Source of the DNA: Thalassolituus oleivorans MIL-1
GTDB taxonomy: Bacteria; Pseudomonadota; Gammaproteobacteria; Pseudomonadales; Oceanobacteraceae
Reading direction: 5' to 3'
Length of the DNA: 64,000 nucleotides
NCBI RefSeq assembly: GCF_000355675.1
Contig: NC_020888.1
Location: forward strand, 3,331,501 to 3,395,500
Shown piece after piece: positions 1-64,000 of this stretch; the stretch's first letter is position 1, and every line of letters begins with the position of its first letter. The translations under genes were made by a program, and so were the position numbers. The notes beneath the pieces were generated by a model, which was given only the letters and a program-made list of their open reading frames with translations, was not told the origin of the DNA and searched no databases.

Positions 1-9
1 GAATAAAGC

Positions 10-1818
10 TTAGGCTGTGATTTCAATCAGGATTTCGCCAGGGGTGACGCGATCTCCTTTTTGAATGTGAACCGCACTAACAGTGCCTGCAATATTGGCG
101 TGTACTTCACTTTCCATCTTCATGGCCTCGGTCACCATAACCGCTTGGCCCGCTTTAACCACATCGCCCACTTTTACCAATACATCCACGACATTACCCG
201 GCATAGCAGGTGTCACGTGGCCAGGCTCAGTCGCACGACCACGTCCACTACCCACTTTTCCTTCGTATTGATTCAATGGCTCGAAGATTACCTCTTCAGG
301 CATACCATCCATGGATAAATACAACTTACGACGACCAGACCCAGTTTCACCGACGCCCGTTACGGCAATTTCGTAAGTTTCGCCATGCACATCAATTAAG
401 AATTCAGTGGCCACCGAAGTGCCCATCTTACCTTTCGCTACGGCCTCGACTGGCATTAACTCTTCTGGCTTCAAGGTACCATCTGCACGCTGTTGTAAAA
501 ACTCACGCCCTAAGTCTGGGAACATGGCAAAGGTCAGCACGTCTTCTTCGGAAAGCGCTAATGCCCCAATATCAGCACGCAACTTCTCTAGCTCTGGCAA
601 GAGTAAATCCGCAGGACGTCCCTCTAAAACCTCTTCATTACCGATGGCTTTTTTCAGTAACTCCGCGCTTACCGCGGCAGGCGCATGGCCGTAGCCGCCT
701 TGTAAGTAACGTTTTACTTCATTGGTGATGGTTTTATAGCGCTGCCCCGCCAGCACGTTGTAAACCGCTTGGGTACCAACAATTTGCGATGTAGGCGTTA
801 CCAACGGAGGAAAACCTAGATCTTCACGTACGCGTGGAATTTCGGCAAATACGTCGCGAATTTTATCTAATGCATTTTGTTCTTTTAGCTGGTTCGCTAA
901 ATTCGACATCATTCCGCCCGGTACTTGGCTAATCTGCACCGAAACATCTTCACGAGTGAATTCGCTCTCAAACTGGTGATACTTTTTACGCACTTCGCGG
1001 AAATAATCGGCAATTTCGCCCAGCAAGACCAAATCAAGCCCAGTATCGTAATCCGTACCTTTTAATGCCGCGACCTGAGATTCAGTGGCTGGATGACTTG
1101 TACCTGACGAGAATGACGAAATCGCGGTATCAATGCGATCGGCACCTGCTTCAATCGCCTTCATTTGACACAAAGGTGCCAAGCCAGAAGTCGAATGACT
1201 ATGAACAACTAAAGGCAAATTTACTTCTGCTTTAATTGCCTTGACCAAGTCATAGGTACCGTAAGGTGTCAGTAAGCCCGCCATGTCTTTAATGGCAATA
1301 GAATCTGCCCCCATGGCTTGCATGTCTTTCGCTTGCTGCACGAATAAGGCCGCAGTGTGCACTGGGCTTGTGGTGTAACAAATCACACCTTGAGCATGCT
1401 TACCGGCTTTTTTAACCGCTTTCATTGCTGTTTCGATGTTACGCATATCGTTGAGTGCATCGAATACACGGAACACATCAATGCCGTTATCCGCGGCTTT
1501 TTGCACAAATGCTTCGACCACGTCATCAGCGTAATGGCGATAACCCAATAAATTTTGACCGCGCAGCAACATTTGCAAGCGGGTATTTGGCAGAGCTTTA
1601 CGCAACTGACGTAAACGCTCCCAAGGATCTTCTTTCAAAAAGCGCACACAGGCATCAAACGTAGCGCCGCCCCATACTTCCAAAGACCAATAGCCCACTT
1701 GATCAAGCTTTTCGCAAATCGGCAGCATATCTTCCGTGCGTAAACGCGTAGCGATTAATGACTGGTGGGCGTCACGTAAAACAACATCGGTTACTTCAAT
1801 TTTCTTTGCGTTAGTCAT
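10..1818 (-). CDS. pycB: Pyruvate carboxylase subunit B (carboxyltransferase + biotin carrier)
   Basis: Transfers CO2 from carboxybiotin to pyruvate, giving oxaloacetate (anaplerosis, cytoplasm). The N-terminus has the HMGL/carboxyltransferase barrel (VTDVVLRDAHQSL near residue 10), then the conserved PYC/OADA region, and the C-terminus is a biotinyl domain with TEAMKMES; the biotin-accepting Lys is about residue 567 of 602. The same fold is called OadA in oxaloacetate decarboxylase, but no oadB or oadG is present and a biotin carboxylase gene sits 17 nt upstream, which favours two-subunit pyruvate carboxylase as in Pseudomonas. I place the start at the MTNAKK methionine because AGGAG lies 7 nt before it; an ATG 24 nt further upstream has no such site and would overlap pycA. 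Confidence 0.93.
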   Translation of the reverse strand: MTNAKKIEVTDVVLRDAHQSLIATRLRTEDMLPICEKLDQVGYWSLEVWGGATFDACVRFLKEDPWERLRQLRKALPNTRLQMLLRGQNLLGYRHYADDVVEAFVQKAADNGIDVFRVFDALNDMRNIETAMKAVKKAGKHAQGVICYTTSPVHTAALFVQQAKDMQAMGADSIAIKDMAGLLTPYGTYDLVKAIKAEVNLPLVVHSHSTSGLAPLCQMKAIEAGADRIDTAISSFSSGTSHPATESQVAALKGTDYDTGLDLVLLGEIADYFREVRKKYHQFESEFTREDVSVQISQVPGGMMSNLANQLKEQNALDKIRDVFAEIPRVREDLGFPPLVTPTSQIVGTQAVYNVLAGQRYKTITNEVKRYLQGGYGHAPAAVSAELLKKAIGNEEVLEGRPADLLLPELEKLRADIGALALSEEDVLTFAMFPDLGREFLQQRADGTLKPEELMPVEAVAKGKMGTSVATEFLIDVHGETYEIAVTGVGETGSGRRKLYLSMDGMPEEVIFEPLNQYEGKVGSGRGRATEPGHVTPAMPGNVVDVLVKVGDVVKAGQAVMVTEAMKMESEVHANIAGTVSAVHIQKGDRVTPGEILIEITA

Positions 1819-1835
1819 GTGTTTTCTCCTGTGAC

Positions 1836-3251
1836 TTACCAACCCGCATGGGCTGCAATGGCAGTGGCAATGGCCAAAGCAACTTCGCTTGGATGACGTT
1901 TATCTGAGTAATTCATTAATTCGGGGTGGCTTGGTACGAAGCTGGTATCAAACTCGCCCTTTTTGAAATCAGGGTGCTGTAAAATTTGCTGATAATAATT
2001 TGCGGTAGTTTTAATGCCGTGCAAGCGCATGTCATCAAGGGCGCGCTGACCACGAGCAATGACCTCATCCCACGTCAGTGCCCACACCACCAGTTTTAAA
2101 CACATGGAATCGAAATACGGCGGTATTTCGTATCCGGTATAAATGGCCGTATCAACCCGTACGCCCGGCCCACCCGGTGCGTAATAATGGCTGATACGAC
2201 CAAAGCTTGGTAAAAAGTCGTTCTTCGGATCTTCCGCATTAATACGAAACTGCAGAGCATAGCCGCGATATTGAATATCCTCTTGGCGATAACTAAGCGG
2301 TAATCCTGCAGCAATGCGTAACTGCTCACGCACAATATCAACACCAGTAATGGCTTCAGTAATGGTGTGTTCAACCTGTACACGAGTATTCATTTCCATG
2401 AAGTACACTTCGTTACCGGTTAATAGAAACTCAACCGTACCCGCATTCTCATAACCAACCGCTTCCGCGGCTTTTACCGCTAAGCCACCGATATATTGTC
2501 GTTGCTCTGGAGTCAGTTGCGGGCTAGGGGCGATTTCGATCAGTTTTTGGTTACGGCGTTGGATGGAGCAATCACGTTCGAATAAATGCACGACGTTACC
2601 GTGACTATCGCCGAGAATTTGCACCTCAATATGACGCGGATTAACGATGCACTTTTCCATAAAGACATCGGCCGAACCGAAGGCTTTGGTGGCTTCAGAA
2701 ATTACTCGCGGGTACTGAGATTTTAATTCTTCAGGCGTATCACAACGACGAATGCCACGACCGCCACCACCGGATGTCGCTTTCAACATAACGGGGTAAC
2801 CAATTTCACCCGCTAACTTTAACGCCTCATCGAGATCGGCTAAGTTGCCATCAGAGCCGGGAGTGATAGGCACACCCGCTGCACGCATACTGTCACGTGC
2901 TTGGGTTTTGTCGCCCATTTTATGAATCACATCCGATGCGGGGCCGATAAAAATAACGCCCTTTTCCTCGCACAGGCGCGCAAAATTTTGATTTTCAGAT
3001 AAAAAACCATAACCCGGATGAATGGCATCACAGCCGGTTTCTACCGCTAGATTGACGATACGCGCTGGATCTAAGTAACCCGCAATAGGATCTTCGCCCA
3101 AGGAATAGGACTCATCAGCGCGCTTCACATGCAAGCCATAACGATCAGGTTCGGTATAGATGGCCACCGAGCGCACACCGGCTTCGGCACAGGCCCGCAC
3201 GATACGTACGGCAATCTCACCACGGTTAGCGATTAGTACTTTTTTCAACAT
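1836..3251 (-). CDS. pycA: Pyruvate carboxylase subunit A (biotin carboxylase)
   Basis: ATP-dependent carboxylation of biotin on the partner subunit. The 471-residue protein starts with the biotin-carboxylase signature KVLIANRGEIAVRI, has the ATP-grasp glycine loop SGGGGRGIR near residue 165, and the MNTRVQVEHTITE active-site segment near residue 290. It is the first gene of a two-gene operon with pycB and is divergent from a LysR gene. AccC of acetyl-CoA carboxylase is the closest alternative, but accC normally follows accB, whereas the LysR/pycA/pycB arrangement here matches that of Pseudomonas. Confidence 0.92.
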   Translation of the reverse strand: MLKKVLIANRGEIAVRIVRACAEAGVRSVAIYTEPDRYGLHVKRADESYSLGEDPIAGYLDPARIVNLAVETGCDAIHPGYGFLSENQNFARLCEEKGVIFIGPASDVIHKMGDKTQARDSMRAAGVPITPGSDGNLADLDEALKLAGEIGYPVMLKATSGGGGRGIRRCDTPEELKSQYPRVISEATKAFGSADVFMEKCIVNPRHIEVQILGDSHGNVVHLFERDCSIQRRNQKLIEIAPSPQLTPEQRQYIGGLAVKAAEAVGYENAGTVEFLLTGNEVYFMEMNTRVQVEHTITEAITGVDIVREQLRIAAGLPLSYRQEDIQYRGYALQFRINAEDPKNDFLPSFGRISHYYAPGGPGVRVDTAIYTGYEIPPYFDSMCLKLVVWALTWDEVIARGQRALDDMRLHGIKTTANYYQQILQHPDFKKGEFDTSFVPSHPELMNYSDKRHPSEVALAIATAIAAHAGW

Positions 3252-3330
3252 GGGGCGGCCCTTTTCTGCGGACTTGAAAACTGACCTAACAGTAGACCAG
3301 TCGAAACCAAAGTAATAATTGATATTTCTT

Positions 3331-3364
3331 AGCCTATCTATAACCTACAACTTATAGATAAGCT
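3331..3364. promoter_or_regulatory. Inverted repeat, probable LysR operator
   Basis: The 128-bp gap between pycA and the LysR gene contains TATCTATAA (3335-3343) and its exact complement TTATAGATA (3352-3360), 8 nt apart. Three further flanking pairs match after one mismatch, so 12 of 13 pairs are complementary. It lies only about 15 nt before the LysR start codon and about 80 nt upstream of pycA, a position suited to autorepression plus control of pycAB. Function is inferred from position and symmetry. Confidence 0.6.
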
Positions 3365-3379
3365 TTAGAATCGATTAAA

Positions 3380-4339
3380 ATGCCATTATCCGTACAAAAA
3401 ATAGCCAGCAGACTCACATTTCGCCAGCTACAGGTATTTAAGGCAGTTTATGATTTGTCGAGCTACAGCCAAGCAGGTGAACTATTAGGATTAACCCAGC
3501 CCGCCGTGAGTAGTCAGATCAGACAGATCGAGCAAGCACTGGGCACGCCGCTATTTGAGTACGTTGGCCGTAAGCTATACACCACAGCGGCTGCAGAACG
3601 CCTATACCTAGCCGTGGTGAGTATTTTTAGCACTTTAAAACACTTACAAACGGATCTGGCTGCATTACAAGGAAAAGTGGCGGGAGAATTAAAGCTGGTT
3701 GCAGTTAATACTGCTCAATACGTCGTGCCCTACTTACTTAGAGCTTTCCTTAACCTCCATCCAGATATTAATGTCAGCGTAAAAGTTGTTAACCGCGCCA
3801 CTGCGGTCAAACGACTCAGCGAAAACAGCGATGACTTAGTTATTATGGGGATGGTACCCGACGAAAAACCGTTAACGTCACTCCCTTTTCTCGATAATGA
3901 ACTGGTTCCGGTTGTACCAACAGGACATCCTCTACTGAAACAGAACGTGGTAACACCACAAGAGTTTTTAGATAGCCAACTATTGCTACGCGAATCCGGA
4001 TCAGGGAGTCGCTTAGCTCTGGAGCTACATTGCCAAGATAAGCGCTTCAAAATGCCTAAAGGCATGGAGTTAGGATCAAATGATGCGGTAAAACATGCCG
4101 TACTTGCAGGCCTTGGCGTGGCTGTTCTCCCTAAACTTAGCATCTTGCCAGAACTAGAACTGGGAACGCTCGTTATCCCTAATGTGCAGGGCTTCCCCTT
4201 GCGTCGCAGCTGGTGTGTGGTGTATCCCGCGGCCAAACACCCGACCCCAGCCATGCGCGCATTTATTGAATATATTCAGCAAAACATTAAACAATTCGAA
4301 CGAATGTTTTTGCGCAATTCACAGCCATCTAAAGCATAA
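3380..4339 (+). CDS. pycR: LysR-family regulator of the pyc genes
   Basis: A 319-residue LysR-type transcriptional regulator. The N-terminal winged helix is clear (LTFRQLQVFKAVYDLSSYSQAG, then LTQPAVSSQIRQIE) and is followed by a substrate-binding domain with the usual LTTR effector region (VPVVPTGHPL, LLRESGSGSR, VLAGLGVAVLP). It is divergent from pycA, the same arrangement as PycR in Pseudomonas aeruginosa, so control of pyruvate carboxylase is the likely job. No strong ribosome-binding site precedes the ATG. The gene symbol rests on synteny, not on a diagnostic residue. Confidence 0.8.
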   Translation: MPLSVQKIASRLTFRQLQVFKAVYDLSSYSQAGELLGLTQPAVSSQIRQIEQALGTPLFEYVGRKLYTTAAAERLYLAVVSIFSTLKHLQTDLAALQGKVAGELKLVAVNTAQYVVPYLLRAFLNLHPDINVSVKVVNRATAVKRLSENSDDLVIMGMVPDEKPLTSLPFLDNELVPVVPTGHPLLKQNVVTPQEFLDSQLLLRESGSGSRLALELHCQDKRFKMPKGMELGSNDAVKHAVLAGLGVAVLPKLSILPELELGTLVIPNVQGFPLRRSWCVVYPAAKHPTPAMRAFIEYIQQNIKQFERMFLRNSQPSKA

Positions 4340-4354
4340 CAACGGCCAAGCAGC

Positions 4355-5569
4355 TCATACTTCCATCCGTTTCAGCTCAGCTGGCTGAGCACCAAAACCA
4401 ACTTTGAGTTGTTGCAGCTGACGGTAGCGTCCGATTTTGCCTTTTACATTCTTAAGTGCAGGGATGGCCAGCGCCAATAAACAATAAGTCATATTCAATG
4501 GAGCATATAACAAGGGATACCAAGGCAAGATGTAAGATGGCAAGCCCAGCGCTTTCATGCCTCGCGGTCCGACGGCTAAACGTGTCATGCTGAGATGAAT
4601 TTGCTTTTCGATACGACGCCGTAGCCAAGGAAATACACGATAGTGACGTTCAAGTGGCTCATCCATTAATGCCCGCCCTAGAACACGACTACTCTCATCC
4701 GCAGTTGGTTGACTCAAAATATTCCGATACAGAGCAACTCGGCCACTCTCCTCAGAGTGACTCAGTAGTGCTTCATCGACTCCCATTAGCCAGCCGATAT
4801 AACGCCAAAGGTGCATAACCGACTCCGCCTCTTCCTTCGTGAATATACAGCCAAGCAAACGACAACCAATTAAGAACACGGTTGAAAAGCCTAAATAAGT
4901 CGCCTGCATATCAACCTGATTAATCGGTAAGCCGTAATAACTGGCGTCCCATTCCGACTTGGCTGCAACGTGACGTCGAACCATGGCATGGATAGCACGC
5001 ACCTTCAATGTAGAGCGAAAGCCGGCTCCATCAATGTTCAACGCATCTGAACCTGTGCAATCTATCCACCATTTCGTTGTTTCAGCTATACGTCGCGGAG
5101 CACCCTTTTCCAGCGTGCCTGTTATCACCAAAGTATGATTAATTGCACCAGCCTGATAGCCAGCCATTAAGCCGAAATCACGCAGAACCCGCATACCAAT
5201 TTTGCCCGTGCGCGCAATGACGTCCGTCGCCAGAGTCAGCTGCTTATGATCAAGCCACTTTGGCGCTGTTGTAACGGCCTGCATGAAAGCCAACAACGGC
5301 CCCGGCAGTTGGGAATCTATCGGAACGACACCATCAACAACTTGGTAGAACAGCTTGCGTCTATTAGCTGCATCTTCAGCCAGCATCCAAGCCACCAAGT
5401 CATCTGCTAGCGGATCGCCATCATTCAGCTTACGCCCCAAGGTAAACCAGTCCACATCACTCGGTTCAACTACCTCGATATTCCGCAAAAACAGCGTCAT
5501 CGGCTGTAAAACAGTGTATGCGGCCTGTTTGTTTGCGCCATGGCGGCTCGGTATTGTTTGGCTTTTCAT
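4355..5569 (-). CDS. MpaB/DUF2236-family oxygenase-like protein
   Basis: A 404-residue protein recognised as DUF2236, the family that includes fungal MpaB oxygenase and bacterial latex-clearing protein. The segment RAIHAMVRRH at residues 191-200 matches the conserved His/Arg region of this family; His194 is the candidate haem or metal ligand (inference). WWIDCTG and the helical DFGLMAGYQAGA region near 130-141 are also typical. The substrate cannot be read from sequence. Two TetR-type operators lie directly upstream (nearest about 17 nt from the ATG), so expression is probably repressed by the divergent TetR protein. It converges on pycR without overlap. Confidence 0.78.
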   Translation of the reverse strand: MKSQTIPSRHGANKQAAYTVLQPMTLFLRNIEVVEPSDVDWFTLGRKLNDGDPLADDLVAWMLAEDAANRRKLFYQVVDGVVPIDSQLPGPLLAFMQAVTTAPKWLDHKQLTLATDVIARTGKIGMRVLRDFGLMAGYQAGAINHTLVITGTLEKGAPRRIAETTKWWIDCTGSDALNIDGAGFRSTLKVRAIHAMVRRHVAAKSEWDASYYGLPINQVDMQATYLGFSTVFLIGCRLLGCIFTKEEAESVMHLWRYIGWLMGVDEALLSHSEESGRVALYRNILSQPTADESSRVLGRALMDEPLERHYRVFPWLRRRIEKQIHLSMTRLAVGPRGMKALGLPSYILPWYPLLYAPLNMTYCLLALAIPALKNVKGKIGRYRQLQQLKVGFGAQPAELKRMEV

Positions 5570-5585
5570 AAGAATACGACCTTAA

Positions 5586-5603
5586 TGGTACTTTATAGTA
5601 CCA
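5586..5603. promoter_or_regulatory. TetR-type operator 1
   Basis: Perfect inverted repeat TGGTACT-TTAT-AGTACCA. It shares its seven-base arms exactly with the second site 35 bp away (centre to centre), and lies just upstream of the DUF2236 start codon. Two identical palindromes between a TetR gene and its divergent neighbour are the classical arrangement for TetR self- and target-repression. Confidence 0.75.
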
Positions 5604-5619
5604 ATTTAATGACGAACCT

Positions 5620-5639
5620 TTGGTACTGTAAAGTACCAA
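5620..5639. promoter_or_regulatory. TetR-type operator 2
   Basis: Perfect inverted repeat TTGGTACT-GTAA-AGTACCAA (8-bp arms, 4-bp spacer), second copy of the operator in the divergent promoter region. It is 67 bp from the TetR start codon. Confidence 0.75.
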
Positions 5640-5706
5640 TCTTGAGATGACGAATAAGTTAACGCTTAGATAGACCACAACAGAGACCTCGAATACACTT
5701 TAATGT

Positions 5707-6300
5707 ATGAAAAATATTGCCCCCCCCCAAAGCACTTCACATCGCACTCGCATTCTAGAATCGTTAGAAACGTGTCTAGACGCCAAATCGTTTCGGGATA
5801 TAACTCTCACCGATATCGCGGCGGCAGCGCACATTTCACGTAGAACCTTCTATGAACATTTTGCCAACAAGGATGAGTGCCTACTGGCATTAAGTGAGGA
5901 AACAAGTGCCCATATAATGAAAGCGATACTTACTTCGTTTTCAGGCGCCGATTCTTGGGAAGATAAAGTAGAGAAAATCAGTCACGCTTATTTGCAAGAG
6001 ATACAGAAAAAAACGGTACTAATGCGTGCTTTATATATCGAGTTGGGTGCATTGGGACTAGAAGGACAACAACTACGCCGAAAAATTGCCGACATATTTG
6101 CAGATTTTTTATGTAATCAAGTAAAAATGCATATATTAAAAGGCGATAGTTTGCGCGAAATATCGCATGACGTCGGCGTCATCCTAGTTTCGGGGATAAA
6201 CCAATTAATCCTCAATCGATTACTAGATGACAATAAAGCCAGATTAACTGACCTAACCAGCACTGCGGTACAAATTATTCACAGCGTCTCTAAAATTTAG
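5707..6300 (+). CDS. TetR-family repressor with poly-C tract near its start
   Basis: A 197-residue TetR/AcrR regulator. Residues 14-60 form the TetR helix-turn-helix (ESLETCLDAKSFRDITLTDIA, then ISRRTFYEHFANKDECLLAL); the remaining helices are the ligand-binding domain. Divergent from the DUF2236 gene with two shared palindromic operators. Codons 5-8 contain nine consecutive C residues (5720-5728), unusual in this moderately AT-rich sequence; a slip of one base there would abolish the protein. The inducer is unknown. Confidence 0.88.
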   Translation: MKNIAPPQSTSHRTRILESLETCLDAKSFRDITLTDIAAAAHISRRTFYEHFANKDECLLALSEETSAHIMKAILTSFSGADSWEDKVEKISHAYLQEIQKKTVLMRALYIELGALGLEGQQLRRKIADIFADFLCNQVKMHILKGDSLREISHDVGVILVSGINQLILNRLLDDNKARLTDLTSTAVQIIHSVSKI

Positions 6301-6503
6301 CAATTAAAATTCCAATCTAATATTAGCGGACACACATCCAAGTGATACAGAAGAACTGTCGCTAATAGAGCTCAGAATGTAGATTCCATAACTTAGTGAT
6401 GCTGACAAAAAAGTTATCATGTATAAGCTGCCAAGCTAAAAGAAATACAAAGAATATTTCGACAACAACGAAGGCAGCTATATAGACCTAATAAGAGAAA
6501 TAC

Positions 6504-7358
6504 TTAACGTATAACCAAGTTTTTCACTTCTAAACGTGTATTCCCACAATCACCGCCTCTTGGTGAAGCCAAATCAAATGTCACGCGACTAGCAGATTCA
6601 AGTAACTGTGAAATATGCCTTCCTTTCAAAGTAAACTCTAAATTGGTCCAGTCTCGTTCCGCGTCCGAATACACACCCAATCTCTTTAAATCTCCTGAAG
6701 TATCGCCGACAGACACAACTAAGGGATAACGACAACTTTGAGCAACTAGGCTTTCATCAGTAATAATTCGATATGAGAGAGCCATGGTATGACCCGTCAC
6801 ATCTACCGAATCAAAGGCTGCTTCTAATTGGAAGCGCCCTCGCTTGCTTGTCCAGTTGGCATCAACCGCGATTAAATAATCCGGTTCAGTATCCAAAGTT
6901 AATGGCTCAACCAGATCAACTTCAGCATTTTTGTACTGGCGAATGTTCCAATTAATTTTACTTTGATCAGTACCCTCAAAAAAAATCATATTACCGAATG
7001 CGGTAGCAGCATGGCGATAAGGAAGCACGGCCTGATAATTGTCGCTGTAATACCATTCTTTAGCAGCATCTAACGATGGAAAGGTTAAAATAATGGTCCA
7101 ATTATTATCCCATTCACCTTCGAACACTTCTTTATCGAAAGTCGCAACCAGCGGCTTTCCTCCGTAAAAATCAACTTCAACCTCTGCCGGCACGGCATAC
7201 TGATTAAAGAACATGTCTACATCAACAATTTCCGCCTGCAAGATGATAAATGCCTTATTAATTTTTTCGTTTTGATCAATAATCACATCTTCTTGCGCAT
7301 AGGAAAACTGAGTTAAAATCGAGATCCCGCCAACAACCAACCACTTTAGAAACTTCAT
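6504..7358 (-). CDS. Secreted DUF1330-domain protein, last gene of the isonitrile operon
   Basis: About 284 residues. A signal peptide (KFLKWLVVGGISILTQFSYAQ) is followed by a DUF1330-like dimeric alpha/beta-barrel domain (residues about 25-130: GGKPLVATFDKEVFEGEWDNNWTI split by typical FPSLDAAKEWYYSDNYQAV), then a roughly 130-residue beta-rich C-terminal domain I do not recognise. The start is the second ATG because GGAGG lies 5 nt before it; the upstream ATG overlaps that site. It begins 24 nt after the HAD gene, so it is co-transcribed. Periplasmic location is inferred; catalytic function is unknown. Confidence 0.72.
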   Translation of the reverse strand: MKFLKWLVVGGISILTQFSYAQEDVIIDQNEKINKAFIILQAEIVDVDMFFNQYAVPAEVEVDFYGGKPLVATFDKEVFEGEWDNNWTIILTFPSLDAAKEWYYSDNYQAVLPYRHAATAFGNMIFFEGTDQSKINWNIRQYKNAEVDLVEPLTLDTEPDYLIAVDANWTSKRGRFQLEAAFDSVDVTGHTMALSYRIITDESLVAQSCRYPLVVSVGDTSGDLKRLGVYSDAERDWTNLEFTLKGRHISQLLESASRVTFDLASPRGGDCGNTRLEVKNLVIR

Positions 7359-7382
7359 AAAATCCTCCATTTTTATATAAAC

Positions 7383-8045
7383 TTAAGCAGGAACAACAAC
7401 CTCAAGACCAAAACTTAGCAACATCGAATCAACGTCACTAAATACACGTCCTGGATTCATCGTTTGCAATTCCTTGGAACTAGAATACCCCCACAATACT
7501 GCAATTGAGTTAACTCCAGCATTTCGGGCTGTTTGCAGATCAACGATGGTATCTCCGATCATGAAACACTCAACTGGCTTAAACTGGTTTATCAGTCTGA
7601 TTAAAGTATCAGGATTCGGCTTCGCTTTGTTTTCAGGGCTTAGTCCGACAATGGCATCGAAAGAAATATTAGGAAACATTGCAGCAACGATCTTCTGAGC
7701 TAACGGCTGAATTTTGTTAGTTAAAACCGCAAGATAATCACCTGAACTTGCAATAGACGCCATCGCGACCGCTATGCCAGGATATGGCTTAGAACGAACC
7801 AAGCAATTTTCTTTATAGTTTAACTCAAACAAAAAATGAGCTTCTTCAACGGCATCAAATTCATCCCCTAACGTCTTAGTAACCATATTCAACGTTCCGT
7901 TACCAACGAGCTTGCGATAATGCTCTAACGGTTTAGTTGGCAATCCATAGAAATTAAGAACAGCATTCATTGAAGCCGCGATATCCTCGACGGTATCTAC
8001 GATTGTACCGTCAAGATCGAATACGAATAATCTTTTATTTTCCAT
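7383..8045 (-). CDS. HAD-family phosphatase (phosphoglycolate phosphatase-like)
   Basis: A 220-residue HAD hydrolase. All motifs are visible: DLDGTIVD at 10-17 (nucleophile Asp10, acid Asp12), LTNK at 108-111, KPNP at 142-145 and GDTIVD at 164-169, with a helical cap between motifs I and II as in Gph/PGP enzymes. The start at MENKR is preceded by GAGGCTCT, the same eight bases used before the upstream TSUP gene, and leaves a 7-nt gap to that gene. Housekeeping Gph is normally elsewhere; here it is embedded in the isonitrile operon, so it may act on a pathway phosphate or a ribulose-phosphate-derived by-product (inference). Confidence 0.85.
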   Translation of the reverse strand: MENKRLFVFDLDGTIVDTVEDIAASMNAVLNFYGLPTKPLEHYRKLVGNGTLNMVTKTLGDEFDAVEEAHFLFELNYKENCLVRSKPYPGIAVAMASIASSGDYLAVLTNKIQPLAQKIVAAMFPNISFDAIVGLSPENKAKPNPDTLIRLINQFKPVECFMIGDTIVDLQTARNAGVNSIAVLWGYSSSKELQTMNPGRVFSDVDSMLLSFGLEVVVPA

Positions 8046-8052
8046 TAGAGCC

Positions 8053-9012
8053 TCATAATGCATTGAATAGAACAGCCACACCGTCAACGAAGATAACGGC
8101 AATAATGAAGTGCTTCAGTCTATCGCTAGATTTGACATTAGATACCTCTCCGACATCCCCAGCATCACCGCAAATTGCCACACCCATTCTTGCGCCCAAA
8201 CGCCCACCAATGACGACACCTGGCGCAGTGAATGCGAGGAAATCCCAACGGATACCACCCAATTCAGAATGAATAAGTAATCCAGCTATAGAGCAGCCGG
8301 CTAATGCAGCAACCCCTGTTGAAATACATAACGCAAGCGGATAACGCCAACGTAACAACATCCATAGCGCAACGATCTCGCCTATACCGATAGAAACCCA
8401 AGCATTTATCATTCCGCCAAGTAGGCATAACGCGGCAAAGACAATAAGATCCAAAAGCGTTGGCTTGCGGATGTTGCGATATTCAGAACTATTTTTGGAA
8501 TAATAAACTTCAATAATCAAGATAACCGCCAACCCCAAAGATGCTGCACCGAAGGCTATATCGATGTGATTTTGGTTAGGAGTAATATAAAAGCTTCCAA
8601 TGAACATCCCAGCAATAGCAAAAACAAGCGAAAAACCGAGAACACTCATTACAATGCGCTTTACCGACCACGCTAAAGCACCAGAAGACATACCAAATGC
8701 TTGAGTCGCTAATGCTAATTTTAACGATTCTAGAGAAGTGAACCCGTAACCGAAAGTAAACAATGGCATGAATATAAAACCGCCACCAACAGCCGTTGCA
8801 TTAGCAACGGCTGCGGCGACGATAGCGGTAAAAAACACGGGCCATCGCTCTAAAATCAGGTCTATTGGCTCATCGAAAGAAAAAGCGATGACCAATAAAC
8901 CAACGACAATGGCAACAGCAAAGAAGACTAAATCTTTGGTGAACTGGGTTGAGAAATAACTTCTGGGCTCCCCAGTATCAACTACTTCACTACCACTAGC
9001 ATCGATATGCAT
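8053..9012 (-). CDS. TSUP (TauE/SafE) family membrane permease
   Basis: A 319-residue polytopic inner-membrane protein with about eight hydrophobic segments. The glycine-rich NATAVGGGFIFMPLF near residue 90 and the second-half repeat (GGMINAWVSIGIGEIVALW, then APGVVIGGRLGARMG) are typical of the TauE/SafE/TSUP family, which moves sulfite, sulfoacetate and other small organic anions. The gene is spaced 8 nt after isnB and 7 nt before the HAD gene, with GAGG 6 nt before its ATG. In this operon it may export a product or import a precursor (inference). A soluble loop of about 30 residues follows the last conserved segment before a final helix. Confidence 0.85.
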   Translation of the reverse strand: MHIDASGSEVVDTGEPRSYFSTQFTKDLVFFAVAIVVGLLVIAFSFDEPIDLILERWPVFFTAIVAAAVANATAVGGGFIFMPLFTFGYGFTSLESLKLALATQAFGMSSGALAWSVKRIVMSVLGFSLVFAIAGMFIGSFYITPNQNHIDIAFGAASLGLAVILIIEVYYSKNSSEYRNIRKPTLLDLIVFAALCLLGGMINAWVSIGIGEIVALWMLLRWRYPLALCISTGVAALAGCSIAGLLIHSELGGIRWDFLAFTAPGVVIGGRLGARMGVAICGDAGDVGEVSNVKSSDRLKHFIIAVIFVDGVAVLFNAL

Positions 9013-9020
9013 AAGAGCCT

Positions 9021-9809
9021 CTACAATATGTGGACACGCTGTATGCGTCGTCGATCCGATGCACTTTGAAAGGAATTTCTGCCGTGTAACAACGCATTGT
9101 TGTTAAACATCAAAAACTCACCTTTTGTCCAACGGTGCTGATAGAGATATTTCGACTTATACAAATGAGCATTAAGCTCCCGTAAAAAAGCATCCGAATT
9201 TAATCTATCCATACCATCAACCGACACGTCGATAGGATTTATATCTTCATTATCTTCATTAAAGGCCTCCATATAACGAATCACCGGCCGACCGTCATTG
9301 GTCATTGGGCACACAAGCGGCCAAGACAAGGTCCCGCCAAAATGGGCTTTTCTTTCAGTTTGGTAGGTAATATTGGCGGCCTTCAACTTGCTCTTGAATT
9401 CGTCATCGCTATCTTCAAATGCGTTGATAGAATCACAAAAAATCGTTTCGCCTCCCTCAAAATCATTACCCTCGATACATTGAAAAAAGCTGTACTTTGG
9501 CGTCTTTTCAGGCCCAAGATAACTACCATCCCAATGTAACTCTAAGCGACCTTCGCGAAAGATATGATTCTTTGGGTTTTCTTGGATTTGTAGGTCGAAT
9601 ACATAGCCAAAATCCCATTTCAATAGCGGCCCGAATCGCTCCGAAAAAGCCACCATTTCGTCCTTAGATAAAGAATCAAATCCACGAAATAGTAGTAAGT
9701 GATAATCCTTAAATAAGTTCTCGATATAGCTGCTAGGTAATTCGAGTAAATTGGTATTGTCCGCTGCGTGAACAATACCTCCGAATTCACATAGATTTTC
9801 GATATTCAT
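9021..9809 (-). CDS. isnB: Fe(II)/2-oxoglutarate dioxygenase, isonitrile pathway (PvcB/IsnB-like)
   Basis: A 262-residue TauD/TfdA-fold oxygenase. The iron ligands are visible as His92-Trp-Asp94 (LHWDGSYL) and His242 (LLHGRNSF), with the C-terminal RRRIQRVHIL supplying the 2-oxoglutarate arginine. The sequence follows Pseudomonas PvcB along its length (HLLLFRGF, NHIF, LHWDG.YL, FFQC, RVHI), and it starts one base after the isnA stop (TGATATG). PvcB/IsnB enzymes oxidise the amino-acid isonitrile made by IsnA, typically with decarboxylation to a vinyl isonitrile. Which amino acid is used here cannot be told. Confidence 0.88.
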   Translation of the reverse strand: MNIENLCEFGGIVHAADNTNLLELPSSYIENLFKDYHLLLFRGFDSLSKDEMVAFSERFGPLLKWDFGYVFDLQIQENPKNHIFREGRLELHWDGSYLGPEKTPKYSFFQCIEGNDFEGGETIFCDSINAFEDSDDEFKSKLKAANITYQTERKAHFGGTLSWPLVCPMTNDGRPVIRYMEAFNEDNEDINPIDVSVDGMDRLNSDAFLRELNAHLYKSKYLYQHRWTKGEFLMFNNNALLHGRNSFQSASDRRRIQRVHIL

Positions 9810-9810
9810 A

Positions 9811-10839
9811 TCAAGACGCTCGCTCTAATCGCATCTGACGCACAAAGTGACTTGGGCGGCCATCTTGATAAGCAAGTAACACATCGGGCTGAGCTTCAGC
9901 ATCAGAACGTTTCATAAATAGGACACGATCATCTTCGACAACTGCAACGGAATGCCAAGGCGTTACCCAAGCATTTTCCGCATCACCAAGATAGATGCCT
10001 ATCTTCTCTGATACTCGAAACTGCGGATGTATCGAAAGACGCACGGCCTGAGGAAACTGCTCTTTCAATAAGCGACTCCAAGCGTTCGAGCGCTGAATAA
10101 CACGATAAGAAACCAGCTTTGAAGCTTTTTGGATAGCATTTCGCGCCAATGATCGAAATGGATCAATTCCGCTAAAATCCTCAAAAATAAAACGCGTAAT
10201 TCCAAGATACATGGATTTAGCATGCGGCTCAGTTTTAGTTCGATAAACCAAATCCGACAGTGCCTCTCCATAAGATACCATTAGGTCTTCACGCATTGTC
10301 TCAAAACAAGATATAGAGCTATAAACCTTGTCTAAATTAAAGAAGGTAAACACACCTGGGTGCGATTCTTCAACCATTGATCTCAGGGTCTCACCGTACT
10401 CCGTTACGTGATCATCCGAAATTCTCAATAAATCTGAAAACACCCGACCATCTGAGCAAATTGATATTTCAGCACCTGGCGAGTAAATAGATTTTATTTC
10501 ATCGCACAACAAGCTCAGTTGTTTAAATGCATGGCGTTCAGCATAGTCAGGTAAATGGGCTAATGTCTTGTTACGATTTGGAGATTTAACCGGAAATGCT
10601 GGTAAAATCATTTGAATTTTCTCTCTTGCTTCGACATAAGCAAGGATTCTCTCAAAATGAACTTGACGCTCTTCTCGCTCACCTACTTCGGCGATATCTT
10701 CGTCGGGCAATAAACGGCGCTTATCAAAAATAACATTCAATATTTGATCGGCCAACATTGCGGCATTAACAGTAGGAACAAGAGAGTTCTCTGTATCCAA
10801 CGTTTCAGTATCGCGGTGACTTACGGTTAAATCTTCCAT
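9811..10839 (-). CDS. isnA: Isonitrile (isocyanide) synthase, PvcA/IsnA/Dit1 family
   Basis: A 342-residue enzyme expected to convert an aromatic amino acid plus ribulose 5-phosphate into an isonitrile carboxylate. Family landmarks are strong: LPAFPVKSPNRNKTL at residues 79-93, LPDYAERHAF at 96-105, and PGAEISICSDGRVFSDLL at 121-138, which match PvcA (LPGFPGKSPN, ICSDGRVFSDL). Near the C-terminus SIHPQ and TPWHSVAVVE are also typical. It is 24 nt after the halogenase-like gene and one base before isnB, so the pair is translationally linked. The N-terminal 30 residues are variable. Tyr or Trp as substrate is inference from the family. Confidence 0.9.
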   Translation of the reverse strand: MEDLTVSHRDTETLDTENSLVPTVNAAMLADQILNVIFDKRRLLPDEDIAEVGEREERQVHFERILAYVEAREKIQMILPAFPVKSPNRNKTLAHLPDYAERHAFKQLSLLCDEIKSIYSPGAEISICSDGRVFSDLLRISDDHVTEYGETLRSMVEESHPGVFTFFNLDKVYSSISCFETMREDLMVSYGEALSDLVYRTKTEPHAKSMYLGITRFIFEDFSGIDPFRSLARNAIQKASKLVSYRVIQRSNAWSRLLKEQFPQAVRLSIHPQFRVSEKIGIYLGDAENAWVTPWHSVAVVEDDRVLFMKRSDAEAQPDVLLAYQDGRPSHFVRQMRLERAS

Positions 10840-10863
10840 AGTTCAGATCTCCATGTGGGTGGG

Positions 10864-12558
10864 TTAGGCCATTGCTACTTGGCTTTCTTGCTCTTTACGA
10901 GTCTTATTAGCTTTCGTACATAAAGTGTTAAAGGCCTCCAATACCGTTAATTCGTATTGGCAGGACTCTCGCGCTGCATCCATTAGATCGGCTTTAGTTG
11001 CCTGAACATTATCTAGTTCAGCCAAGCGCTGAAGAATGCCGAGATAAGTTACTTCCAGCATTTTTTGCTCGATGTGCACAATGGAGTCCATGGTTAACGT
11101 GCTACCCATGGTGCGGGTGTTTTCCATGAAACAATCGTCAATTTCAACATCGAAGAATTGACCTTCATTATGCGAAAATTCCAATCCACGACTCTTCAAT
11201 AAGTCTTCAAATTCATGAGCTATGTGATCAATTTTATGGATCACATTGTTAGCACTTAAATAATCCATCTGATCATAAAAACCCTGTAAATCAGCCATCG
11301 TCATACCGGGCATATAACCCCAATTCTTCACCATTGACGAAGGCAGGATAATCCCAAACCACTGCATCAACATCGAGGTAAAGTAGACTTTTTGACGGTC
11401 ATAACAAGGATGATATAGACCTTTAATATGTAGAAAGAAGTTATCAAGCCAGAATTGAGAAAAACGATTAAATACCGGAACCATTACACGGTAAGCTTCA
11501 TCATCACCTTGCATGTCAGCTTTAATCATATCGCCGATCATACGATTACTATCGGAGAGATAAGCCGATCCTGGTGACAATAGTGGGTCCAAAAATACAG
11601 CAGACATACCCGTTAGGAACCAGCGATCTTCAGAATAAGGAGCCGATACTCTACGAGAAAGATTTTTCATCTGGGTATAGTCAAGAATCCTTGTCGTTTC
11701 TACTGGCAATAGTTCTTCCATACACTTGTGAGTGCGCAAGAAATCTAAGAACTCTTGTTCACCTTTTATCTTGATATCGCATTCATCATTTTTAGTAACA
11801 AGCCCAATACTATATGTTTCGCCATCTAGAGGAATTAGCCAGAACCAATATCCTCCGTACATAAAGTGTGTCGTCGCCAATGTGCGGGTGGTGTAACGCA
11901 CACGCTGACGCCATTCTTTGCCACCAAGTAGATCAAGATTCGCAACACCAGAAACACGAGCCCAATATGAGCTAATCGGATGCTCATCGTTTTTAATTTC
12001 ACAAATACCAAGTTGACGAGCAATAGGCGATGCGAAACCCGCTGCATCCACAACCCATTTAGCGCGAAAATTACCGGCTGCAGTTTTAATCGTATGACCA
12101 TGATCGCGATCCAGTGCGACATCTGTGACTGTCACGCCTAAACGTACATCAATGCCTGATTCAATATTCATACGACAAAGATCAGTATCAAACTTTTTAC
12201 GATCAATTTGATGAGCCGGTGTGCCGTGATACCAAGAACGTCCTACTTCACTCATATCTTTTAAGGCTAAGTCATGCTCTTTCGAGTCATAGAAAAAGCG
12301 CAGGCCGTGCTTGTACAAATGGTTAGTATCTAGGTAGTGGCCTAAATCCAGACTAGTGGCAGCATAGTTCCAGAATGCCTCTAAGGTAGACTCGCCTACC
12401 CAGTATCCGAATTCAGTTTTGCGTTCAATAACGGTAATTCTCAATTCAGGATGTTCTAGCTTCATCTGTCTAGCAAGACAGCCGCCAGCCATTGAATGAC
12501 CGATAATAAGCAAATCGCATTGTGTTTCGTGATTTTCTTCTGACATTAATTCGTTCAT
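10864..12558 (-). CDS. Flavin-dependent halogenase-like enzyme of the isonitrile operon
   Basis: A 564-residue FAD enzyme of the tryptophan-halogenase family. Visible: FAD-binding IIGHSMAGG at 18-26 (a variant of GxGxxG), VGEST at 54-58, the halogenase signature WxWxIP as WFWLIP at 238-243, and DPLLSPGS at 324-331 lining the active site. Lys83 in LYKHGLRFF is placed like the catalytic lysine of FAD halogenases (inference). The start is the ATG at 12558, preceded by AGGAG; a start 48 nt upstream has no ribosome-binding site. It heads the operon with isnA and isnB. No flavin reductase is encoded beside it, so reduced FAD must come from elsewhere. A hydroxylase of the same fold is the alternative. 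Confidence 0.8.
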   Translation of the reverse strand: MNELMSEENHETQCDLLIIGHSMAGGCLARQMKLEHPELRITVIERKTEFGYWVGESTLEAFWNYAATSLDLGHYLDTNHLYKHGLRFFYDSKEHDLALKDMSEVGRSWYHGTPAHQIDRKKFDTDLCRMNIESGIDVRLGVTVTDVALDRDHGHTIKTAAGNFRAKWVVDAAGFASPIARQLGICEIKNDEHPISSYWARVSGVANLDLLGGKEWRQRVRYTTRTLATTHFMYGGYWFWLIPLDGETYSIGLVTKNDECDIKIKGEQEFLDFLRTHKCMEELLPVETTRILDYTQMKNLSRRVSAPYSEDRWFLTGMSAVFLDPLLSPGSAYLSDSNRMIGDMIKADMQGDDEAYRVMVPVFNRFSQFWLDNFFLHIKGLYHPCYDRQKVYFTSMLMQWFGIILPSSMVKNWGYMPGMTMADLQGFYDQMDYLSANNVIHKIDHIAHEFEDLLKSRGLEFSHNEGQFFDVEIDDCFMENTRTMGSTLTMDSIVHIEQKMLEVTYLGILQRLAELDNVQATKADLMDAARESCQYELTVLEAFNTLCTKANKTRKEQESQVAMA

Positions 12559-12691
12559 ATCAACTCCTTGATTAAAATAAAATGCGCTTGGCACTTGTGC
12601 TTTCACACGATGAGAATATTTTTTATAATTTTTAATCTATTATTCTAATGCTATAAAAATATTTCAAAATTAAAATAATTTAGATAGCAAA
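12559..12691 (-). promoter_or_regulatory. AT-rich leader/promoter region before the isonitrile operon
   Basis: 133 bp between the phosphatase-like gene and the halogenase gene. The stretch 12618-12680 is almost pure A/T and contains several TATAAT-like hexamers on the minus strand, so a promoter for the six-gene operon is likely here. No single -35/-10 pair stands out, and no symmetrical operator was found. AGGAG at 12565-12569 is the ribosome-binding site. Confidence 0.4.
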
Positions 12692-13174
12692 CTAAGCAGG
12701 CTCTAACGATCTGGCGTTCATCATAAAATCGCGCCAAACATCGTTCATAGTCCAGTTAGGATCTGATTTCCAAATCGAATCTATAAGTTCGTTAGATTTT
12801 TCTTCACTCCAGTTCAAGTTTTTCTCAGCCCAAATGGAGAAAAAGACTGTGACGCGATAATTTGCTGCGCAATGAATCCATATTTTTTTTCCGTAATTAT
12901 TTTTTAGAGCTGTACTGAAATGTTCGTAGTCTTCAGTAGACGGAGATTTAAAATCGACTGGGATGTGAATATAGGGAAGGTTTAAGTTTCTGAGCAATGC
13001 GGGCTGATCTTGAATTGAATATCTATCATAATCCACAGGAGCCAAATCAATAACTAGTTCAAAACCATCTTCTTTGATCTTTCTGAAATCCTCTTTCGAG
13101 GGCTGACCACTCGTGCTTATCAGGTCATTTATCTTCTTGTAGTTAAAGACTTCGCTACTTTTCATAGTATTCAT
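12692..13174 (-). CDS. Small tyrosine-phosphatase-like protein (CX4R loop)
   Basis: A 160-residue protein with the fold signatures of the DUF442/dual-specificity phosphatase group: STSGQPSKEDFRKIKEDGF near 20-38, VIDLAP at 41-46, and a phosphate-loop-like HCAANYR at 101-107. The spacing is Cys102-X4-Arg107, one shorter than the standard CX5R of tyrosine phosphatases, so activity is uncertain; the related DUF442 proteins also have a short loop. A strong GGAGGAGG site precedes the ATG by 7 nt. It lies on the same strand 133 bp upstream of the halogenase gene and may share its transcript or control; substrate unknown. Confidence 0.7.
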   Translation of the reverse strand: MNTMKSSEVFNYKKINDLISTSGQPSKEDFRKIKEDGFELVIDLAPVDYDRYSIQDQPALLRNLNLPYIHIPVDFKSPSTEDYEHFSTALKNNYGKKIWIHCAANYRVTVFFSIWAEKNLNWSEEKSNELIDSIWKSDPNWTMNDVWRDFMMNARSLEPA

Positions 13175-13644
13175 GATCTCGCCTCCTCCTAAGTTAACGC
13201 TTTAATACCGTCAATCATTCGTATATCTACAGATTGATTAAATTCAAAAGTGCTACAACTTACTCACAGATACTCTGCGTGTACTAACATGAGCGGAAAG
13301 CATGCTATTGCATAGACTTATCAGTTGCAACCAAACTCCTTTACCATGCACCTACATATTATGCACTTTCAAGCAATTTCAATACATGCAATCTGACAAA
13401 CAGGTCAATAACAAACTCCTTATAAATTCACTAAAAATTGTAAAAAACCTGTTTTTAAAGCAAAAAATGGCCATTTATTCATTTTGTAACACTAATGACT
13501 ATCTAATATTTATCCGATCAGCATTTCACTCTTCCAATTTGACAATGCATGTAAGTACATGCATTATCGAGAAAGAGTGACATGCAATGACGATAACCAT
13601 CAAAGCAAAGGCTCATTACGTCTAATAACAATGGAGGTTTACCC
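13175..13644. other. 470-bp divergent control region of the isonitrile cluster
   Basis: Non-coding gap between the minus-strand biosynthetic genes and the plus-strand export genes. It holds one perfect 22-bp palindrome (listed separately) and three extra copies of its ATGCAAT/ATTGCAT half: 13307-13313, 13386-13392 and 13582-13588. The sequence is AT-rich with runs of A and T at 13431-13470. GGAGG at 13633-13637 serves the transporter gene. An open frame at 13302-13580 lacks a ribosome-binding site and was not called. Confidence 0.6.
13544..13565. promoter_or_regulatory. Perfect 22-bp palindrome, candidate MarR operator
   Basis: AATGCATGTA (13544-13553) and its exact complement TACATGCATT (13556-13565) are separated by AG. 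It lies 80 bp before the start codon of the transporter gene, where a repressor would block transcription. The MarR protein encoded at the far end of the cluster is the obvious candidate to bind it, since MarR dimers recognise palindromes of this size; binding is inferred. Confidence 0.6.
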
Positions 13645-16600
13645 ATGAAAAACGACACTGCCAGTTGGCGCTTTTTTTCCAATCTATTCAAAAAACCTAT
13701 TGCATTGGTCATCATCCCGCTCATCTTTTTTATAGGTGCTGCGAGCTTTTTGCCGACAATAGTTAAAGATACTCGTGGAGATGCCTTCCTTTCACCAGAC
13801 AATCCCGCGCTGCTATATCGCGAGCGAGTTCGTGATCAATTTGGTTTAAATGACCCGGTTGTTGTCGCAATAAAGGCCGACATCTACACGCCTGAAGTAC
13901 TGCAACTAATTGCTAGCCTAACGAACACAATCGAAGGCCTTGAAAATGTTAAGGAAGATAAAGTCTTCAGCTTAGCGACTGAAAAGAATATGTTTGGGGA
14001 TGATGGGAGCCTGATCGTTGAGGATTTTCTTGATCCATTGCCCTCAACCTTAAGCGAAGCTCTATTGGTTAAGAAAGCTATTCAAAATTTTCCGCTATAT
14101 AACGGCAGTATTGTATCGAAGGACGGTGATGTAGCTTTAATAGTTGCCGAACTATGGAATCAAGATATTTCTAATGTAACCTACAAGCAGGTTAACGATT
14201 TAGCGGCTGCTGAAATTGTTCGATTTAATGAAGAGCACGGTACAAGTATCGAGTCTTACGTCGCTGGTGAAGGCGCTATTGCTGGATACTTAGGCGAATA
14301 TATCGATAACGATATGAAGATATTAAACCCAATTGCGGGACTCATTATCTTCACTATCGTCGTCATCTGCTTTTCTGCGTTCAGCTCAGGACTACTGGCA
14401 TTAATGATGATTGCCACAACGGTTCTTTCTACTATTGGTATTATGGCAGCTTCGGGAGTTTCTTTTTATGTGATCACTAATGCTCTACCCGTTATTCTTA
14501 TTGGTATTGCCGTTGCCGACACTATCCACATATTAGGTCATTACTTCGAACTTCAAGCAGATCCCAAGCGAGAGATGAATCGTGACTTAGTCATAGAGAC
14601 CATGGCAGAAATGTGGCGCCCAGTTGCGCTGACCTCCCTTACAACGATCGCGGGCTTTGCTGGTCTTTATCTTGCCTCCGACATGCCTCCATTTAAGTTT
14701 TTTGGTCTTTTCGCTGCAGTAGGGGTTGCTCTTGCATGGGTCTACTCGATGACACTACTCCCAGCGGTACTCATTTTAACTAAACCGAAAGCATCCAAGC
14801 GCTATTTGCTAAACTATCTTAATAACGATGATAAAAAACGAGATATTTTTTCTCGCTTTATTCAAAAGCTCGGCACATTGTCATTAAAGTACTCTAAGTC
14901 GGTTGTAGTGCTAGGATCTTTGATTATTGTTATCGGTGCTGTCACTGGCTCAAATATCGTCATTGATGAAGACCGGATCGATACTTTCAATAAAAAGGAG
15001 CAGATTTACAAGGCCGATAAACTGATCAATGGTCACACCAATGGGGCGAATAATTTAGATATTATTGTCGAGACCAATGAGAAAGAAGGCCTATTTTCAC
15101 CCGAAGCTCTAGTTAAAGTAGAAGCGTTACAAAATTATGCCTTAACTTTTGATGACGTCACTAGTGCTACGTCTATTGTTGATTATCTTAAGCAAATGAA
15201 TATGTCGCTCAACAATAGCGACCCATCAGCCTATGTGTTGCCTGGTGATCGCAAGAGCATCGCGCAGTACTTCTTGATCTATTCAGCGTCTGGTGAATCA
15301 ACAGACTTCGACGAAGAAGTCGACTACGACTATAAGGTAGCTAACGTACGCCTCACTTTTAAAACCGGCAGTTATCACCGTAATAAAGAGATTGTAGAGA
15401 GCTTACAAACTTATATTGGGCGTGAGTTTAACGATGAGAATATATCTGCAACTATGACTGGCCGTGTAACTGTTGACTACTTCTGGATACGAGACCTAGG
15501 CGATGGTCACTTCTTCAGTCTTGGTATTGCTTTAATTCTCGTACTACTGGTGTCAGCACTTATGTTCCGTTCGATGCTCGCCGGAATATTCACTCTAATA
15601 CCTGTTTGCACTGCACTACTCTTTGTCTACGCAACAATGGCGATATTAAAAATCCCTCTGGGAATCGGTGCCTCTATGTTTGCATCAATAGCGATAGGCT
15701 TAGGAGTAGACTTTTCGATTCATACAATCGATCGAATCAGAGAGCTATTTCGTAAAGAGAAAAGCATTGAGGGACAACCAGAACAAAATATTGATACCTT
15801 AATTGCCAAGTTATATCCGAGCACAGGTCGCGCATTACTATTTAACTTTATTGCTCTTGCTTGTGGCTTCGGTGTTCTGATCGCCAGCAGCGTCGTGCCG
15901 TTGAATGAATTTGGATCTATTGTCGTCGTTGCCGTTGTAGGTAGCTTTTTATGCAGTATGACGCTATTGCCTGCGCTTATTAAGCTAACCAAGCCAGCCT
16001 TTATACACGGAGCAAAAGAGTCATTAGTCATTCCCGTATCGAGCACCGCAGTTCTCCTCATCGTAGCGGGTACATTAGGCCTTGCCAGTAAATCCGATGC
16101 CAGCGAGAGCCCTATGAAGGTCGAAGACATCGTCACCAAAATCGTTCAGGTAGACGAAGGCGATCATGTTACTCGTAGTCTAAAAATGCGCTTGATTAAC
16201 AAACAAGGCAAAGAACGCATTAGTGAAACCACAATTTATCGTCGCACTTTAGACGACGAGAAACGGACCTTGGTTGTGTATAACCGTCCGACAAACGTAA
16301 AAGATACCGCATTCCTGACGTACGATTATCAATCCCCCGAGCACGAAGATGATCAGTGGCTGTATCTGCCAGCCACAAAAAAATCTAGACGGATATCAGC
16401 TTCAAATCGCGGTGATTACTTTCTAGGTACGGACTTCACTTATGAAGATATCAAAAACGAAGGGAAGATGGAGTTGTCAGATTATAATTTCACTTTGCTA
16501 GGGAGCGTTCAATACGAAGGACAAGATGTATTCCAAGTTCGCGCCATTCCAAAATCAGAGAAAATCGCTCAAGAACTAGGCTACAGCCGCAACGAGTTTT

Positions 16601-16839
16601 TGGTTGATAAGTCAAATTGGATCATCGTGAAAAACGATTATTGGGATATTAAAGACAAACCTTTAAAAACCATATACCTAAAAGATCTAGAAAAGATACA
16701 AGGAATATGGAGCCGTAAAAAGTTGGTTGTTATTAATTATAAAACAGGCCATACAACCGAATTTGACTTCTCAGACATAAACTATGATACCGAAGTGCCG
16801 GAATCGATTTTTGATGTTCGAGCTCTATCGCGTCGATAA
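13645..16839 (+). CDS. MMPL/RND-type transporter fused to a LolA-like domain
   Basis: A 1064-residue inner-membrane protein. Residues about 20-780 form an MMPL/RND exporter: a first helix, a periplasmic loop, a block of helices with the sterol-sensing-like PVILIGIAVADTIHILGHY, a second periplasmic loop, and a second block with FASIAIGLGVDFSIHTIDR. After a hydrophobic stretch at about 795-815 comes a periplasmic LolA-like outer-membrane-lipoprotein-sorting domain (824-1064: DDQWLYLPATKKSRRIS, GTDFTYEDI). These two parts are normally separate neighbouring genes; the linking helix looks like the old signal peptide. GGAGG precedes the ATG by 7 nt. Probably exports a lipophilic product with the barrel encoded next. 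Confidence 0.85.
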   Translation: MKNDTASWRFFSNLFKKPIALVIIPLIFFIGAASFLPTIVKDTRGDAFLSPDNPALLYRERVRDQFGLNDPVVVAIKADIYTPEVLQLIASLTNTIEGLENVKEDKVFSLATEKNMFGDDGSLIVEDFLDPLPSTLSEALLVKKAIQNFPLYNGSIVSKDGDVALIVAELWNQDISNVTYKQVNDLAAAEIVRFNEEHGTSIESYVAGEGAIAGYLGEYIDNDMKILNPIAGLIIFTIVVICFSAFSSGLLALMMIATTVLSTIGIMAASGVSFYVITNALPVILIGIAVADTIHILGHYFELQADPKREMNRDLVIETMAEMWRPVALTSLTTIAGFAGLYLASDMPPFKFFGLFAAVGVALAWVYSMTLLPAVLILTKPKASKRYLLNYLNNDDKKRDIFSRFIQKLGTLSLKYSKSVVVLGSLIIVIGAVTGSNIVIDEDRIDTFNKKEQIYKADKLINGHTNGANNLDIIVETNEKEGLFSPEALVKVEALQNYALTFDDVTSATSIVDYLKQMNMSLNNSDPSAYVLPGDRKSIAQYFLIYSASGESTDFDEEVDYDYKVANVRLTFKTGSYHRNKEIVESLQTYIGREFNDENISATMTGRVTVDYFWIRDLGDGHFFSLGIALILVLLVSALMFRSMLAGIFTLIPVCTALLFVYATMAILKIPLGIGASMFASIAIGLGVDFSIHTIDRIRELFRKEKSIEGQPEQNIDTLIAKLYPSTGRALLFNFIALACGFGVLIASSVVPLNEFGSIVVVAVVGSFLCSMTLLPALIKLTKPAFIHGAKESLVIPVSSTAVLLIVAGTLGLASKSDASESPMKVEDIVTKIVQVDEGDHVTRSLKMRLINKQGKERISETTIYRRTLDDEKRTLVVYNRPTNVKDTAFLTYDYQSPEHEDDQWLYLPATKKSRRISASNRGDYFLGTDFTYEDIKNEGKMELSDYNFTLLGSVQYEGQDVFQVRAIPKSEKIAQELGYSRNEFLVDKSNWIIVKNDYWDIKDKPLKTIYLKDLEKIQGIWSRKKLVVINYKTGHTTEFDFSDINYDTEVPESIFDVRALSRR

Positions 16840-16889
16840 TAATAAAATAAACATTTAATTTTTGTGGACTAATATTAAGAAGGTTTGAA

Positions 16890-18167
16890 ATGCTTAAAAA
16901 TTATAAAAACATCAGTCTGTATTTCGGATGTACTCTTGTTATTTTTAGTCCACAATTTTTATATGCAAGTGAAATTTCCGTAGCTAACCAGATCGTACAC
17001 GAAACATCGGTCACTCAGAAAGAAAACTTCGATGAGGTTGATATAGTTAAATCGGAAAGCTTATTAAAATCGGATATATCTGGAGAAGTTGGTCAGGTAG
17101 GTTTTAAGATTGACGCTAGGTTCCGTTATGACCTTGAAGACCAAATAGATAGTCGACAATCAGAAATTCAATTTAGAGATGCCTTTATAGACTTTGAAAA
17201 TCAAGGAACATACTGGCGCCTAGGGAAGCAAACCATTGTTTGGGGTGCAAGCGATGGCTTACGACTACTGGACGTTATTAACCCGCTAAACTATCGCGAA
17301 TTTATCCTAGATGACTTCGATAACTCACGAATCTCGCTTACATCTGCCAGTGCGGACATTCCTATCAGCGATGGTAGCTCGCTAACCATTATCGTTATAC
17401 CTGAGCTTAAGTTCAATCAATACGCCAAAACCGGTACACAATTTGAACTGAGCCACCCGTTACCAGAACTGTCGCAAATGCCAACTTCGCTACAAATCAA
17501 TTCCGCAAAGGAACCTCAACAATCTTTGCATAACAGCGAACTCGCATTACGCTACGCAACCTTTGCATCCGGCTGGGATATTACGCTCAACTATTTTTAC
17601 CACTATCATGATGACCCAGTGGTATTTATTGACGTTGATGGTGGTGGTGCAGTAAGTGTCAATCCGGAGTATAAACGTAATACACTTGTTGGCGGGACGG
17701 CGAACAATGCTTTTGGAGATTTCGTTCTGAGAACAGAGTTTGTTTTAAATAACTCCCGTTATTATTCTACAGATAATCCTAATCAGCGATTTATTGATAA
17801 AGCTCAAGAGCTTCAGTACGTCATTGGCTTGGATTACTCGGGCATTAGCGACACTTTAATTAGTGGCCAATGGTTTCGACGCCAATTGTTAAGTTATGAA
17901 AAAGATATTGCAGAAGATGCGATAGAAAACACACTCACCTTATTATTACGTCGCTACTATGCCAATCAGACAATTACATTAGAAGCTTTGACATTGCATT
18001 CATTAGATAACTCAGATGGTCTGATTAGGCCAAAAATCAAATACGAGTTCAATACTTTTGTTCAATTTGAGTTAGGTGCAGATATATTTTATGGCAATCA
18101 GAGTGGCTTCTTTGGCCAGTTTGCGGCCAAAGATCAAGTAACCGTAGGTGTTAGTGTTGGCTTTTAG
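16890..18167 (+). CDS. Outer-membrane beta-barrel protein (DUF1302-like)
   Basis: 425 residues with a signal peptide ending near YAS and then alternating aromatic/polar beta-strands ending in a terminal aromatic (VTVGVSVGF), as expected for an outer-membrane barrel. The segment RLGKQTIVWGASDGLRLLD followed by NPLNYREFILDDFDNSRI is characteristic of DUF1302-type porin-like proteins found with MMPL and LolA-like genes. It lies 50 nt after the transporter gene with AGAAGG 7 nt before the ATG, so the two form an operon. Likely the outer-membrane exit or acceptor of the export system (inference). Confidence 0.75.
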   Translation: MLKNYKNISLYFGCTLVIFSPQFLYASEISVANQIVHETSVTQKENFDEVDIVKSESLLKSDISGEVGQVGFKIDARFRYDLEDQIDSRQSEIQFRDAFIDFENQGTYWRLGKQTIVWGASDGLRLLDVINPLNYREFILDDFDNSRISLTSASADIPISDGSSLTIIVIPELKFNQYAKTGTQFELSHPLPELSQMPTSLQINSAKEPQQSLHNSELALRYATFASGWDITLNYFYHYHDDPVVFIDVDGGGAVSVNPEYKRNTLVGGTANNAFGDFVLRTEFVLNNSRYYSTDNPNQRFIDKAQELQYVIGLDYSGISDTLISGQWFRRQLLSYEKDIAEDAIENTLTLLLRRYYANQTITLEALTLHSLDNSDGLIRPKIKYEFNTFVQFELGADIFYGNQSGFFGQFAAKDQVTVGVSVGF

Positions 18168-18183
18168 TAACTACGGATAAATC

Positions 18184-18642
18184 TTAAATTGGAGTACCAC
18201 ACTTACCTACAATCGCATCGCTCAGCTCAATGATTTGATCTGCGATGCTATTACCGAGAGTTTCTCTCATTTCATTTTGTGCCAACTTCCATTGTTTCTC
18301 TCCGGCGGAAAACATAATCTTTCCCTTAGCGGAAAGAGAAAGTAATTTTCGGCGGCGATCACCTTTGTCTTCTTTCATAACAACCATTCCATCACTAACC
18401 AATTTTTTAAGGTTACGACTGAGAGTTGTTTGATCTAACACCAGAATGTCTTGAATCACTTGGCTGGTACAAGTGCCTGCATAATGCATCGCACGCATAA
18501 CCGAGAACTGACTAACGGATAAGCCGCACTCAGCAAGGTGGCGATTATAAACATGGTTAATAACTCGATCTGCTTTACGCAAACTAAGATTAAGACAAGG
18601 TTCTGGTGCCATAGGGCTTACTGGTGAGTTTTCTTTTAGCAT
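18184..18642 (-). CDS. MarR-family regulator
   Basis: A 152-residue winged-helix regulator. The DNA-binding part reads SQVIQDILVLDQTTLSRNLKKLVSDGMV, followed by the wing DRRRKLLSLSAKG; both are textbook MarR. It converges on the barrel gene with a 16-nt gap and closes the isonitrile/export region, so control of that region, perhaps through the 22-bp palindrome at 13544, is likely. An internal ATG at codon 11 is an alternative start; neither has a good ribosome-binding site. Confidence 0.85.
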   Translation of the reverse strand: MLKENSPVSPMAPEPCLNLSLRKADRVINHVYNRHLAECGLSVSQFSVMRAMHYAGTCTSQVIQDILVLDQTTLSRNLKKLVSDGMVVMKEDKGDRRRKLLSLSAKGKIMFSAGEKQWKLAQNEMRETLGNSIADQIIELSDAIVGKCGTPI

Positions 18643-18859
18643 CGGTTTAGTTTATCTCGTTTCTTTGATATTTCAAATGGCATTCATACGCCACCTTTAG
18701 ATGTTACCTAAATGGCAAGACACCAACATAAGATATTTTTGTAAAATCTCACTTTCAATTTACGACATTTATGGATTTATTTACTCAAAAAATAGAAATC
18801 ACTTGATAACCATAATTATTCGTATACATAACATTGATCGTTATTTCAAAATCTATGCT
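18643..18859. other. Gap between MarR and LLM-oxidoreductase genes
   Basis: 217 bp, AT-rich, containing the MarR promoter on the minus strand. I see no convincing palindrome, terminator or small gene in it. A plus-strand open frame that starts here runs into the antisense of the next gene and is not supported. Confidence 0.4.
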
Positions 18860-19867
18860 CTAGTTCGAAACATCCAAACCATTCAACAAACTCAAAGCGT
18901 GCAGACGTTTACTTCGATCATAGATATCATTTGTAAACATCAGCTCATCTACTTCAAATTGCTTGAGTATCGTTTGCAATTTAAAGCTGACCGTCGTTGG
19001 ACTGCCAACAACAGCAAGTGCTAAAAAATTCTCCACTTGGCGCTTACTGGCAAAATCCCAGTGAAGATCCATATCGGTAACAGGAGGTGGTAGATACAGT
19101 GGCTTACCATACATAAGCGCCAATACCCTTTGCTGCGAACTCGTGCTGAGATAGCGCGCCTCCTCATCCGTATCGGCAAGAATTAGCGGTAAGCATAAGA
19201 TTGCGTAAGGACGCTGCAAAGTTGCCGATGGTTTAAATAAACGTCTATACAAGCTTAAAGCTTCTTCAGCTAAAGCAGGTGCAAAGTGCCCAGCAAATGC
19301 ATAAGGCAGCCCGCGCTTAGCTGCCAGTTGCGCACTGAATAAACTGGATCCTAAAATCCAAATTGGTACGTTAGTATCGCGACCAGGATATGCATGTGCT
19401 TTACCTAGGCTAGCATCAACATCCTTTCCCAACAGCCGTTGCAACTCAGCAACTTCCTCTGGGAAATTATCGGCGCGACGTTCATCTCGATACAAAGCTC
19501 GACTAGTGAGCGGGTCGGTGCCCGGCGCTCTGCCCAGTCCCAAATCAATACGGTCAGGATATAAGGAAGCCAAAGTACCAAATTGTTCGGCCACCACCAA
19601 TGGCGGATGATTAGGTAGCATAATGCCGCCAGAACCAATGCGCATTAGTTCGGTATGTGCCGCTAAATCGCTTATAAGCACGCTAGTCGCACTACTCGCT
19701 ATACCTTCCATATTATGGTGTTCTGCTAACCATAGTCTGGTAAAACCTAATGTATCAGCATGCTGCGCATAGCGACGTAGTTCTAGCAATGTTGCGGGAA
19801 TATCAGAGCCGGTAGGAACCGAGGCCAGCTCTAACAAAGAGAAAGGCATTTTCTCTAAAACGGACAT
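18860..19867 (-). CDS. Luciferase-like flavin oxidoreductase, YhbW type
   Basis: 335 residues of the LLM-class FMN-dependent enzyme fold, closely following E. coli YhbW: FSLLELA at the start, [22 protein letters not shown] at about 44-65, [22 protein letters not shown] at 78-99, [14 protein letters not shown], and [27 protein letters not shown]. The physiological substrate of this group is not established. It stands alone, between the MarR gene and an unknown membrane-protein gene; a role in supplying or using flavin for the nearby halogenase-like enzyme is only a possibility. Confidence 0.85.
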
Positions 19868-19960
19868 AGGCCCAGCCTCAACAAAATAAAAATCAAAGCC
19901 TGACAGAAAGCTAAGCTCGCGTCTGCCTGGTTTTAAGGAACAGATTGTTACAGTGACAGC

Positions 19961-20431
19961 TTATAACTCTTTAATGGCTCCCTTTCCGGTTAAATATATA
20001 AATAGACCTAGAGCCGTTAACAATAGCGCGGTACTTGCGATGATCGCCACGGGATAATACAAGTTACCGGCCAACTCTAGCTGGCTATATTTGATAACCA
20101 TAATTAATCCCTCAAGTGACAAAGCTACACAAACCATACCGATGAAACGTGGCAGTGTTTCGCGAAGACTGGATACGGCATCTTTTTCTTCATCATCGTT
20201 GGGCGATGCATATTCTTTCTTAACCACTAACGCCAACTCAAAGACCGCCAACGCAATAACCCCAGTGTTAATACTCCCAAGAAGTACAGTAGTGATACCT
20301 TCTTGATTGATTATTCCTTCGGCGACATTCACAAACAGCGAAAAGATAATAACCGCCGTAAGACCGAAGAATATTACGGTAAGCGTTTTGGCAAAAACCA
20401 TTTTGGTTAACTGTGCGCTCGATTTTTTCAT
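19961..20431 (-). CDS. Four-helix membrane protein of unknown function
   Basis: About 157 residues with four predicted membrane helices (roughly 12-36, 45-65, 92-112 and 122-146) and a charged acidic loop (PNDDEEKDA) between helices 2 and 3. I do not recognise the family. The chosen ATG (MKKSSAQ) has only a weak ribosome-binding site; a TTG 12 nt upstream could also serve. It ends 93 nt before (downstream of) the LLM gene start region and is probably its own transcript. Confidence 0.6.
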   Translation of the reverse strand: MKKSSAQLTKMVFAKTLTVIFFGLTAVIIFSLFVNVAEGIINQEGITTVLLGSINTGVIALAVFELALVVKKEYASPNDDEEKDAVSSLRETLPRFIGMVCVALSLEGLIMVIKYSQLELAGNLYYPVAIIASTALLLTALGLFIYLTGKGAIKEL

Positions 20432-20616
20432 TGTTAGTCTCAATTAAGTGTACGATTGCGATCCAGCCGATATGAAATAACGGGAAAGTTTGAGACATTT
20501 TTCAAGAAATAACGTTCAAGTATGGATAAATATAGATTGACGTCTTATGCACTATAACTTCAGGTCACTAAAGCAGCTAGTCATTCAAACAATACTGTTC
20601 AAGGTAAAATGACACG

Positions 20617-21210
20617 CTAGAAAGCGTTAAAATCGACTTCTGGCAATTGTTCAAAGGCTGGTTTGGCAAAAAGATATCCTTGCATCAACTCCACACCAGA
20701 ATCTCGAAGCCACTCCATTTCCTCAATCACCTCAATACCTTCAGCTAACGCTGTAATATTTAATTCACGGAGCATCGTTAATACATTACTTATAATAATT
20801 TGGCGATTCTTATCTTTATGAATATCTCGAATCAGTCCCATATCAAGCTTAATAATATTTGTCTGAAAATCAGCCAAAAGTCCTAAACCTGAATTCCCCG
20901 CACCAAAGTCATCAACAGCCGTAATAAAACCCAACTCACTATAATATTCAACAATCTTTTTTATAAAAGAAGAGTCTTCAATTTTCTCAACCTCAGTAAA
21001 TTCAAACATGATTTTATTAGCAGGAAAATTATAATTTTTAGCTGCATCTAAGGTTGTACGGATACAGCGCTCCGGCTTATATATAGCATTCGGTAAGAAT
21101 TAATACTTAACATTGAATCTTAATTCAGTTTGGCAACAAGCTTAGTAGTAAATACGGCATCCTGCAGAATCTCGTTACAAAAATGCGTATACCCGAAGAC
21201 CTTGGCTTAG
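20617..21210 (-). pseudogene. Decayed EAL-domain (c-di-GMP phosphodiesterase) gene
   Basis: The 130-codon open frame at 20617-21009 is the C-terminal half of an EAL domain: VDDFGAGNSGLG, IKLDMGLIRDI, ALAEGIEVIEE and MQGYLFAKP are intact. Reading upstream past its ATG, the same frame gives LPNAIYKPERCIRTTLDAA to 21099, then a stop. Restoring one lost base joins it to SIN (giving the canonical SINFLPNA), and further upstream KVFGYT and LDTK, EAL-like N-terminal motifs, appear in other frames with stops between them. So there are at least two frameshifts and several stops. Similarity is highest to BLUF-EAL proteins, but no BLUF domain remains. A short residual peptide cannot be excluded. Confidence 0.8.
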
Positions 21211-21300
21211 TATCAAGATGCTAAGGCTAATTGCTTCGCACTCAGCAACTATCTCCAAGTCATTGAATTCAGTTGGCACGACCGACTGTGACTGCCGACA

Positions 21301-21338
21301 AAAAAAACCGGCCCATGGCATTCATTGCCAAGGACCGG
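21301..21338 (-). terminator. Rho-independent terminator of ahpF
   Basis: On the minus strand a long GC-rich hairpin (CCGGTCCTTGGCA paired with TGCCATGGGCCGG, allowing a wobble and one mismatch, loop ATGAA) is followed by seven T residues, about 75 nt after the ahpF stop. Confidence 0.85.
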
Positions 21339-21410
21339 CCAGTTCCCACCTAATTGATACCCACTTAATTAAAAGTAGGTAAAGGGTGCTGCGGGATCAG
21401 CAACACATCA

Positions 21411-22964
21411 TTAATTACGGATAAGGTAGTCAAAAGCGCCCAATGCAGCTGTCGCACCTGCTCCCATAGAAATAATGATTTGTTTGTACGCTACGTTCGT
21501 ACAGTCGCCAGCGGCGAAGATACCAGGTAGATTGGTTTGACCATGACCGTCAATGACAATTTCACCGCGCTGAGTCAGGCCTACCGTTTCTTTTAAGAAT
21601 TCGGTATTAGGTACTAAGCCGATTTGAACAAAAATACCCGCCAATTCAACAACATGCATCTCATCAGTGGCGCGATCTTTGTATTGCAAGCCAGTCACGC
21701 GAGTACCATCGCCCAGCACTTCGGTGGTCATGGCTTGTTTAATAATGGTGATATTACTCATAGATTGCGCTTTTTTCACCAATACCGCATCAGCGCGCAG
21801 CGTATCGGCAAATTCCAATACCGTGACATGAGCAACGATACCGGCTAAATCAATCGCCGCCTCAATACCTGAATTACCACCACCAATGACTGCGACTTTT
21901 TTGCCTTTGAATAACGGGCCGTCGCAGTGTGGGCAGTAGGCAACTCCCTTATTACGATATTGCTCTTCGCCCGGCACGTTCATTTCTCTCCAGCGCGCAC
22001 CCGTGGCCAAAATGACTGATTTGCTGCTCAATACGGCACCGTTAGCTAATTCAACTTCACTTAAACCAGAATCAATTTTACGCACCGCCACAACTTTTTG
22101 CGTGTTCATCACGTCAACATCATATTCTTTGACGTGCTCTTCTAAATGCGCAACCAGTTTTGGACCCTCGGTATATTTCACCGAAATAAAGTTCTCGATA
22201 CCCACAGTATCAGATACTTGGCCACCGAAACGCTCGGCAACAATACCGGTGCGAATGCCTTTACGCGCCGCATAAATCGCAGCGGAAGCCCCAGCGGGAC
22301 CACCACCAACGACTAAAACGTCATAAGGTGCTTTATCTGCCAAAGCGGCTGCAGCTTTGGCATCCGCTTCGTCATCAACCTTATTGAGAATTTCCGCCAA
22401 GGTCATTTTGCCGTTGCCGAATAACTCACCATTTAGGTAAAGCGAGGGTACCGCCATAATATCGCGCTGTTTTACTTCATCCGGAAATACACCGCCATCA
22501 ATCATAGTGGCGGTGATTTTTGGATTTAAAGCTGCCATCAAGTTAACGGCCTGAACAACGTCTGGGCAGTTGTGACACGATAGCGACACGTACACTTCGA
22601 AGTTCAGTTCGCGACTCAGTGACTTAGTTTGATCCTGCAAAGCCTGCGCTTCTTTTGATGGATGACTGCCCGCTTGCAATAGCGCCAAAACCAACGAAGT
22701 AAATTCATGACCCATTGGCACCCCAGCAAACGCGACACGTGCCTCGGTGCCTTCTTTGGCAATCGTCATCACTGGCGAGCGACCACCGATTTTATCGGAC
22801 GTCGTATTCACCGAAATTTTGTCATTCAGTGCCGCAATCTCGTTAGCTAGCTCTTCTAGCTCCTTCGATTTTGGCGAATCATTAACAGACACCAATAATT
22901 CAATCGGATTACGCAGATTGTTTAAGTAGGCGCCCAATTGTTGTTTCATCGTTGCATCAAGCAT
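21411..22964 (-). CDS. ahpF: Alkyl hydroperoxide reductase subunit F
   Basis: 517-residue NADH-dependent disulfide reductase that recharges AhpC (cytoplasm). The N-terminal double thioredoxin-fold domain carries the redox pair Cys130-His-Asn-Cys133; FAD binding begins at GGGPAG (220-225); the thioredoxin-reductase-type active site is Cys344-Pro-His-Cys347 (YCPHCDGP); GGGNSG marks the NADH site; the C-terminal GIFAAGDCT is the second FAD motif. It follows ahpC on the same strand after an unusually long 540-bp gap with terminators, so it probably also has its own promoter. Start [10 protein letters not shown] matches the E. coli protein. Confidence 0.96.
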
Positions 22965-23104
22965 GGTGTTTACCTTCTGTTATGAATTTCACTCTATGGA
23001 CTTATAGTAACGACGGCCAATCAATAATTGAAATCAATGTTTTCTAAGGCTTCGATAGGTTTTTACTAACAGCTAGCATTGCTAAGCAGAACTAGGAACA
23101 AATG
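22965..23104. other. ahpF upstream region
   Basis: 140 bp between the first repeat copy and ahpF, the probable site of an ahpF promoter. No clear operator or -35/-10 pair was found. Confidence 0.3.
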
Positions 23105-23216
23105 ACCCGAGACACACCATAAGGTAGGCGAAGGGTCGAACGAAAAAATAACGCCAGAGACAAAAAAGCCCCAGCTTACGCTGAGGCTTTCTGTTTAGAG
23201 TCTGAACGTTTGCGAG
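23105..23216. repeat. Direct repeat copy A with terminator hairpin
   Basis: 112 bp almost identical to 23285-23397 (five or six differences, one indel). It contains the hairpin AAAGCCCCAGC-TTAC-GCTGAGGCTTT at 23165-23190, flanked by runs of A upstream, which works as a terminator on the minus strand downstream of ahpC. Confidence 0.85.
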
Positions 23217-23284
23217 AAGCTCGCTTTGGCTCAGAAGATCTGGCAATGCCGAAGCGCTGAGCTGCTAGGCATTTTTAAGTGAGA

Positions 23285-23397
23285 ACCCGAGACATACCAA
23301 ATAGGTAGGCGAAGGGTCGAACGAAAAAATAACGCCAGAGACAAAAAAGCCCCAGCTTCCGCTGAGGCTTTCTGTCTAGAGTCTGAACGTTTGCGAG
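23285..23397. repeat. Direct repeat copy B with terminator hairpin
   Basis: 113-bp second copy, 181 bp from copy A, with the hairpin at 23346-23371 (AAAGCCCCAGC-TTCC-GCTGAGGCTTT) ending in a minus-strand T6 run. This is the first terminator met by transcripts leaving ahpC. The unit reads from ACCCGAGACA to TCTGAACGTTTGCGAG in both copies. Confidence 0.85.
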
Positions 23398-23402
23398 GCA
23401 GG

Positions 23403-23483
23403 CTGTGCGAGGCAAAAGTTGGTGAAGAAGCGGAGTTTAGTTTCCTAAATGAGCATTCTGAGCCAACTTTTAACAATGCACAG
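23403..23483. repeat. 81-nt nested palindrome after ahpC
   Basis: Three nested inverted pairs: CTGTGC (23403-23408) with GCACAG (23478-23483), AAAAGTTGG (23414-23422) with CCAACTTTT (23463-23471), and TTTAG with CTAAA around 23436-23449. The transcript would fold into one long interrupted stem. It directly follows the ahpC stop, next to repeat copy B. A REP- or MITE-like element, or a 3' stabilising structure, are both possible. Confidence 0.55.
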
Positions 23484-23503
23484 GCAACGCAGCTAGTTCA
23501 GAT

Positions 23504-24061
23504 TTAGATCTTACCGACTAGGTCGAGTGAAGGTGCCAAAGTCGCTTCGCCTTCTTTCCACTTAGCTGGGCACACTTCACCTGGGTGAGCCGCTACGTAT
23601 TGAGCCGCTTTCACTTTACGCATCAGTTCTTCAGCGTTACGGCCAATGCCTTCTGCAGTGATTTCCATTGCTTGGATGATACCTTGTGGATCAACCAAGA
23701 AGGTTGCACGGTCTGCTAGACCTTGACCTTCGCGCATTACGCCGAAGTTGTTAGTGATGTTGCCGCTTTGGTCGCCAACCATGTAGTAGTTGATCTTACC
23801 GATGGTTTCAGAAGCGTCGTGCCAAGCTTTGTGTACGAAGTGAGTGTCAGTTGATACTGAGTACACTTCTACGCCTAACTTTTGCAGTTCTTCGTAGTGA
23901 TCAGCAACGTCGCCAAGCTCAGTTGGGCATACGAAAGTGAAGTCAGCTGGGTAGAAGAAGAAGATCGCCCACTTACCTTTCACGTCTGCTTCGGTGATGT
24001 CTACGAATTCGCCTGCTTTGAAAGCTGTTGCGCTGAAAGGTTTGATTTCTGTGTTGATCAT
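23504..24061 (-). CDS. ahpC: Alkyl hydroperoxide reductase subunit C (2-Cys peroxiredoxin)
   Basis: 185-residue typical 2-Cys peroxiredoxin that reduces hydrogen peroxide and organic hydroperoxides. Peroxidatic Cys45 lies in [12 protein letters not shown], resolving Cys164 in GEVCPAKW, and the family segments [13 protein letters not shown] and ATFLVDPQG are present. Length fits AhpC of enterobacteria (about 187). It is upstream of its reductase ahpF. The ATG has GGAG nearby (TTAATGGAGTTAGACC ATG region). Confidence 0.96.
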
Positions 24062-24149
24062 GGTCTAACTCCATTAAGTTTGTTTTGAAAACAGGTGCCA
24101 TAGTAGGCGAATAAAATCTATAAGTTAAATTAAGGTTTTTTAACAGGTC

Positions 24150-24174
24150 GATTAGGTTTAACTATCGACTAATC
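24150..24174. promoter_or_regulatory. Inverted repeat upstream of ahpC, possible OxyR site
   Basis: GATTAG (24150-24155) and CTAATC (24169-24174) are complementary, 13 nt apart, and an inner CTATC lies between them, about 90-110 bp upstream of the ahpC ATG. Position and T/A-C-T-A-T-like half sites recall OxyR boxes, but the spacing does not fit the published four-half-site pattern well. Confidence 0.3.
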
Positions 24175-24216
24175 AAAAGAGCCATTAAAGAAATTAATCA
24201 TCCCGTAATGAAACAA

Positions 24217-24241
24217 CAACGGGGCCTGCTAGGCCCCGTTG
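24217..24241 (-). terminator. Hairpin after the DUF799 gene
   Basis: Perfect 11-bp arms CAACGGGGCCT and AGGCCCCGTTG around GCT. On the minus strand it is followed by a moderately T-rich stretch (TTGTTTCATT), about 50 nt after the DUF799 stop. Confidence 0.65.
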
Positions 24242-24291
24242 CTTCTTACTTTGAACGACTATCGCTCGGTACTGTTAATCATCAAGCACGA

Positions 24292-24945
24292 TCACTTAGT
24301 GTCGGTTGTTGGCGCGTATGGGCCGTTAAGCAAGCCTTGGTTTGGAGTGTTAAGCACGGTCTGATTCGCTGTTCGAGCCAATTGTGGTGTGGCATCAGAA
24401 ATTGAGCCCACGATTTGATTCGCCACCGCACTCACTAGCATGCCAACCAAACCGCCGCCACTGGAGCCAGGCTCTTTCACTGCAGAAGCAGCTCCATCCC
24501 AGAGCAAATTACCGGTGCGAGCATCAACCAACTTCATGCTGACACTCACCATGGCTTTAGAAGAAACAACGTTATATTTCTGCCCCCACTGATTAATATT
24601 CACATAGAGAACCGCATCGGCACCTATGTTTTCGTAGATTTTGTCTAGTGGGACATTGTTCATTTCTTCTGGTGTAGGCAGGCCGTTCTCTTTCATGAAA
24701 TTATCAATCATGGCCACAGGGAATACGTAATACCCCTTTTCCGCCAATGGACGCGATATGGTTGATAAGTAAATGTAAGGCGCATCGACTTCAACGGTGT
24801 CGTTCTTTGGTGGAATAACCACAATCGAACGCGGGCTTGCCGCTAATAGCGCTTCATAATTGTACGGTGGCTTATTAGCACATCCGGTAACGAAGGCTGT
24901 CGCTGCAAGAATAGAAACGGTAACGATACGAGTTAAATAATTCAT
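24292..24945 (-). CDS. DUF799 (GNA1162-type) lipoprotein
   Basis: 217 residues with a lipoprotein signal peptide (ATAFVTGC, lipobox Cys about residue 22). The body matches DUF799: SPRSIVVIPPKNDTVEVDAPYIYLSTISRPLAEKGYYVFPV, split at usual points, then IGADAVLYVNINQWG and LVDARTGNLLWDG. It is the third gene of a CsgG/DUF4810/DUF799 operon, a conserved trio of outer-membrane lipoproteins; its ATG overlaps the stop of the DUF4810 gene (TAATG). The molecular role of the trio is not established. Confidence 0.88.
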   Translation of the reverse strand: MNYLTRIVTVSILAATAFVTGCANKPPYNYEALLAASPRSIVVIPPKNDTVEVDAPYIYLSTISRPLAEKGYYVFPVAMIDNFMKENGLPTPEEMNNVPLDKIYENIGADAVLYVNINQWGQKYNVVSSKAMVSVSMKLVDARTGNLLWDGAASAVKEPGSSGGGLVGMLVSAVANQIVGSISDATPQLARTANQTVLNTPNQGLLNGPYAPTTDTK

Positions 24946-25310
24946 TATTTTTTAACTCCATCAATGCGGCTCATCATGCCGTCGATGAAACTTGCCGATT
25001 CTGGGAATAGCGTTTTTTCAGTTAAGAACGCTGCTTTCGCCTGACCAATATCCCCTTCTAACGCATACATATAACCCAAGTGGGCATTGATACCAGGAGC
25101 AATAGGCATATCCTTAGCTTCCGCTTGTTGGATATCGGCGGATAATTTTGAAATTTGGGTGGTTGAATCGGCAGTGCCAGGCTCGATATACATGCCGTAT
25201 ATCAAGTTTTCATAATCTCCCCAATAAAAAATTTCTTTTTTTCCAGCACAGCCGGTCAAGGTCATCAATGATAAAAGACCCACGGCGATCAAACTGTTGC
25301 GCAACAACAT
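24945..25310 (-). CDS. DUF4810 lipoprotein
   Basis: 121 residues; signal peptide with lipobox LTGC (Cys21) and the DUF4810 hallmark KEIFYWGDYENLIYGMY right after it, then one TPR-like helical pair (GINAHLGYMYALEGDIGQAKAAF). AAGGAAAG lies 4 nt before the ATG. Middle gene of the lipoprotein operon, 15 nt after the CsgG-like gene. Confidence 0.88.
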   Translation of the reverse strand: MLLRNSLIAVGLLSLMTLTGCAGKKEIFYWGDYENLIYGMYIEPGTADSTTQISKLSADIQQAEAKDMPIAPGINAHLGYMYALEGDIGQAKAAFLTEKTLFPESASFIDGMMSRIDGVKK

Positions 25311-25325
25311 TTAACTTTCCTTGTT

Positions 25326-26021
25326 TTAGTTGGCTTCTACTTTCCAAGAGCCGTTATCAATATCACGAGCCATGTTATTGACGGCTTCTGTGATAGCGAA
25401 GTTCAATACCTTGCCATTTAGTGTTGCGTCATAGCTGGCGGTAGAACCAAAACCGATGACTTCACGATTACTCATTTCGTATTCGCCTGCAGCTTGAGTC
25501 GAATAAACGATTTCACCATTAACCACATCAACAATGTTCAAAGTAACTTTGGCGTATGCGGTTTGTTTTTTGCCTGAACCTAAAATACCGAAGAACTGTT
25601 TATCACCTGTCACCTTACGACCGAATTCAGTGACATCGCCAGTGACGGTATAACGTGCGCCAGTTAGCTTCATTTCCACGCCATTCAATTTGGCTTCATT
25701 TTTCATGGTTTCTAGATTTTCACGATCCACCACTTTAAAACGATTGGTTTGTTGCAAATGCGTTTTAAGAATGGTTTTTGCTTGATTACCTAGTTTGTCG
25801 TCACCGGAGGAAAACAGACCTTGCATATAAGTCGAACGGTTTTGGAAATTACCGACCACTAAGGTTGTTTTAACGCCGCTGTAATCGGATTTATAGGTTT
25901 CAACGGTTTCTGACTTAACTAATTGGTGAGATTGAGTCGCTGAGCAGCCAGTAATGGTCAAAGCCAATATTGCTGCTGTCCCAACTGCCGAGATGCTCAC
26001 TAAATTTTGATGAATTTTCAT
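25326..26021 (-). CDS. CsgG-family lipoprotein
   Basis: 231 residues; signal peptide with lipobox TITGC (Cys near 25), then a CsgG/TolB-N-like domain: TTLVVGNFQNRS, RFKVVDRENLETMKNEAKL, ARYTVTGDVTEFG, YAKVTLNIVDVVNGEIV. CsgG of the curli system is a larger pore; no curli genes are present, so this is the general CsgG-like member of the DUF4810/DUF799 trio. The start MKIHQN was chosen because the signal peptide follows at once; the open frame extends 31 codons further upstream without a signal sequence and through the preceding terminator region. Confidence 0.85.
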   Translation of the reverse strand: MKIHQNLVSISAVGTAAILALTITGCSATQSHQLVKSETVETYKSDYSGVKTTLVVGNFQNRSTYMQGLFSSGDDKLGNQAKTILKTHLQQTNRFKVVDRENLETMKNEAKLNGVEMKLTGARYTVTGDVTEFGRKVTGDKQFFGILGSGKKQTAYAKVTLNIVDVVNGEIVYSTQAAGEYEMSNREVIGFGSTASYDATLNGKVLNFAITEAVNNMARDIDNGSWKVEAN

Positions 26022-26100
26022 TAGATGCAAGTTCCTATGCAAGTGATCCCAGATGATCCCATTCAGTGAACAATATTTCAATGTCCCTATAGACGCAGAC

Positions 26101-26128
26101 AAAAAAGCCTTCATTACTGAAGGCTTTT
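26101..26128 (-). terminator. Terminator of the MscS-type channel gene
   Basis: Hairpin AAAAGCCTTCA-GTAA-TGAAGGCTTTT on the minus strand with a T6 tail, about 10 nt after the channel gene stop. It isolates the channel gene from the lipoprotein operon. Confidence 0.9.
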
Positions 26129-26138
26129 CAGAAGCTCA

Positions 26139-27206
26139 TTATTGCTGCAGTGCGGCTGGCGGCAAGCTATCGATGTGCAATGTTTGTGTTGGGAAGGCAC
26201 AATCGGCGTTGGCTTCATGAATAATGGCCATCACCTTGAGCAGCACGTCTTGTTTAATATCGTGATATTTCACCCAGTCTGTAGTCTTGGTGAAGGTATA
26301 AATAAAGAAGTCGAGACTTGAGGCTCCAAAACCATTGAAGTTTACTATCATGGTTTGATTTTGATCGATATCTTCATGCTCACGCAGCATTTTGCGCACG
26401 GCTTCCATAATCGCAGGCACTTGACGTGCATCTTGGTAGCGCACACCGATGGTTTCATAAATACGACGGTTCAACATACGTGACGGGTTCTCAACCGCAA
26501 TACTAGTAAAGACCGAATTAGGAACATACAAGGGGCGTTTATCGAAGGTACGAATACGCGTGACGCGAAAGCCAATACTTTCTACCGTACCTTCAATGCT
26601 GCGATCAGGTGAGCGAATCCAGTCGCCTACTTTAAATGGCTTATCCATGTAAATAATCATGGAGCCAAAGAAATTAGCGAGTAAATCTTTTGCCGCTAAA
26701 CCAACAATCAAGCCGCCCATACCACCAAAAGCCAAAATACCAGAAATGGAAATACCTAATAATTGGAATAGCGGCAAGATGATTAAAATAGTAACGCTCA
26801 ACTTGGCAAGTTTACCTACTAACTGCACGGTTGTTGGATCCATGCCGCTAATAAGCTGGTTTTCTTCAACCCGATTAATTAAGCGCCAAAGTGCCCATGC
26901 CGCCATAATCAACAATGATAATTGTCGTACTGCTGAAATGCTCTCGCCGATATCACGTTCGAAGTAGGTCGATGTAATGTCGCCTGCCCAAGTAAAACCA
27001 ACGACAATAATCATCCAAGTAATGGGCATACCTATCGCAGCAATCACGACGTCGTCCCAATCGTTTTTCGTATTCGCGAACACTTGTACCAAGCGCTTAC
27101 GAGCTAAGCGCCAAAGTAATGAAACAACGACGGTAATTCCCAGCACAATGCTGATATCCCAGAACCAGTCGTAATTCTGCTGAATCAGCTCACCCCACCA
27201 AGACAC
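26139..27206 (-). CDS. MscS-family mechanosensitive channel (YnaI-like)
   Basis: 355 residues with five hydrophobic segments and the MscS core: pore helix ILAFGGMGGLIVGLAAKDLLANFFGSMIIYMDKPFKVGDWI (155-195 region, read in parts), beta-domain VESIGFRVTRIRTFDKRPLYVPNS, and a C-terminal alpha/beta domain. The two or more extra N-terminal helices and length resemble E. coli YnaI rather than MscS (286 residues). It releases solutes on hypo-osmotic shock, fitting a marine or estuarine cell. Start is GTG with GGAG 7 nt upstream. Single-gene unit between two terminator-defined regions. Confidence 0.92.
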   Translation of the reverse strand: MSWWGELIQQNYDWFWDISIVLGITVVVSLLWRLARKRLVQVFANTKNDWDDVVIAAIGMPITWMIIVVGFTWAGDITSTYFERDIGESISAVRQLSLLIMAAWALWRLINRVEENQLISGMDPTTVQLVGKLAKLSVTILIILPLFQLLGISISGILAFGGMGGLIVGLAAKDLLANFFGSMIIYMDKPFKVGDWIRSPDRSIEGTVESIGFRVTRIRTFDKRPLYVPNSVFTSIAVENPSRMLNRRIYETIGVRYQDARQVPAIMEAVRKMLREHEDIDQNQTMIVNFNGFGASSLDFFIYTFTKTTDWVKYHDIKQDVLLKVMAIIHEANADCAFPTQTLHIDSLPPAALQQ

Positions 27207-27238
27207 GCGTTATCTCCTCTGCTTTTTATAACAATAAA

Positions 27239-27988
27239 TTAGGCGGGAACGTTAATACGACGTTGACGCACTGCTTCGAACAAACAAACACCTGTGGCCA
27301 CCGACACATTCAGCGAACTCACTTCTCCGGCCATAGGAATATTAATTAAAAAATCACAATGCTCGCGAGTTAAACGACGCATACCGTTACCTTCGGCCCC
27401 CATCACCAAGGCCAATGGGCCTGTTAGCGGTTGCTCGAAGACGCTTTGCTCAGCTTCACCAGCAGCACCACCAATCCAAATCCCGCGTTCTTGCAGTTCT
27501 TTCATAGTGCGCGCTAAGTTGGTCACTTGAATATAAGGGACAGCTTCCGCTGCACCACAAGCAACTTTAGCAACGGTGGCGTTCATCGGTGCGGATTTGT
27601 CTTTCGGTGCAATAACGACATGCACGCCCGCCGCATCCGCGGTACGTAAACAGGCACCAAGATTATGAGGGTCAGTAACCCCATCTAAAATAAGTACAAA
27701 AGGATGACCATCAATGGCATCAAGGATGTCAGGTAAATTCTTTTCAGACTTCCCCTGCACAGGCTTACGCATGGCAATAATGCCTTGGTGATTGCCATCG
27801 ACTTTCTGATTCATTAAGCCTTTATCGGCTTCACGAACGTCCATACCTTCGGCTTGGGCCACCTCTAACAAGCGCTGCATACGCTCATCTACACGGCCTT
27901 TTTGCACCCAAATCTCAACCACTTGATCAGGGCTACGTTGCAGCAGGGTCATCACGGCATGAATGCCAAATACTATGTCTAACTTCAT
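27239..27988 (-). CDS. rlmB: 23S rRNA 2'-O-methyltransferase (G2251)
   Basis: 249-residue SPOUT methyltransferase that modifies G2251 of 23S rRNA. N-terminal substrate-binding domain begins FGIHAV; catalytic motifs are [20 protein letters not shown] (motif 1), [14 protein letters not shown] (motif 2) and [14 protein letters not shown] (motif 3). It lies 12 nt after rnr on the same strand; the rnr-rlmB pair is a conserved operon in gammaproteobacteria. Confidence 0.96.
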
Positions 27989-28000
27989 TGGGGTGGTGAC

Positions 28001-30577
28001 CTATTTCTTCGCTGCTGGTTTTTTACGCGCTGGTTTCTTGGCTGCCGGTTGAGCACCTGCTGTTGGTGCTTTTTTGGCATTCAACTTTTGACGTTTGCTC
28101 GGCTTTTTCTTTTTACTTTTCGCTGCGGGCTTACCGCCGACATCGGCTTTAGCAGCACCCGCTTTAGGCTTAGCGCCAGCGTTAGGTTTAGCTGCGCCGC
28201 TGCGCGCAGGACGCTTGCTTGGTTTTAAGGTTTCTTCTTTACCGCCAGCACTGCGGCGGCGCGGAGAACGCGCAGGCGTTGGCGCATCAACACCCGCCTT
28301 GCCTTTATTTTCTGGCGATGTGGCTAACTCAAAATCGACTTTACGATCATCAAGATTAACGCCAACAACACGAATCCAAATACTGTCACCGAGTCGGAAG
28401 CTACGACGAGTACGCTCGCCGGTTAAGCGATGCTTAATCGAATCAAACTGATAGAAATCATTGGCTAAGCTGCTGATATGAATCAAACCTTCGACGTACA
28501 CGTCTTTTAGCGATACAAACAAACCAAAACCGGTTACCGCAGAAATAACGCCTTCGAATTCTTCGCCAACACGATCACGAATGTATTCGCATTTTAAGAA
28601 GTCTGTTACATCGCGAGTCGCGTCATCCGCACGACGTTCAGTCATGGAACACTGCTCACCAAACTGCACCATAGCCGCGAAATCGTACGGGTAAATATCT
28701 TTTGCCGCGATGGGCTTAGCACCGTCAACGCGACGCACATGATTACACTCACGCTCACTACGAATCACACTGCGAATACCGCGATGAACCAAGAGATCGG
28801 GGTAACGACGAATCGGCGAGGTAAAGTGGGTATAGGCTTTATACGCTAAACCAAAATGGCCTTCGTTTTCTGGGCTGTATACCGCTTGGCTAAGCGAGCG
28901 CAATAAAACCGTCTGAATTAAATGTGAATCAGGGCGGTTTTGGATTTGCTGCAACAAGGCCTGATAATCTTTTGGCGACGGGTCTTTGCCATGATTCATG
29001 CTTAAACCCATCTCACCTAAAAACTGCGCAAGGTTTTCTAACTTCTCAGCGCCGGGTCCGGCGTGTACGCGGTAGAGCGCAGGTACTTCGTAACGCTGGA
29101 AGAAATCCGCCGAACACACGTTAGCAGCAAGCATGCACTCTTCAATCAGCATGTGCGCATCGTTACGAGTGGTCGGTACGATTTCTTGAATTTTGCGCTC
29201 AGCATCAAACACAATGCGCGTTTCGACCGAATCAAAATCCATTGCACCGCGAACTTCACGTTGCTCGCGTAAAATTTTAAATAGGCTATAAAGCTCTTCT
29301 ACATGAGGAACGACCGAATGAAATTGCTGACGCAATTGCAACTGAGTTTCAACGTCGTCATCTTCACCGAGGGGTTTTAAGATGTCCCATACTTTATTGT
29401 AGGTCAGACGCGCATGGGAGTGGATAACCCCTTCCATGAACTTATAACCAGAAATACGACCCCCTTTTGAGATCGTCATTTCACACACCATGACCAAACG
29501 ATCGACCTGCGGATTTAACGAGCATAATCCGTTGGATAGTTTCTCTGGCAACATAGGCACAACAAAGCCGGGAAAATACACGGAATTACCGCGATTATGT
29601 GCTTCTTTGTCGAGCGGCGACCGAACACCAACATAATGTGAAACATCGGCAATGGCGACGTATAGACGCCAGCCACCCGTGCTTTTGTTTTTCTCACAAT
29701 AGACAGCGTCATCAAAGTCGCGTGCGTCTTCACCGTCAATGGTAACAAACGGCAAGTCACGTAAATCAATACGGCGTGCTTTATCGCCTTCTTGAACTTC
29801 GGCAGGAATGCCTTCGGCCTGAGTGAGAACATCCGCAGGCCAATCGTGAGGAATATTATGACTGCGAATCGCTACGTCGATTTCCATTCCGGGAGCCAAG
29901 TGCTCACCTAAAACTTCAACCACTTCTCCCATCGGCAATCCTTTTGCGGAAGGCTGACGAGTAATCTGCACCACCACGAACTGACCATGTTCGGCACCAT
30001 TACGGCAATCCGACGGCACTAATACTTCTTGCGACACACGTTTGTTATCAGGCTGCACTGTGCCAACACCCGATTCTTCAAAATAACGACCAACTATTTG
30101 TTGGGTATTTTGCTCTAACACCTCAACGATACGTCCTTCTGGGCGACCACGACGGTCTAAACCCATAATCTGTACGGTAACCTTGTCGCCATGAAACACA
30201 CGACGCATTTGGCTATTTGATAAATACACATCATCGGCACCATCGCGCAATACAAAACCAAAGCCATCGCGATGCCCATGCACGGTACCTTTCACGAGGT
30301 CGACTTTTTTCATTGGCATGTATTGGTTGCGACGATTACTGATCATTTGACCATCGCGGCACATGGCGATTAGACGACGGCGCAAGGCTTCGATGCGATC
30401 TTCGTCGGTTTCTTGCAGAGCCGCGCAGACATCGCTGTGCGTCATCGGGCTGCCATTTTGCTCAATTAAGGCAAGTAAAGCATCGCGGCTGGGAACTGGA
30501 TTTTCGTATTTTTCTGCCTCAAGCGCAGCATTCGGATCGTGAATTGGGCTTTGCTTAGGTTTTTGGGAATCCGTCAA
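28001..30577 (-). CDS. rnr: Ribonuclease R
   Basis: 858-residue 3'-5' exoribonuclease for structured RNA. In order: N-terminal winged-helix domain (about 25-90), two cold-shock domains, RNB catalytic domain with DLPFVTIDGEDARDFDDAVY (metal-binding aspartates) near 275-295 and SPIRRYPDLLVHR near 590, an S1 domain (VGEEFEGVISAVTGFGLFVSL), and a C-terminal tail of about 110 residues very rich in Lys, Ala and Pro. The start codon is TTG, chosen because AGGAG sits 7 nt upstream and no ATG is nearby. Forms an operon with rlmB. Confidence 0.96.
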   Translation of the reverse strand: MTDSQKPKQSPIHDPNAALEAEKYENPVPSRDALLALIEQNGSPMTHSDVCAALQETDEDRIEALRRRLIAMCRDGQMISNRRNQYMPMKKVDLVKGTVHGHRDGFGFVLRDGADDVYLSNSQMRRVFHGDKVTVQIMGLDRRGRPEGRIVEVLEQNTQQIVGRYFEESGVGTVQPDNKRVSQEVLVPSDCRNGAEHGQFVVVQITRQPSAKGLPMGEVVEVLGEHLAPGMEIDVAIRSHNIPHDWPADVLTQAEGIPAEVQEGDKARRIDLRDLPFVTIDGEDARDFDDAVYCEKNKSTGGWRLYVAIADVSHYVGVRSPLDKEAHNRGNSVYFPGFVVPMLPEKLSNGLCSLNPQVDRLVMVCEMTISKGGRISGYKFMEGVIHSHARLTYNKVWDILKPLGEDDDVETQLQLRQQFHSVVPHVEELYSLFKILREQREVRGAMDFDSVETRIVFDAERKIQEIVPTTRNDAHMLIEECMLAANVCSADFFQRYEVPALYRVHAGPGAEKLENLAQFLGEMGLSMNHGKDPSPKDYQALLQQIQNRPDSHLIQTVLLRSLSQAVYSPENEGHFGLAYKAYTHFTSPIRRYPDLLVHRGIRSVIRSERECNHVRRVDGAKPIAAKDIYPYDFAAMVQFGEQCSMTERRADDATRDVTDFLKCEYIRDRVGEEFEGVISAVTGFGLFVSLKDVYVEGLIHISSLANDFYQFDSIKHRLTGERTRRSFRLGDSIWIRVVGVNLDDRKVDFELATSPENKGKAGVDAPTPARSPRRRSAGGKEETLKPSKRPARSGAAKPNAGAKPKAGAAKADVGGKPAAKSKKKKPSKRQKLNAKKAPTAGAQPAAKKPARKKPAAKK

Positions 30578-30660
30578 GTTACGGCTCCTATCTGATAGTT
30601 ACACTGAGTATACCGGATAGATGACCATCCGACGCACGCAATTGGCGTCGGCCCTCCGGT

Positions 30661-31032
30661 TCATAGCGCTTTAAAATTAATCTGCTGCGCTTCGCGGCTT
30701 TTGCCCGCGTCATTTAAGCGTTGCAGGTAGGTATCCCACAGCGTTTGCTGATTGTCACATAAGTGCTTTAGATACACCCAATCGTACAGGCCTGAATCAT
30801 GGCCGTCATCAAATACTAGCTTAAGGGCGTAATTACCCGCTGGGTCAATGCGAACAAGGTTCACGTCCTTTTTACCAAATTGCAGCACGTCATTGCCGAC
30901 ACCATGACCACGCACTTCCGCAGACGGCGACTGAACGCGCAAAAATTCATAAGGTAATTGGAAGCTCTCATCACCATAAGTGAGCTCTAAACACCGACTG
31001 GTTTTTCTTACTTTGATACCTGTTGGAATCAT
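30661..31032 (-). CDS. DUF971-domain protein
   Basis: 123 residues comprising a single DUF971 domain (LELTYGDESFQLPYEFLRVQSPSAEV, then GNYALKLVFDDGHDSGLYDWVYL). The fold is that of the N-terminal zinc-binding-like region of gamma-butyrobetaine hydroxylase, but without catalytic domain. It regularly follows hslVU in gammaproteobacteria; here a terminator separates them. AAGGTG lies 4 nt before the ATG. Function unknown. Confidence 0.88.
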   Translation of the reverse strand: MIPTGIKVRKTSRCLELTYGDESFQLPYEFLRVQSPSAEVRGHGVGNDVLQFGKKDVNLVRIDPAGNYALKLVFDDGHDSGLYDWVYLKHLCDNQQTLWDTYLQRLNDAGKSREAQQINFKAL

Positions 31033-31137
31033 GATTCACCTTTTATTTAACAATCAGGATTCTACCCCTTTGCTAATAAGATTTGCGACGATTAGAGCAA
31101 TTTTCTTAAGCCAATATTAAACGCATTGTTATATAAC

Positions 31138-31162
31138 AAAAAACCCGCCGAAGCGGGTTTTG
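31138..31162 (-). terminator. Terminator of hslVU
   Basis: AAACCCGC-TTCG-GCGGGTTT hairpin on the minus strand, followed by TTT, starting 5 nt after the hslU stop. Confidence 0.9.
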
Positions 31163-31167
31163 CAAAC

Positions 31168-32511
31168 TCACAAAATAAACTGACTGAGGTCTTGGTCTTT
31201 CGCCAAGGCGCCAAGCTTATCTTCCACATACGCAGCATCGATATTGACGGCTTCGGTTAAGTCCGTTGCATCAAACGACACACTTTCTAACAAGCGTTCC
31301 ATCAGCGTATGCAAACGACGCGCGCCGATATTTTCGGTGCTTTCATTAACGTCATAAGCGATCTGCGCCAAACGAGCGACCGCATCAGCGGTAAAATCAA
31401 TGTCCACGCCTTCGGTTTTCATTAGTGCTTTGTACTGCACAGTTAAAGAAGCATTAGGCTCGGTCAAAATGCGTTCGAAATCGTTCGGCGTCAGCGCTTT
31501 CAATTCAACGCGAATCGGCAAACGACCTTGCAGCTCAGGAATCAAATCCGATGGTTTGGCCAAATGGAAAGCGCCGGATGCGACGAATAAAATATGATCT
31601 GTTTTGATCATGCCGTATTTGGTGCTTACCGTGCAGCCTTCGATCAATGGCAATAAATCGCGCTGCACGCCCTCGCGTGACACATCACCACCCGTGCCGC
31701 TTTCACCGCGCTTAGCCACCTTGTCGATCTCATCAATAAAGACGATACCGTTTTGTTCCACCAGCTCGACGGCTCGGGCTTTTAGCTCGTCCATATTCAA
31801 CAACTTGGCGGCTTCTTCATCGCGCATTTGCTTAAGCGCGTCTTTAATTTTGAGCTTACGTTTGGTCTTTTTATCGCCGCCCATGTTCGAGAACATGCTT
31901 TGCAACTGATTGGTCATTTCTTCCATGCCCGGCGGAGCCATGATTTCAACACCAACGGACGCTTGCGCCAGCGACACTTCAATTTCTTTATCGTCGAGAT
32001 CACCTTCACGCAGTTTTTTACGAAAGATCTGACGCGTCGAACTGTCTTCTACTTTTGGTTCTTCCGTCGTATCCCAACTGGTGGTATTGCTACGCGCAGG
32101 CGGCAACAAAGCATCTAATACGCGTTCTTCGGCCAACTCACCGGCACGGGTGCTGACCTTTTTCATTTCTTGCTCGCGCAGCAGCTTTACGCCGGTTTCA
32201 ACTAAGTCGCGAATGATCGATTCAACGTCTTTACCAACATAACCGACCTCTGTGAACTTGGTCGCTTCTACTTTAATAAAAGGCGCATTAGCGAGTTTGG
32301 CCAAACGGCGCGCAATTTCGGTTTTACCGACACCGGTTGGGCCTATCATCAAAATATTCTTTGGCGTTACTTCTTCACGCAGCCCGGGTTCAAGCTGCAT
32401 GCGACGCCAGCGATTACGCAGTGCAATCGCTACTGCACGCTTAGCATCATGCTGGCCAATAATATGCTGGTCTAACTCGTGAACGATTTCGCGAGGTGTC
32501 ATCTGGCTCAT
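31168..32511 (-). CDS. hslU: HslU ATPase of the HslVU protease
   Basis: 447-residue AAA+ unfoldase that feeds substrates to HslV. Walker [10 protein letters not shown] near residue 58, Walker B VFIDEIDK near 257, the inserted I-domain between about 110 and 235, GYVGKDVES pore motif near 90, and the conserved C-terminal DLSQFIL that docks into HslV. Start ATG overlaps the hslV stop (ATGA), so translation is coupled. Confidence 0.97.
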
Positions 32512-33059
32512 GCGTTTTCCCCCGCCGTTAGCGCATCTGAATTCAATGTTTCTATCGTCAAATTGTTATTGGTAAATACACAAATATCACCGGCAATTTT
32601 TAAGCTTTTTTCAACAATGTCTTTTGCGCTTAGCTCAGTATTGTCGAGTAAGGCACGTGCTGCAGATAAGGCATAGTTGCCGCCAGAGCCAACACCGATC
32701 AAATCGTCTTCTGGCTGCAGCACATCACCGTTGCCGGTGATGATTAAGCTCGCGGTATGATCCGCAACAGCCAAAATCGCTTCAAGTTTGCGCAAAGCGC
32801 GATCCGAGCGCCACTCTTTAGCGAGCTCAACGGCTGCTCGGGTCAATTGGCCGTTGTGCTTCTGCAACTGACCTTCAAATTTTTCAAACAGGGTAAAGGC
32901 ATCGGCTGTGCTACCTGCAAAACCGGCGAGCACTTGTCCGTTATATAAGCGACGAACCTTACGCGCATTGGCTTTCATCACGGTGTTGCCTAAAGACACT
33001 TGGCCATCACCACCAATGACGACTTCGTTGCCACGTCGTACGGATACAATTGTTGTCAT
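32508..33059 (-). CDS. hslV: HslV peptidase subunit
   Basis: 183-residue threonine peptidase of the proteasome fold. After removal of Met the N-terminal catalytic Thr is exposed (TTIVSVRRG); [21 protein letters not shown] and [16 protein letters not shown] are family signatures. First gene of hslVU, preceded by a heat-shock promoter. Confidence 0.97.
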
Positions 33060-33094
33060 GTAAAACTATCCTAACTATGTCTAGAACTTCGAAT

Positions 33095-33120
33095 ATGGGG
33101 GTGTTTAATGGCATATCAAG
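33095..33120 (-). promoter_or_regulatory. Sigma-32 (heat-shock) promoter of hslVU
   Basis: On the minus strand CTTGATA (33120-33114) and CCCCAT (33100-33095), 13 nt apart, match the sigma-32 consensus CTTGAAA-N12-14-CCCCATNT closely, including the T two bases after CCCCAT. The -10 end lies 35 nt before the hslV ATG. Confidence 0.75.
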
Positions 33121-33215
33121 GGTTGAAAACTGCCGTACCTTGCCAAAGACCGAACGGCGCTAGATACTGCCGCCCTTTCTGATGTTATTTACTCTTTCGA
33201 TGTAGGAGTTTGCTC

Positions 33216-33698
33216 ATGCAAATCGCCAAAAATTCTGTTGTTCAGCTGCATTACGTTCTGTCTGATGAGCAAGGCCAAACGATAGAACGCACCCCTAGCG
33301 ATCAGCCAATTGCCTATCTGCAAGGCCACAACAATATGATTCCTGGCTTCGAGAAGGCAATGGAAGGCAAGCAAGCGGGCGATAAACTCAGCGTCACCGT
33401 TACGCCTGAAGAAGGTTATGGCCAACGTATTGAAGGTTCCGTGCAGCGCGTGCCAGTAAAACATTTACAGGGAGCCAAAGTGTGGAAAAAGGGCATGATT
33501 GGCTTCGTTCAAACCGAACAAGGCGAACGCCAAGTCACCGTCGTTAAGGTAGGTAGATTCATGGTTGATGTGGATACCAATCACCCGTTAGCCGGCAAGA
33601 CCCTTAATTTTGATGTTGAAATTGTTAACGTACGTGCGGCCACTCAAGACGAGATTTCTCATCGTCACGCGCATGGTGACGGCGGTCACCATCATTAA
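33216..33698 (+). CDS. slyD: SlyD-type FKBP peptidyl-prolyl isomerase
   Basis: 160 residues: a split FKBP domain (VVQLHYVLSDEQGQTIERT; IPGFEKAMEGKQAGDKLSVTVTPEEGYG) with the inserted chaperone flap (about 70-125) and a short His-rich tail HRHAHGDGGHHH that should bind nickel or other metals. E. coli SlyD has a longer Cys/His tail, so this is the short-tailed form. The ATG at 33216 follows AGGAG by 7 nt. Divergent from hslV, fitting a protein-folding neighbourhood. Confidence 0.9.
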   Translation: MQIAKNSVVQLHYVLSDEQGQTIERTPSDQPIAYLQGHNNMIPGFEKAMEGKQAGDKLSVTVTPEEGYGQRIEGSVQRVPVKHLQGAKVWKKGMIGFVQTEQGERQVTVVKVGRFMVDVDTNHPLAGKTLNFDVEIVNVRAATQDEISHRHAHGDGGHHH

Positions 33699-33796
33699 TC
33701 ATTAACCCAAATGCCTGCGGGTAGGCGGTGGTATTTTTAAAATCCATCCGCTATGCTCGGAGAAATTATTTAATGCAAGATTGAAGGAGAGTCAGG

Positions 33797-34375
33797 ATGA
33801 ACATCCGTAATCTTTTCGCTGCTGCGGCGGCTACTTTGTTAGTTGCTTGCTCGTCGAATCAACCTGTACCACAAGAAGCTGTTAGTTGTGCATTTGCTGA
33901 TGGCTCTGGCCAAGCAGCGCCTGAGTGGGTTTGTGGCGCTCCAGTCGAAGGCTTGGATCTGTCCGCTGTTGGTTATTCCGACAAATCAGCCGCAGGCCCG
34001 AACTTCATGAAACAGATGGCCGCCACTGCAGCACGTGTTGAACTTGCACAAACCATGCAAGTAGAAGTGGAAAACATGATCAAACAGTACGCAGAAACCA
34101 CAGGGGCAGGTGATGCGGAAACGGTTGATCGCGTGAACACATCGGTCACTAAACAGATCACAAAACAAACCTTAGTTGGTTCTAAAATCTTCCGTCAAAT
34201 GCCAACCCCAACCGGCGGCATGGTCGTTTTGGTAGGCTTAGATGCAGATACAGTGAACCAATTGGCTGAGCAAGCAATCAAAACCTCAATGAATAACGAA
34301 AAAGCATTGTGGCAGAAATTCCAAGCGGAAAAATCTTTCGATGAATTAGCAGCTGAAATCGCTAAACGTAAGTAA
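33797..34375 (+). CDS. LPP20-family lipoprotein
   Basis: 192 residues with a lipoprotein signal peptide (LLVACSS, Cys18) and an LPP20-like domain: APEWVCGAPVEGLDLSAVGYSDKSAAGPNFMKQMAATAARVELA, read in parts, then a helical stretch and KIFRQMPTPTGGMVVLVGLD. GGAG lies 7 nt before the ATG. A strong terminator follows, so it is a single-gene unit. Members of this family are outer-membrane lipoproteins, some linked to flagella or adhesion; specific role unknown. Confidence 0.8.
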   Translation: MNIRNLFAAAAATLLVACSSNQPVPQEAVSCAFADGSGQAAPEWVCGAPVEGLDLSAVGYSDKSAAGPNFMKQMAATAARVELAQTMQVEVENMIKQYAETTGAGDAETVDRVNTSVTKQITKQTLVGSKIFRQMPTPTGGMVVLVGLDADTVNQLAEQAIKTSMNNEKALWQKFQAEKSFDELAAEIAKRK

Positions 34376-34390
34376 TCCGTAGTTCGTATA

Positions 34391-34427
34391 AAAGCCGGTG
34401 CTGGATTATTCCTCACCGGCTTTTTTT
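34391..34427 (+). terminator. Terminator of the LPP20 gene
   Basis: AAAGCCGGTG (34391-34400) pairs with CACCGGCTTT (34414-34423) and the run continues to seven T residues. Confidence 0.92.
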
Positions 34428-34509
34428 ATGATTGTTAGATACTATGGGCACCAAGCGCGCTATCACATAATAAGAATTTTGCAGACAACGACACTTTTGG
34501 GGCAAAGCC

Positions 34510-36012
34510 ATGCTGACGCTAAAACACATAGGTATTTCATTGGCGGTAACGAGTCTTTGTAGTCTCACAACGCTATCCAGCTACGCCAACACGCCCTCCA
34601 ATCCGCGCTCTGCTGCGGATGAATTTGCCCAGTGGCGGCAACAAACAAAAGAAACGTTTCAGCAGTACCTCGATGAAAATGACCGTGCTTTTATTGGCTT
34701 TTTAAAGGAAAGCTGGGACCCCGTTGAGCTGAAACGCCCTGAACAACAAAACACAGAACCTAAACCCGTTGAGCTGCCAAAAGCGCCTGTAATAAAAGAG
34801 CCGATTGCAAACGAACCCATTATTGATAGCCAACCACAAGCGACTCCCACTCCGCCGCTAACCGTTCCACCACCTACAGTAGCCATCACTCCATTAGCAC
34901 CGAGCCAGCAACCCAGCGCGGAGTTCAACTTTTATGGCTATGCCATCGAAGTGCCATACGATACCAAACTGATTAAGCCCGCTAAAGGCAGCCCTAATAG
35001 CGACATGATCGCGAATCAATGGCAAAGCATGGCGCTGAGTAATTTTCAGCCCACAGTCGAACGCTTACTGCAAATTCAACACGAATTACAGCTAAGCGAT
35101 TGGGCCATGTTGCAACTCACTGCAGCGTTTTCAGGGACGTTATATCCGCGTGATGATAATAGCCGCTCATTATTGAGTTGGTTCTTGCTGGTTAAATCGG
35201 GATACGACGCCCGGGTTGCATTTAACAATTCGATTTTATTATTAATGCCCGCAGACGAGCCGGTATTTGGCGTTACTTACTTCACCTTAAACGATAAGCG
35301 TTATTACACCTTAAACAACGCGCTACAAAGTCCCGATAAGCGTCCTTACTCAAGCTCTCAAGCCTATACCTATCAAGGGCAATACGATGCAGCGCGCACG
35401 CAAATGCGCTTTATCCCTGCGGATGCATTCATGGCCCGTGGCGAACCTAAAGTACGCCAGTTAACATTCACTGATGCTGGGCAAGAATGGCGTGTCGACA
35501 TTCCCTACACCGACGCACAAATAGCCTATTTAAACAGCTTGCCGCAGCTACCGCTGCGTCGTTACTTTCGCGCAGGACTGCCCGCTAACGCAAAAGATGC
35601 TTTACTTACGCAACTGCGGCCGATGATTAACGGTCAAAGTGAAGTGGTTGCTGTTAATCGCTTACTGCGATTTGTACAAACCGCATTTGCGTATCAAACC
35701 GATGAGCAGCAATTTCATTACGAAAATTATTTATTTCCGCTAGAGACCTTGTACTACCCATACTCTGACTGTGAAGATCGCGCTGCGCTATTTGCTTGGT
35801 TAACCGAAACACTATTAAATTTAGATGTCGTGATTTTGGATTATCCTGGACACGTAGCCACAGCAGTGGCCTTCACCGAACCGGCAGTAGGCAGCTCTAT
35901 CAACTTTGGCGGAAAACACTACACCATTGCCGACCCGACCTATGTTAATGCCACAGTGGGTATGGGCATGCCGCAGTACGAGCAGGTACAACCTAAAGTC
36001 GAAGCGTTTTGA
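34510..36012 (+). CDS. Periplasmic transglutaminase-like protein with Pro-rich linker
   Basis: 500 residues. Signal peptide to about 26 (SSYANT), a short helical segment (30-75), a Pro/Glu/Thr-rich linker (about 80-145), and a large C-terminal domain. The end of that domain carries a transglutaminase/papain-like triad: Cys in YPYSDCEDRAALFAWL (about 424), His in DYPGHVATAVAF (about 454), Asp in YTIADPTYVNA (about 480). Cys-protease or transglutaminase activity is inferred; the substrate is unknown. It lies just after the LPP20 gene and its terminator, with GGGG 7 nt before the ATG. Confidence 0.72.
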   Translation: MLTLKHIGISLAVTSLCSLTTLSSYANTPSNPRSAADEFAQWRQQTKETFQQYLDENDRAFIGFLKESWDPVELKRPEQQNTEPKPVELPKAPVIKEPIANEPIIDSQPQATPTPPLTVPPPTVAITPLAPSQQPSAEFNFYGYAIEVPYDTKLIKPAKGSPNSDMIANQWQSMALSNFQPTVERLLQIQHELQLSDWAMLQLTAAFSGTLYPRDDNSRSLLSWFLLVKSGYDARVAFNNSILLLMPADEPVFGVTYFTLNDKRYYTLNNALQSPDKRPYSSSQAYTYQGQYDAARTQMRFIPADAFMARGEPKVRQLTFTDAGQEWRVDIPYTDAQIAYLNSLPQLPLRRYFRAGLPANAKDALLTQLRPMINGQSEVVAVNRLLRFVQTAFAYQTDEQQFHYENYLFPLETLYYPYSDCEDRAALFAWLTETLLNLDVVILDYPGHVATAVAFTEPAVGSSINFGGKHYTIADPTYVNATVGMGMPQYEQVQPKVEAF

Positions 36013-36176
36013 ACCCAGCCTGCAATAAACGGGCACCGATATCGAGTGTGACTCGCGGTTGCCCGCTTTGTCGTGAGGGTTGGCCTATACGACAACACTA
36101 GTCCTTTTCTAGAAGGCGCTAGCGCGCTACTCTTGCGCCTCATCTTTAGCTCATGATTGTTGTAGAAAGGTTTATC

Positions 36177-36824
36177 ATGTCTCTTGTTATCGCCGTCGTC
36201 CCCGTTACTGCCTTTGCGCAAAACTGCACTATTGCTATGTGCAAAAAAACTCTTGAAGCCGCGATTATTGATCCCGGTGGCGATATCAATCGTATTATTG
36301 AACAGCTCGATTCCATGGGCGCTAAGCCCACTAAGATTTTACTGACGCATGCTCACATTGACCATGCAGGTGGCACCGCAGCACTCGCCAAACAGCTCAG
36401 CCTGCCGATTATTGGTCCGCATAAAGATGATGATTTTTGGATTCAGGCCTTGCCGCAACAGTCGGCCATGTTTGGCTTTCCAGCCGTAGAAAAATTCACC
36501 CCTACGCAATGGCTAGATGATGGCGATAAGGTGCAGGTTGGTGACGTCGAATTGGATGTGATTCATTGCCCCGGTCATACCCCAGGGCATGTCGTGTTCT
36601 ACAACAAAGAGAATCAATTCGCGCAGGTGGGAGATGTTATTTTTAATGGTTCGATTGGTCGTACCGATTTTCCGAAAGGAAACCACCAACAATTACTAGA
36701 ATCCATCCGTGAAAAGTTATTTCCTCTGGGCGATAACGTTGAATTTGTGTGCGGTCACGGCCCTAATTCCACCTTTGGTAATGAGCGCCTACATAACCCA
36801 TTTGTGTCCGACCACCGCGGTTAA
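36177..36824 (+). CDS. MBL-fold hydrolase, YcbL (glyoxalase II-like) type
   Basis: 215 residues, the same length as E. coli YcbL and matching it throughout: VTAFAQNC near the start, LLTHAHIDHAGG (metal-binding HxHxDH) at about 62-73, HCPGHTPGHVVF, GDVIFNGSIGRTDFPKGN, and GHGPNSTFGNERLHNPF at the end. Binds one or two metal ions and probably cleaves thioesters such as S-lactoylglutathione. The start is the ATG with AGAAAGG 6 nt upstream; the open frame runs 8 codons further without support. Confidence 0.92.
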   Translation: MSLVIAVVPVTAFAQNCTIAMCKKTLEAAIIDPGGDINRIIEQLDSMGAKPTKILLTHAHIDHAGGTAALAKQLSLPIIGPHKDDDFWIQALPQQSAMFGFPAVEKFTPTQWLDDGDKVQVGDVELDVIHCPGHTPGHVVFYNKENQFAQVGDVIFNGSIGRTDFPKGNHQQLLESIREKLFPLGDNVEFVCGHGPNSTFGNERLHNPFVSDHRG

Positions 36825-36846
36825 AGTTAGCTAACGGCGACTGCAC

Positions 36847-37398
36847 TCATGGTTTTGAGGCAGTCGCTGCTTGTCCAGGAATGGCTTGTGGAATTGGCAA
36901 AGCATTGGTTTGCAGAGCAGCAAGTTGCTTACTCCGCGCTACACTCTGAGCTATCGCAGCATTCATTTGCTCATCGTACATATCTAACCATGTACGCGAA
37001 CCCGGCAGCATTCTGGCAAGATCACGCATCCCTTGTTTCAAAGCAGTTAAGTGCGATTGATAGCTCTGTTCTTGATCCAACAACACACTTTTGAAAGCAG
37101 TAGCACTGCTGCTATCCAATATTTGTTTCGCTTGGCTAAAACTTTCTGCAGACTCAGTCGCTTGCTTTCGCAACGCATCCACTTCTTCTTGCAACAGGGT
37201 TAATGCGCGCTTATCGACGTACTCAACGTCAGGCTGCAACAAACTAACAATGCCTAGAGTTGAAGCCGTAGAAAGACCAACAATAGCGAGGATAGCCAGC
37301 ACAAATACGATCTTACGATTGAGGGACACCGAGTCCTCCAACGCCGCAATCCGCTGAACTTCGGTGAGTTCAACCTCTTCCTCTTCGCTTTTTGCCAT
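36847..37398 (-). CDS. Membrane-anchored coiled-coil protein of unknown function
   Basis: 183 residues: an acidic cytoplasmic N-terminus (KSEEEEVELTE), one membrane helix at about 29-52 (IVFVLAILAIVGLSTASTLG), then about 110 residues of amphipathic helix likely to form a coiled coil, and a Pro/Ala-rich end. I do not recognise a family. It is downstream of rpmE but beyond the rpmE terminator, so it is its own unit, converging on the YcbL-like gene with a 22-nt gap. Confidence 0.65.
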   Translation of the reverse strand: MAKSEEEEVELTEVQRIAALEDSVSLNRKIVFVLAILAIVGLSTASTLGIVSLLQPDVEYVDKRALTLLQEEVDALRKQATESAESFSQAKQILDSSSATAFKSVLLDQEQSYQSHLTALKQGMRDLARMLPGSRTWLDMYDEQMNAAIAQSVARSKQLAALQTNALPIPQAIPGQAATASKP

Positions 37399-37490
37399 AA
37401 CTGGTGCTCACGTTAAATCATTACAATCTAAGCGTAGCAGAATCTGAAAAAATCGAGATTTAATGGCTAAAACCCTAATCGCTAGGCATA

Positions 37491-37514
37491 AAAAAACCCG
37501 CACGAGACGGGTTT
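37491..37514 (-). terminator. Terminator of rpmE
   Basis: AAACCCG-TCTCGTG-CGGGTTT on the minus strand, followed by TTTT, about 20 nt after the rpmE stop. Confidence 0.9.
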
Positions 37515-37534
37515 CTTCATTCGCTTTGGGGCTA

Positions 37535-37744
37535 TTACTTCTTGAAGCCACCGAAACGCTTCTGGAACTTGTCGATACGACCACCAGTGTCCAGAACTTT
37601 CTGCTTACCAGTGTAGAACGGGTGACAAGCAGAACATACGTCCAAGTACATAGTACCAGGCTTAGTTGAACGGGTTTTAACCACGTTACCACAAGAACAA
37701 GTTGCTTCTAGAGCAGCGTATTCTGGATGAATACCTTCTTTCAT
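37535..37744 (-). CDS. rpmE: 50S ribosomal protein L31, zinc-binding type
   Basis: 69 residues ([20 protein letters not shown]...). Cys16 and Cys18 with Cys37 and Cys40 ([12 protein letters not shown]) form the zinc site that marks the C+ type; the zinc-free paralogue ykgM/rpmE2 lacks these. GAGG lies 6 nt before this ATG; the open frame reaches 15 codons further upstream but that extension is not part of L31. Divergent from priA, a common gammaproteobacterial order. Confidence 0.96.
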
Positions 37745-37823
37745 AGGACACCTCATGTCTTCACGCCGCCACCTGCCGACTGTCGCCAAGCACCGCGTTA
37801 CTAGCTAATGATTTAAATACAAG

Positions 37824-37841
37824 TTGCCCTTGCAAGGGCAA
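37824..37841. promoter_or_regulatory. 18-bp perfect palindrome between rpmE and priA
   Basis: TTGCCCTTGCAAGGGCAA is its own reverse complement. It lies 80 bp upstream of rpmE and 47 bp upstream of priA. On the rpmE strand its first six bases (TTGCCC) sit 16 nt before TATTTA, so it overlaps a plausible -35 element and spacer. A protein-binding site is likely; the binder is unknown. Confidence 0.5.
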
Positions 37842-37888
37842 TAAGGACGCGCATAATACCAGAGCCGACCTAAGCAGCAAGTCTTTTC

Positions 37889-40096
37889 ATGTCCTTTTTT
37901 GTAGTTGAGATCGCTCTCCCCGTCCCATTGCACCGCACGTTCGATTATTTACCGGTGCAAAACGACACGCAAGAACACTACCTTCCGGGCCAACGTGTGC
38001 GCGCCGAATTCGGCCGACAGTTGCTTACTGGCATCGTTGTTGGTTGCAAAAACCACACGGAAGTTCCGCAGAATAAATTACGAGCCCTGCTCGAACGTTG
38101 TGATGACGCCCCCTTAATCAATGAGCACAGCTTGACTTTGTGTCGCTGGTTAGCCGATTACTACCATCACAGCTTAGGCGAAGTGCTAGAGCACATGCTG
38201 CCGGTGATGTTACGCCGTGGCTGCTCACTCAGCGAAGCCAATGAGCGTATTTGGCGTCGCATCGCCAATGTCGACACGAATCCAAAACTGCGCGGCGAAA
38301 AGCAAATTGCTTTGTGGAAAAAATTTCAGCACAGCGAATGCTGGGCTCATGCCGATATGACGGCAGCTGGCTTTGCCCTTGCACAACTTAAGCGCCTTGC
38401 CGAGCTTGGACTGATTGTTGAGGAAGAAGCCCTACCGCTACCGAATATTCCAGCCGTTGATCCGGTATTTCACACCTTAAATGCTGAACAACAAGCCGCT
38501 TTGCATGCGATTGAGCCCTACTTAGGTCGTTTTAAAGCTTGTTTGCTAGAAGGCGTTACCGGTTCTGGCAAAACCGAAGTCTATCTACGTTTAATTAATC
38601 AGGTATTGAGTAAGGGCCAGCAAGCCTTGGTGTTGGTGCCAGAAATTGGCCTTACCCCACAAACGGTTCAGCGCTTTCAAGAACGCTTTAATGTCCCCGT
38701 TGCGCTGTTGCACAGTAGTTTGAATGATCGTGAACGCCTACAAGGTTGGCGTCAGGTCAGCGAAGGCAAAGCCCGCATTCTTATCGGAACACGCTCGGCA
38801 GTGTTTACCCCCATGCCAGAACTTGGTCTGATTATTTTGGACGAAGAACACGACGGCTCGTTTAAGCAGCAAGATGGTTTGCGCTATTCCGCTCGCGACT
38901 TCGCCTTAGTGCGTGCGCATCAAAGCCAAGTGCCCATCGTACTGGGTTCAGCAACGCCCTCTTTAGAAACCTTGCACAATGCGCTGACGGGTCGCTATTT
39001 ACACTTAAAACTGTCCCAACGTGCCGGCAAAGCCAAACCGCCGCAAATGAAGCTGCACAGTATATTGCATCAGCCACTAACGGCAGGGTTTGCCCAACCC
39101 GTGTTGGCAGCCATGCAAAAACATTTAGAAAATAATAAGCAGGTGCTGGTATTTATTAACCGTCGCGGTTTTGCGCCCTTGCTCGCGTGTCGTGATTGCG
39201 GCTGGATGGCGGAATGTCGCCGCTGTGATGCACGCTTAACCCTGCACCAATATCCACCGCACTTGCATTGCCACCATTGCGATTTTCAACAAGGTATTCC
39301 CGCGCATTGCCCGCAGTGCCAAAGCCATAAAGTAGAAGCCGTAGGCCAAGGCACCGAGCGCATTGAAGAGCAGCTCGCGCAGCTATTTCCGCAACGCCCA
39401 ATTCGCCGCGTTGATCGCGATACGGTGCGCAATAAACAGGCGTTCGACGAGCTATTTAATGAGATTCACACCGGAGGCTCGTGCATTTTGGTCGGCACAC
39501 AAATGCTGGCCAAAGGGCATCATTTTCCGGATGTGACCTTGGTGGTGATTCTCGATAGCGATGCCGGATTGTTCAGTGCCGATTTTCGCGGCATGGAGCA
39601 CAGCGCGCAATTAATCGAACAAGTATCCGGACGAGCTGGGCGGGCTGATAGCCCCGGGCAAGTATGGATTCAAACCTTGTATGCCGATCACCCACAACTC
39701 AATCTCCTGATTGACAGTGGCTATCATGCGTTAGCCCTGTCCATGCTGCAGGAGCGCCAGCTACAGCAGCTACCACCCTATACTCACATGGCTTTGCTGC
39801 GCAGCGAGTGTGAAGATCGCATTCAAACCCAACAACTACTGCAACAGGCGCGTGCCTTTATTCAAGATTGGCAGCGCCAACATGCTCATGATAATGCACC
39901 GGTAACGCTACTCGGGCCGTTTCCTGCGATTATGGAACGACGAGCTGGGCGCTTCCGTTACCAACTGCAATTGTTCTGTCCAGGGCGCGTTCCACTGCAT
40001 CAAACCTTAGAAGCCCTCGTGCAGTATTTGCAGCAGCTGAAAGGCTTTGGCAAAGTACGCTGGAATTTAGACGTTGATCCACTCGATACGATATAA
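37889..40096 (+). CDS. priA: Primosomal protein N' (replication restart helicase PriA)
   Basis: 735-residue DEXH helicase that reloads the replisome at stalled forks. N-terminal 3'-DNA-binding domain (1-105), winged helix, Walker A GVTGSGKTEVYLR near 222, DEEHDGSFKQQDGLRYSARD (Walker B and aromatic-rich loop) near 322, eight zinc-binding cysteines between about 432 and 478 (CRDCGWMAECRRCD; HCHHCDFQ; CPQC), and helicase motifs V-VI (GTQMLAKGHHFPDVTLV; EQVSGRAGR). Full length. Confidence 0.97.
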   Translation: MSFFVVEIALPVPLHRTFDYLPVQNDTQEHYLPGQRVRAEFGRQLLTGIVVGCKNHTEVPQNKLRALLERCDDAPLINEHSLTLCRWLADYYHHSLGEVLEHMLPVMLRRGCSLSEANERIWRRIANVDTNPKLRGEKQIALWKKFQHSECWAHADMTAAGFALAQLKRLAELGLIVEEEALPLPNIPAVDPVFHTLNAEQQAALHAIEPYLGRFKACLLEGVTGSGKTEVYLRLINQVLSKGQQALVLVPEIGLTPQTVQRFQERFNVPVALLHSSLNDRERLQGWRQVSEGKARILIGTRSAVFTPMPELGLIILDEEHDGSFKQQDGLRYSARDFALVRAHQSQVPIVLGSATPSLETLHNALTGRYLHLKLSQRAGKAKPPQMKLHSILHQPLTAGFAQPVLAAMQKHLENNKQVLVFINRRGFAPLLACRDCGWMAECRRCDARLTLHQYPPHLHCHHCDFQQGIPAHCPQCQSHKVEAVGQGTERIEEQLAQLFPQRPIRRVDRDTVRNKQAFDELFNEIHTGGSCILVGTQMLAKGHHFPDVTLVVILDSDAGLFSADFRGMEHSAQLIEQVSGRAGRADSPGQVWIQTLYADHPQLNLLIDSGYHALALSMLQERQLQQLPPYTHMALLRSECEDRIQTQQLLQQARAFIQDWQRQHAHDNAPVTLLGPFPAIMERRAGRFRYQLQLFCPGRVPLHQTLEALVQYLQQLKGFGKVRWNLDVDPLDTI

Positions 40097-40137
40097 ATAC
40101 GAGATATTTTTACCACCGCCTATTAAGAGAGAAACCT

Positions 40138-40623
40138 GTGACACCAGCAAATATGAAAAACCCAATCCATCTGCTCGCCTTTGGTCTTGGCTCAGGGTTA
40201 GTAAAAAAAGCACCGGGCACCTTTGGTACTCTCGCCGCCGTGCCGGTTTGGTGGTTGTTTCTAGATGGTGCACCGCTATCCGCCTATTTAGGGGTTCTTA
40301 TTGCCGGTTTTGCTCTTGGCGTTGTCATCTGCGAAATCACCTCGCGCGATATGGGCGTGCACGATCACGGCGGTATTGTGTGGGATGAATGGATCGGGGT
40401 CTGGCTAACCTTGTTATGGCTACCGAACAGCGATAGCGCCATGGCAAACCTAGGCTGGCTAGCGTATGGCGTCGCCTTATTCCGCTTCTTCGATATTCTC
40501 AAACCTTGGCCGATTAAATGGCTAGATCAAAAAGTTCACGGTGGCTTCGGCATTATGATTGATGACGTACTGGCAGGTGTATTTGCCTTGTTAGTGCTGC
40601 AGGGGACAGCATTCATTGTTTAA
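40138..40623 (+). CDS. pgpA: Phosphatidylglycerophosphatase A
   Basis: 161-residue membrane enzyme that dephosphorylates phosphatidylglycerol phosphate. Signatures: LGSGLVKKAPGTFGTLAAVP, DHGGIVWDEWIGVWL (metal-binding DE), FRFFDILKPWPIKWLD and GFGIMIDDVLAG. Start is GTG with GAGAG 6 nt upstream; an internal ATG 15 nt on lacks a site. In many relatives it follows nusB-thiL, which are not here; instead it follows priA after a 41-nt gap. Confidence 0.95.
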   Translation: MTPANMKNPIHLLAFGLGSGLVKKAPGTFGTLAAVPVWWLFLDGAPLSAYLGVLIAGFALGVVICEITSRDMGVHDHGGIVWDEWIGVWLTLLWLPNSDSAMANLGWLAYGVALFRFFDILKPWPIKWLDQKVHGGFGIMIDDVLAGVFALLVLQGTAFIV

Positions 40624-40625
40624 CG

Positions 40626-41303
40626 CTAACGCCGCAGCATTCTCAACCAAGCGCCCACACTCAACAAACTGATTAACGAACCAGCCACATAGGTCATGGC
40701 CGCGGCAAATAGAATACGCCGCGCGCCCCGCATGTCATCATCACTGAGATAATCCCCACTTTGCAAAATCGGCAAAGCCTTACCAAAACTAGCGTTCCAC
40801 TCAACAGGCAGGGTCACTAGGCTCACTAGAGTACTGACCAGCATGGAGCCAATAGCAGCCATAAATGCCCAGCGAGAAATCGCCGGATTCCAGACCGCCA
40901 GTAATGGCGCGGCGATTAATGCTGCAGGGGCGATTTTCTGAAAAATATAGCTAAACACCGCCAGTCCGGATCTTAACTTAAACGATGCCTCGCCAAGATG
41001 ATCTTGCAAGGCATGACCAACTTCATGTGCAGCAACGACAACGGCTGTCAGAGAGCGTCCATCGAGCTTATCTTTAGTTAATCGCACGGTTTTACTTGAG
41101 GGGTCATAGTGATCACCACCCTCAGTTTCCTCGACCTGTACACCGCCTAATTCAAGTCGTGTGATTAAATGCCGCGCCATATCACCGCCAGTACCGGGAA
41201 AATCCGCACGTTCCGCAGAATAACGTTTCAGAACCCATTTCACCCATTGTGATGGCCCCACCACGACGATAAGAACGAGTACAAACGCCAAGATCCAGAT
41301 CAC
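40626..41303 (-). CDS. Membrane zinc metallopeptidase (YugP family)
   Basis: 225 residues. HEVGH (HExxH zinc motif) lies in VVVAAHEVGHALQDHLGE at about 88-105, preceded by GDHYDPSSKTVRL, which is typical of the Zn_peptidase_2/YugP family. One N-terminal and about three C-terminal membrane helices. GTG start with AGGAG 8 nt upstream. Converges on pgpA with a 2-nt gap. Likely an inner-membrane protein quality-control peptidase; substrate unknown. Confidence 0.88.
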   Translation of the reverse strand: MIWILAFVLVLIVVVGPSQWVKWVLKRYSAERADFPGTGGDMARHLITRLELGGVQVEETEGGDHYDPSSKTVRLTKDKLDGRSLTAVVVAAHEVGHALQDHLGEASFKLRSGLAVFSYIFQKIAPAALIAAPLLAVWNPAISRWAFMAAIGSMLVSTLVSLVTLPVEWNASFGKALPILQSGDYLSDDDMRGARRILFAAAMTYVAGSLISLLSVGAWLRMLRR

Positions 41304-41423
41304 TATCCCACTCCTGAATTAGTCTATTGTTAAATCCGAGCCAACCATTTTTGCATAGATATTAGTCATGCCGAGCCTAGGCTGCTAGAATACGCGCCCT
41401 GTTTTACCCTGAGGGTTGGCCCC

Positions 41424-42038
41424 TTGAGTATCAATTTCATCGCCTCATCAAAACTGCCGACACCGTTTGGTACCTTCACCATGCACGGCTTCGAGGACAC
41501 AGAAACAGGCAAGGAACACGTCGCCTTAAGTATGGGTGACATAGCCGATGGTAAGCCAGTTTTGGCTCGCGCGCACTCTGAGTGTCTTACTGGAGACGCT
41601 TTATTTAGCATGCGTTGCGATTGTGGCTACCAACTAGAAGAAGCCCTACGTGCCGTTGCAGAAGCTGGGCGCGGTGTCGTTTTGTATCTACGCCAAGAAG
41701 GTCGTGGAATTGGCTTATTAAACAAAATCCGCGCTTATCATTTACAAGATCAAGGGGCAGATACCGTAGAAGCTAACGAGCGACTGGGCTTTGGTGCTGA
41801 CATGCGCGACTACAGCATGTGCCGCCCTATGCTAGAACACTTAGGTGTGAAAGGTATTCGCTTGATGACCAACAATCCACGTAAGGTAAAAGCCTTATCC
41901 GAAGCTGGCGCTCGTGTCGTTGAACGCGTTGCATTAGAAGTTGGTCGTAACCCGCATAACGATGGCTACTTAAATACAAAAGCCAGCAAGCTGGGTCATA
42001 TGATGACTCATCAAGACGACGACCCAGAAGCTATCTAG
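41424..42038 (+). CDS. ribA: GTP cyclohydrolase II
   Basis: 204-residue first enzyme of riboflavin synthesis. Zinc ligands are in [21 protein letters not shown] (about 52-72); catalytic [13 protein letters not shown] and [12 protein letters not shown] near 130-155. The start is TTG: the resulting N-terminus [18 protein letters not shown] aligns with Pseudomonas RibA, and GAGGG lies upstream. Stands alone here, with a terminator after it. Confidence 0.95.
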
Positions 42039-42050
42039 TTTCTTGTGAAT

Positions 42051-42084
42051 AAAAATAAAGGCGCGAAACAGCGCCTTTATTTTT
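42051..42084. terminator. Bidirectional terminator between ribA and the response-regulator gene
   Basis: ATAAAGGCGC (42055-42064), loop GAAACA, GCGCCTTTAT (42071-42080), flanked by A5 on the left and T4 on the right, so it serves ribA on plus and the two-component operon on minus. The stop codon of the response regulator lies inside its right arm. Confidence 0.88.
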
Positions 42085-43408
42085 GAATTCGACGAATATG
42101 CAGCATGATTTGATGCCCTTCAAACTGGCGACTCAACGTCGCTAACTTAGCAACATGGCGTTCGTTCAATTCGGTATCCGTGGGTAGCAGTACTGCACCA
42201 CCCGGACTCACCAAATTACCGGCTAATATCATGCCTACTTTGGCCTCGGTGATCGGAATACGTTCCATGTTCGGTACGACGCCACCATCAAAGCTATCGA
42301 GCACTTCAACAAAAACATCCACCAGCTCGCGATCGTAACGCTGCCCAGCCATTCGTACTAAATAGGTTTTAGCATCTTCTTCCGTTAACGTTTCACCCAA
42401 GAAGTTGTGCTCTCGTTGTAACTCAACAAAGTCGCCAACAATTCTCAGTATTCGCGCTTCTTTCGGAATAGCATCGCCCGCTAAACGGTCCGGGAAACCT
42501 TTGCCGTTGTACAATTCCATATGCGAACGAATGATGTTAGCGGCATTTTGCAGTGGTTCAAGCAGCATAAGTGAGGTTTGGCCATTAATCGTAAAGCGAC
42601 CATACTCCGCCTTTTCGGCATTCGACATTTGCGAAATTGCCTTAGTGAGTATCGCATCTGCCAAACCTACTTTGCCGATATTACGTAACAAAGTTGCGTA
42701 GTAAATGTCATCGACGCGCGCATCGTCCAGCTTGGCTGCGATGGCGAAAGTTTTGGTGAGAATGGCGATTTTGTCAGTACTGCCCCTCTCCTCACCATTG
42801 CGTGCTTCCATGATGCCCACCAAGATATGCACCATGGCATCAAACTCTTGGCGCAAGGTTTGATAAGCTTCTTGCAACTTAGCTTCAGCTTCACCAACCG
42901 CATTAGTGGCGCCTTGGAACTTCACTTGCAACTCTCGATTCAACCTTGCAAGTTCTTCATTCTGATCAACGATATGTGCACTTAAACGCACATTCGCAGC
43001 CTTTAAATCGCGCGACTCTAAGGCCTCAACCACCATAGTGCGAAGCTGATCATTATCCCATGGCTTGGAAATATAACGATAAATATTCCCTTCGTTCACG
43101 GCTTTAATGGCTGAATCCAAGTCAGAATATCCCGTCAGCAATACACGAATCATCTGCGGCCATGTTTCAAAGCATGTCTTGAGTAACTGCGCCCCATTCA
43201 TTCCCGGCATGCGCATATCAGAAATAATCATATCGAAAGAGCCGTTGTTCAATTGCTCGATCGCTTCGTCTCCACTGTTTGCAACAACGACATCGAACTG
43301 GCGATAGAAGAGTCGCTTCAGTGCCTGTAAAACACCAGGCTCGTCATCAACTAATAACAGCCGCCCTTGCTTCTCTGTAACCTGATCATGACTACTTTCC
43401 GTTAACAT
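42077..43408 (-). CDS. Response regulator with degenerate HD-GYP domain
   Basis: About 443 residues. Receiver domain 15-130 with acidic pair Asp21-Asp22, phospho-acceptor Asp64 (IISDMRMPG) and Lys in YISKPWD. A helical linker (135-190) leads to an HD-GYP-like domain, but the metal-binding HD is replaced: LLRNIGK at 240-246 where LLHDIGK is usual, and HMELYNGKGFP at 296-306 where HHExxDGxGYP is expected. It is therefore probably a c-di-GMP binder or scaffold without phosphodiesterase activity. A further C-terminal domain (370-443) follows. The start was taken at the ATG with GGATGG nearby; it overlaps the kinase gene by 17 nt. Confidence 0.85.
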   Translation of the reverse strand: MLTESSHDQVTEKQGRLLLVDDEPGVLQALKRLFYRQFDVVVANSGDEAIEQLNNGSFDMIISDMRMPGMNGAQLLKTCFETWPQMIRVLLTGYSDLDSAIKAVNEGNIYRYISKPWDNDQLRTMVVEALESRDLKAANVRLSAHIVDQNEELARLNRELQVKFQGATNAVGEAEAKLQEAYQTLRQEFDAMVHILVGIMEARNGEERGSTDKIAILTKTFAIAAKLDDARVDDIYYATLLRNIGKVGLADAILTKAISQMSNAEKAEYGRFTINGQTSLMLLEPLQNAANIIRSHMELYNGKGFPDRLAGDAIPKEARILRIVGDFVELQREHNFLGETLTEEDAKTYLVRMAGQRYDRELVDVFVEVLDSFDGGVVPNMERIPITEAKVGMILAGNLVSPGGAVLLPTDTELNERHVAKLATLSRQFEGHQIMLHIRRIQK

Positions 43409-44969
43409 CTTTACCATCCCCGCGATTCATAGGTAACACCACAGTGAAGCAGCTTCCATGGCCGACTTCGGTAGTTAGCTCAATATTACCGTTATGTTCC
43501 TGTATTAACTTGTAGCACAAAGCCAGCCCCATACCGGTACCTTGGTCTTCTGGCTTTGTGGTAAAGAAGGGTTCAAATATTCGACTGGCAACCTCGGTAG
43601 ACATTCCCGTACCCGTGTCACTAACACTGATTTTCAAATGCTGGTCGACTATTTTCTCAGTCAGACAAATAACTCCACCCTCATCGCCCAATGCCTGAAT
43701 CGCATTAACCAGTAAATTCATCACAACCTGACCTATCTGAGATGGACTACAGACAATTGGTGGGCATTCAACGAGGTTGATCTCTAAAGTGGTATTCGAG
43801 TTAATGCGGCTACGGGCGATATTGATGACACTGTTTAAATCGCTATTAACATCGCAAATACGTTTTTCAGAACTATTGTGACGACTCAGTTTTTTCATAT
43901 CCCTGACAATCTGATCAACCCGCGCAATGCCATCAGTACAATCCTGTAATCGCTGCGGTGCCAGCATACAGGTATCTTGTATTTGCAGACGTTGATACGC
44001 CACCAGCAGCTCTTGATAAAACGGTGAGCGAATATCTAAATGATCCGAAGCATGATCAATAATTTGAATAAATTCAGTAAGGGCGGTTAGATCCTCCCGC
44101 AACCCATCTAAATTACTTTCGATATAGGCGATGGGATTATAGATTTCATGCGCAATGCCAGCCGCTATTTCTCCCAAACTGGCTAAGCGCTCAGCGGATT
44201 GCATATGCTCTGAAGCTCGCTCTAATTGCGTCGTTAAGCCCTCCTCTCGATGAAGGCTCATATCCAGCGCCTCCTCCGCACGCTGACGGCGATAGGCAAA
44301 CATCAATAGCATCGCCATTACCAAACCACTGATAAGCGCTAATAATAACGGCACGAAGGGGTTATAAAACGACTGGCGAATACTGCTAGCTTCAAAACTG
44401 ATGGCTAACTCGGGAAGAAGAAAGTCATTAAATACTTCCATTGTCGATTGGGTCACTGGCCCATCAATCCGCTCACTCATACGATAGCGAATGTCATGAA
44501 AACCCATATCGGCCAACAAACCCGTCATCCATGCATCAACCGATATACGCACGCCCATATGCTTGTCTTCGTCGGTAATATCGAGTAACAAATTAGTCGC
44601 AGGGGCATCGACTCTAGGAGGCCGAACTTCACCGTCAAGTTCCGCTAAATTGAGCTTCACCTGCCAATCCGTGTTCTGTTTCAATGTCTTCGCTTGAGGG
44701 GCAACAACAATATGAGGGCCAAGGGAGGATCGACCACCAGCCAAGGGCTGCAAAGTATCCGGCGTGTCGTTCGAGCTTGGGTAGAGGGTGGCATGAACAT
44801 CATTTAACATGCCGTAATATTCACGCAGTGCGCGAATATAAACTCGCTCAAGTACTTGTCGAGCAACTCCCTGGGCTCGTGTTTGCTCCATGTAACTACC
44901 CGTTAGGTAGACACAGGCACTCACGCCCATAGACAAAATAATAATCACGAGGAGATGTCGTTGTGGCAC
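43392..44969 (-). CDS. Membrane sensor histidine kinase
   Basis: About 525 residues: N-terminal membrane helix (5-26), periplasmic sensor region of about 180 residues, second helix (about 205-226), a coiled coil, then the kinase: H-box LGEIAAGIAHEIYNPIAYIESN (His about 274), N-box GQVVMNLLVNAIQALG, G1 VSDTGTGMS, G2 GTGMGLALC. The Asn-containing HEIYNP variant is common in this kinase class. Start ambiguous: GTG at 44969 has GGAGG 5 nt before it; a TTG four codons earlier would overlap that site. Its partner is the overlapping downstream response-regulator gene. The sensed signal is unknown. Confidence 0.9.
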   Translation of the reverse strand: MPQRHLLVIIILSMGVSACVYLTGSYMEQTRAQGVARQVLERVYIRALREYYGMLNDVHATLYPSSNDTPDTLQPLAGGRSSLGPHIVVAPQAKTLKQNTDWQVKLNLAELDGEVRPPRVDAPATNLLLDITDEDKHMGVRISVDAWMTGLLADMGFHDIRYRMSERIDGPVTQSTMEVFNDFLLPELAISFEASSIRQSFYNPFVPLLLALISGLVMAMLLMFAYRRQRAEEALDMSLHREEGLTTQLERASEHMQSAERLASLGEIAAGIAHEIYNPIAYIESNLDGLREDLTALTEFIQIIDHASDHLDIRSPFYQELLVAYQRLQIQDTCMLAPQRLQDCTDGIARVDQIVRDMKKLSRHNSSEKRICDVNSDLNSVINIARSRINSNTTLEINLVECPPIVCSPSQIGQVVMNLLVNAIQALGDEGGVICLTEKIVDQHLKISVSDTGTGMSTEVASRIFEPFFTTKPEDQGTGMGLALCYKLIQEHNGNIELTTEVGHGSCFTVVLPMNRGDGKDVNGK

Positions 44970-45042
44970 CTGCTCCTCCAACGGATTGACCTGCCTTCAA
45001 GTAAAGCAGGATTTCCGGAATGTGCAGGGAGTCTAGCGGGGG

Positions 45043-46926
45043 TTATGCCTGACTTACGAGACGCTGACGCACAGCTTTAAGGATTCCAGCTTGATCTAAA
45101 CCACAATCGCGCCACTGCCGAGATGGTGTGTCGTGCTCGATGTAATGATCTGGGATACCCAATGTTAAAACATGACACAAGATATGTGAGGCACTAATAC
45201 ACTCTAATACCGCACTACCAGCACCACCCATGATGGCGTTTTCTTCGAGAGTAACGATAAGATCATGGCTTGAAGCCATCTCTCTAACGAGTGCTTCATC
45301 CAACGGCTTCACAAAACGCATATCAACGACAGTCGCGTCTATAATTTCAGCTACCTTCATAGCTTCAACTAACGGAGCGCCAAAAACCAAAAAGGCGACA
45401 CGCTGGCCACTATCGACGCCAGACGTACGACGCACAATGCCCTTACCAAGTTCGAGTAATTCCATATTGGTACGGGTAGCAACGCCAGCACCTGATCCTC
45501 GTGGATAGCGTACAGCCGCAGGACCAATATGCTGATAGCCGGAATAAAGCATATTGCGACACTCGGCTTCATCCGAAGGTGTCATGATGACGATATTAGG
45601 AATACAGCGCATATAGCTAATGTCGTATGCGCCATGATGAGTTGGGCCGTCTTCACCCACTAACCCAGCGCGATCAATCGCAAATAGTACATCGAGATTC
45701 TGCAATGCCACATCATGAATCAACTGATCATAACCGCGCTGTAAGAAGGTCGAGTATATCGCCACAACAGGTTTGCTACCTTCGCAAGCTAAGCCCGCAG
45801 CAAGCGTCACTGCATGCTGCTCCGCAATAGCGACATCGAAATAGCGATCGGGATATTCGTGTGAGAAACGCACCATGTCTGAGCCTTCACACATGGCTGG
45901 CGTGATCGCCATCAAACGCTCATCAACAGCAGCCATATCACATAACCATTCACCGAAAACATTCGAATACGTCGGCTTTTTAACGGCAACAGGAGGAGTC
46001 GCGATGGGCTTCAACGCATGATATTTGATCGGATCTTTTTCTGCTGGCTCGAATCCCTTACCTTTGCGCGTCACTATATGCAAAAAACGCGGGCCAGATA
46101 ATTTTTTCAGGTTTTCTAACGTATTAATCAGCTCATTGAGATCGTGCCCATCAATCGGGCCGTAGTAGTTAAATCCTAACTCTTCAAACAAAGTGCCGGG
46201 AGCAACCATGCCCTTCATGTGCTCTTCAGTTTTACGCGCAAACTCCCATGCCGCAGGAATCTTTTCCAACACCTTTTTACTGCCACTGCGCATAGCTGAA
46301 TACGTACGGCTAGACCAAATACGAGTGAAGTATTTATTCAAAGCACCCACGTTGTTAGAGATCGACATATCGTTGTCGTTCAAGATCACCAACATATCGG
46401 CTTTTTCATGACCAGCATGGTTTAACGCTTCAAAGGCCATGCCTGCCGTAATCGCACCATCACCAATAATCGCAACAGTTTCACGCGGTTTTTTTTGCGC
46501 TCTAAAGGCTAGAGCCATACCTAGTGCGGCGCTAATCGAGGTGCTGGAATGACCAACACCGAAGGTATCGTAAGGGCTTTCTGAACGCAGAGGAAAGGCA
46601 GCAGGACCTTCCGCTGTACGAATCGTTGGCATCGCTTCACGACGCCCTGTCAGTATTTTATGCGGATAGGCTTGGTGACCTACATCCCAAACCAATTTAT
46701 CCGAAGGCGTATCAAAAACATGATGTAATGCAACGGTAAGCTCAACCACCCCTAAGCCTGCAGCAAAATGCCCGCCGGATTGGCCAACGCTATACAGCAG
46801 GAACTCACGCAACTCGAGGCAAACCTGAGGTAACAGAGAGGCATCCAAAGAACGCAAATCTGCGGGAGAATCAATTTGATCCAACAGAGGCGTTACAGGA
46901 CGGGTACTGGGAATCTCGGTAAACAT
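45043..46926 (-). CDS. dxs: 1-Deoxy-D-xylulose-5-phosphate synthase
   Basis: 627-residue thiamine-diphosphate enzyme, first step of the MEP isoprenoid pathway. [41 protein letters not shown], read in parts, opens the protein; TPP motif [18 protein letters not shown] at about 150; transketolase pyrimidine part [16 protein letters not shown] (catalytic Glu near 370) and [10 protein letters not shown] near 425. ATG has no clear ribosome-binding site. Same strand as xseB-ispA but 206 nt after ispA, so it may have its own promoter. Confidence 0.97.
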
Positions 46927-47132
46927 CAAAACAGCTGCGACATCCGGGTATTGGGGGGCTTTTGGCTAGATCTGAGAATGACTAACAAATGCCACCGATG
47001 AAAAGGCTGCCATTCTAACGACTGTTGCCGCCAATGAGTAGCGCGAATAATAGGCTCCGGTCACAGAAGTGTGCCTTTCTCAGCATAATTTGGCCATCAA
47101 GCTAAACCATAGTTCAAACATTGAGGTTAAGC

Positions 47133-48008
47133 TTAGTGCTTACGCTCCACAATGTAATTGGCCAAGGTGGCTAATGTATTCGTGTCACCAGGCAGGCAGG
47201 TTAAAGCCTTGTGCGCCTCTGCCACCAGCTCGGCTGCTTTAGCGCGAGCACCTTCCAGCCCAAGCAAGGCTGGGTAAGTCGGTTTATTCAGAGCAATATC
47301 GGCACCCTGAGGTTTACCTAACGTAGCGGTATCACTTTCAATATCGAGAATGTCATCCTGCACTTGAAAAGCCAAACCAATAGCCTCTGCATAACTTATG
47401 AGAGCATCCCGCTGCTCTGTTGGTAAGTTAGTGCTAACACAAGCTGCGCCCATTAACACAGCAGCGCGAATTAAGGCTCCGGTTTTATGGCGATGCATTC
47501 GTTCCAATGCGGCGAGCGTCATGTCTTTGCCCACATGCCCGAGATCAATACTCTGACCAGCAACCATACCCGCAGTACCTGCAGCACTCGATAGGATTCG
47601 AATCAATTGCAAACGCTGAGTATCAGACTGCAATGGCGCATTCGCCAATAACTCGAACGCTCCTGTTAGCAAAGCGTCACCCGCCAAAATAGCGGTCGCT
47701 TCATCAAAGGCAATGTGACAAGTCGGTTTACCGCGTCGCAAATCATCGTTATCCATAGCCGGTAAATCGTCGTGCACTAGGCTGTAACTATGAATCATTT
47801 CAATCGCGACGGCGGCTACATCAGCTTGTTCTGGCGAACCACCCAGCGCTTCTACCGTGGCGTAAACAAGAAATGGCCGAACGCGTTTACCACCATTCAT
47901 AACGCCATAACGCATTGCATCCGCTAAACGCGGATCACTGCTATTCAGGGTAGTCAGTTGTTGCTCAAAACAGGTCGCTAATCGCCCTTGGATTTGGTCT
48001 AGCTTCAT
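47133..48008 (-). CDS. ispA: Farnesyl diphosphate synthase (short-chain prenyltransferase)
   Basis: 291 residues. First aspartate-rich motif DDLPAMDNDDLRRG near 83-96, second DDILD in QVQDDILDIESD near 225; chain-length residues before the first motif are aromatic-free (SYSLVHDD), as in IspA. GKRVRPFLVY is the usual IPP-binding segment. ATG overlaps the xseB stop (ATGA). Confidence 0.96.
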   Translation of the reverse strand: MKLDQIQGRLATCFEQQLTTLNSSDPRLADAMRYGVMNGGKRVRPFLVYATVEALGGSPEQADVAAVAIEMIHSYSLVHDDLPAMDNDDLRRGKPTCHIAFDEATAILAGDALLTGAFELLANAPLQSDTQRLQLIRILSSAAGTAGMVAGQSIDLGHVGKDMTLAALERMHRHKTGALIRAAVLMGAACVSTNLPTEQRDALISYAEAIGLAFQVQDDILDIESDTATLGKPQGADIALNKPTYPALLGLEGARAKAAELVAEAHKALTCLPGDTNTLATLANYIVERKH

Positions 48009-48250
48009 CCCCGTTCATCACCCGTTACGAATGGTTGAGACACGCTCTGGCCACTGTGCTCAATCAACACTTGTACGCGTTGCTCGGCCGCTGCTAACGA
48101 TTGCTGGCACTGGCGCGTTAAATTCACGCCCTGCTCAAATGCTTTAAGAGAGTCTTCAAGACTCAGCTCACCACTCTCCATATGATTCACAAGCTGCTCA
48201 AGCTCAGTAAGGGCGGATTCAAATTCAAATTCTGCTTTTACTTCTTTCAT
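48005..48250 (-). CDS. xseB: Exodeoxyribonuclease VII small subunit
   Basis: 81 residues with the family signature FESALTELEQLVNHMESGELSLEDSLKAFEQGVNL, read in parts, then the short helix with QQSLAAAEQRV. Partner of XseA (not in this window). The xseB-ispA-dxs order is conserved in gammaproteobacteria. Confidence 0.95.
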   Translation of the reverse strand: MKEVKAEFEFESALTELEQLVNHMESGELSLEDSLKAFEQGVNLTRQCQQSLAAAEQRVQVLIEHSGQSVSQPFVTGDERG

Positions 48251-48426
48251 ATCAAATGCTCTTCATAAGTGCGGCCACACTAAACCCAAGGCGAACCATG
48301 GTCAACCGCTGCTAAAGCGTGAAATAGAAAACAATTTTATCACTCAGAGCAGGAAGAAAATGCCTGGTTGACTACACTCAATTACAAAGAAATGCATTTA
48401 TCCTATCGCAAGTGCAAGGAGTAACA

Positions 48427-49185
48427 GTGGATCTCGCATCATTAGTTGGCGTCCTCGGGGCCTTTGGTATCGTTATTATGGCGATGATATTAGGGGGCGA
48501 TATTTCCATGTTCGTTAACGTCCCTTCAATACTTATCGTGGTCGTCGGCAGTATGTTTGCCGTATTAATGAAATTCGAACTCGGGCAATTTTTAGGAGCA
48601 TTCAAAATAGCCGGCAAGGCATTTGCGTTTAAATTGGTAAAACCAGAAGCCCTGATCGGTGAAATCGTCGAGATGGCCGGACTTGCACGCAAAGGCGGCT
48701 TGCTTTCTCTGGAAGGGAAAGAAGTTAGCGACGAATTTTTAGGCAAAGGCATCCAGCTGCTCGTGGATGGCCATGACCCAGACGTGGTGCGCACCTTACT
48801 CAGTAAAGAAATGAAACTCGCCAGCGAACGTCACGATACCGGTATTACCATTTTTAAGGCCATGGGGGACGTAGGTCCGGCGATGGGAATGATCGGTACT
48901 TTGATTGGTCTAGTAGCCATGTTGGCCAACATGGATGATCCTAAATCCATTGGCCCGGCGATGGCCGTAGCACTTCTCACCACCTTGTATGGTGCCATGA
49001 TGGCAACCATGTTGATGTTACCGATTGCCGATAAATTATCGCTGCGCAAGGCTGAAGAAGATACGCTCAAATCCATGATTATTGATGCTCTTTTAGCTAT
49101 TCAAAGCGGTCAAAATCCTCGAGTTATTGAATCTATGCTGCAAGCCTACGTGCAAGAAGGTAAGCGCGCGACGGCGGATGATTAA
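48427..49185 (+). CDS. pomA: Flagellar stator protein PomA (sodium type)
   Basis: 252-residue MotA/TolQ/ExbB-family inner-membrane protein with four helices: MDLASLVGVLGAFGIVIMAM, MFVNVPSILIVVVGSM, then after the cytoplasmic loop GDVGPAMGMIGTLIGLVAML and ALLTTLYGAMMATMLMLPIADKL. It matches Vibrio PomA closely at the N-terminus. Start GTG with AGGAG 5 nt upstream; an ATG 15 nt earlier lacks a site. Forms an operon with pomB 5 nt downstream. Na+ coupling is inferred from PomA similarity. Confidence 0.92.
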   Translation: MDLASLVGVLGAFGIVIMAMILGGDISMFVNVPSILIVVVGSMFAVLMKFELGQFLGAFKIAGKAFAFKLVKPEALIGEIVEMAGLARKGGLLSLEGKEVSDEFLGKGIQLLVDGHDPDVVRTLLSKEMKLASERHDTGITIFKAMGDVGPAMGMIGTLIGLVAMLANMDDPKSIGPAMAVALLTTLYGAMMATMLMLPIADKLSLRKAEEDTLKSMIIDALLAIQSGQNPRVIESMLQAYVQEGKRATADD

Positions 49186-49190
49186 TCACT

Positions 49191-50177
49191 ATGGCTGCTG
49201 AAGAAGAACAAGAATGTCCACCGTGTCCTGCTGGTATTCCAGCTTGGGTAATGACATTTGCAGATCTAATGTCACTGCTAATGTGCTTTTTCGTTTTGTT
49301 GCTTTCATTCTCGGAAATGGACGCCCTTAAATTCAAGCGCTTAGCTGGTGAACTCAGAGAAGCCTTTGGCGTGCAAACTCTCGTTAACGTTAGTGATCCC
49401 CCAAAAGGGACCAGTATTATCGCGCGCCACTTTAGTCCGTCGATTCCTGAGCCAACGCCGATAAACGAAGTACGACAAAAAACCAGCGATATCACTAAAA
49501 GCTCGCTTGAAGTGCTATGCCAAGACGAAATCACTCAACAGGAAACTCGTCAGGGCGACCAAGGCATGTTGACGCGTGAAGTGGTCGTGCCAAGCACAGA
49601 TAGCGAAGCAGAAACGAAAAAAAGTGAAGCTCAAGCAATGGAGATAGCCGCTAAATTAGAAGAGGAAATCGCGCAAGGACAAGTTGAAATTGAAACAGTC
49701 GGGAAAAAAATTATTATCCGAATTCAACAGAAGGACACCTTCCGTTCCGGCTCAGATTATATTGAGGATCGCTTCTTACCCGTAATCGATAAAATACGGG
49801 AAGTACTGGTAACGATTCCTGGGCGTATATCGGTAGAGGGTCACACGGATGATATCCCATTAAAGGGCGGGCGCTTTCGCTCTAACTGGGCGTTATCCAC
49901 TGCACGCGCAACTGCCTTTGCTGAGGAGCTATTTATTGCTCCTGAAATGGACGAAAGTCGTTTTCAGGTCGTGGGTCATGCAGACAAACAGCCGCTCGTT
50001 GCCAACACAGATGATGCTTCGCGCGCACGCAATAGACGAGTAGAAATTATTATTTTGCGCACACAAGAAAATGATGACGACGATACACCAGAAATACCGA
50101 CTGATCAGCGCGACATCAAAGATGCTGCAAATGCTCAGCCAGAAGATTTTGAATTAGATCCGAACGAAATTTTTTAA
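49191..50177 (+). CDS. pomB: Flagellar stator protein PomB/MotB
   Basis: 328 residues: short cytoplasmic segment with CPPCPAGIP, membrane helix with the ion-binding aspartate in WVMTFADLMSLLMCFFVLLLSF (Asp about 25), a plug/linker region (45-190, rich in Glu/Gln), and an OmpA-like peptidoglycan-binding domain (ISVEGHTDDIPL; SNWALSTARATAF; RARNRRVEIII). A 40-residue acidic tail follows, longer than usual. No other flagellar genes are nearby. Confidence 0.93.
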   Translation: MAAEEEQECPPCPAGIPAWVMTFADLMSLLMCFFVLLLSFSEMDALKFKRLAGELREAFGVQTLVNVSDPPKGTSIIARHFSPSIPEPTPINEVRQKTSDITKSSLEVLCQDEITQQETRQGDQGMLTREVVVPSTDSEAETKKSEAQAMEIAAKLEEEIAQGQVEIETVGKKIIIRIQQKDTFRSGSDYIEDRFLPVIDKIREVLVTIPGRISVEGHTDDIPLKGGRFRSNWALSTARATAFAEELFIAPEMDESRFQVVGHADKQPLVANTDDASRARNRRVEIIILRTQENDDDDTPEIPTDQRDIKDAANAQPEDFELDPNEIF

Positions 50178-50238
50178 CAAGATACTCTGTAGTGACATCG
50201 TTTTTATCAGAGCAACGACACTCTTTAGGAGAGATATC

Positions 50239-50811
50239 GTGGAAGAGAGACGCCGCTATTTTCGCTTAGATGACGAAGTTATTTTAGACTTCGAAACGAT
50301 TACCCATGAAGAAGCTCATCAATGGAAAGTGAAGCATGTTCAGCATCAAAGTGAACTGGCAGAGTTAGAGCGAGATATCAGTTCAATACTGGCGCAACTG
50401 CAATCACAAAATCCAGCAATAACCAAAGTGCTAGATTTATTCAATCGCAAAGTGAATTTATTAGTTTCGCCACTGGGTAATAAAAATACGGATAAAGAAA
50501 TTAGCCAGACAGAGATGCGCACGCGCGTAAACCTTAGTGCTTGCGGCATGGCTTTTCATAGTAAAGAACCCATGGCTGAAAACGAAAACTTACGCGTGCA
50601 AATGCAGCTAAAACCATCCAACGCACCAGTGTCGTTAATAGGGACGGTTGTTGGTGTGGAAGCATCAGACAATATCGATGCACCTTACCTTGTGCGGGTA
50701 AACTTTGAAGGCTTACGCGAAGCTGAACAGGAGTTGCTAATTCATCATTTATTTCAACTGCAATCGCGCGCTCTGCGTGAACGCAACCAAGCCCAGAACG
50801 ACGCAGAATAA
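50239..50811 (+). CDS. PilZ-domain protein
   Basis: 190 residues. Opens with ERRRYFRLDDEVILDFE (PilZ-type Arg-rich c-di-GMP motif RxxxR), then a coiled-coil insertion (about 30-90), then the PilZ core with RVNLSACGMAF (the N/DxSxxG motif, here NLSACG) and GTVVGVEAS. This cPILZ-like layout of a split PilZ fold is seen in proteins linked to motility. GTG start after AGGAGAG. It lies 61 nt after pomB, so it may tune stator function through c-di-GMP (inference). Confidence 0.85.
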   Translation: MEERRRYFRLDDEVILDFETITHEEAHQWKVKHVQHQSELAELERDISSILAQLQSQNPAITKVLDLFNRKVNLLVSPLGNKNTDKEISQTEMRTRVNLSACGMAFHSKEPMAENENLRVQMQLKPSNAPVSLIGTVVGVEASDNIDAPYLVRVNFEGLREAEQELLIHHLFQLQSRALRERNQAQNDAE

Positions 50812-50889
50812 GGTCAACAACACCATCTTGGCTTGGGGCCGCGTCAGTTTCTGGTATGATGCGGCCTTCTCTTTTGACGAGTCACGACC

Positions 50890-51618
50890 ATGCCAGGACC
50901 CCGTGTTTATTCCGAGCACCCTCTTAGCATCGCACATGAATTCCCACTCGATGATCAAGCGGCCATTCACCTGATACGAGTGCTGCGCTTGACCGAGGGC
51001 GATCCGATTCGCGTGTTCAATGGTGACGGCCATGAATACAATGCGACCCTGTGCCAAGTCAGCAAAAAATCTGCCCATTTTCATGTTTCTGCTATCGAAC
51101 GTAGCGATGCCCTTATGCCCTTATCACTGCACTTAGGACAAGTCGTATCGAAAGGCGATCGCATGGATTTCACCATTCAAAAAGCAACAGAATTAGGGGT
51201 TAGCGACATTACTCCACTATGGAGTGAACGCTGCGATGTGCGTTTGAAAGGCGAAAGGTTAGACAAAAAAGTGGAGCATTGGCAGCGAGTTGCCATTGCC
51301 GCCTGTGAGCAAAGCGGTCGCAATCGGATTCCGACCATTCATGAACCACTAAATCTTAGTCAGTGGCTGGCAACCGTCGACTGCGAGAAAAAACTATTAC
51401 TACATCCACACAACCAGCAGCCGTTAACGGCAGATAAGGCCCCGAGCAGTACAGCGTTACTTGTCGGGCCAGAAGGCGGCTTTAGCGACGACGAAGTCGC
51501 GCTTAGCGCAAAGAACGGATTTGATGGTTTACTACTAGGGCCGCGAATCCTGCGCACCGAAACCGCAGCCCTAACCGCCATTAGTGTTTTACAGTATGTA
51601 TGGGGCGACTTTCGCTAA
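50890..51618 (+). CDS. rsmE: 16S rRNA m3U1498 methyltransferase
   Basis: 242-residue SPOUT methyltransferase. N-terminal PUA-like domain with HLIRVLRLTEGDPIRVFNGDG; SPOUT motifs KGDRMDFTIQKATELGV, RSNRIPTIHEP-like CEQSGRNRIPTI, LLVGPEGGFSDDEV and LGPRILRTETAAL. Single gene; the ATG lacks a strong ribosome-binding site. Confidence 0.95.
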   Translation: MPGPRVYSEHPLSIAHEFPLDDQAAIHLIRVLRLTEGDPIRVFNGDGHEYNATLCQVSKKSAHFHVSAIERSDALMPLSLHLGQVVSKGDRMDFTIQKATELGVSDITPLWSERCDVRLKGERLDKKVEHWQRVAIAACEQSGRNRIPTIHEPLNLSQWLATVDCEKKLLLHPHNQQPLTADKAPSSTALLVGPEGGFSDDEVALSAKNGFDGLLLGPRILRTETAALTAISVLQYVWGDFR

Positions 51619-51654
51619 ACGATAAAATTTTAGCTTACAGTTTGAGCCGATAAC

Positions 51655-52323
51655 TTAATCGTTATTGGCATTAGCACTGACTAATCTCACCTGCCGCCAA
51701 TCCCAATAAGACGACAGCAAGTAAATACCAATAAATAACGTCGCCCACCATTCAATGATGCGCTTGCCATTGCTGATTTCAACGCCGACAGTAACACCGG
51801 CAAAGCTAATAAACATACCCCATAAAATCAACATCAAAACACTTTTAAAGCGAAATGACGGCACGCTAAATCCGCGACGATAAGCGCGAATAATCAAGAT
51901 AAAATTAATCGTTAATGCCAACAACATTCCCTGAAAAAATAAATTGGCGCCACGCACATGTATAAACCAATTCGTATCGGCTTTTTCGGGTAGGAGCACC
52001 GCAGTGCCCGCTAATAAGCCGACCGCAGCCAGAACGCCAAAAAATTGCATTATATTCAGCGCGATATTATTCGAGACAGGCGCTAGCCAAGTTCGCATCA
52101 CTTGCCACCACACAACAAAAAACGCGCAAGCTGCGATCATTCCACCACGAAAAATAAAACCTGCATCCCCTTTCATTCCGGTATGCGTAATATCCGTACA
52201 GCCATCAATAAATGGATTACAAAACTCGGCTGTACCTTGATCGACACCAACATAATAAGTGACTGCGATGGTCCCCATCGACAACACAAACGACGCCAAA
52301 GCTATAAATTGACCGAATGACAT
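51655..52323 (-). CDS. Multispan membrane protein, Frag1/DRAM-like
   Basis: 222 residues with six predicted membrane helices and an extracytoplasmic loop holding two cysteines (CNPFIDGCTDITHTG) followed by FIFRGGMIAAC, features shared with Frag1/DRAM/Sfk1-type proteins. The assignment is moderate. GGAGG lies about 5 nt before the chosen ATG; the open frame is 10 codons longer upstream without support. Divergent from radA and convergent with rsmE. Confidence 0.6.
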   Translation of the reverse strand: MSFGQFIALASFVLSMGTIAVTYYVGVDQGTAEFCNPFIDGCTDITHTGMKGDAGFIFRGGMIAACAFFVVWWQVMRTWLAPVSNNIALNIMQFFGVLAAVGLLAGTAVLLPEKADTNWFIHVRGANLFFQGMLLALTINFILIIRAYRRGFSVPSFRFKSVLMLILWGMFISFAGVTVGVEISNGKRIIEWWATLFIGIYLLSSYWDWRQVRLVSANANND

Positions 52324-52468
52324 ACCTACCTCCAAAAACGTTGGGCGTATCATAACACCAGCCTACTAAAGACCTGTATGGTCAATTTAATGCGAGTCAG
52401 TTGCGCATACATTACCACGCAGGAACTTGGCCTGTTATCATGGCCGCAATGACAAATAGGCAGTGATC

Positions 52469-53839
52469 ATGGCCAAGAAAAAAACAGCATACGTCTGTAC
52501 CGAATGCGGATCAGACCACAGCAAATGGCAGGGCCAATGTACTGACTGCGGCCAATGGAATACTTTGCAAGAATTCGTAGTATCGAGCAGTAAAGCCCCA
52601 ACACGCGATGCTCGCTTTGAAGGTTACGCCGGAGATACCTCTAGCCAAGGCGTACAGAGACTGGCCGATATCAATTTAAACGAAGTGCCGCGCTTCACCA
52701 GTGGCATGGCGGAATTCGATCGCGTTCTCGGTGGTGGCCTCGTACCTGGATCAGCCATCTTGATTGGCGGCCATCCTGGCGCGGGGAAATCCACGCTCCT
52801 ACTGCAAACCTTATGCAATCTCGCGGCTCATATGCCTGTGCTGTATGTGACCGGTGAAGAAAGCTTGCAACAAGTTGCCATGCGCGCACAGCGTTTAGGT
52901 TTGCCACTTAACGACTTACAAATCCTCAGCGAAACCAATGTTGAACGACTAACGCAATTACTACAGCAGCATAAGCCTAAGATTGTTGTAATTGATTCGA
53001 TTCAAGTTATGCATGTCGAAGGCATAGAGTCGGCGCCGGGTAGCGTATCGCAAGTGCGCGAGAGCGCGGCTTATTTAACCCGCTTTGCCAAACAAACAGG
53101 CACAGTCCTGTTACTAGTAGGCCACGTTACTAAAGATGGCACACTGGCAGGGCCAAAAGTCCTCGAACATATGATCGACTGCTCGATCATGCTCGAAGGT
53201 TCTGGGGATAGCCGTTACCGAGTTCTACGTGCCATTAAAAACCGTTTTGGCGCCATTAATGAGCTCGGCGTGTTCGCCATGCTCGATACCGGACTAAAAG
53301 AGGTTAAAAACCCGAGTTCCATTTTCCTTAGCCGCAGCGATGAACCCGCTGCTGGCAGCGTGGTTATGGTCATTTGGGAAGGCACTCGTCCACTCTTGGT
53401 TGAGATTCAAGCATTGGTCGACGATAGTCATTTTGGTAACCCCAAACGTGTCGCCGTAGGCCTAGATCAAAACCGTTTAAATTTATTGCTTGCGGTATTA
53501 CACCGTCATGGCGGCGTTCATCTTGGGGATCAAGATGTGTATATCAATGTCGTGGGCGGGGTAAAAGTATCGGAAACAGGAGCTGACTTAGCATTGTTAT
53601 TGGCCGCACTCTCTAGCTTCCGTAATCAACCTCTAGAGCAAGGCTTAATTGTGTTTGGCGAGGTTGGTTTGTCCGGAGAAATACGCCCAGTGCCATCAGG
53701 ACAGGAGCGTATAAAAGAAGCGGCAAAACATGGTTTTACTCGTGCCATTGTACCTAAAGCAAACGCTCCACGAGCGCCTATTCCCGGCATGGAAGTTATC
53801 GCTGTAGATAAACTACAAGAAGCAATCGAGCGGCTTTAA
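52469..53839 (+). CDS. radA: DNA repair protein RadA
   Basis: 456 residues. C4 zinc finger CTECGSDHSKWQGQCTDCGQWN at 10-31 (split here by known spacing), RecA-like ATPase with Walker A GGHPGAGKSTLLLQ near 93, the RadA signature KNRFGAINELGVF near 253, and a Lon-like C-terminal domain (NVVGGVKVSETGADLALLLA). Processes branched recombination intermediates. The ATG at 52469 gives the normal MAKKKTAYVC start. Confidence 0.97.
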   Translation: MAKKKTAYVCTECGSDHSKWQGQCTDCGQWNTLQEFVVSSSKAPTRDARFEGYAGDTSSQGVQRLADINLNEVPRFTSGMAEFDRVLGGGLVPGSAILIGGHPGAGKSTLLLQTLCNLAAHMPVLYVTGEESLQQVAMRAQRLGLPLNDLQILSETNVERLTQLLQQHKPKIVVIDSIQVMHVEGIESAPGSVSQVRESAAYLTRFAKQTGTVLLLVGHVTKDGTLAGPKVLEHMIDCSIMLEGSGDSRYRVLRAIKNRFGAINELGVFAMLDTGLKEVKNPSSIFLSRSDEPAAGSVVMVIWEGTRPLLVEIQALVDDSHFGNPKRVAVGLDQNRLNLLLAVLHRHGGVHLGDQDVYINVVGGVKVSETGADLALLLAALSSFRNQPLEQGLIVFGEVGLSGEIRPVPSGQERIKEAAKHGFTRAIVPKANAPRAPIPGMEVIAVDKLQEAIERL

Positions 53840-53850
53840 GGCGCTCGATT
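53824..53850. terminator. Hairpin between convergent radA and mrpG
   Basis: AATCGAGCG (53824-53832) and CGCTCGATT (53842-53850) form a perfect 9-bp stem that overlaps the radA and mrpG stop codons. No T-run follows on either strand, so it is a weak terminator or an RNA-end structure. Confidence 0.5.
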
Positions 53851-54226
53851 AATCATTAGCTCGCTGGTGCTCTGCATTTTCACGAACGCTAGGGTGCTGC
53901 GTGCTAGCAATGGTCGGACGACGTCGATGCAAAGCAGCCTTGCCCAACATATATGCCGACACCGGTGCAGTCATAAATAAAAATAAACTAATAACCAACT
54001 CGTGCACACGCAATTCACCATCGACAACACTAAACCAAATAACCGACGCGAGCAAAGTCGCTCCGATACCTAAGGTTGTCGACTTCGTAGGGCCATGCAA
54101 ACGCGTAAAAAAATCTGGTAATTTCACCAGCGCTACCGACCCAACGAGCATGAATATACCGCCGATCATAATCAGCAGTGCAACTAAAATTTCCAACCAA
54201 AGGGCGCTAATCATTTCCATATTCAT
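53849..54226 (-). CDS. mrpG: Mrp Na+/H+ antiporter subunit G
   Basis: 125 residues with three membrane helices; hallmark GSVALVKLPDFFTRLHGPTKSTTLGIGATL (read in parts) of MnhG/MrpG. Last gene of the mrp operon, 7 nt after mrpF. The hydrophilic C-terminus (RRRPTIASTQ...) is cytoplasmic. Confidence 0.93.
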   Translation of the reverse strand: MNMEMISALWLEILVALLIMIGGIFMLVGSVALVKLPDFFTRLHGPTKSTTLGIGATLLASVIWFSVVDGELRVHELVISLFLFMTAPVSAYMLGKAALHRRRPTIASTQHPSVRENAEHQRAND

Positions 54227-54233
54227 TCACTAC

Positions 54234-54503
54234 CTATTCAATAATATCGCCACGTAATAAATACTTGGATAAAGCTGCAGTACTAACAAAGCCAAGCATG
54301 GCAATCAATAAGGCGCCTTCATAATACATGGCTGATCCATGATGCAGCCCCAATAAAATAATCAAGGCGATGCTATTAATATACAGAGTATCTAGTGCCA
54401 AAATACGATCGGTAATATCAGGGCCTTTAAACAAGCGCCACAAACACAAAACCAAGGCAATACACACCAAAACAGACGCTAGCAAAATTGCAATTTTTAA
54501 CAT
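54234..54503 (-). CDS. mrpF: Mrp antiporter subunit F
   Basis: 89 residues, three helices; GPDITDRILALDTLYINSIALIIL is the MrpF signature and AMLGFVSTAALSKYLLRGDIIE the conserved end. Overlaps mrpE by 7 nt. Confidence 0.93.
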   Translation of the reverse strand: MLKIAILLASVLVCIALVLCLWRLFKGPDITDRILALDTLYINSIALIILLGLHHGSAMYYEGALLIAMLGFVSTAALSKYLLRGDIIE

Positions 54504-54982
54504 GCAAAAATCTCCTGCAATGGCTGTTCATACCGACGTCGAATAAAATCAACTAACTCTTCTGTATTATCTAAATGCAGTGCGTGCACATATAACCAAC
54601 GCCGATCTTCAGAAAATTCAACGCTAACAGTGCCCGGCGTTAACGAAATAGTGCTCGCTAATAGAGTCATCTGAAAGGGATCAGTAACCTGTAAAGGATA
54701 AGCAACCCAGCCCGGCTTCAGGGTGCTATTGGGCGCCAGCACTCGCTGCGCTACTTCAATATTTGCAACGATAATATCCCAAAGCAAACGCCTAATATAA
54801 CGTACCGCCTTCCAAGGGTGTCGAATGGGAGGATGCCCACTGACATAGCGATGGGTCAACAGTGGAATTAGTACAGCTAAAATACTGCCCAAAATCAAAT
54901 GGCCAAATGACCCTCCATTAAGCAGTAACCATACAATTAAGAGCAATAAACTATGCCAAGGCATAGGGAATAAACGCTTCAT
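54497..54982 (-). CDS. mrpE: Mrp antiporter subunit E
   Basis: 161 residues; two N-terminal helices then the conserved MrpE domain: DIIVANIEVAQRVLAP, STISLTPGTVSVEFSEDRRWLYVHAL. Starts 1 nt after the mrpD stop, overlaps mrpF. Confidence 0.93.
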   Translation of the reverse strand: MKRLFPMPWHSLLLLIVWLLLNGGSFGHLILGSILAVLIPLLTHRYVSGHPPIRHPWKAVRYIRRLLWDIIVANIEVAQRVLAPNSTLKPGWVAYPLQVTDPFQMTLLASTISLTPGTVSVEFSEDRRWLYVHALHLDNTEELVDFIRRRYEQPLQEIFAC

Positions 54983-54983
54983 A

Positions 54984-56492
54984 TTACTTACTCCCTACAC
55001 TGAGATCACGCAACTGCACACCTTGGTGTAACCACTCAGACGCCAACATAGACCAATCCGTCAAGGGGCCAGCGAACACAACAAGCAATGGTGCACTCAA
55101 TGCCAATATTGAAACGCCCACAATCTGACTAGAATGAGCGACTTTATTGTCATTTTCCGAAGGAAGCCCTTGGGTACGCCAAAATAAGGTTGTACCTGCA
55201 CGCGACAATGCAATCAAAGTTACTAAACCCGAAATCAGTATCGCTGGCCAAACGCGCCAGATATAACCGCTTTCGGCTGCAGCTTGCATGATAAATACTT
55301 TGCCGATAAATCCTGAAAACGGCGGCAAGCCTACTAAGGCCATGGCTATAACGGCAAAAAGAATACCGAGCAGCCGTGGCTGTAATAAAGGCCGAGCTCT
55401 AACAAAACGGTCGCCCGCTTGCCCCCGCTGAGCTTGAATCAATCCGGCTAACAAAAATAAAGCGGCGGAGAGTAAGGTACTGTGCACGGTATAATAAACA
55501 CCCGCGGCCGTTGCCTTAACATCCGCCATAGCAACCGTTAGCAGCAAGGTACCAACTGAAACAGCGATTATATTAGCTGCAAGCCAGCGCAATGAACGAC
55601 TTGCTAATACCCCAAAAGATCCAACAATAATTGTGAGTATCGCCATTGGCCACAACCAATTCATACCCAGTAAACTCAACTCACCGGCATCATCGCCAAA
55701 CACCGCCGTATGAAAGCGCCACATACTATATACGCCAACCTTAGTCATAATTGCGAATAAGGCAGCAACAGGAACCGACGTTGCAGCATAGGTATTGGGC
55801 AACCAAAAATGCATCGGCAATAGTGCAGCTTTAATACCAAAAACCACCAGCAATAGTAGTCCACCGGCTCGCGCTAAAGGCAATATATCCGAAGGTAAGT
55901 CACCCACCTTTGCCGCCATATCCGGTAAATTCAACGTTCCAAACACCCGATAAAGTATCGCTAACGCGATTAAAAAGAAGGCTGATCCAATAAGATTGTA
56001 AAGCACATAATGCAATGCAGCTTGAGTGCGCTGACGACCACCGCCATGAATTAACAACGAATAGGAAGCGATCAATAATATTTCGAAAAATACGAATAAA
56101 TTAAATACATCAGCCGTTAAAAATGCGCCGTTAATACCCAGCAATTGAAATAAGAATAATGGATGAAAGAAACGGCCCGATTGATCATCCCCGGCAGCCG
56201 CATACAAGGAAACACTGACAGCCAAGACGGCCGTGAGAACAAGCATCATCGCTGCTAATGGGTCCGCTAGCAGCAATATACCAAACGGTGGGCGCCAATC
56301 TCCTAAAGCATAAGGTAATGGACCAAACAACAAACTATCGTGCAACAGCCAACCACTCGCGACGAGCGTTAATAGCAAAGTTATGAGCGTGATTTGACGC
56401 TGAGCAACAGGGCGTTCGTTAAAAAACGGAAACATCAGCACAACCGCGCCAATAAATGGCAACAGTATCGGTAGTATAGGTAGGTGCATCAT
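54984..56492 (-). CDS. mrpD: Mrp antiporter subunit D
   Basis: 502-residue NuoN/NuoM-like antiporter subunit with about 14 helices. Key parts: VFNLFVFFEILLIASYSLL (conserved Glu of helix 5), KAALLPMHFWLPNTYAATSVPVAALFAIMTKVGVYS (helix 7-8 Lys region) and LVGLPPFSGFIGKVFI. Overlaps mrpC by 4 nt (ATGA). Confidence 0.95.
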   Translation of the reverse strand: MMHLPILPILLPFIGAVVLMFPFFNERPVAQRQITLITLLLTLVASGWLLHDSLLFGPLPYALGDWRPPFGILLLADPLAAMMLVLTAVLAVSVSLYAAAGDDQSGRFFHPLFLFQLLGINGAFLTADVFNLFVFFEILLIASYSLLIHGGGRQRTQAALHYVLYNLIGSAFFLIALAILYRVFGTLNLPDMAAKVGDLPSDILPLARAGGLLLLVVFGIKAALLPMHFWLPNTYAATSVPVAALFAIMTKVGVYSMWRFHTAVFGDDAGELSLLGMNWLWPMAILTIIVGSFGVLASRSLRWLAANIIAVSVGTLLLTVAMADVKATAAGVYYTVHSTLLSAALFLLAGLIQAQRGQAGDRFVRARPLLQPRLLGILFAVIAMALVGLPPFSGFIGKVFIMQAAAESGYIWRVWPAILISGLVTLIALSRAGTTLFWRTQGLPSENDNKVAHSSQIVGVSILALSAPLLVVFAGPLTDWSMLASEWLHQGVQLRDLSVGSK

Positions 56493-56866
56493 GAATTAGC
56501 CCTTTTGTCTGCTGACACGGACTTATCGCCTAACACGTCTCCGGGGATTGCCTTGCCATCCACCTGATCATTACCTAGATCGGCACGAGCTCGTATCGCG
56601 AGAATCAATGCGAAAGCGGTCATCGCAAAACCAATCACAATGGCCGTGAGCACCAAAGCTTGCGGCAATGGATCAGCGTATTTACCACCATCACTCAAAA
56701 TGGCCGCGCTATTTAAACTAAGACCACCGCTAGCAAACAAGAACAAATTCACTGCGTATGACAACAAGGTTAGACCCAATACAATTGTAAAGGTGTGCCC
56801 TCGCAACAACAGGAAAACCGAGCAGGTCACCATAACACCAACCGCAATAGCATAAATAAGCTCCAT
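56489..56866 (-). CDS. mrpC: Mrp antiporter subunit C
   Basis: 125-residue NuoK-like subunit with three helices: LRGHTFTIVLGLTLLSYAVNLFLFASG, then DPLPQALVLTAIVIGFAMTAFALIL. The hydrophilic C-terminal 30 residues are longer than in minimal MrpC. Its ATG shares one base with the mrpA stop (TAATG). Confidence 0.95.
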   Translation of the reverse strand: MELIYAIAVGVMVTCSVFLLLRGHTFTIVLGLTLLSYAVNLFLFASGGLSLNSAAILSDGGKYADPLPQALVLTAIVIGFAMTAFALILAIRARADLGNDQVDGKAIPGDVLGDKSVSADKRANS

Positions 56867-59676
56867 TATAAATGCCCTCCCTTAACCGCACTTCTTACCG
56901 GTCGGTCGATAGTCGTTAACTTACCCAAATTAGCTAATATTGATAGCGTCGCGCCGATCACAGTTAAATACACCCCTAAATCAAACACCATAGCGCTGGC
57001 CAACTCGAACTTGCCAACACCCGGCAGTGAGAAATAATCAAACCAAGATGTTAAAAATGGTCGTTCAAAAATCCAACTCCCAACGCCGGACAAACAGGCG
57101 ATCAGAAGTCCACCACCAATAAACCATTGAAAATTCAAATCGCCACGATCACGCATCCAACCAACACCATGGGCAATATATTGCTGAATTAGCGCAATCG
57201 CTGTGATTAATCCCGCAATAAAACCACCACCCGGCAAGTTATGTCCGCGTAAAAAGATATACGCAGAAACAAGCAAGGCTAGTGGTAATAAACTTTGTGA
57301 GATTTGGGCCAACATCAATGGGTTTTTCTCACTCGCCCATGAACGACCATCACTATCCGCCGCGGGTATAAATAAACGAATACCTGCCAGTAATTTATAA
57401 ATACCCAGAGCGGCAATACCTAATACAGTAATTTCACCAAACGTATCGAATCCACGGAAGTCGACCAAAATAACGTTAACAATATTGGTACCGCCACCAC
57501 CAGTCTTACTATTAGCGACGAAGAAATCGCTGATAGAGGTCATTGGGTGAGTCAACATGGCGTAGCAGAGAGTGCCAACAAATGCGCCCGCTAATACGGC
57601 TATGGCTAAATCCCGCACCACTCGCGAAGGTGACAAATGCAAATGAGTAATTTTTTGCGGTAAAAAATAGAGGGCTAATAAAAAGAGAATAATCGTGGCC
57701 ACTTCCACCGAAAGTTGGGTTAGCGCTAAGTCGGGAGCGGAGAACCAAGCAAATGCAATTGATACAACTAAACCGACAATGGATATCATCACTAACGATA
57801 ACAATCGACGATGACTCATCAGCGTAGTAGCAATAGAACCGATAATTATAAGACCAGCGCCAATGACGATAACAGGGTCAACCTGAGTTTGCGGTAAGAT
57901 TCCAGCAGCCTCTGGCATATTCAACAAAGGAACCCCCATTGCAAATAATGCAGCAACGAGCAACCACACGGCGTAACGCTGAAACGATCCATTATCAATA
58001 AAAGATTGTACGAACTGCGCTTTGGTTACTAGCCACTGGATGGAGTCTTCAAATACGCGTTTCGCATCGACTTCGGCGAACTGACTTTGAAAAGCAAACA
58101 AATGGCGACGCTGATAATACAATCCCATGCCACCCGCAACGGCAATAAAACTCATCAGTAAGGGGATATTGAAACCATGCCAGATCGACAAGCTAAAGTA
58201 CGGGACGCCATTTGGCATCAAGGCATGGCCAACAGACAACAACAAGTCACCAACAATGAACTGCGGAAAGATACCAACCAGCAAACATAGCACTACCAGT
58301 ATCTCAACTGGCACGCGCATATAGCGCGGAGGCTCATGTGGTGTTTTTGGTAAATTAATGGGCTCGCCGTTAAAGAAGACGTCATGAATAAATCGCAACG
58401 AATAGGCAACAGCCAAAGCCCCACCAACAACGACTAAAATTGGAATTAGCCAAGACATTGAACCTAATGTTTCTTGATGCAATGCCTCAGTGAAAAGCAT
58501 TTCTTTCGACAAGAAACCGTTAAGCAAAGGAACCCCAGCCATAGAGGATGCCGCTACCATAGCTAAGGTAGCCGTGTAAGGCATATATTTGAACAAGCCA
58601 TTCAGCCTACGCATATCACGCGAGCCGGATTCGTGATCAATAATACCTGCGGCCATAAACAACGACGCTTTGAAAACAGCGTGGTTAATAATGTGGAACA
58701 CTGCAGCTATGGCAGCAAGATCCGTGTCTAAACCGAATAACAGCGTAATTAAGCCAAGGTGACTAATAGTGGAATAGGCGAGCAGCCCTTTTAAATCATG
58801 TTTGAAAAGCGCCGAATATGCGCCAACCAATAAAGTCGCCAAGCCCACCATACTCACGATCCCAAACCAAAGTTCAGTATGTGAAAGAACAGGATAAAAA
58901 CGCGCCAGCAAGAAAACACCTGCTTTCACCATAGTAGCCGAATGCAAATACGCTGACACAGGAGTCGGTGCCGACATAGCGTGCGGCAACCAAAAATGAA
59001 ACGGGAATTGTGCCGATTTAGTAAACGCACCAAGCAAAACAAGTATGACAATCGCCGGATAGAGTGCACTGTCACGCAGCGTATCTCCACTAGCCAACAC
59101 CGCTTGTAAATCGTATGTACCAACAACCTGCCCGATGAGTAACAAGCCTGCTAACAATGCCAAGCCACCAGCACCGGTAACGGTCAACGCCATGCGCGCA
59201 CCTTTGCGCGCGTCACTTTTATTAGACCAAAAGCTGATCAATAAAAATGAACTGACACTGGTAAGTTCCCAGAAAAACCACAATTGAATTAAATTAGCTG
59301 ATAGTACAACGCCGAGCATTGCGCTCATAAACAGGATAAGACTGGAGTAAAATCGACCGACATTGTCTGTTGGCGATAAATAGTATCGGGCATATAAAAT
59401 GACGAGTAAACCGATACCCAAGATCAAAAAACAAAAGAGTAACCCTAAGCCATCCATAAAAAAGGATATTGATACCCCTAAAATGGGAACCCAATCGTAA
59501 TGTACTGATGGCAACTGTTGAGCCATGACCTCTGGAATAAGACTGATAACAATTATAAGCGCGCAAGCCGGTAATAAAGCAGTCGACCACGCACACACAT
59601 TGCGACTCATTCTTCCGGTTAACAATGGCACCAGTGCTCCCAACAAGGGCAATAATGGAACCCATAGCAAGTTCAT
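56866..59676 (-). CDS. mrpA: Mrp antiporter subunit A fused with subunit B
   Basis: 936-residue membrane protein. Residues to about 770 are the NuoL-like MrpA (FWELTSVSSFLLISFW, HFWLPHAMSAPTPVSAYLHSATMVKAGVFLL, INHAVFKASLFMAAGIIDHE, split); the end is MrpB (NIVNVILVDFRGFDTFGEITVLGIAALGIYKLL, then RGHNLPGGGFIAGLITAIALIQQYIAHG). The fusion is the form typical of many proteobacteria. ATG at 59676 preferred over a GTG 27 nt upstream; GGAG sits 11 nt before it. First gene of the seven-subunit Na+(Li+)/H+ antiporter operon, apt for a sodium-rich, alkaline habitat. Confidence 0.95.
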   Translation of the reverse strand: MNLLWVPLLPLLGALVPLLTGRMSRNVCAWSTALLPACALIIVISLIPEVMAQQLPSVHYDWVPILGVSISFFMDGLGLLFCFLILGIGLLVILYARYYLSPTDNVGRFYSSLILFMSAMLGVVLSANLIQLWFFWELTSVSSFLLISFWSNKSDARKGARMALTVTGAGGLALLAGLLLIGQVVGTYDLQAVLASGDTLRDSALYPAIVILVLLGAFTKSAQFPFHFWLPHAMSAPTPVSAYLHSATMVKAGVFLLARFYPVLSHTELWFGIVSMVGLATLLVGAYSALFKHDLKGLLAYSTISHLGLITLLFGLDTDLAAIAAVFHIINHAVFKASLFMAAGIIDHESGSRDMRRLNGLFKYMPYTATLAMVAASSMAGVPLLNGFLSKEMLFTEALHQETLGSMSWLIPILVVVGGALAVAYSLRFIHDVFFNGEPINLPKTPHEPPRYMRVPVEILVVLCLLVGIFPQFIVGDLLLSVGHALMPNGVPYFSLSIWHGFNIPLLMSFIAVAGGMGLYYQRRHLFAFQSQFAEVDAKRVFEDSIQWLVTKAQFVQSFIDNGSFQRYAVWLLVAALFAMGVPLLNMPEAAGILPQTQVDPVIVIGAGLIIIGSIATTLMSHRRLLSLVMISIVGLVVSIAFAWFSAPDLALTQLSVEVATIILFLLALYFLPQKITHLHLSPSRVVRDLAIAVLAGAFVGTLCYAMLTHPMTSISDFFVANSKTGGGGTNIVNVILVDFRGFDTFGEITVLGIAALGIYKLLAGIRLFIPAADSDGRSWASEKNPLMLAQISQSLLPLALLVSAYIFLRGHNLPGGGFIAGLITAIALIQQYIAHGVGWMRDRGDLNFQWFIGGGLLIACLSGVGSWIFERPFLTSWFDYFSLPGVGKFELASAMVFDLGVYLTVIGATLSILANLGKLTTIDRPVRSAVKGGHL

Positions 59677-59770
59677 CGTGTATCTTTCTCCGTAATTGGT
59701 CACTTACCTTACGTTATTTCGGTCAATACCTGCAAAATGTATTGAATACCCCTGACAACTATCAGGGTAA

Positions 59771-59798
59771 AAAAAAGCCCTGCAGAACAGGGCTTTTT
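59771..59798 (-). terminator. Terminator of hemE
   Basis: GCCCTG-TTCTG-CAGGGC with flanking AAAAA and T6-8 on the minus strand. It ends the hemE transcript before the mrp promoter region (59677-59770). Confidence 0.92.
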
Positions 59799-59800
59799 AA

Positions 59801-60865
59801 TTATCCGTGATATGCCGGACTTAACTCAACTACTGCCTCAACAAAGGCCTTAGCATGGTCAGGATCAACAAACTGATGAATACCATGACCTAAGTTAAAG
59901 ACGTGACCACTACCCTGCCCGTAACTATCCAGAATGCGTTTTACTTCGGTACGAATCGTCGCAGGTGATGCGTACAACACCGACGGATCCATATTGCCCT
60001 GCAATGCCACGCGATTGCCCACGCGGCCACGCGCTGAACCAATGTCCGTCGTCCAATCTAAGCCTAGCGCATCAGCACCGGTATCCGCCATTAATTCTAA
60101 CCACTGACCACCACCTTTCGTGAACAAAATCACTGGGACTTTACGGCCATCGTGTTCACGAATCAAACCAGCAACAATTTGCTGCATGTACTTTAACGAA
60201 AACTCGCGGTACGCAACATCACTTAGGCTGCCACCCCACGTATCAAAAATCTGTACCGCTTGAGCACCGGCTTTGATTTGGGCATTAAGATAATCGATAA
60301 CCGACTTCGCCAATACATCTAACAACTGATGCATAACTTCCGGCGTGTCGTACATCATCGCCTTAACGTGACGGAAGTCTTTAGACGAACCCCCCTCCAC
60401 CATGTAAGTGGCTAAGGTCCAAGGGCTACCTGAGAAACCAATCAAAGGGACTCGGCCATTCAACTCGCGACGAATGGTTTTAACCGCTTTCAAGACGTAA
60501 TCCAGATCGGATTCAGTATTCACAACGTTTAAACTTTGCACGTCCGCTTCAGTGCGAATGATTTTTTTGAAACATGGGCCTTCGCCCGTTTCAAAATACA
60601 AACCTAAGCCCATAGCATCGGGAATCGTAAGAATGTCGGAGAACAGTATCGCAGCATCCAAAGGGAAGCGCTCTAACGGTTGAATCGTTACTTCGCACGC
60701 CAAATCAGGATTCATACATAACGACATGAAATCGCCTGCCTGAGCACGCGTAGCCTTGTATTCTGGTAAGTAGCGACCCGCTTGACGCATCATCCAAATC
60801 GGCGTGCGATCGACAGGCTCGCGCAACAAGGCTTTTAGAAAACGATCATTTTTTAGCTCAGACAT
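59801..60865 (-). CDS. hemE: Uroporphyrinogen decarboxylase
   Basis: 354 residues, the E. coli length. Decarboxylates four acetate side chains of uroporphyrinogen III in heme synthesis. Signatures: [19 protein letters not shown] near 22-40 (active-site Arg), [45 protein letters not shown], and [18 protein letters not shown] near the end. The ATG at [10 protein letters not shown] is preceded by CGAGA; upstream in-frame ATGs overlap the terminator of the next gene. Confidence 0.97.
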
Positions 60866-60907
60866 AGAAATCTCGGCGTTCATCAAAAATATGCCGAGCA
60901 TAATAAC

Positions 60908-60935
60908 AAAAAACCCGGCCAGTGGCCGGGTTTGA
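60908..60935 (-). terminator. Terminator of the VWA lipoprotein gene
   Basis: AAACCCGGCC (60911-60920) pairs with GGCCGGGTTT (60924-60933) around ACT/AGT; followed on the minus strand by T6. It lies about 15 nt after the stop. Confidence 0.92.
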
Positions 60936-60947
60936 TAATGAGTTAGA

Positions 60948-62534
60948 TCAATCTAACACTGTGACTGTTCCCGTTATCGACAACGAGGTGTTCGTTAACA
61001 CAACAGTCTTGCCGACATCAGCCGACGTAATGGAAATGGAGCCATCTGTATTAGCAGATCGACTAACACCACCCACTGTCCAGCTATAGTTTCCAGTACT
61101 GTAAGGTATCTCAGTCCAGCGCGTGGCAGGATAAAGCGATTTCACACTCGTCACACTTACTTGGTCTGCAGCAAGGTAAGAATTGCTTGGGCCTGTAATT
61201 TCTACCGCTGGCGAAGCTTCAGCAAGACCGCTCAAATCATTGGTAGCCAAATCCAACTCTGTCGTTAATTTATAGCTATAACTTGCTGATTCGCTAGAAA
61301 ATACATGAACATGCTTACCATCGCGCTCTAATATTTCGTACCGAACGAGATACTGATTATCAGGACGAATTCGCACTGAAATAGCACTCTGCTGAGCGGC
61401 AATCAGTTCAGCGGCCACGTTAAACGTATTGTTTGATGCCGTATCAATCACTTTTGAAGCTAAGGCCTCAACAGACGCATCAACGCCACCAGTGCCGACA
61501 GATACATACAGTAATGGCTTGCCAACTAACGTCGTCTCAGAACCGTCGACAGCCGTGGTGTCTGTAGCGGTTGTATCCGTGGCTGAGTCCGTCGTTTCGG
61601 TAGCAGCCTGCTCGACGTATGTAATTAACGATTGCCACTCCAGCGCTTCTTTAGCAGACTGTGCACTGAATAAATTAACGCTATTATTACCTGCGGTGAA
61701 TAACACGACATTACTCAGCTTAACACCATCAATACGCGAATATGCTCCATCATTAAAATAGCCATCATTAAGATCGTCGATTCCATCTGTTTTCAAATCA
61801 ACTTCGGTGCCTAAATCAACAGGGCCCACACCTTTGTAATAGCCTACTGCGCGTACGATTGATTCATACAAGGCGGTAGCATCCCCGCGAGAGCCACTCC
61901 AATTGGCCTGAAGACTATCTAGGGCGGTATTTAATATGCTGGCATCCGCAGTTAGTGTTGGCACTAGAGCCTCAACTGACGAACCAAACGCCCATAAAGT
62001 ATACTTTTGATTTGCTATGACACTGTCACTGCTAGCTTGAGCCGTCGATATAAAACCCTTAATGGCTGTAATAAGGGCCGCTTTATCGATAGCTTGAGTA
62101 CTACCGCTGGTATCAATGACTATCGCGGTATTGAGCACAACCGGTAAGTCGATAATTTTCTGCATCACCAACCCCTGCTCAACTGGATCAATGGCTTGGT
62201 CATTAATAGTGATGGAGTAATCATCAACGCTGGGATTATCTAGCTTTTCTAAATTAGTGCTATCCACCGGAGCGATAATATAGCCATGAATAAGTGGAAG
62301 AAAATATACGCCTTCGAACACGCCAGACTCTTCTACATATTCATCTCCATTTAAATAGAACTGCAACGGAAAATAAGTAACACCCGTATCTGTTTCCGTA
62401 GAGCCACCATCGGTTGTGTCTGTCGTGTCGGTTGTATCGGTAGAGGCCGCAGGCACAACGGAACCGCCCCCTCCTCCACACGCTACAAGTAGCATGGAGG
62501 ATAAGAGAATCCCAAAAGGGGTAAGTCTAGCCAT
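60948..62534 (-). CDS. VWA-domain lipoprotein with Thr/Asp-rich linkers
   Basis: 528 residues. Signal peptide and lipobox [10 protein letters not shown] (Cys about 19), then a repetitive [13 protein letters not shown] linker, a beta-rich segment, and a von Willebrand A domain with a complete MIDAS start [15 protein letters not shown] (DxSxS) at about 140-150, SVEALVPTL and later ADGTAL-like Thr site [14 protein letters not shown] second Thr-rich insert ([17 protein letters not shown]) interrupts the domain. A C-terminal Ig-like domain (about 440-528) ends the protein. Surface or periplasm location is inferred from the lipobox; adhesion or matrix binding is a guess. GGAG lies 8 nt before the ATG. 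Confidence 0.75.
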
Positions 62535-62620
62535 AAGAGCAGCTCCGTCTGAATGCTTTTTCTGGTTATAAATATGGTCTAAGAGCATACCACTGGCATG
62601 AGTTAGACGACTACCTCAAA

Positions 62621-62649
62621 AAAAGAAAACGCGACCGAAGTCGCGTTTT
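62621..62649 (-). terminator. Terminator of gltD
   Basis: AAAACGCGAC-TTCG-GTCGCGTTTT on the minus strand, then CTTTTTTT. It lies about 50 nt after the gltD stop. Confidence 0.92.
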
Positions 62650-62699
62650 ATTTAGGTAAAGTAAGCCGAGAACGGCCACTCTATTCACTAACGTTAGAA

Positions 62700-64000
<1,301 letters not shown>

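Follow-up and report, generated by a model that had tools for sequence, protein, structure and literature searches.

A putative isonitrile biosynthesis and export cluster with a halogenase-like flavoprotein in Thalassolituus oleivorans MIL-1

Gene Content and Borders of the Locus

The window analyzed here is a 64-kb stretch of DNA from Thalassolituus oleivorans MIL-1. Profile searches within it recovered every gene named in the original prediction, each at the position listed in Table 1 and with a match to its expected family. All six genes proposed for the minus-strand set were found, but a seventh gene on the same strand, encoding a DUF442 protein, had been overlooked. The fusion of an MMPL transporter with a LolA-like carrier and the outer-membrane barrel do lie opposite them, whereas the MarR gene, assigned to the same side, sits on the minus strand. 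For the flavin-dependent halogenase (FDH)-like flavoprotein, Hal, ATG 12558 is the better choice of start codon; an AAGGAG precedes it by about 7 bases, and the resulting protein has 564 aa.

Table 1. Features of the cluster, with positions in the 64-kb window.
Feature	Position	Strand	Profile match or remark
DUF1330 protein, probably secreted	6504-7370	-	66 bits
HAD phosphatase (HAD_2), phosphoglycolate-phosphatase-like	about 7383-8045	-	107 bits
TSUP (TauE/SafE) permease	8053-9012	-	64 bits
IsnB/PvcB (TauD family) Fe(II)/2OG oxygenase, 262 aa	9021-9809	-	133 bits
IsnA/PvcA isonitrile synthase, 342 aa	9811-10839	-	DIT1_PvcA PF05141, 270 bits
Hal, FDH-like flavoprotein, 564 aa	10864-12558	-	Trp_halogenase, 37 bits
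DUF442 / PTP-NADK-like protein	12692-13174	-	DUF442/PTP-NADK match
Operator-like palindrome, arms 12/13	13541-13568		upstream of MMPL gene
MMPL transporter fused to LolA_like, single ORF	13645-16839	+	111 + 181 bits
DUF1302-type outer-membrane barrel	16890-18167	+	45 bits
MarR-family regulator, within GC-poor block	18184-18642	-	family match

The block is absent from eight congeners according to genome comparison, and its GC content is low (0.38–0.44 against 0.47–0.49 in most flanking genes). Both observations fit horizontal transfer, and the cluster thus appears to have been acquired horizontally. No flanking direct repeats marking an insertion were found, and there is no tRNA gene in the 64-kb window. 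The DUF2236-TetR genes on the left flank were considered as a part of the cluster, but comparison within the genus identified them as a conserved pair, and they were hence placed outside.

The palindrome is located between the −35 and −10 elements of a promoter-like site, and a full match to it occurs only once in the genome. The divergent promoter at ∼13.2–13.6 kb is probably a target of the MarR protein or of some other local repressor. An operator common to this promoter and that of the MarR gene was also considered and rejected, as the best 20-mer match was no better than those from shuffled sequences.

IsnA and IsnB

Membership of IsnA in its family is clear, with a PF05141 score of 270 bits against a curated cut-off of 26.4. 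The protein also matches the PvcA structure 3e59 (225 bits), and the invariant core columns of the alignment are common to it and four other IsnA proteins. The core residues known for IsnA are thus kept.

IsnB retains the HxD...H triad (H92/D94/H242), the Arg anchor (R258) and W65, which align with H101, D103, H250, R265, and W74 of PIsnB (PMC9467999). Its pocket is formed by S96-Y97-L98 and M180. Enzymes of the PIsnB type, which give vinyl isonitriles, have K/R at position 107 and N/H at 188, while the PvcB type, which gives isocyanoacrylates, has L and C at these positions (PMC9467999). IsnB has L98 and M180 instead of the PIsnB-type residues, and it agrees with the PvcB type at the first position but has M rather than C at the second. 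As IsnB fits neither signature, the rule, which is correlative and whose single mutants do not switch the product (PMC9467999), does not decide for the vinyl isonitrile that had been expected. The specificity positions are similarly divided between Tyr and Trp as substrate, with three Tyr-like against two hapalindole-like positions in IsnA and 8 against 10 in IsnB.

The Halogenase-Like Flavoprotein

Hal carries the WxWxI(P) motif as WFWLIP (residues 238–243), found in seven of seven relatives, and the FxxPxxSxG tunnel motif as FLDPLLSPG (residues 322–330), which is kept in six of the seven, the exception (L057) having no Gly. Hal K83 aligns with the presumed catalytic Lys of CmlS, which we take to be K71, and is invariant in all 20 aligned sequences. 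The flavin motif differs from GxGxxG: Hal has GHSMAG (GxSxxG), and the five relatives whose N-terminus is intact likewise show GxSxxG. A sequence profile of Hal ranks FDHs first, and its signatures agree with the published FDH motifs (PMC12871659).

A first AlphaFold model of Hal built from 7 sequences was poor (pLDDT 60.6) and was replaced by a version from 11 sequences (pLDDT 80.6). In structure comparison the top halogenase matches of this model were the non-tryptophan FDHs Bmp2, PltA, PltM, and CtcP, together with ChlB4 (all Z 29–30). FAD hydroxylases such as PHBH also scored high, at Z ∼27, so the fold alone is no proof of halogenation by Hal.

Hal might be a ring hydroxylase or oxidase with an FDH fold, in a role like that of PvcC, and the product an oxidized, non-halogenated aromatic isonitrile. 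The GxSxxG variant and the nearly equal structural scores of the FAD aromatic hydroxylases speak for this, as does the inactivity of WelH in published assays (PMC4236562). We nevertheless regard it as rather unlikely, given that both motifs and the catalytic Lys position are retained, that FDHs come first in the profile search and that the WxWxI motif is said to prevent monooxygenation (PMC12871659). Hal is accordingly predicted, from sequence and model, to be a flavin-dependent halogenase, and the families match those of an isonitrile cluster with an FDH whose signature residues are retained.

Hal was the only halogenase candidate found in the genome. A possible second one (L158) reads as a UbiH-type hydroxylase. 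A query of the genome contigs with the single Hal sequence gave no matches, and the IsnA alignment served as the query instead.

Recurrence in Other Genomes and the Export Module

A synteny search for the IsnA-IsnB-halogenase triad, which had been suggested as a check, identified Hal-IsnA-IsnB in identical order in six other genomes: Shewanella, Pseudoalteromonas piscicida, Chromatiales, two further proteobacterial MAGs, and Aquimarina. This is more than would be expected by chance. The clades are supported in the trees of Hal (100/98), IsnB (100/99), and IsnA (97/100), and these sequence trees support a single origin of each protein among the triad relatives. IsnA and IsnB are placed outside the PvcA and PvcB clades. 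The nearest relatives of Hal beyond its clade are ∼32–35% identical, and their loci, read by eye, look aryl-polyene-like.

The genes for MMPL, LolA_like and the outer-membrane barrel, which lie together at the T. oleivorans locus, are also found in five of the six triad relatives. MMPL and LolA-like are separate genes in these five and fused in T. oleivorans MIL-1. Within the IsnA clade the exporter genes occur in six of seven members with Hal and in none of the four without it (p ∼0.015 if the rows are independent). The isonitrile product may thus be the substrate of the exporter.

It could be argued that the exporter and accessory genes merely adjoin the Isn-Hal operon and that their cargo is, for example, lipids or an aryl-polyene-like pigment. 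MMPL+LolA modules are widespread without Isn genes, so this exporter type is not special to isonitrile clusters, and the aryl-polyene-like surroundings of the out-of-clade Hal relatives point the same way. Yet the genes form one collinear run, MMPL-LolA-barrel-Hal-IsnA-IsnB, in Shewanella and Pseudoalteromonas, with overlaps or gaps of <20 bases, and given also the recurrence of the exporter in five of six relatives we find an unrelated cargo very improbable.

Accessory Genes

The DUF442 protein contains an HCAANYR loop, a C(X)4R motif with the loop length of a rhodanese. No PF00581 match was found in the cluster, the protein matching DUF442/PTP-NADK instead. It has homologs in L061 and L062, which keep HCAANYR, and in L139, where the split copy keeps HCAAN. 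A TauE protein follows IsnB in the Shewanella relative too, the HAD phosphatase also adjoins Isn genes in three relatives (L057, L058, and L065), and a DUF1330 homolog (43% identical) is present in L062.

These genes might indicate an isothiocyanate end product, with the isonitrile receiving sulfur from the DUF442 protein, while thiosulfate or sulfite would be handled by the TSUP permease. The conserved loop, a weak similarity of the DUF442 protein to the Blh sulfurtransferase, the recurrence of TSUP in Shewanella and a true rhodanese next to IsnB in L067 all fit such a route, and a Burkholderia rhodanese makes isothiocyanates from isonitriles (cited in PMC12112954). We consider it improbable, however, as DUF442/PTP-NADK proteins are annotated as phosphatases, several relatives have neither the DUF442 gene nor TSUP, and the sulfurtransferase matches are far under the NCBIfam cut-offs. 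A halogenated aromatic isothiocyanate as the exported product, with the IsnA/IsnB isonitrile ring-halogenated by Hal and sulfurized by DUF442 and TSUP moving thiosulfate or sulfite, is quite improbable.

Proposed Pathway

We favor, with moderate confidence, a horizontally acquired biosynthesis-and-export cluster in which IsnA and IsnB form an isonitrile, Hal halogenates, and the product is exported. Judging from its family, IsnA would take an aromatic amino acid, Tyr or Trp, and turn its amino group into an isonitrile with the help of ribulose-5-phosphate, and the Fe/2OG enzyme IsnB would desaturate the side chain with or without decarboxylation. Hal, whose signatures and fold suggest a two-component FDH, would add Cl or Br to the electron-rich ring before or after IsnA and IsnB act. 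Because no flavin reductase was found in the cluster, reduced flavin would be supplied by a housekeeping reductase. MMPL, the fused LolA-like carrier and the barrel may then carry the product to a site within the envelope or all the way through it, a role suggested by their conserved linkage, while HAD, DUF442, TSUP and DUF1330 would be accessory. Copper or iron binding by the product and inhibition of phenoloxidases are hypotheses.

If this is true, three enzymes would suffice to make halogenated aryl isonitriles, in a compact, mobile and conserved Hal-IsnA-IsnB-exporter module that spans Gammaproteobacteria and Bacteroidota and brings a likely envelope-export system with it, and the cluster would point to an unstudied natural-product family. 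Isonitriles are reactive, metal-binding groups with roles in virulence, competition and metal uptake. Hal would add a new FDH clade for biocatalysis and IsnB a third type for testing the product-selectivity rules. The presence of the cluster in a named species, P. piscicida, makes the product directly testable.

Comparison With Known Systems

Searches of an open-access literature library turned up no earlier account of the gene set; the locus is real and, apparently, an undescribed variant of the isn/pvc theme. It shares the IsnA/PvcA and IsnB/PvcB pair and a flavoenzyme partner with the pvc cluster for paerucumarin in Pseudomonas aeruginosa. PvcC/PvcD are present there, while the T. oleivorans cluster has an FDH-type Hal and the MMPL-LolA exporter. 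The rhabduscin (isn) cluster of Xenorhabdus and Photorhabdus has the IsnA-IsnB core in common and carries a glycosyltransferase; the pocket of its PIsnB is M-Y-K with N188, compared with S-Y-L and M in T. oleivorans MIL-1.

The same core is present in the hapalindole, ambiguine and welwitindolinone clusters, whose IsnB is not separated from that of T. oleivorans by the main split of the tree, but which have prenyltransferases and a duplicated IsnA. To our knowledge, no MMPL-LolA-barrel exporter occurs in clusters of this type. The FDH-like WelH is present in some wel clusters, although absent from hpi and amb, and showed no activity in assays (PMC4236562). The claim that Isn enzymes do not pair with a WxWxIP flavoprotein was therefore too strong, the more so as two unrelated FDH-Isn pairings were found, in Aquimarina and one Nostocales genome. 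Aryl polyene and xanthomonadin-type clusters, which the loci of the nearest out-of-clade relatives of Hal resemble, use a ketosynthase pathway without IsnA and IsnB. Finally, the sinapigladioside pathway of Burkholderia gladioli combines an isonitrile with a sulfur-transfer enzyme, which is a true rhodanese there, as opposed to the candidate DUF442 protein here.

Gene content of the cluster

The original prediction had proposed an undescribed isonitrile cluster with a halogenase-like enzyme, and the ORF map and Pfam/NCBIfam scans recovered all of its named genes where they had been placed. The minus-strand order is Hal (flavin-dependent halogenase (FDH)-like protein), IsnA, IsnB, TSUP permease, HAD and DUF1330, with an MMPL-LolA fusion and a DUF1302 barrel on the opposite strand, followed by MarR (minus). 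A seventh minus-strand gene had been overlooked (Table). Hal most likely starts at ATG 12558 (564 aa), judged by an AAGGAG ≈7 bases upstream. IsnA is present as a single copy in the whole genome, and Hal is its only halogenase candidate; the other PF04820 match (L158) was rejected as a second halogenase, its sequence reading as a UbiH-type hydroxylase. A flavin reductase is encoded far from the cluster. Outside the cluster, a stand-alone EAL-like fragment was seen by eye in the ORF map.

Features of the window and of related loci
Genome or locus	Feature	Position	Strand	Remarks
Window	IsnB	9021-9809	-	
Window	IsnA	9811-10839	-	
Window	Hal	10864-12558	-	
Window	DUF442/PTP-NADK-like protein	12692-13174	-	seventh minus-strand gene
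Window	Palindrome	13541-13568		near-perfect
Window	MMPL-LolA	13645-16839	+	single-ORF fusion
Window	DUF1302 barrel	16890-18167	+	
Window	MarR	18184-18642	-	
Window	EAL-like fragment	20617-21009		130 aa; possibly decayed c-di-GMP phosphodiesterase
L057, uncultured Aquimarina	Hal, IsnA-IsnB	1701-3482 (fusion)		contig-edge locus; Hal truncated at 5' end; natural fusion, 593 aa
L058, Shewanella MAG	Hal-IsnA-IsnB			
L061, Proteobacteria MAG	Hal-IsnA-IsnB			
L062, Gammaproteobacteria MAG	Hal-IsnA-IsnB			
L064, Chromatiales MAG	Hal-IsnA-IsnB			
L065, Pseudoalteromonas piscicida	Hal-IsnA-IsnB			
L067, Nostocales	IsnA-IsnB, rhodanese, FDH	9992-15647		rhodanese with two matched stretches
L088, Aquimarina	IsnA-IsnB-FDH-HAD	9947-14336		also in L090 and L099
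L139, Burkholderia stagnalis plasmid	Two isonitrile synthases	7956-12552		one fused to TauD domain; DUF442 gene with split reading frame

Conservation and origin

An IsnA profile scan of ≈85,000 species genomes gave 80 loci, in which homologs of the window genes were mapped. A Hal homolog (40–50% identity) lies immediately before IsnA and IsnB in six of them, in the same order as in the window. MMPL, LolA-like and barrel-family genes accompany the triad in all but the contig-edge L057, and in L058 and L065 they form one collinear run, MMPL-LolA-barrel-Hal-IsnA-IsnB, with overlaps or gaps below 20 bases. By Pfam, L058 has both MMPL and LolA_like, and L065 has LolA_like; the barrel homologs of L058, L064 and L065 were assigned by BLAST and are without a Pfam match of their own. 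L058 has TauE immediately after IsnB and then HAD on the opposite strand, L062 has DUF442 and DUF1330, and L061 has DUF442. In the trees, the seven Hals form one clade (100/98, in all 200 bootstraps). The window IsnA falls in an 11-row clade (97/100) and IsnB in a 10-row clade (100/99), both separate from the hapalindole and PvcA/PvcB clades. Hal-like proteins that were recovered without recourse to IsnA reach at most ≈35% identity, all in other loci.

The cluster block is absent from eight other genomes of the genus. In five of these the DUF2236-TetR pair stands without it, which places the left limit near 6300-6500. The cluster genes have a GC content of 0.38–0.44 against 0.47–0.49 in most neighbors, and PF05141 passes the family cut-off in only 2 of 391 genomes of the order, this one included. 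Neither flanking repeats nor a tRNA were found in the window. The simplest reading is horizontal acquisition.

The halogenase-like protein

A Hal profile built from seven relatives had PltA, CtcP, CmlS and other FDHs as top matches. Among these relatives WxWxIP is invariant, as is the lysine aligned with the presumed catalytic lysine of CmlS (K71 in the published structure). Six of seven Hal sequences retain FxxPxxSxG, and GxSxxG replaces the standard GxGxxG in the window Hal and in the five relatives whose N-terminus is intact. The lysine, WxWxIP-type and FxxPxxSxG motifs are those used for FDH annotation (PMC12871659).

An AlphaFold model of Hal (11-sequence alignment; pLDDT 80.6, pTM 0.84) was examined with Foldseek and by structure comparison. 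It scored Z ≈29–30 over 376–440 residues against Bmp2, PltA, PltM, CtcP and ChlB4, compared with 26.9 for the tryptophan halogenase PrnA and ≈27 for PHBH; the highest row was the uncharacterized flavoprotein 3nix (30.9). By these scores the modeled Hal is most like the phenol/pyrrole class, with a small margin over hydroxylases, and halogenase activity is predicted.

IsnA, IsnB and the DUF442 protein

The window IsnA matches the Pseudomonas aeruginosa PvcA structure 3e59 with 225 bits, and IsnB matches PvcB and the vinyl-isonitrile-forming PIsnB. In the alignment, H92, D94, H242, R258 and W65 of IsnB are the counterparts of the PIsnB key residues H101, D103, H250, R265 and W74 (PMC9467999). 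The published rule expects a vinyl isonitrile where position 107 is K/R and position 188 is N/H, and an isocyanoacrylate where they are L and C (PMC9467999); the window IsnB has L and M and thus fits neither product type. Among 69 aligned IsnBs a third pattern (e.g., AFA or AYL, then RFIE or RFAE) is common to the window clade and to cyanobacterial enzymes of loci arranged as hapalindole clusters (two IsnA plus IsnB). The PIsnB equivalent, M105-Y106-K107, lines the ring pocket, and an AFA substitution abolished ligand-induced stabilization (PMC9467999). Indole or a halogenated phenol could be favored by a smaller residue at position 105; the specificity positions of IsnA and IsnB favor neither Tyr nor Trp as substrate.

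The DUF442 protein has the loop C102-A-A-N-Y-R107, kept in L061 and L062. This C(X)4R loop has the rhodanese length and is shorter than the C(X)5R loop of protein phosphatases. This protein, with TSUP, could convert the isonitrile to an isothiocyanate by analogy with the Burkholderia rhodanese cited for that reaction in PMC12112954, a reading that seems quite unlikely. Two further isonitrile synthases were seen on a Burkholderia stagnalis plasmid (L139).

Regulation

The divergent promoter region spans 470 bases. Upstream of the MMPL gene it holds a promoter-like site, in which a palindrome separates the −35-like TTGACA from the −10-like CATTAT. Just one full match to the palindrome occurs in the 3.9 Mb genome, which makes a dedicated local repressor likely. 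MarR is the nearest candidate, but its own promoter has no copy of the palindrome.

Comparison with known isonitrile clusters

The original prediction held that IsnA/IsnB of the known pvc and isn clusters do not pair with a WxWxIP flavoprotein plus this exporter. For the flavoprotein this was too strong: some wel clusters carry WelH, which has WxWxIP and was inactive in published assays (PMC4236562). In three Aquimarina genomes (L088, L090 and L099) the FDH that follows IsnA-IsnB belongs to another clade than Hal, and a Nostocales locus (L067), a candidate isothiocyanate pathway by its gene content, likewise has a different FDH, further on from IsnA-IsnB and near a rhodanese. Isonitrile genes may therefore have been joined by FDHs on more than one occasion. 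As for the exporter, MMPL-LolA modules are common elsewhere, and its dedication therefore lies in linkage rather than in type.
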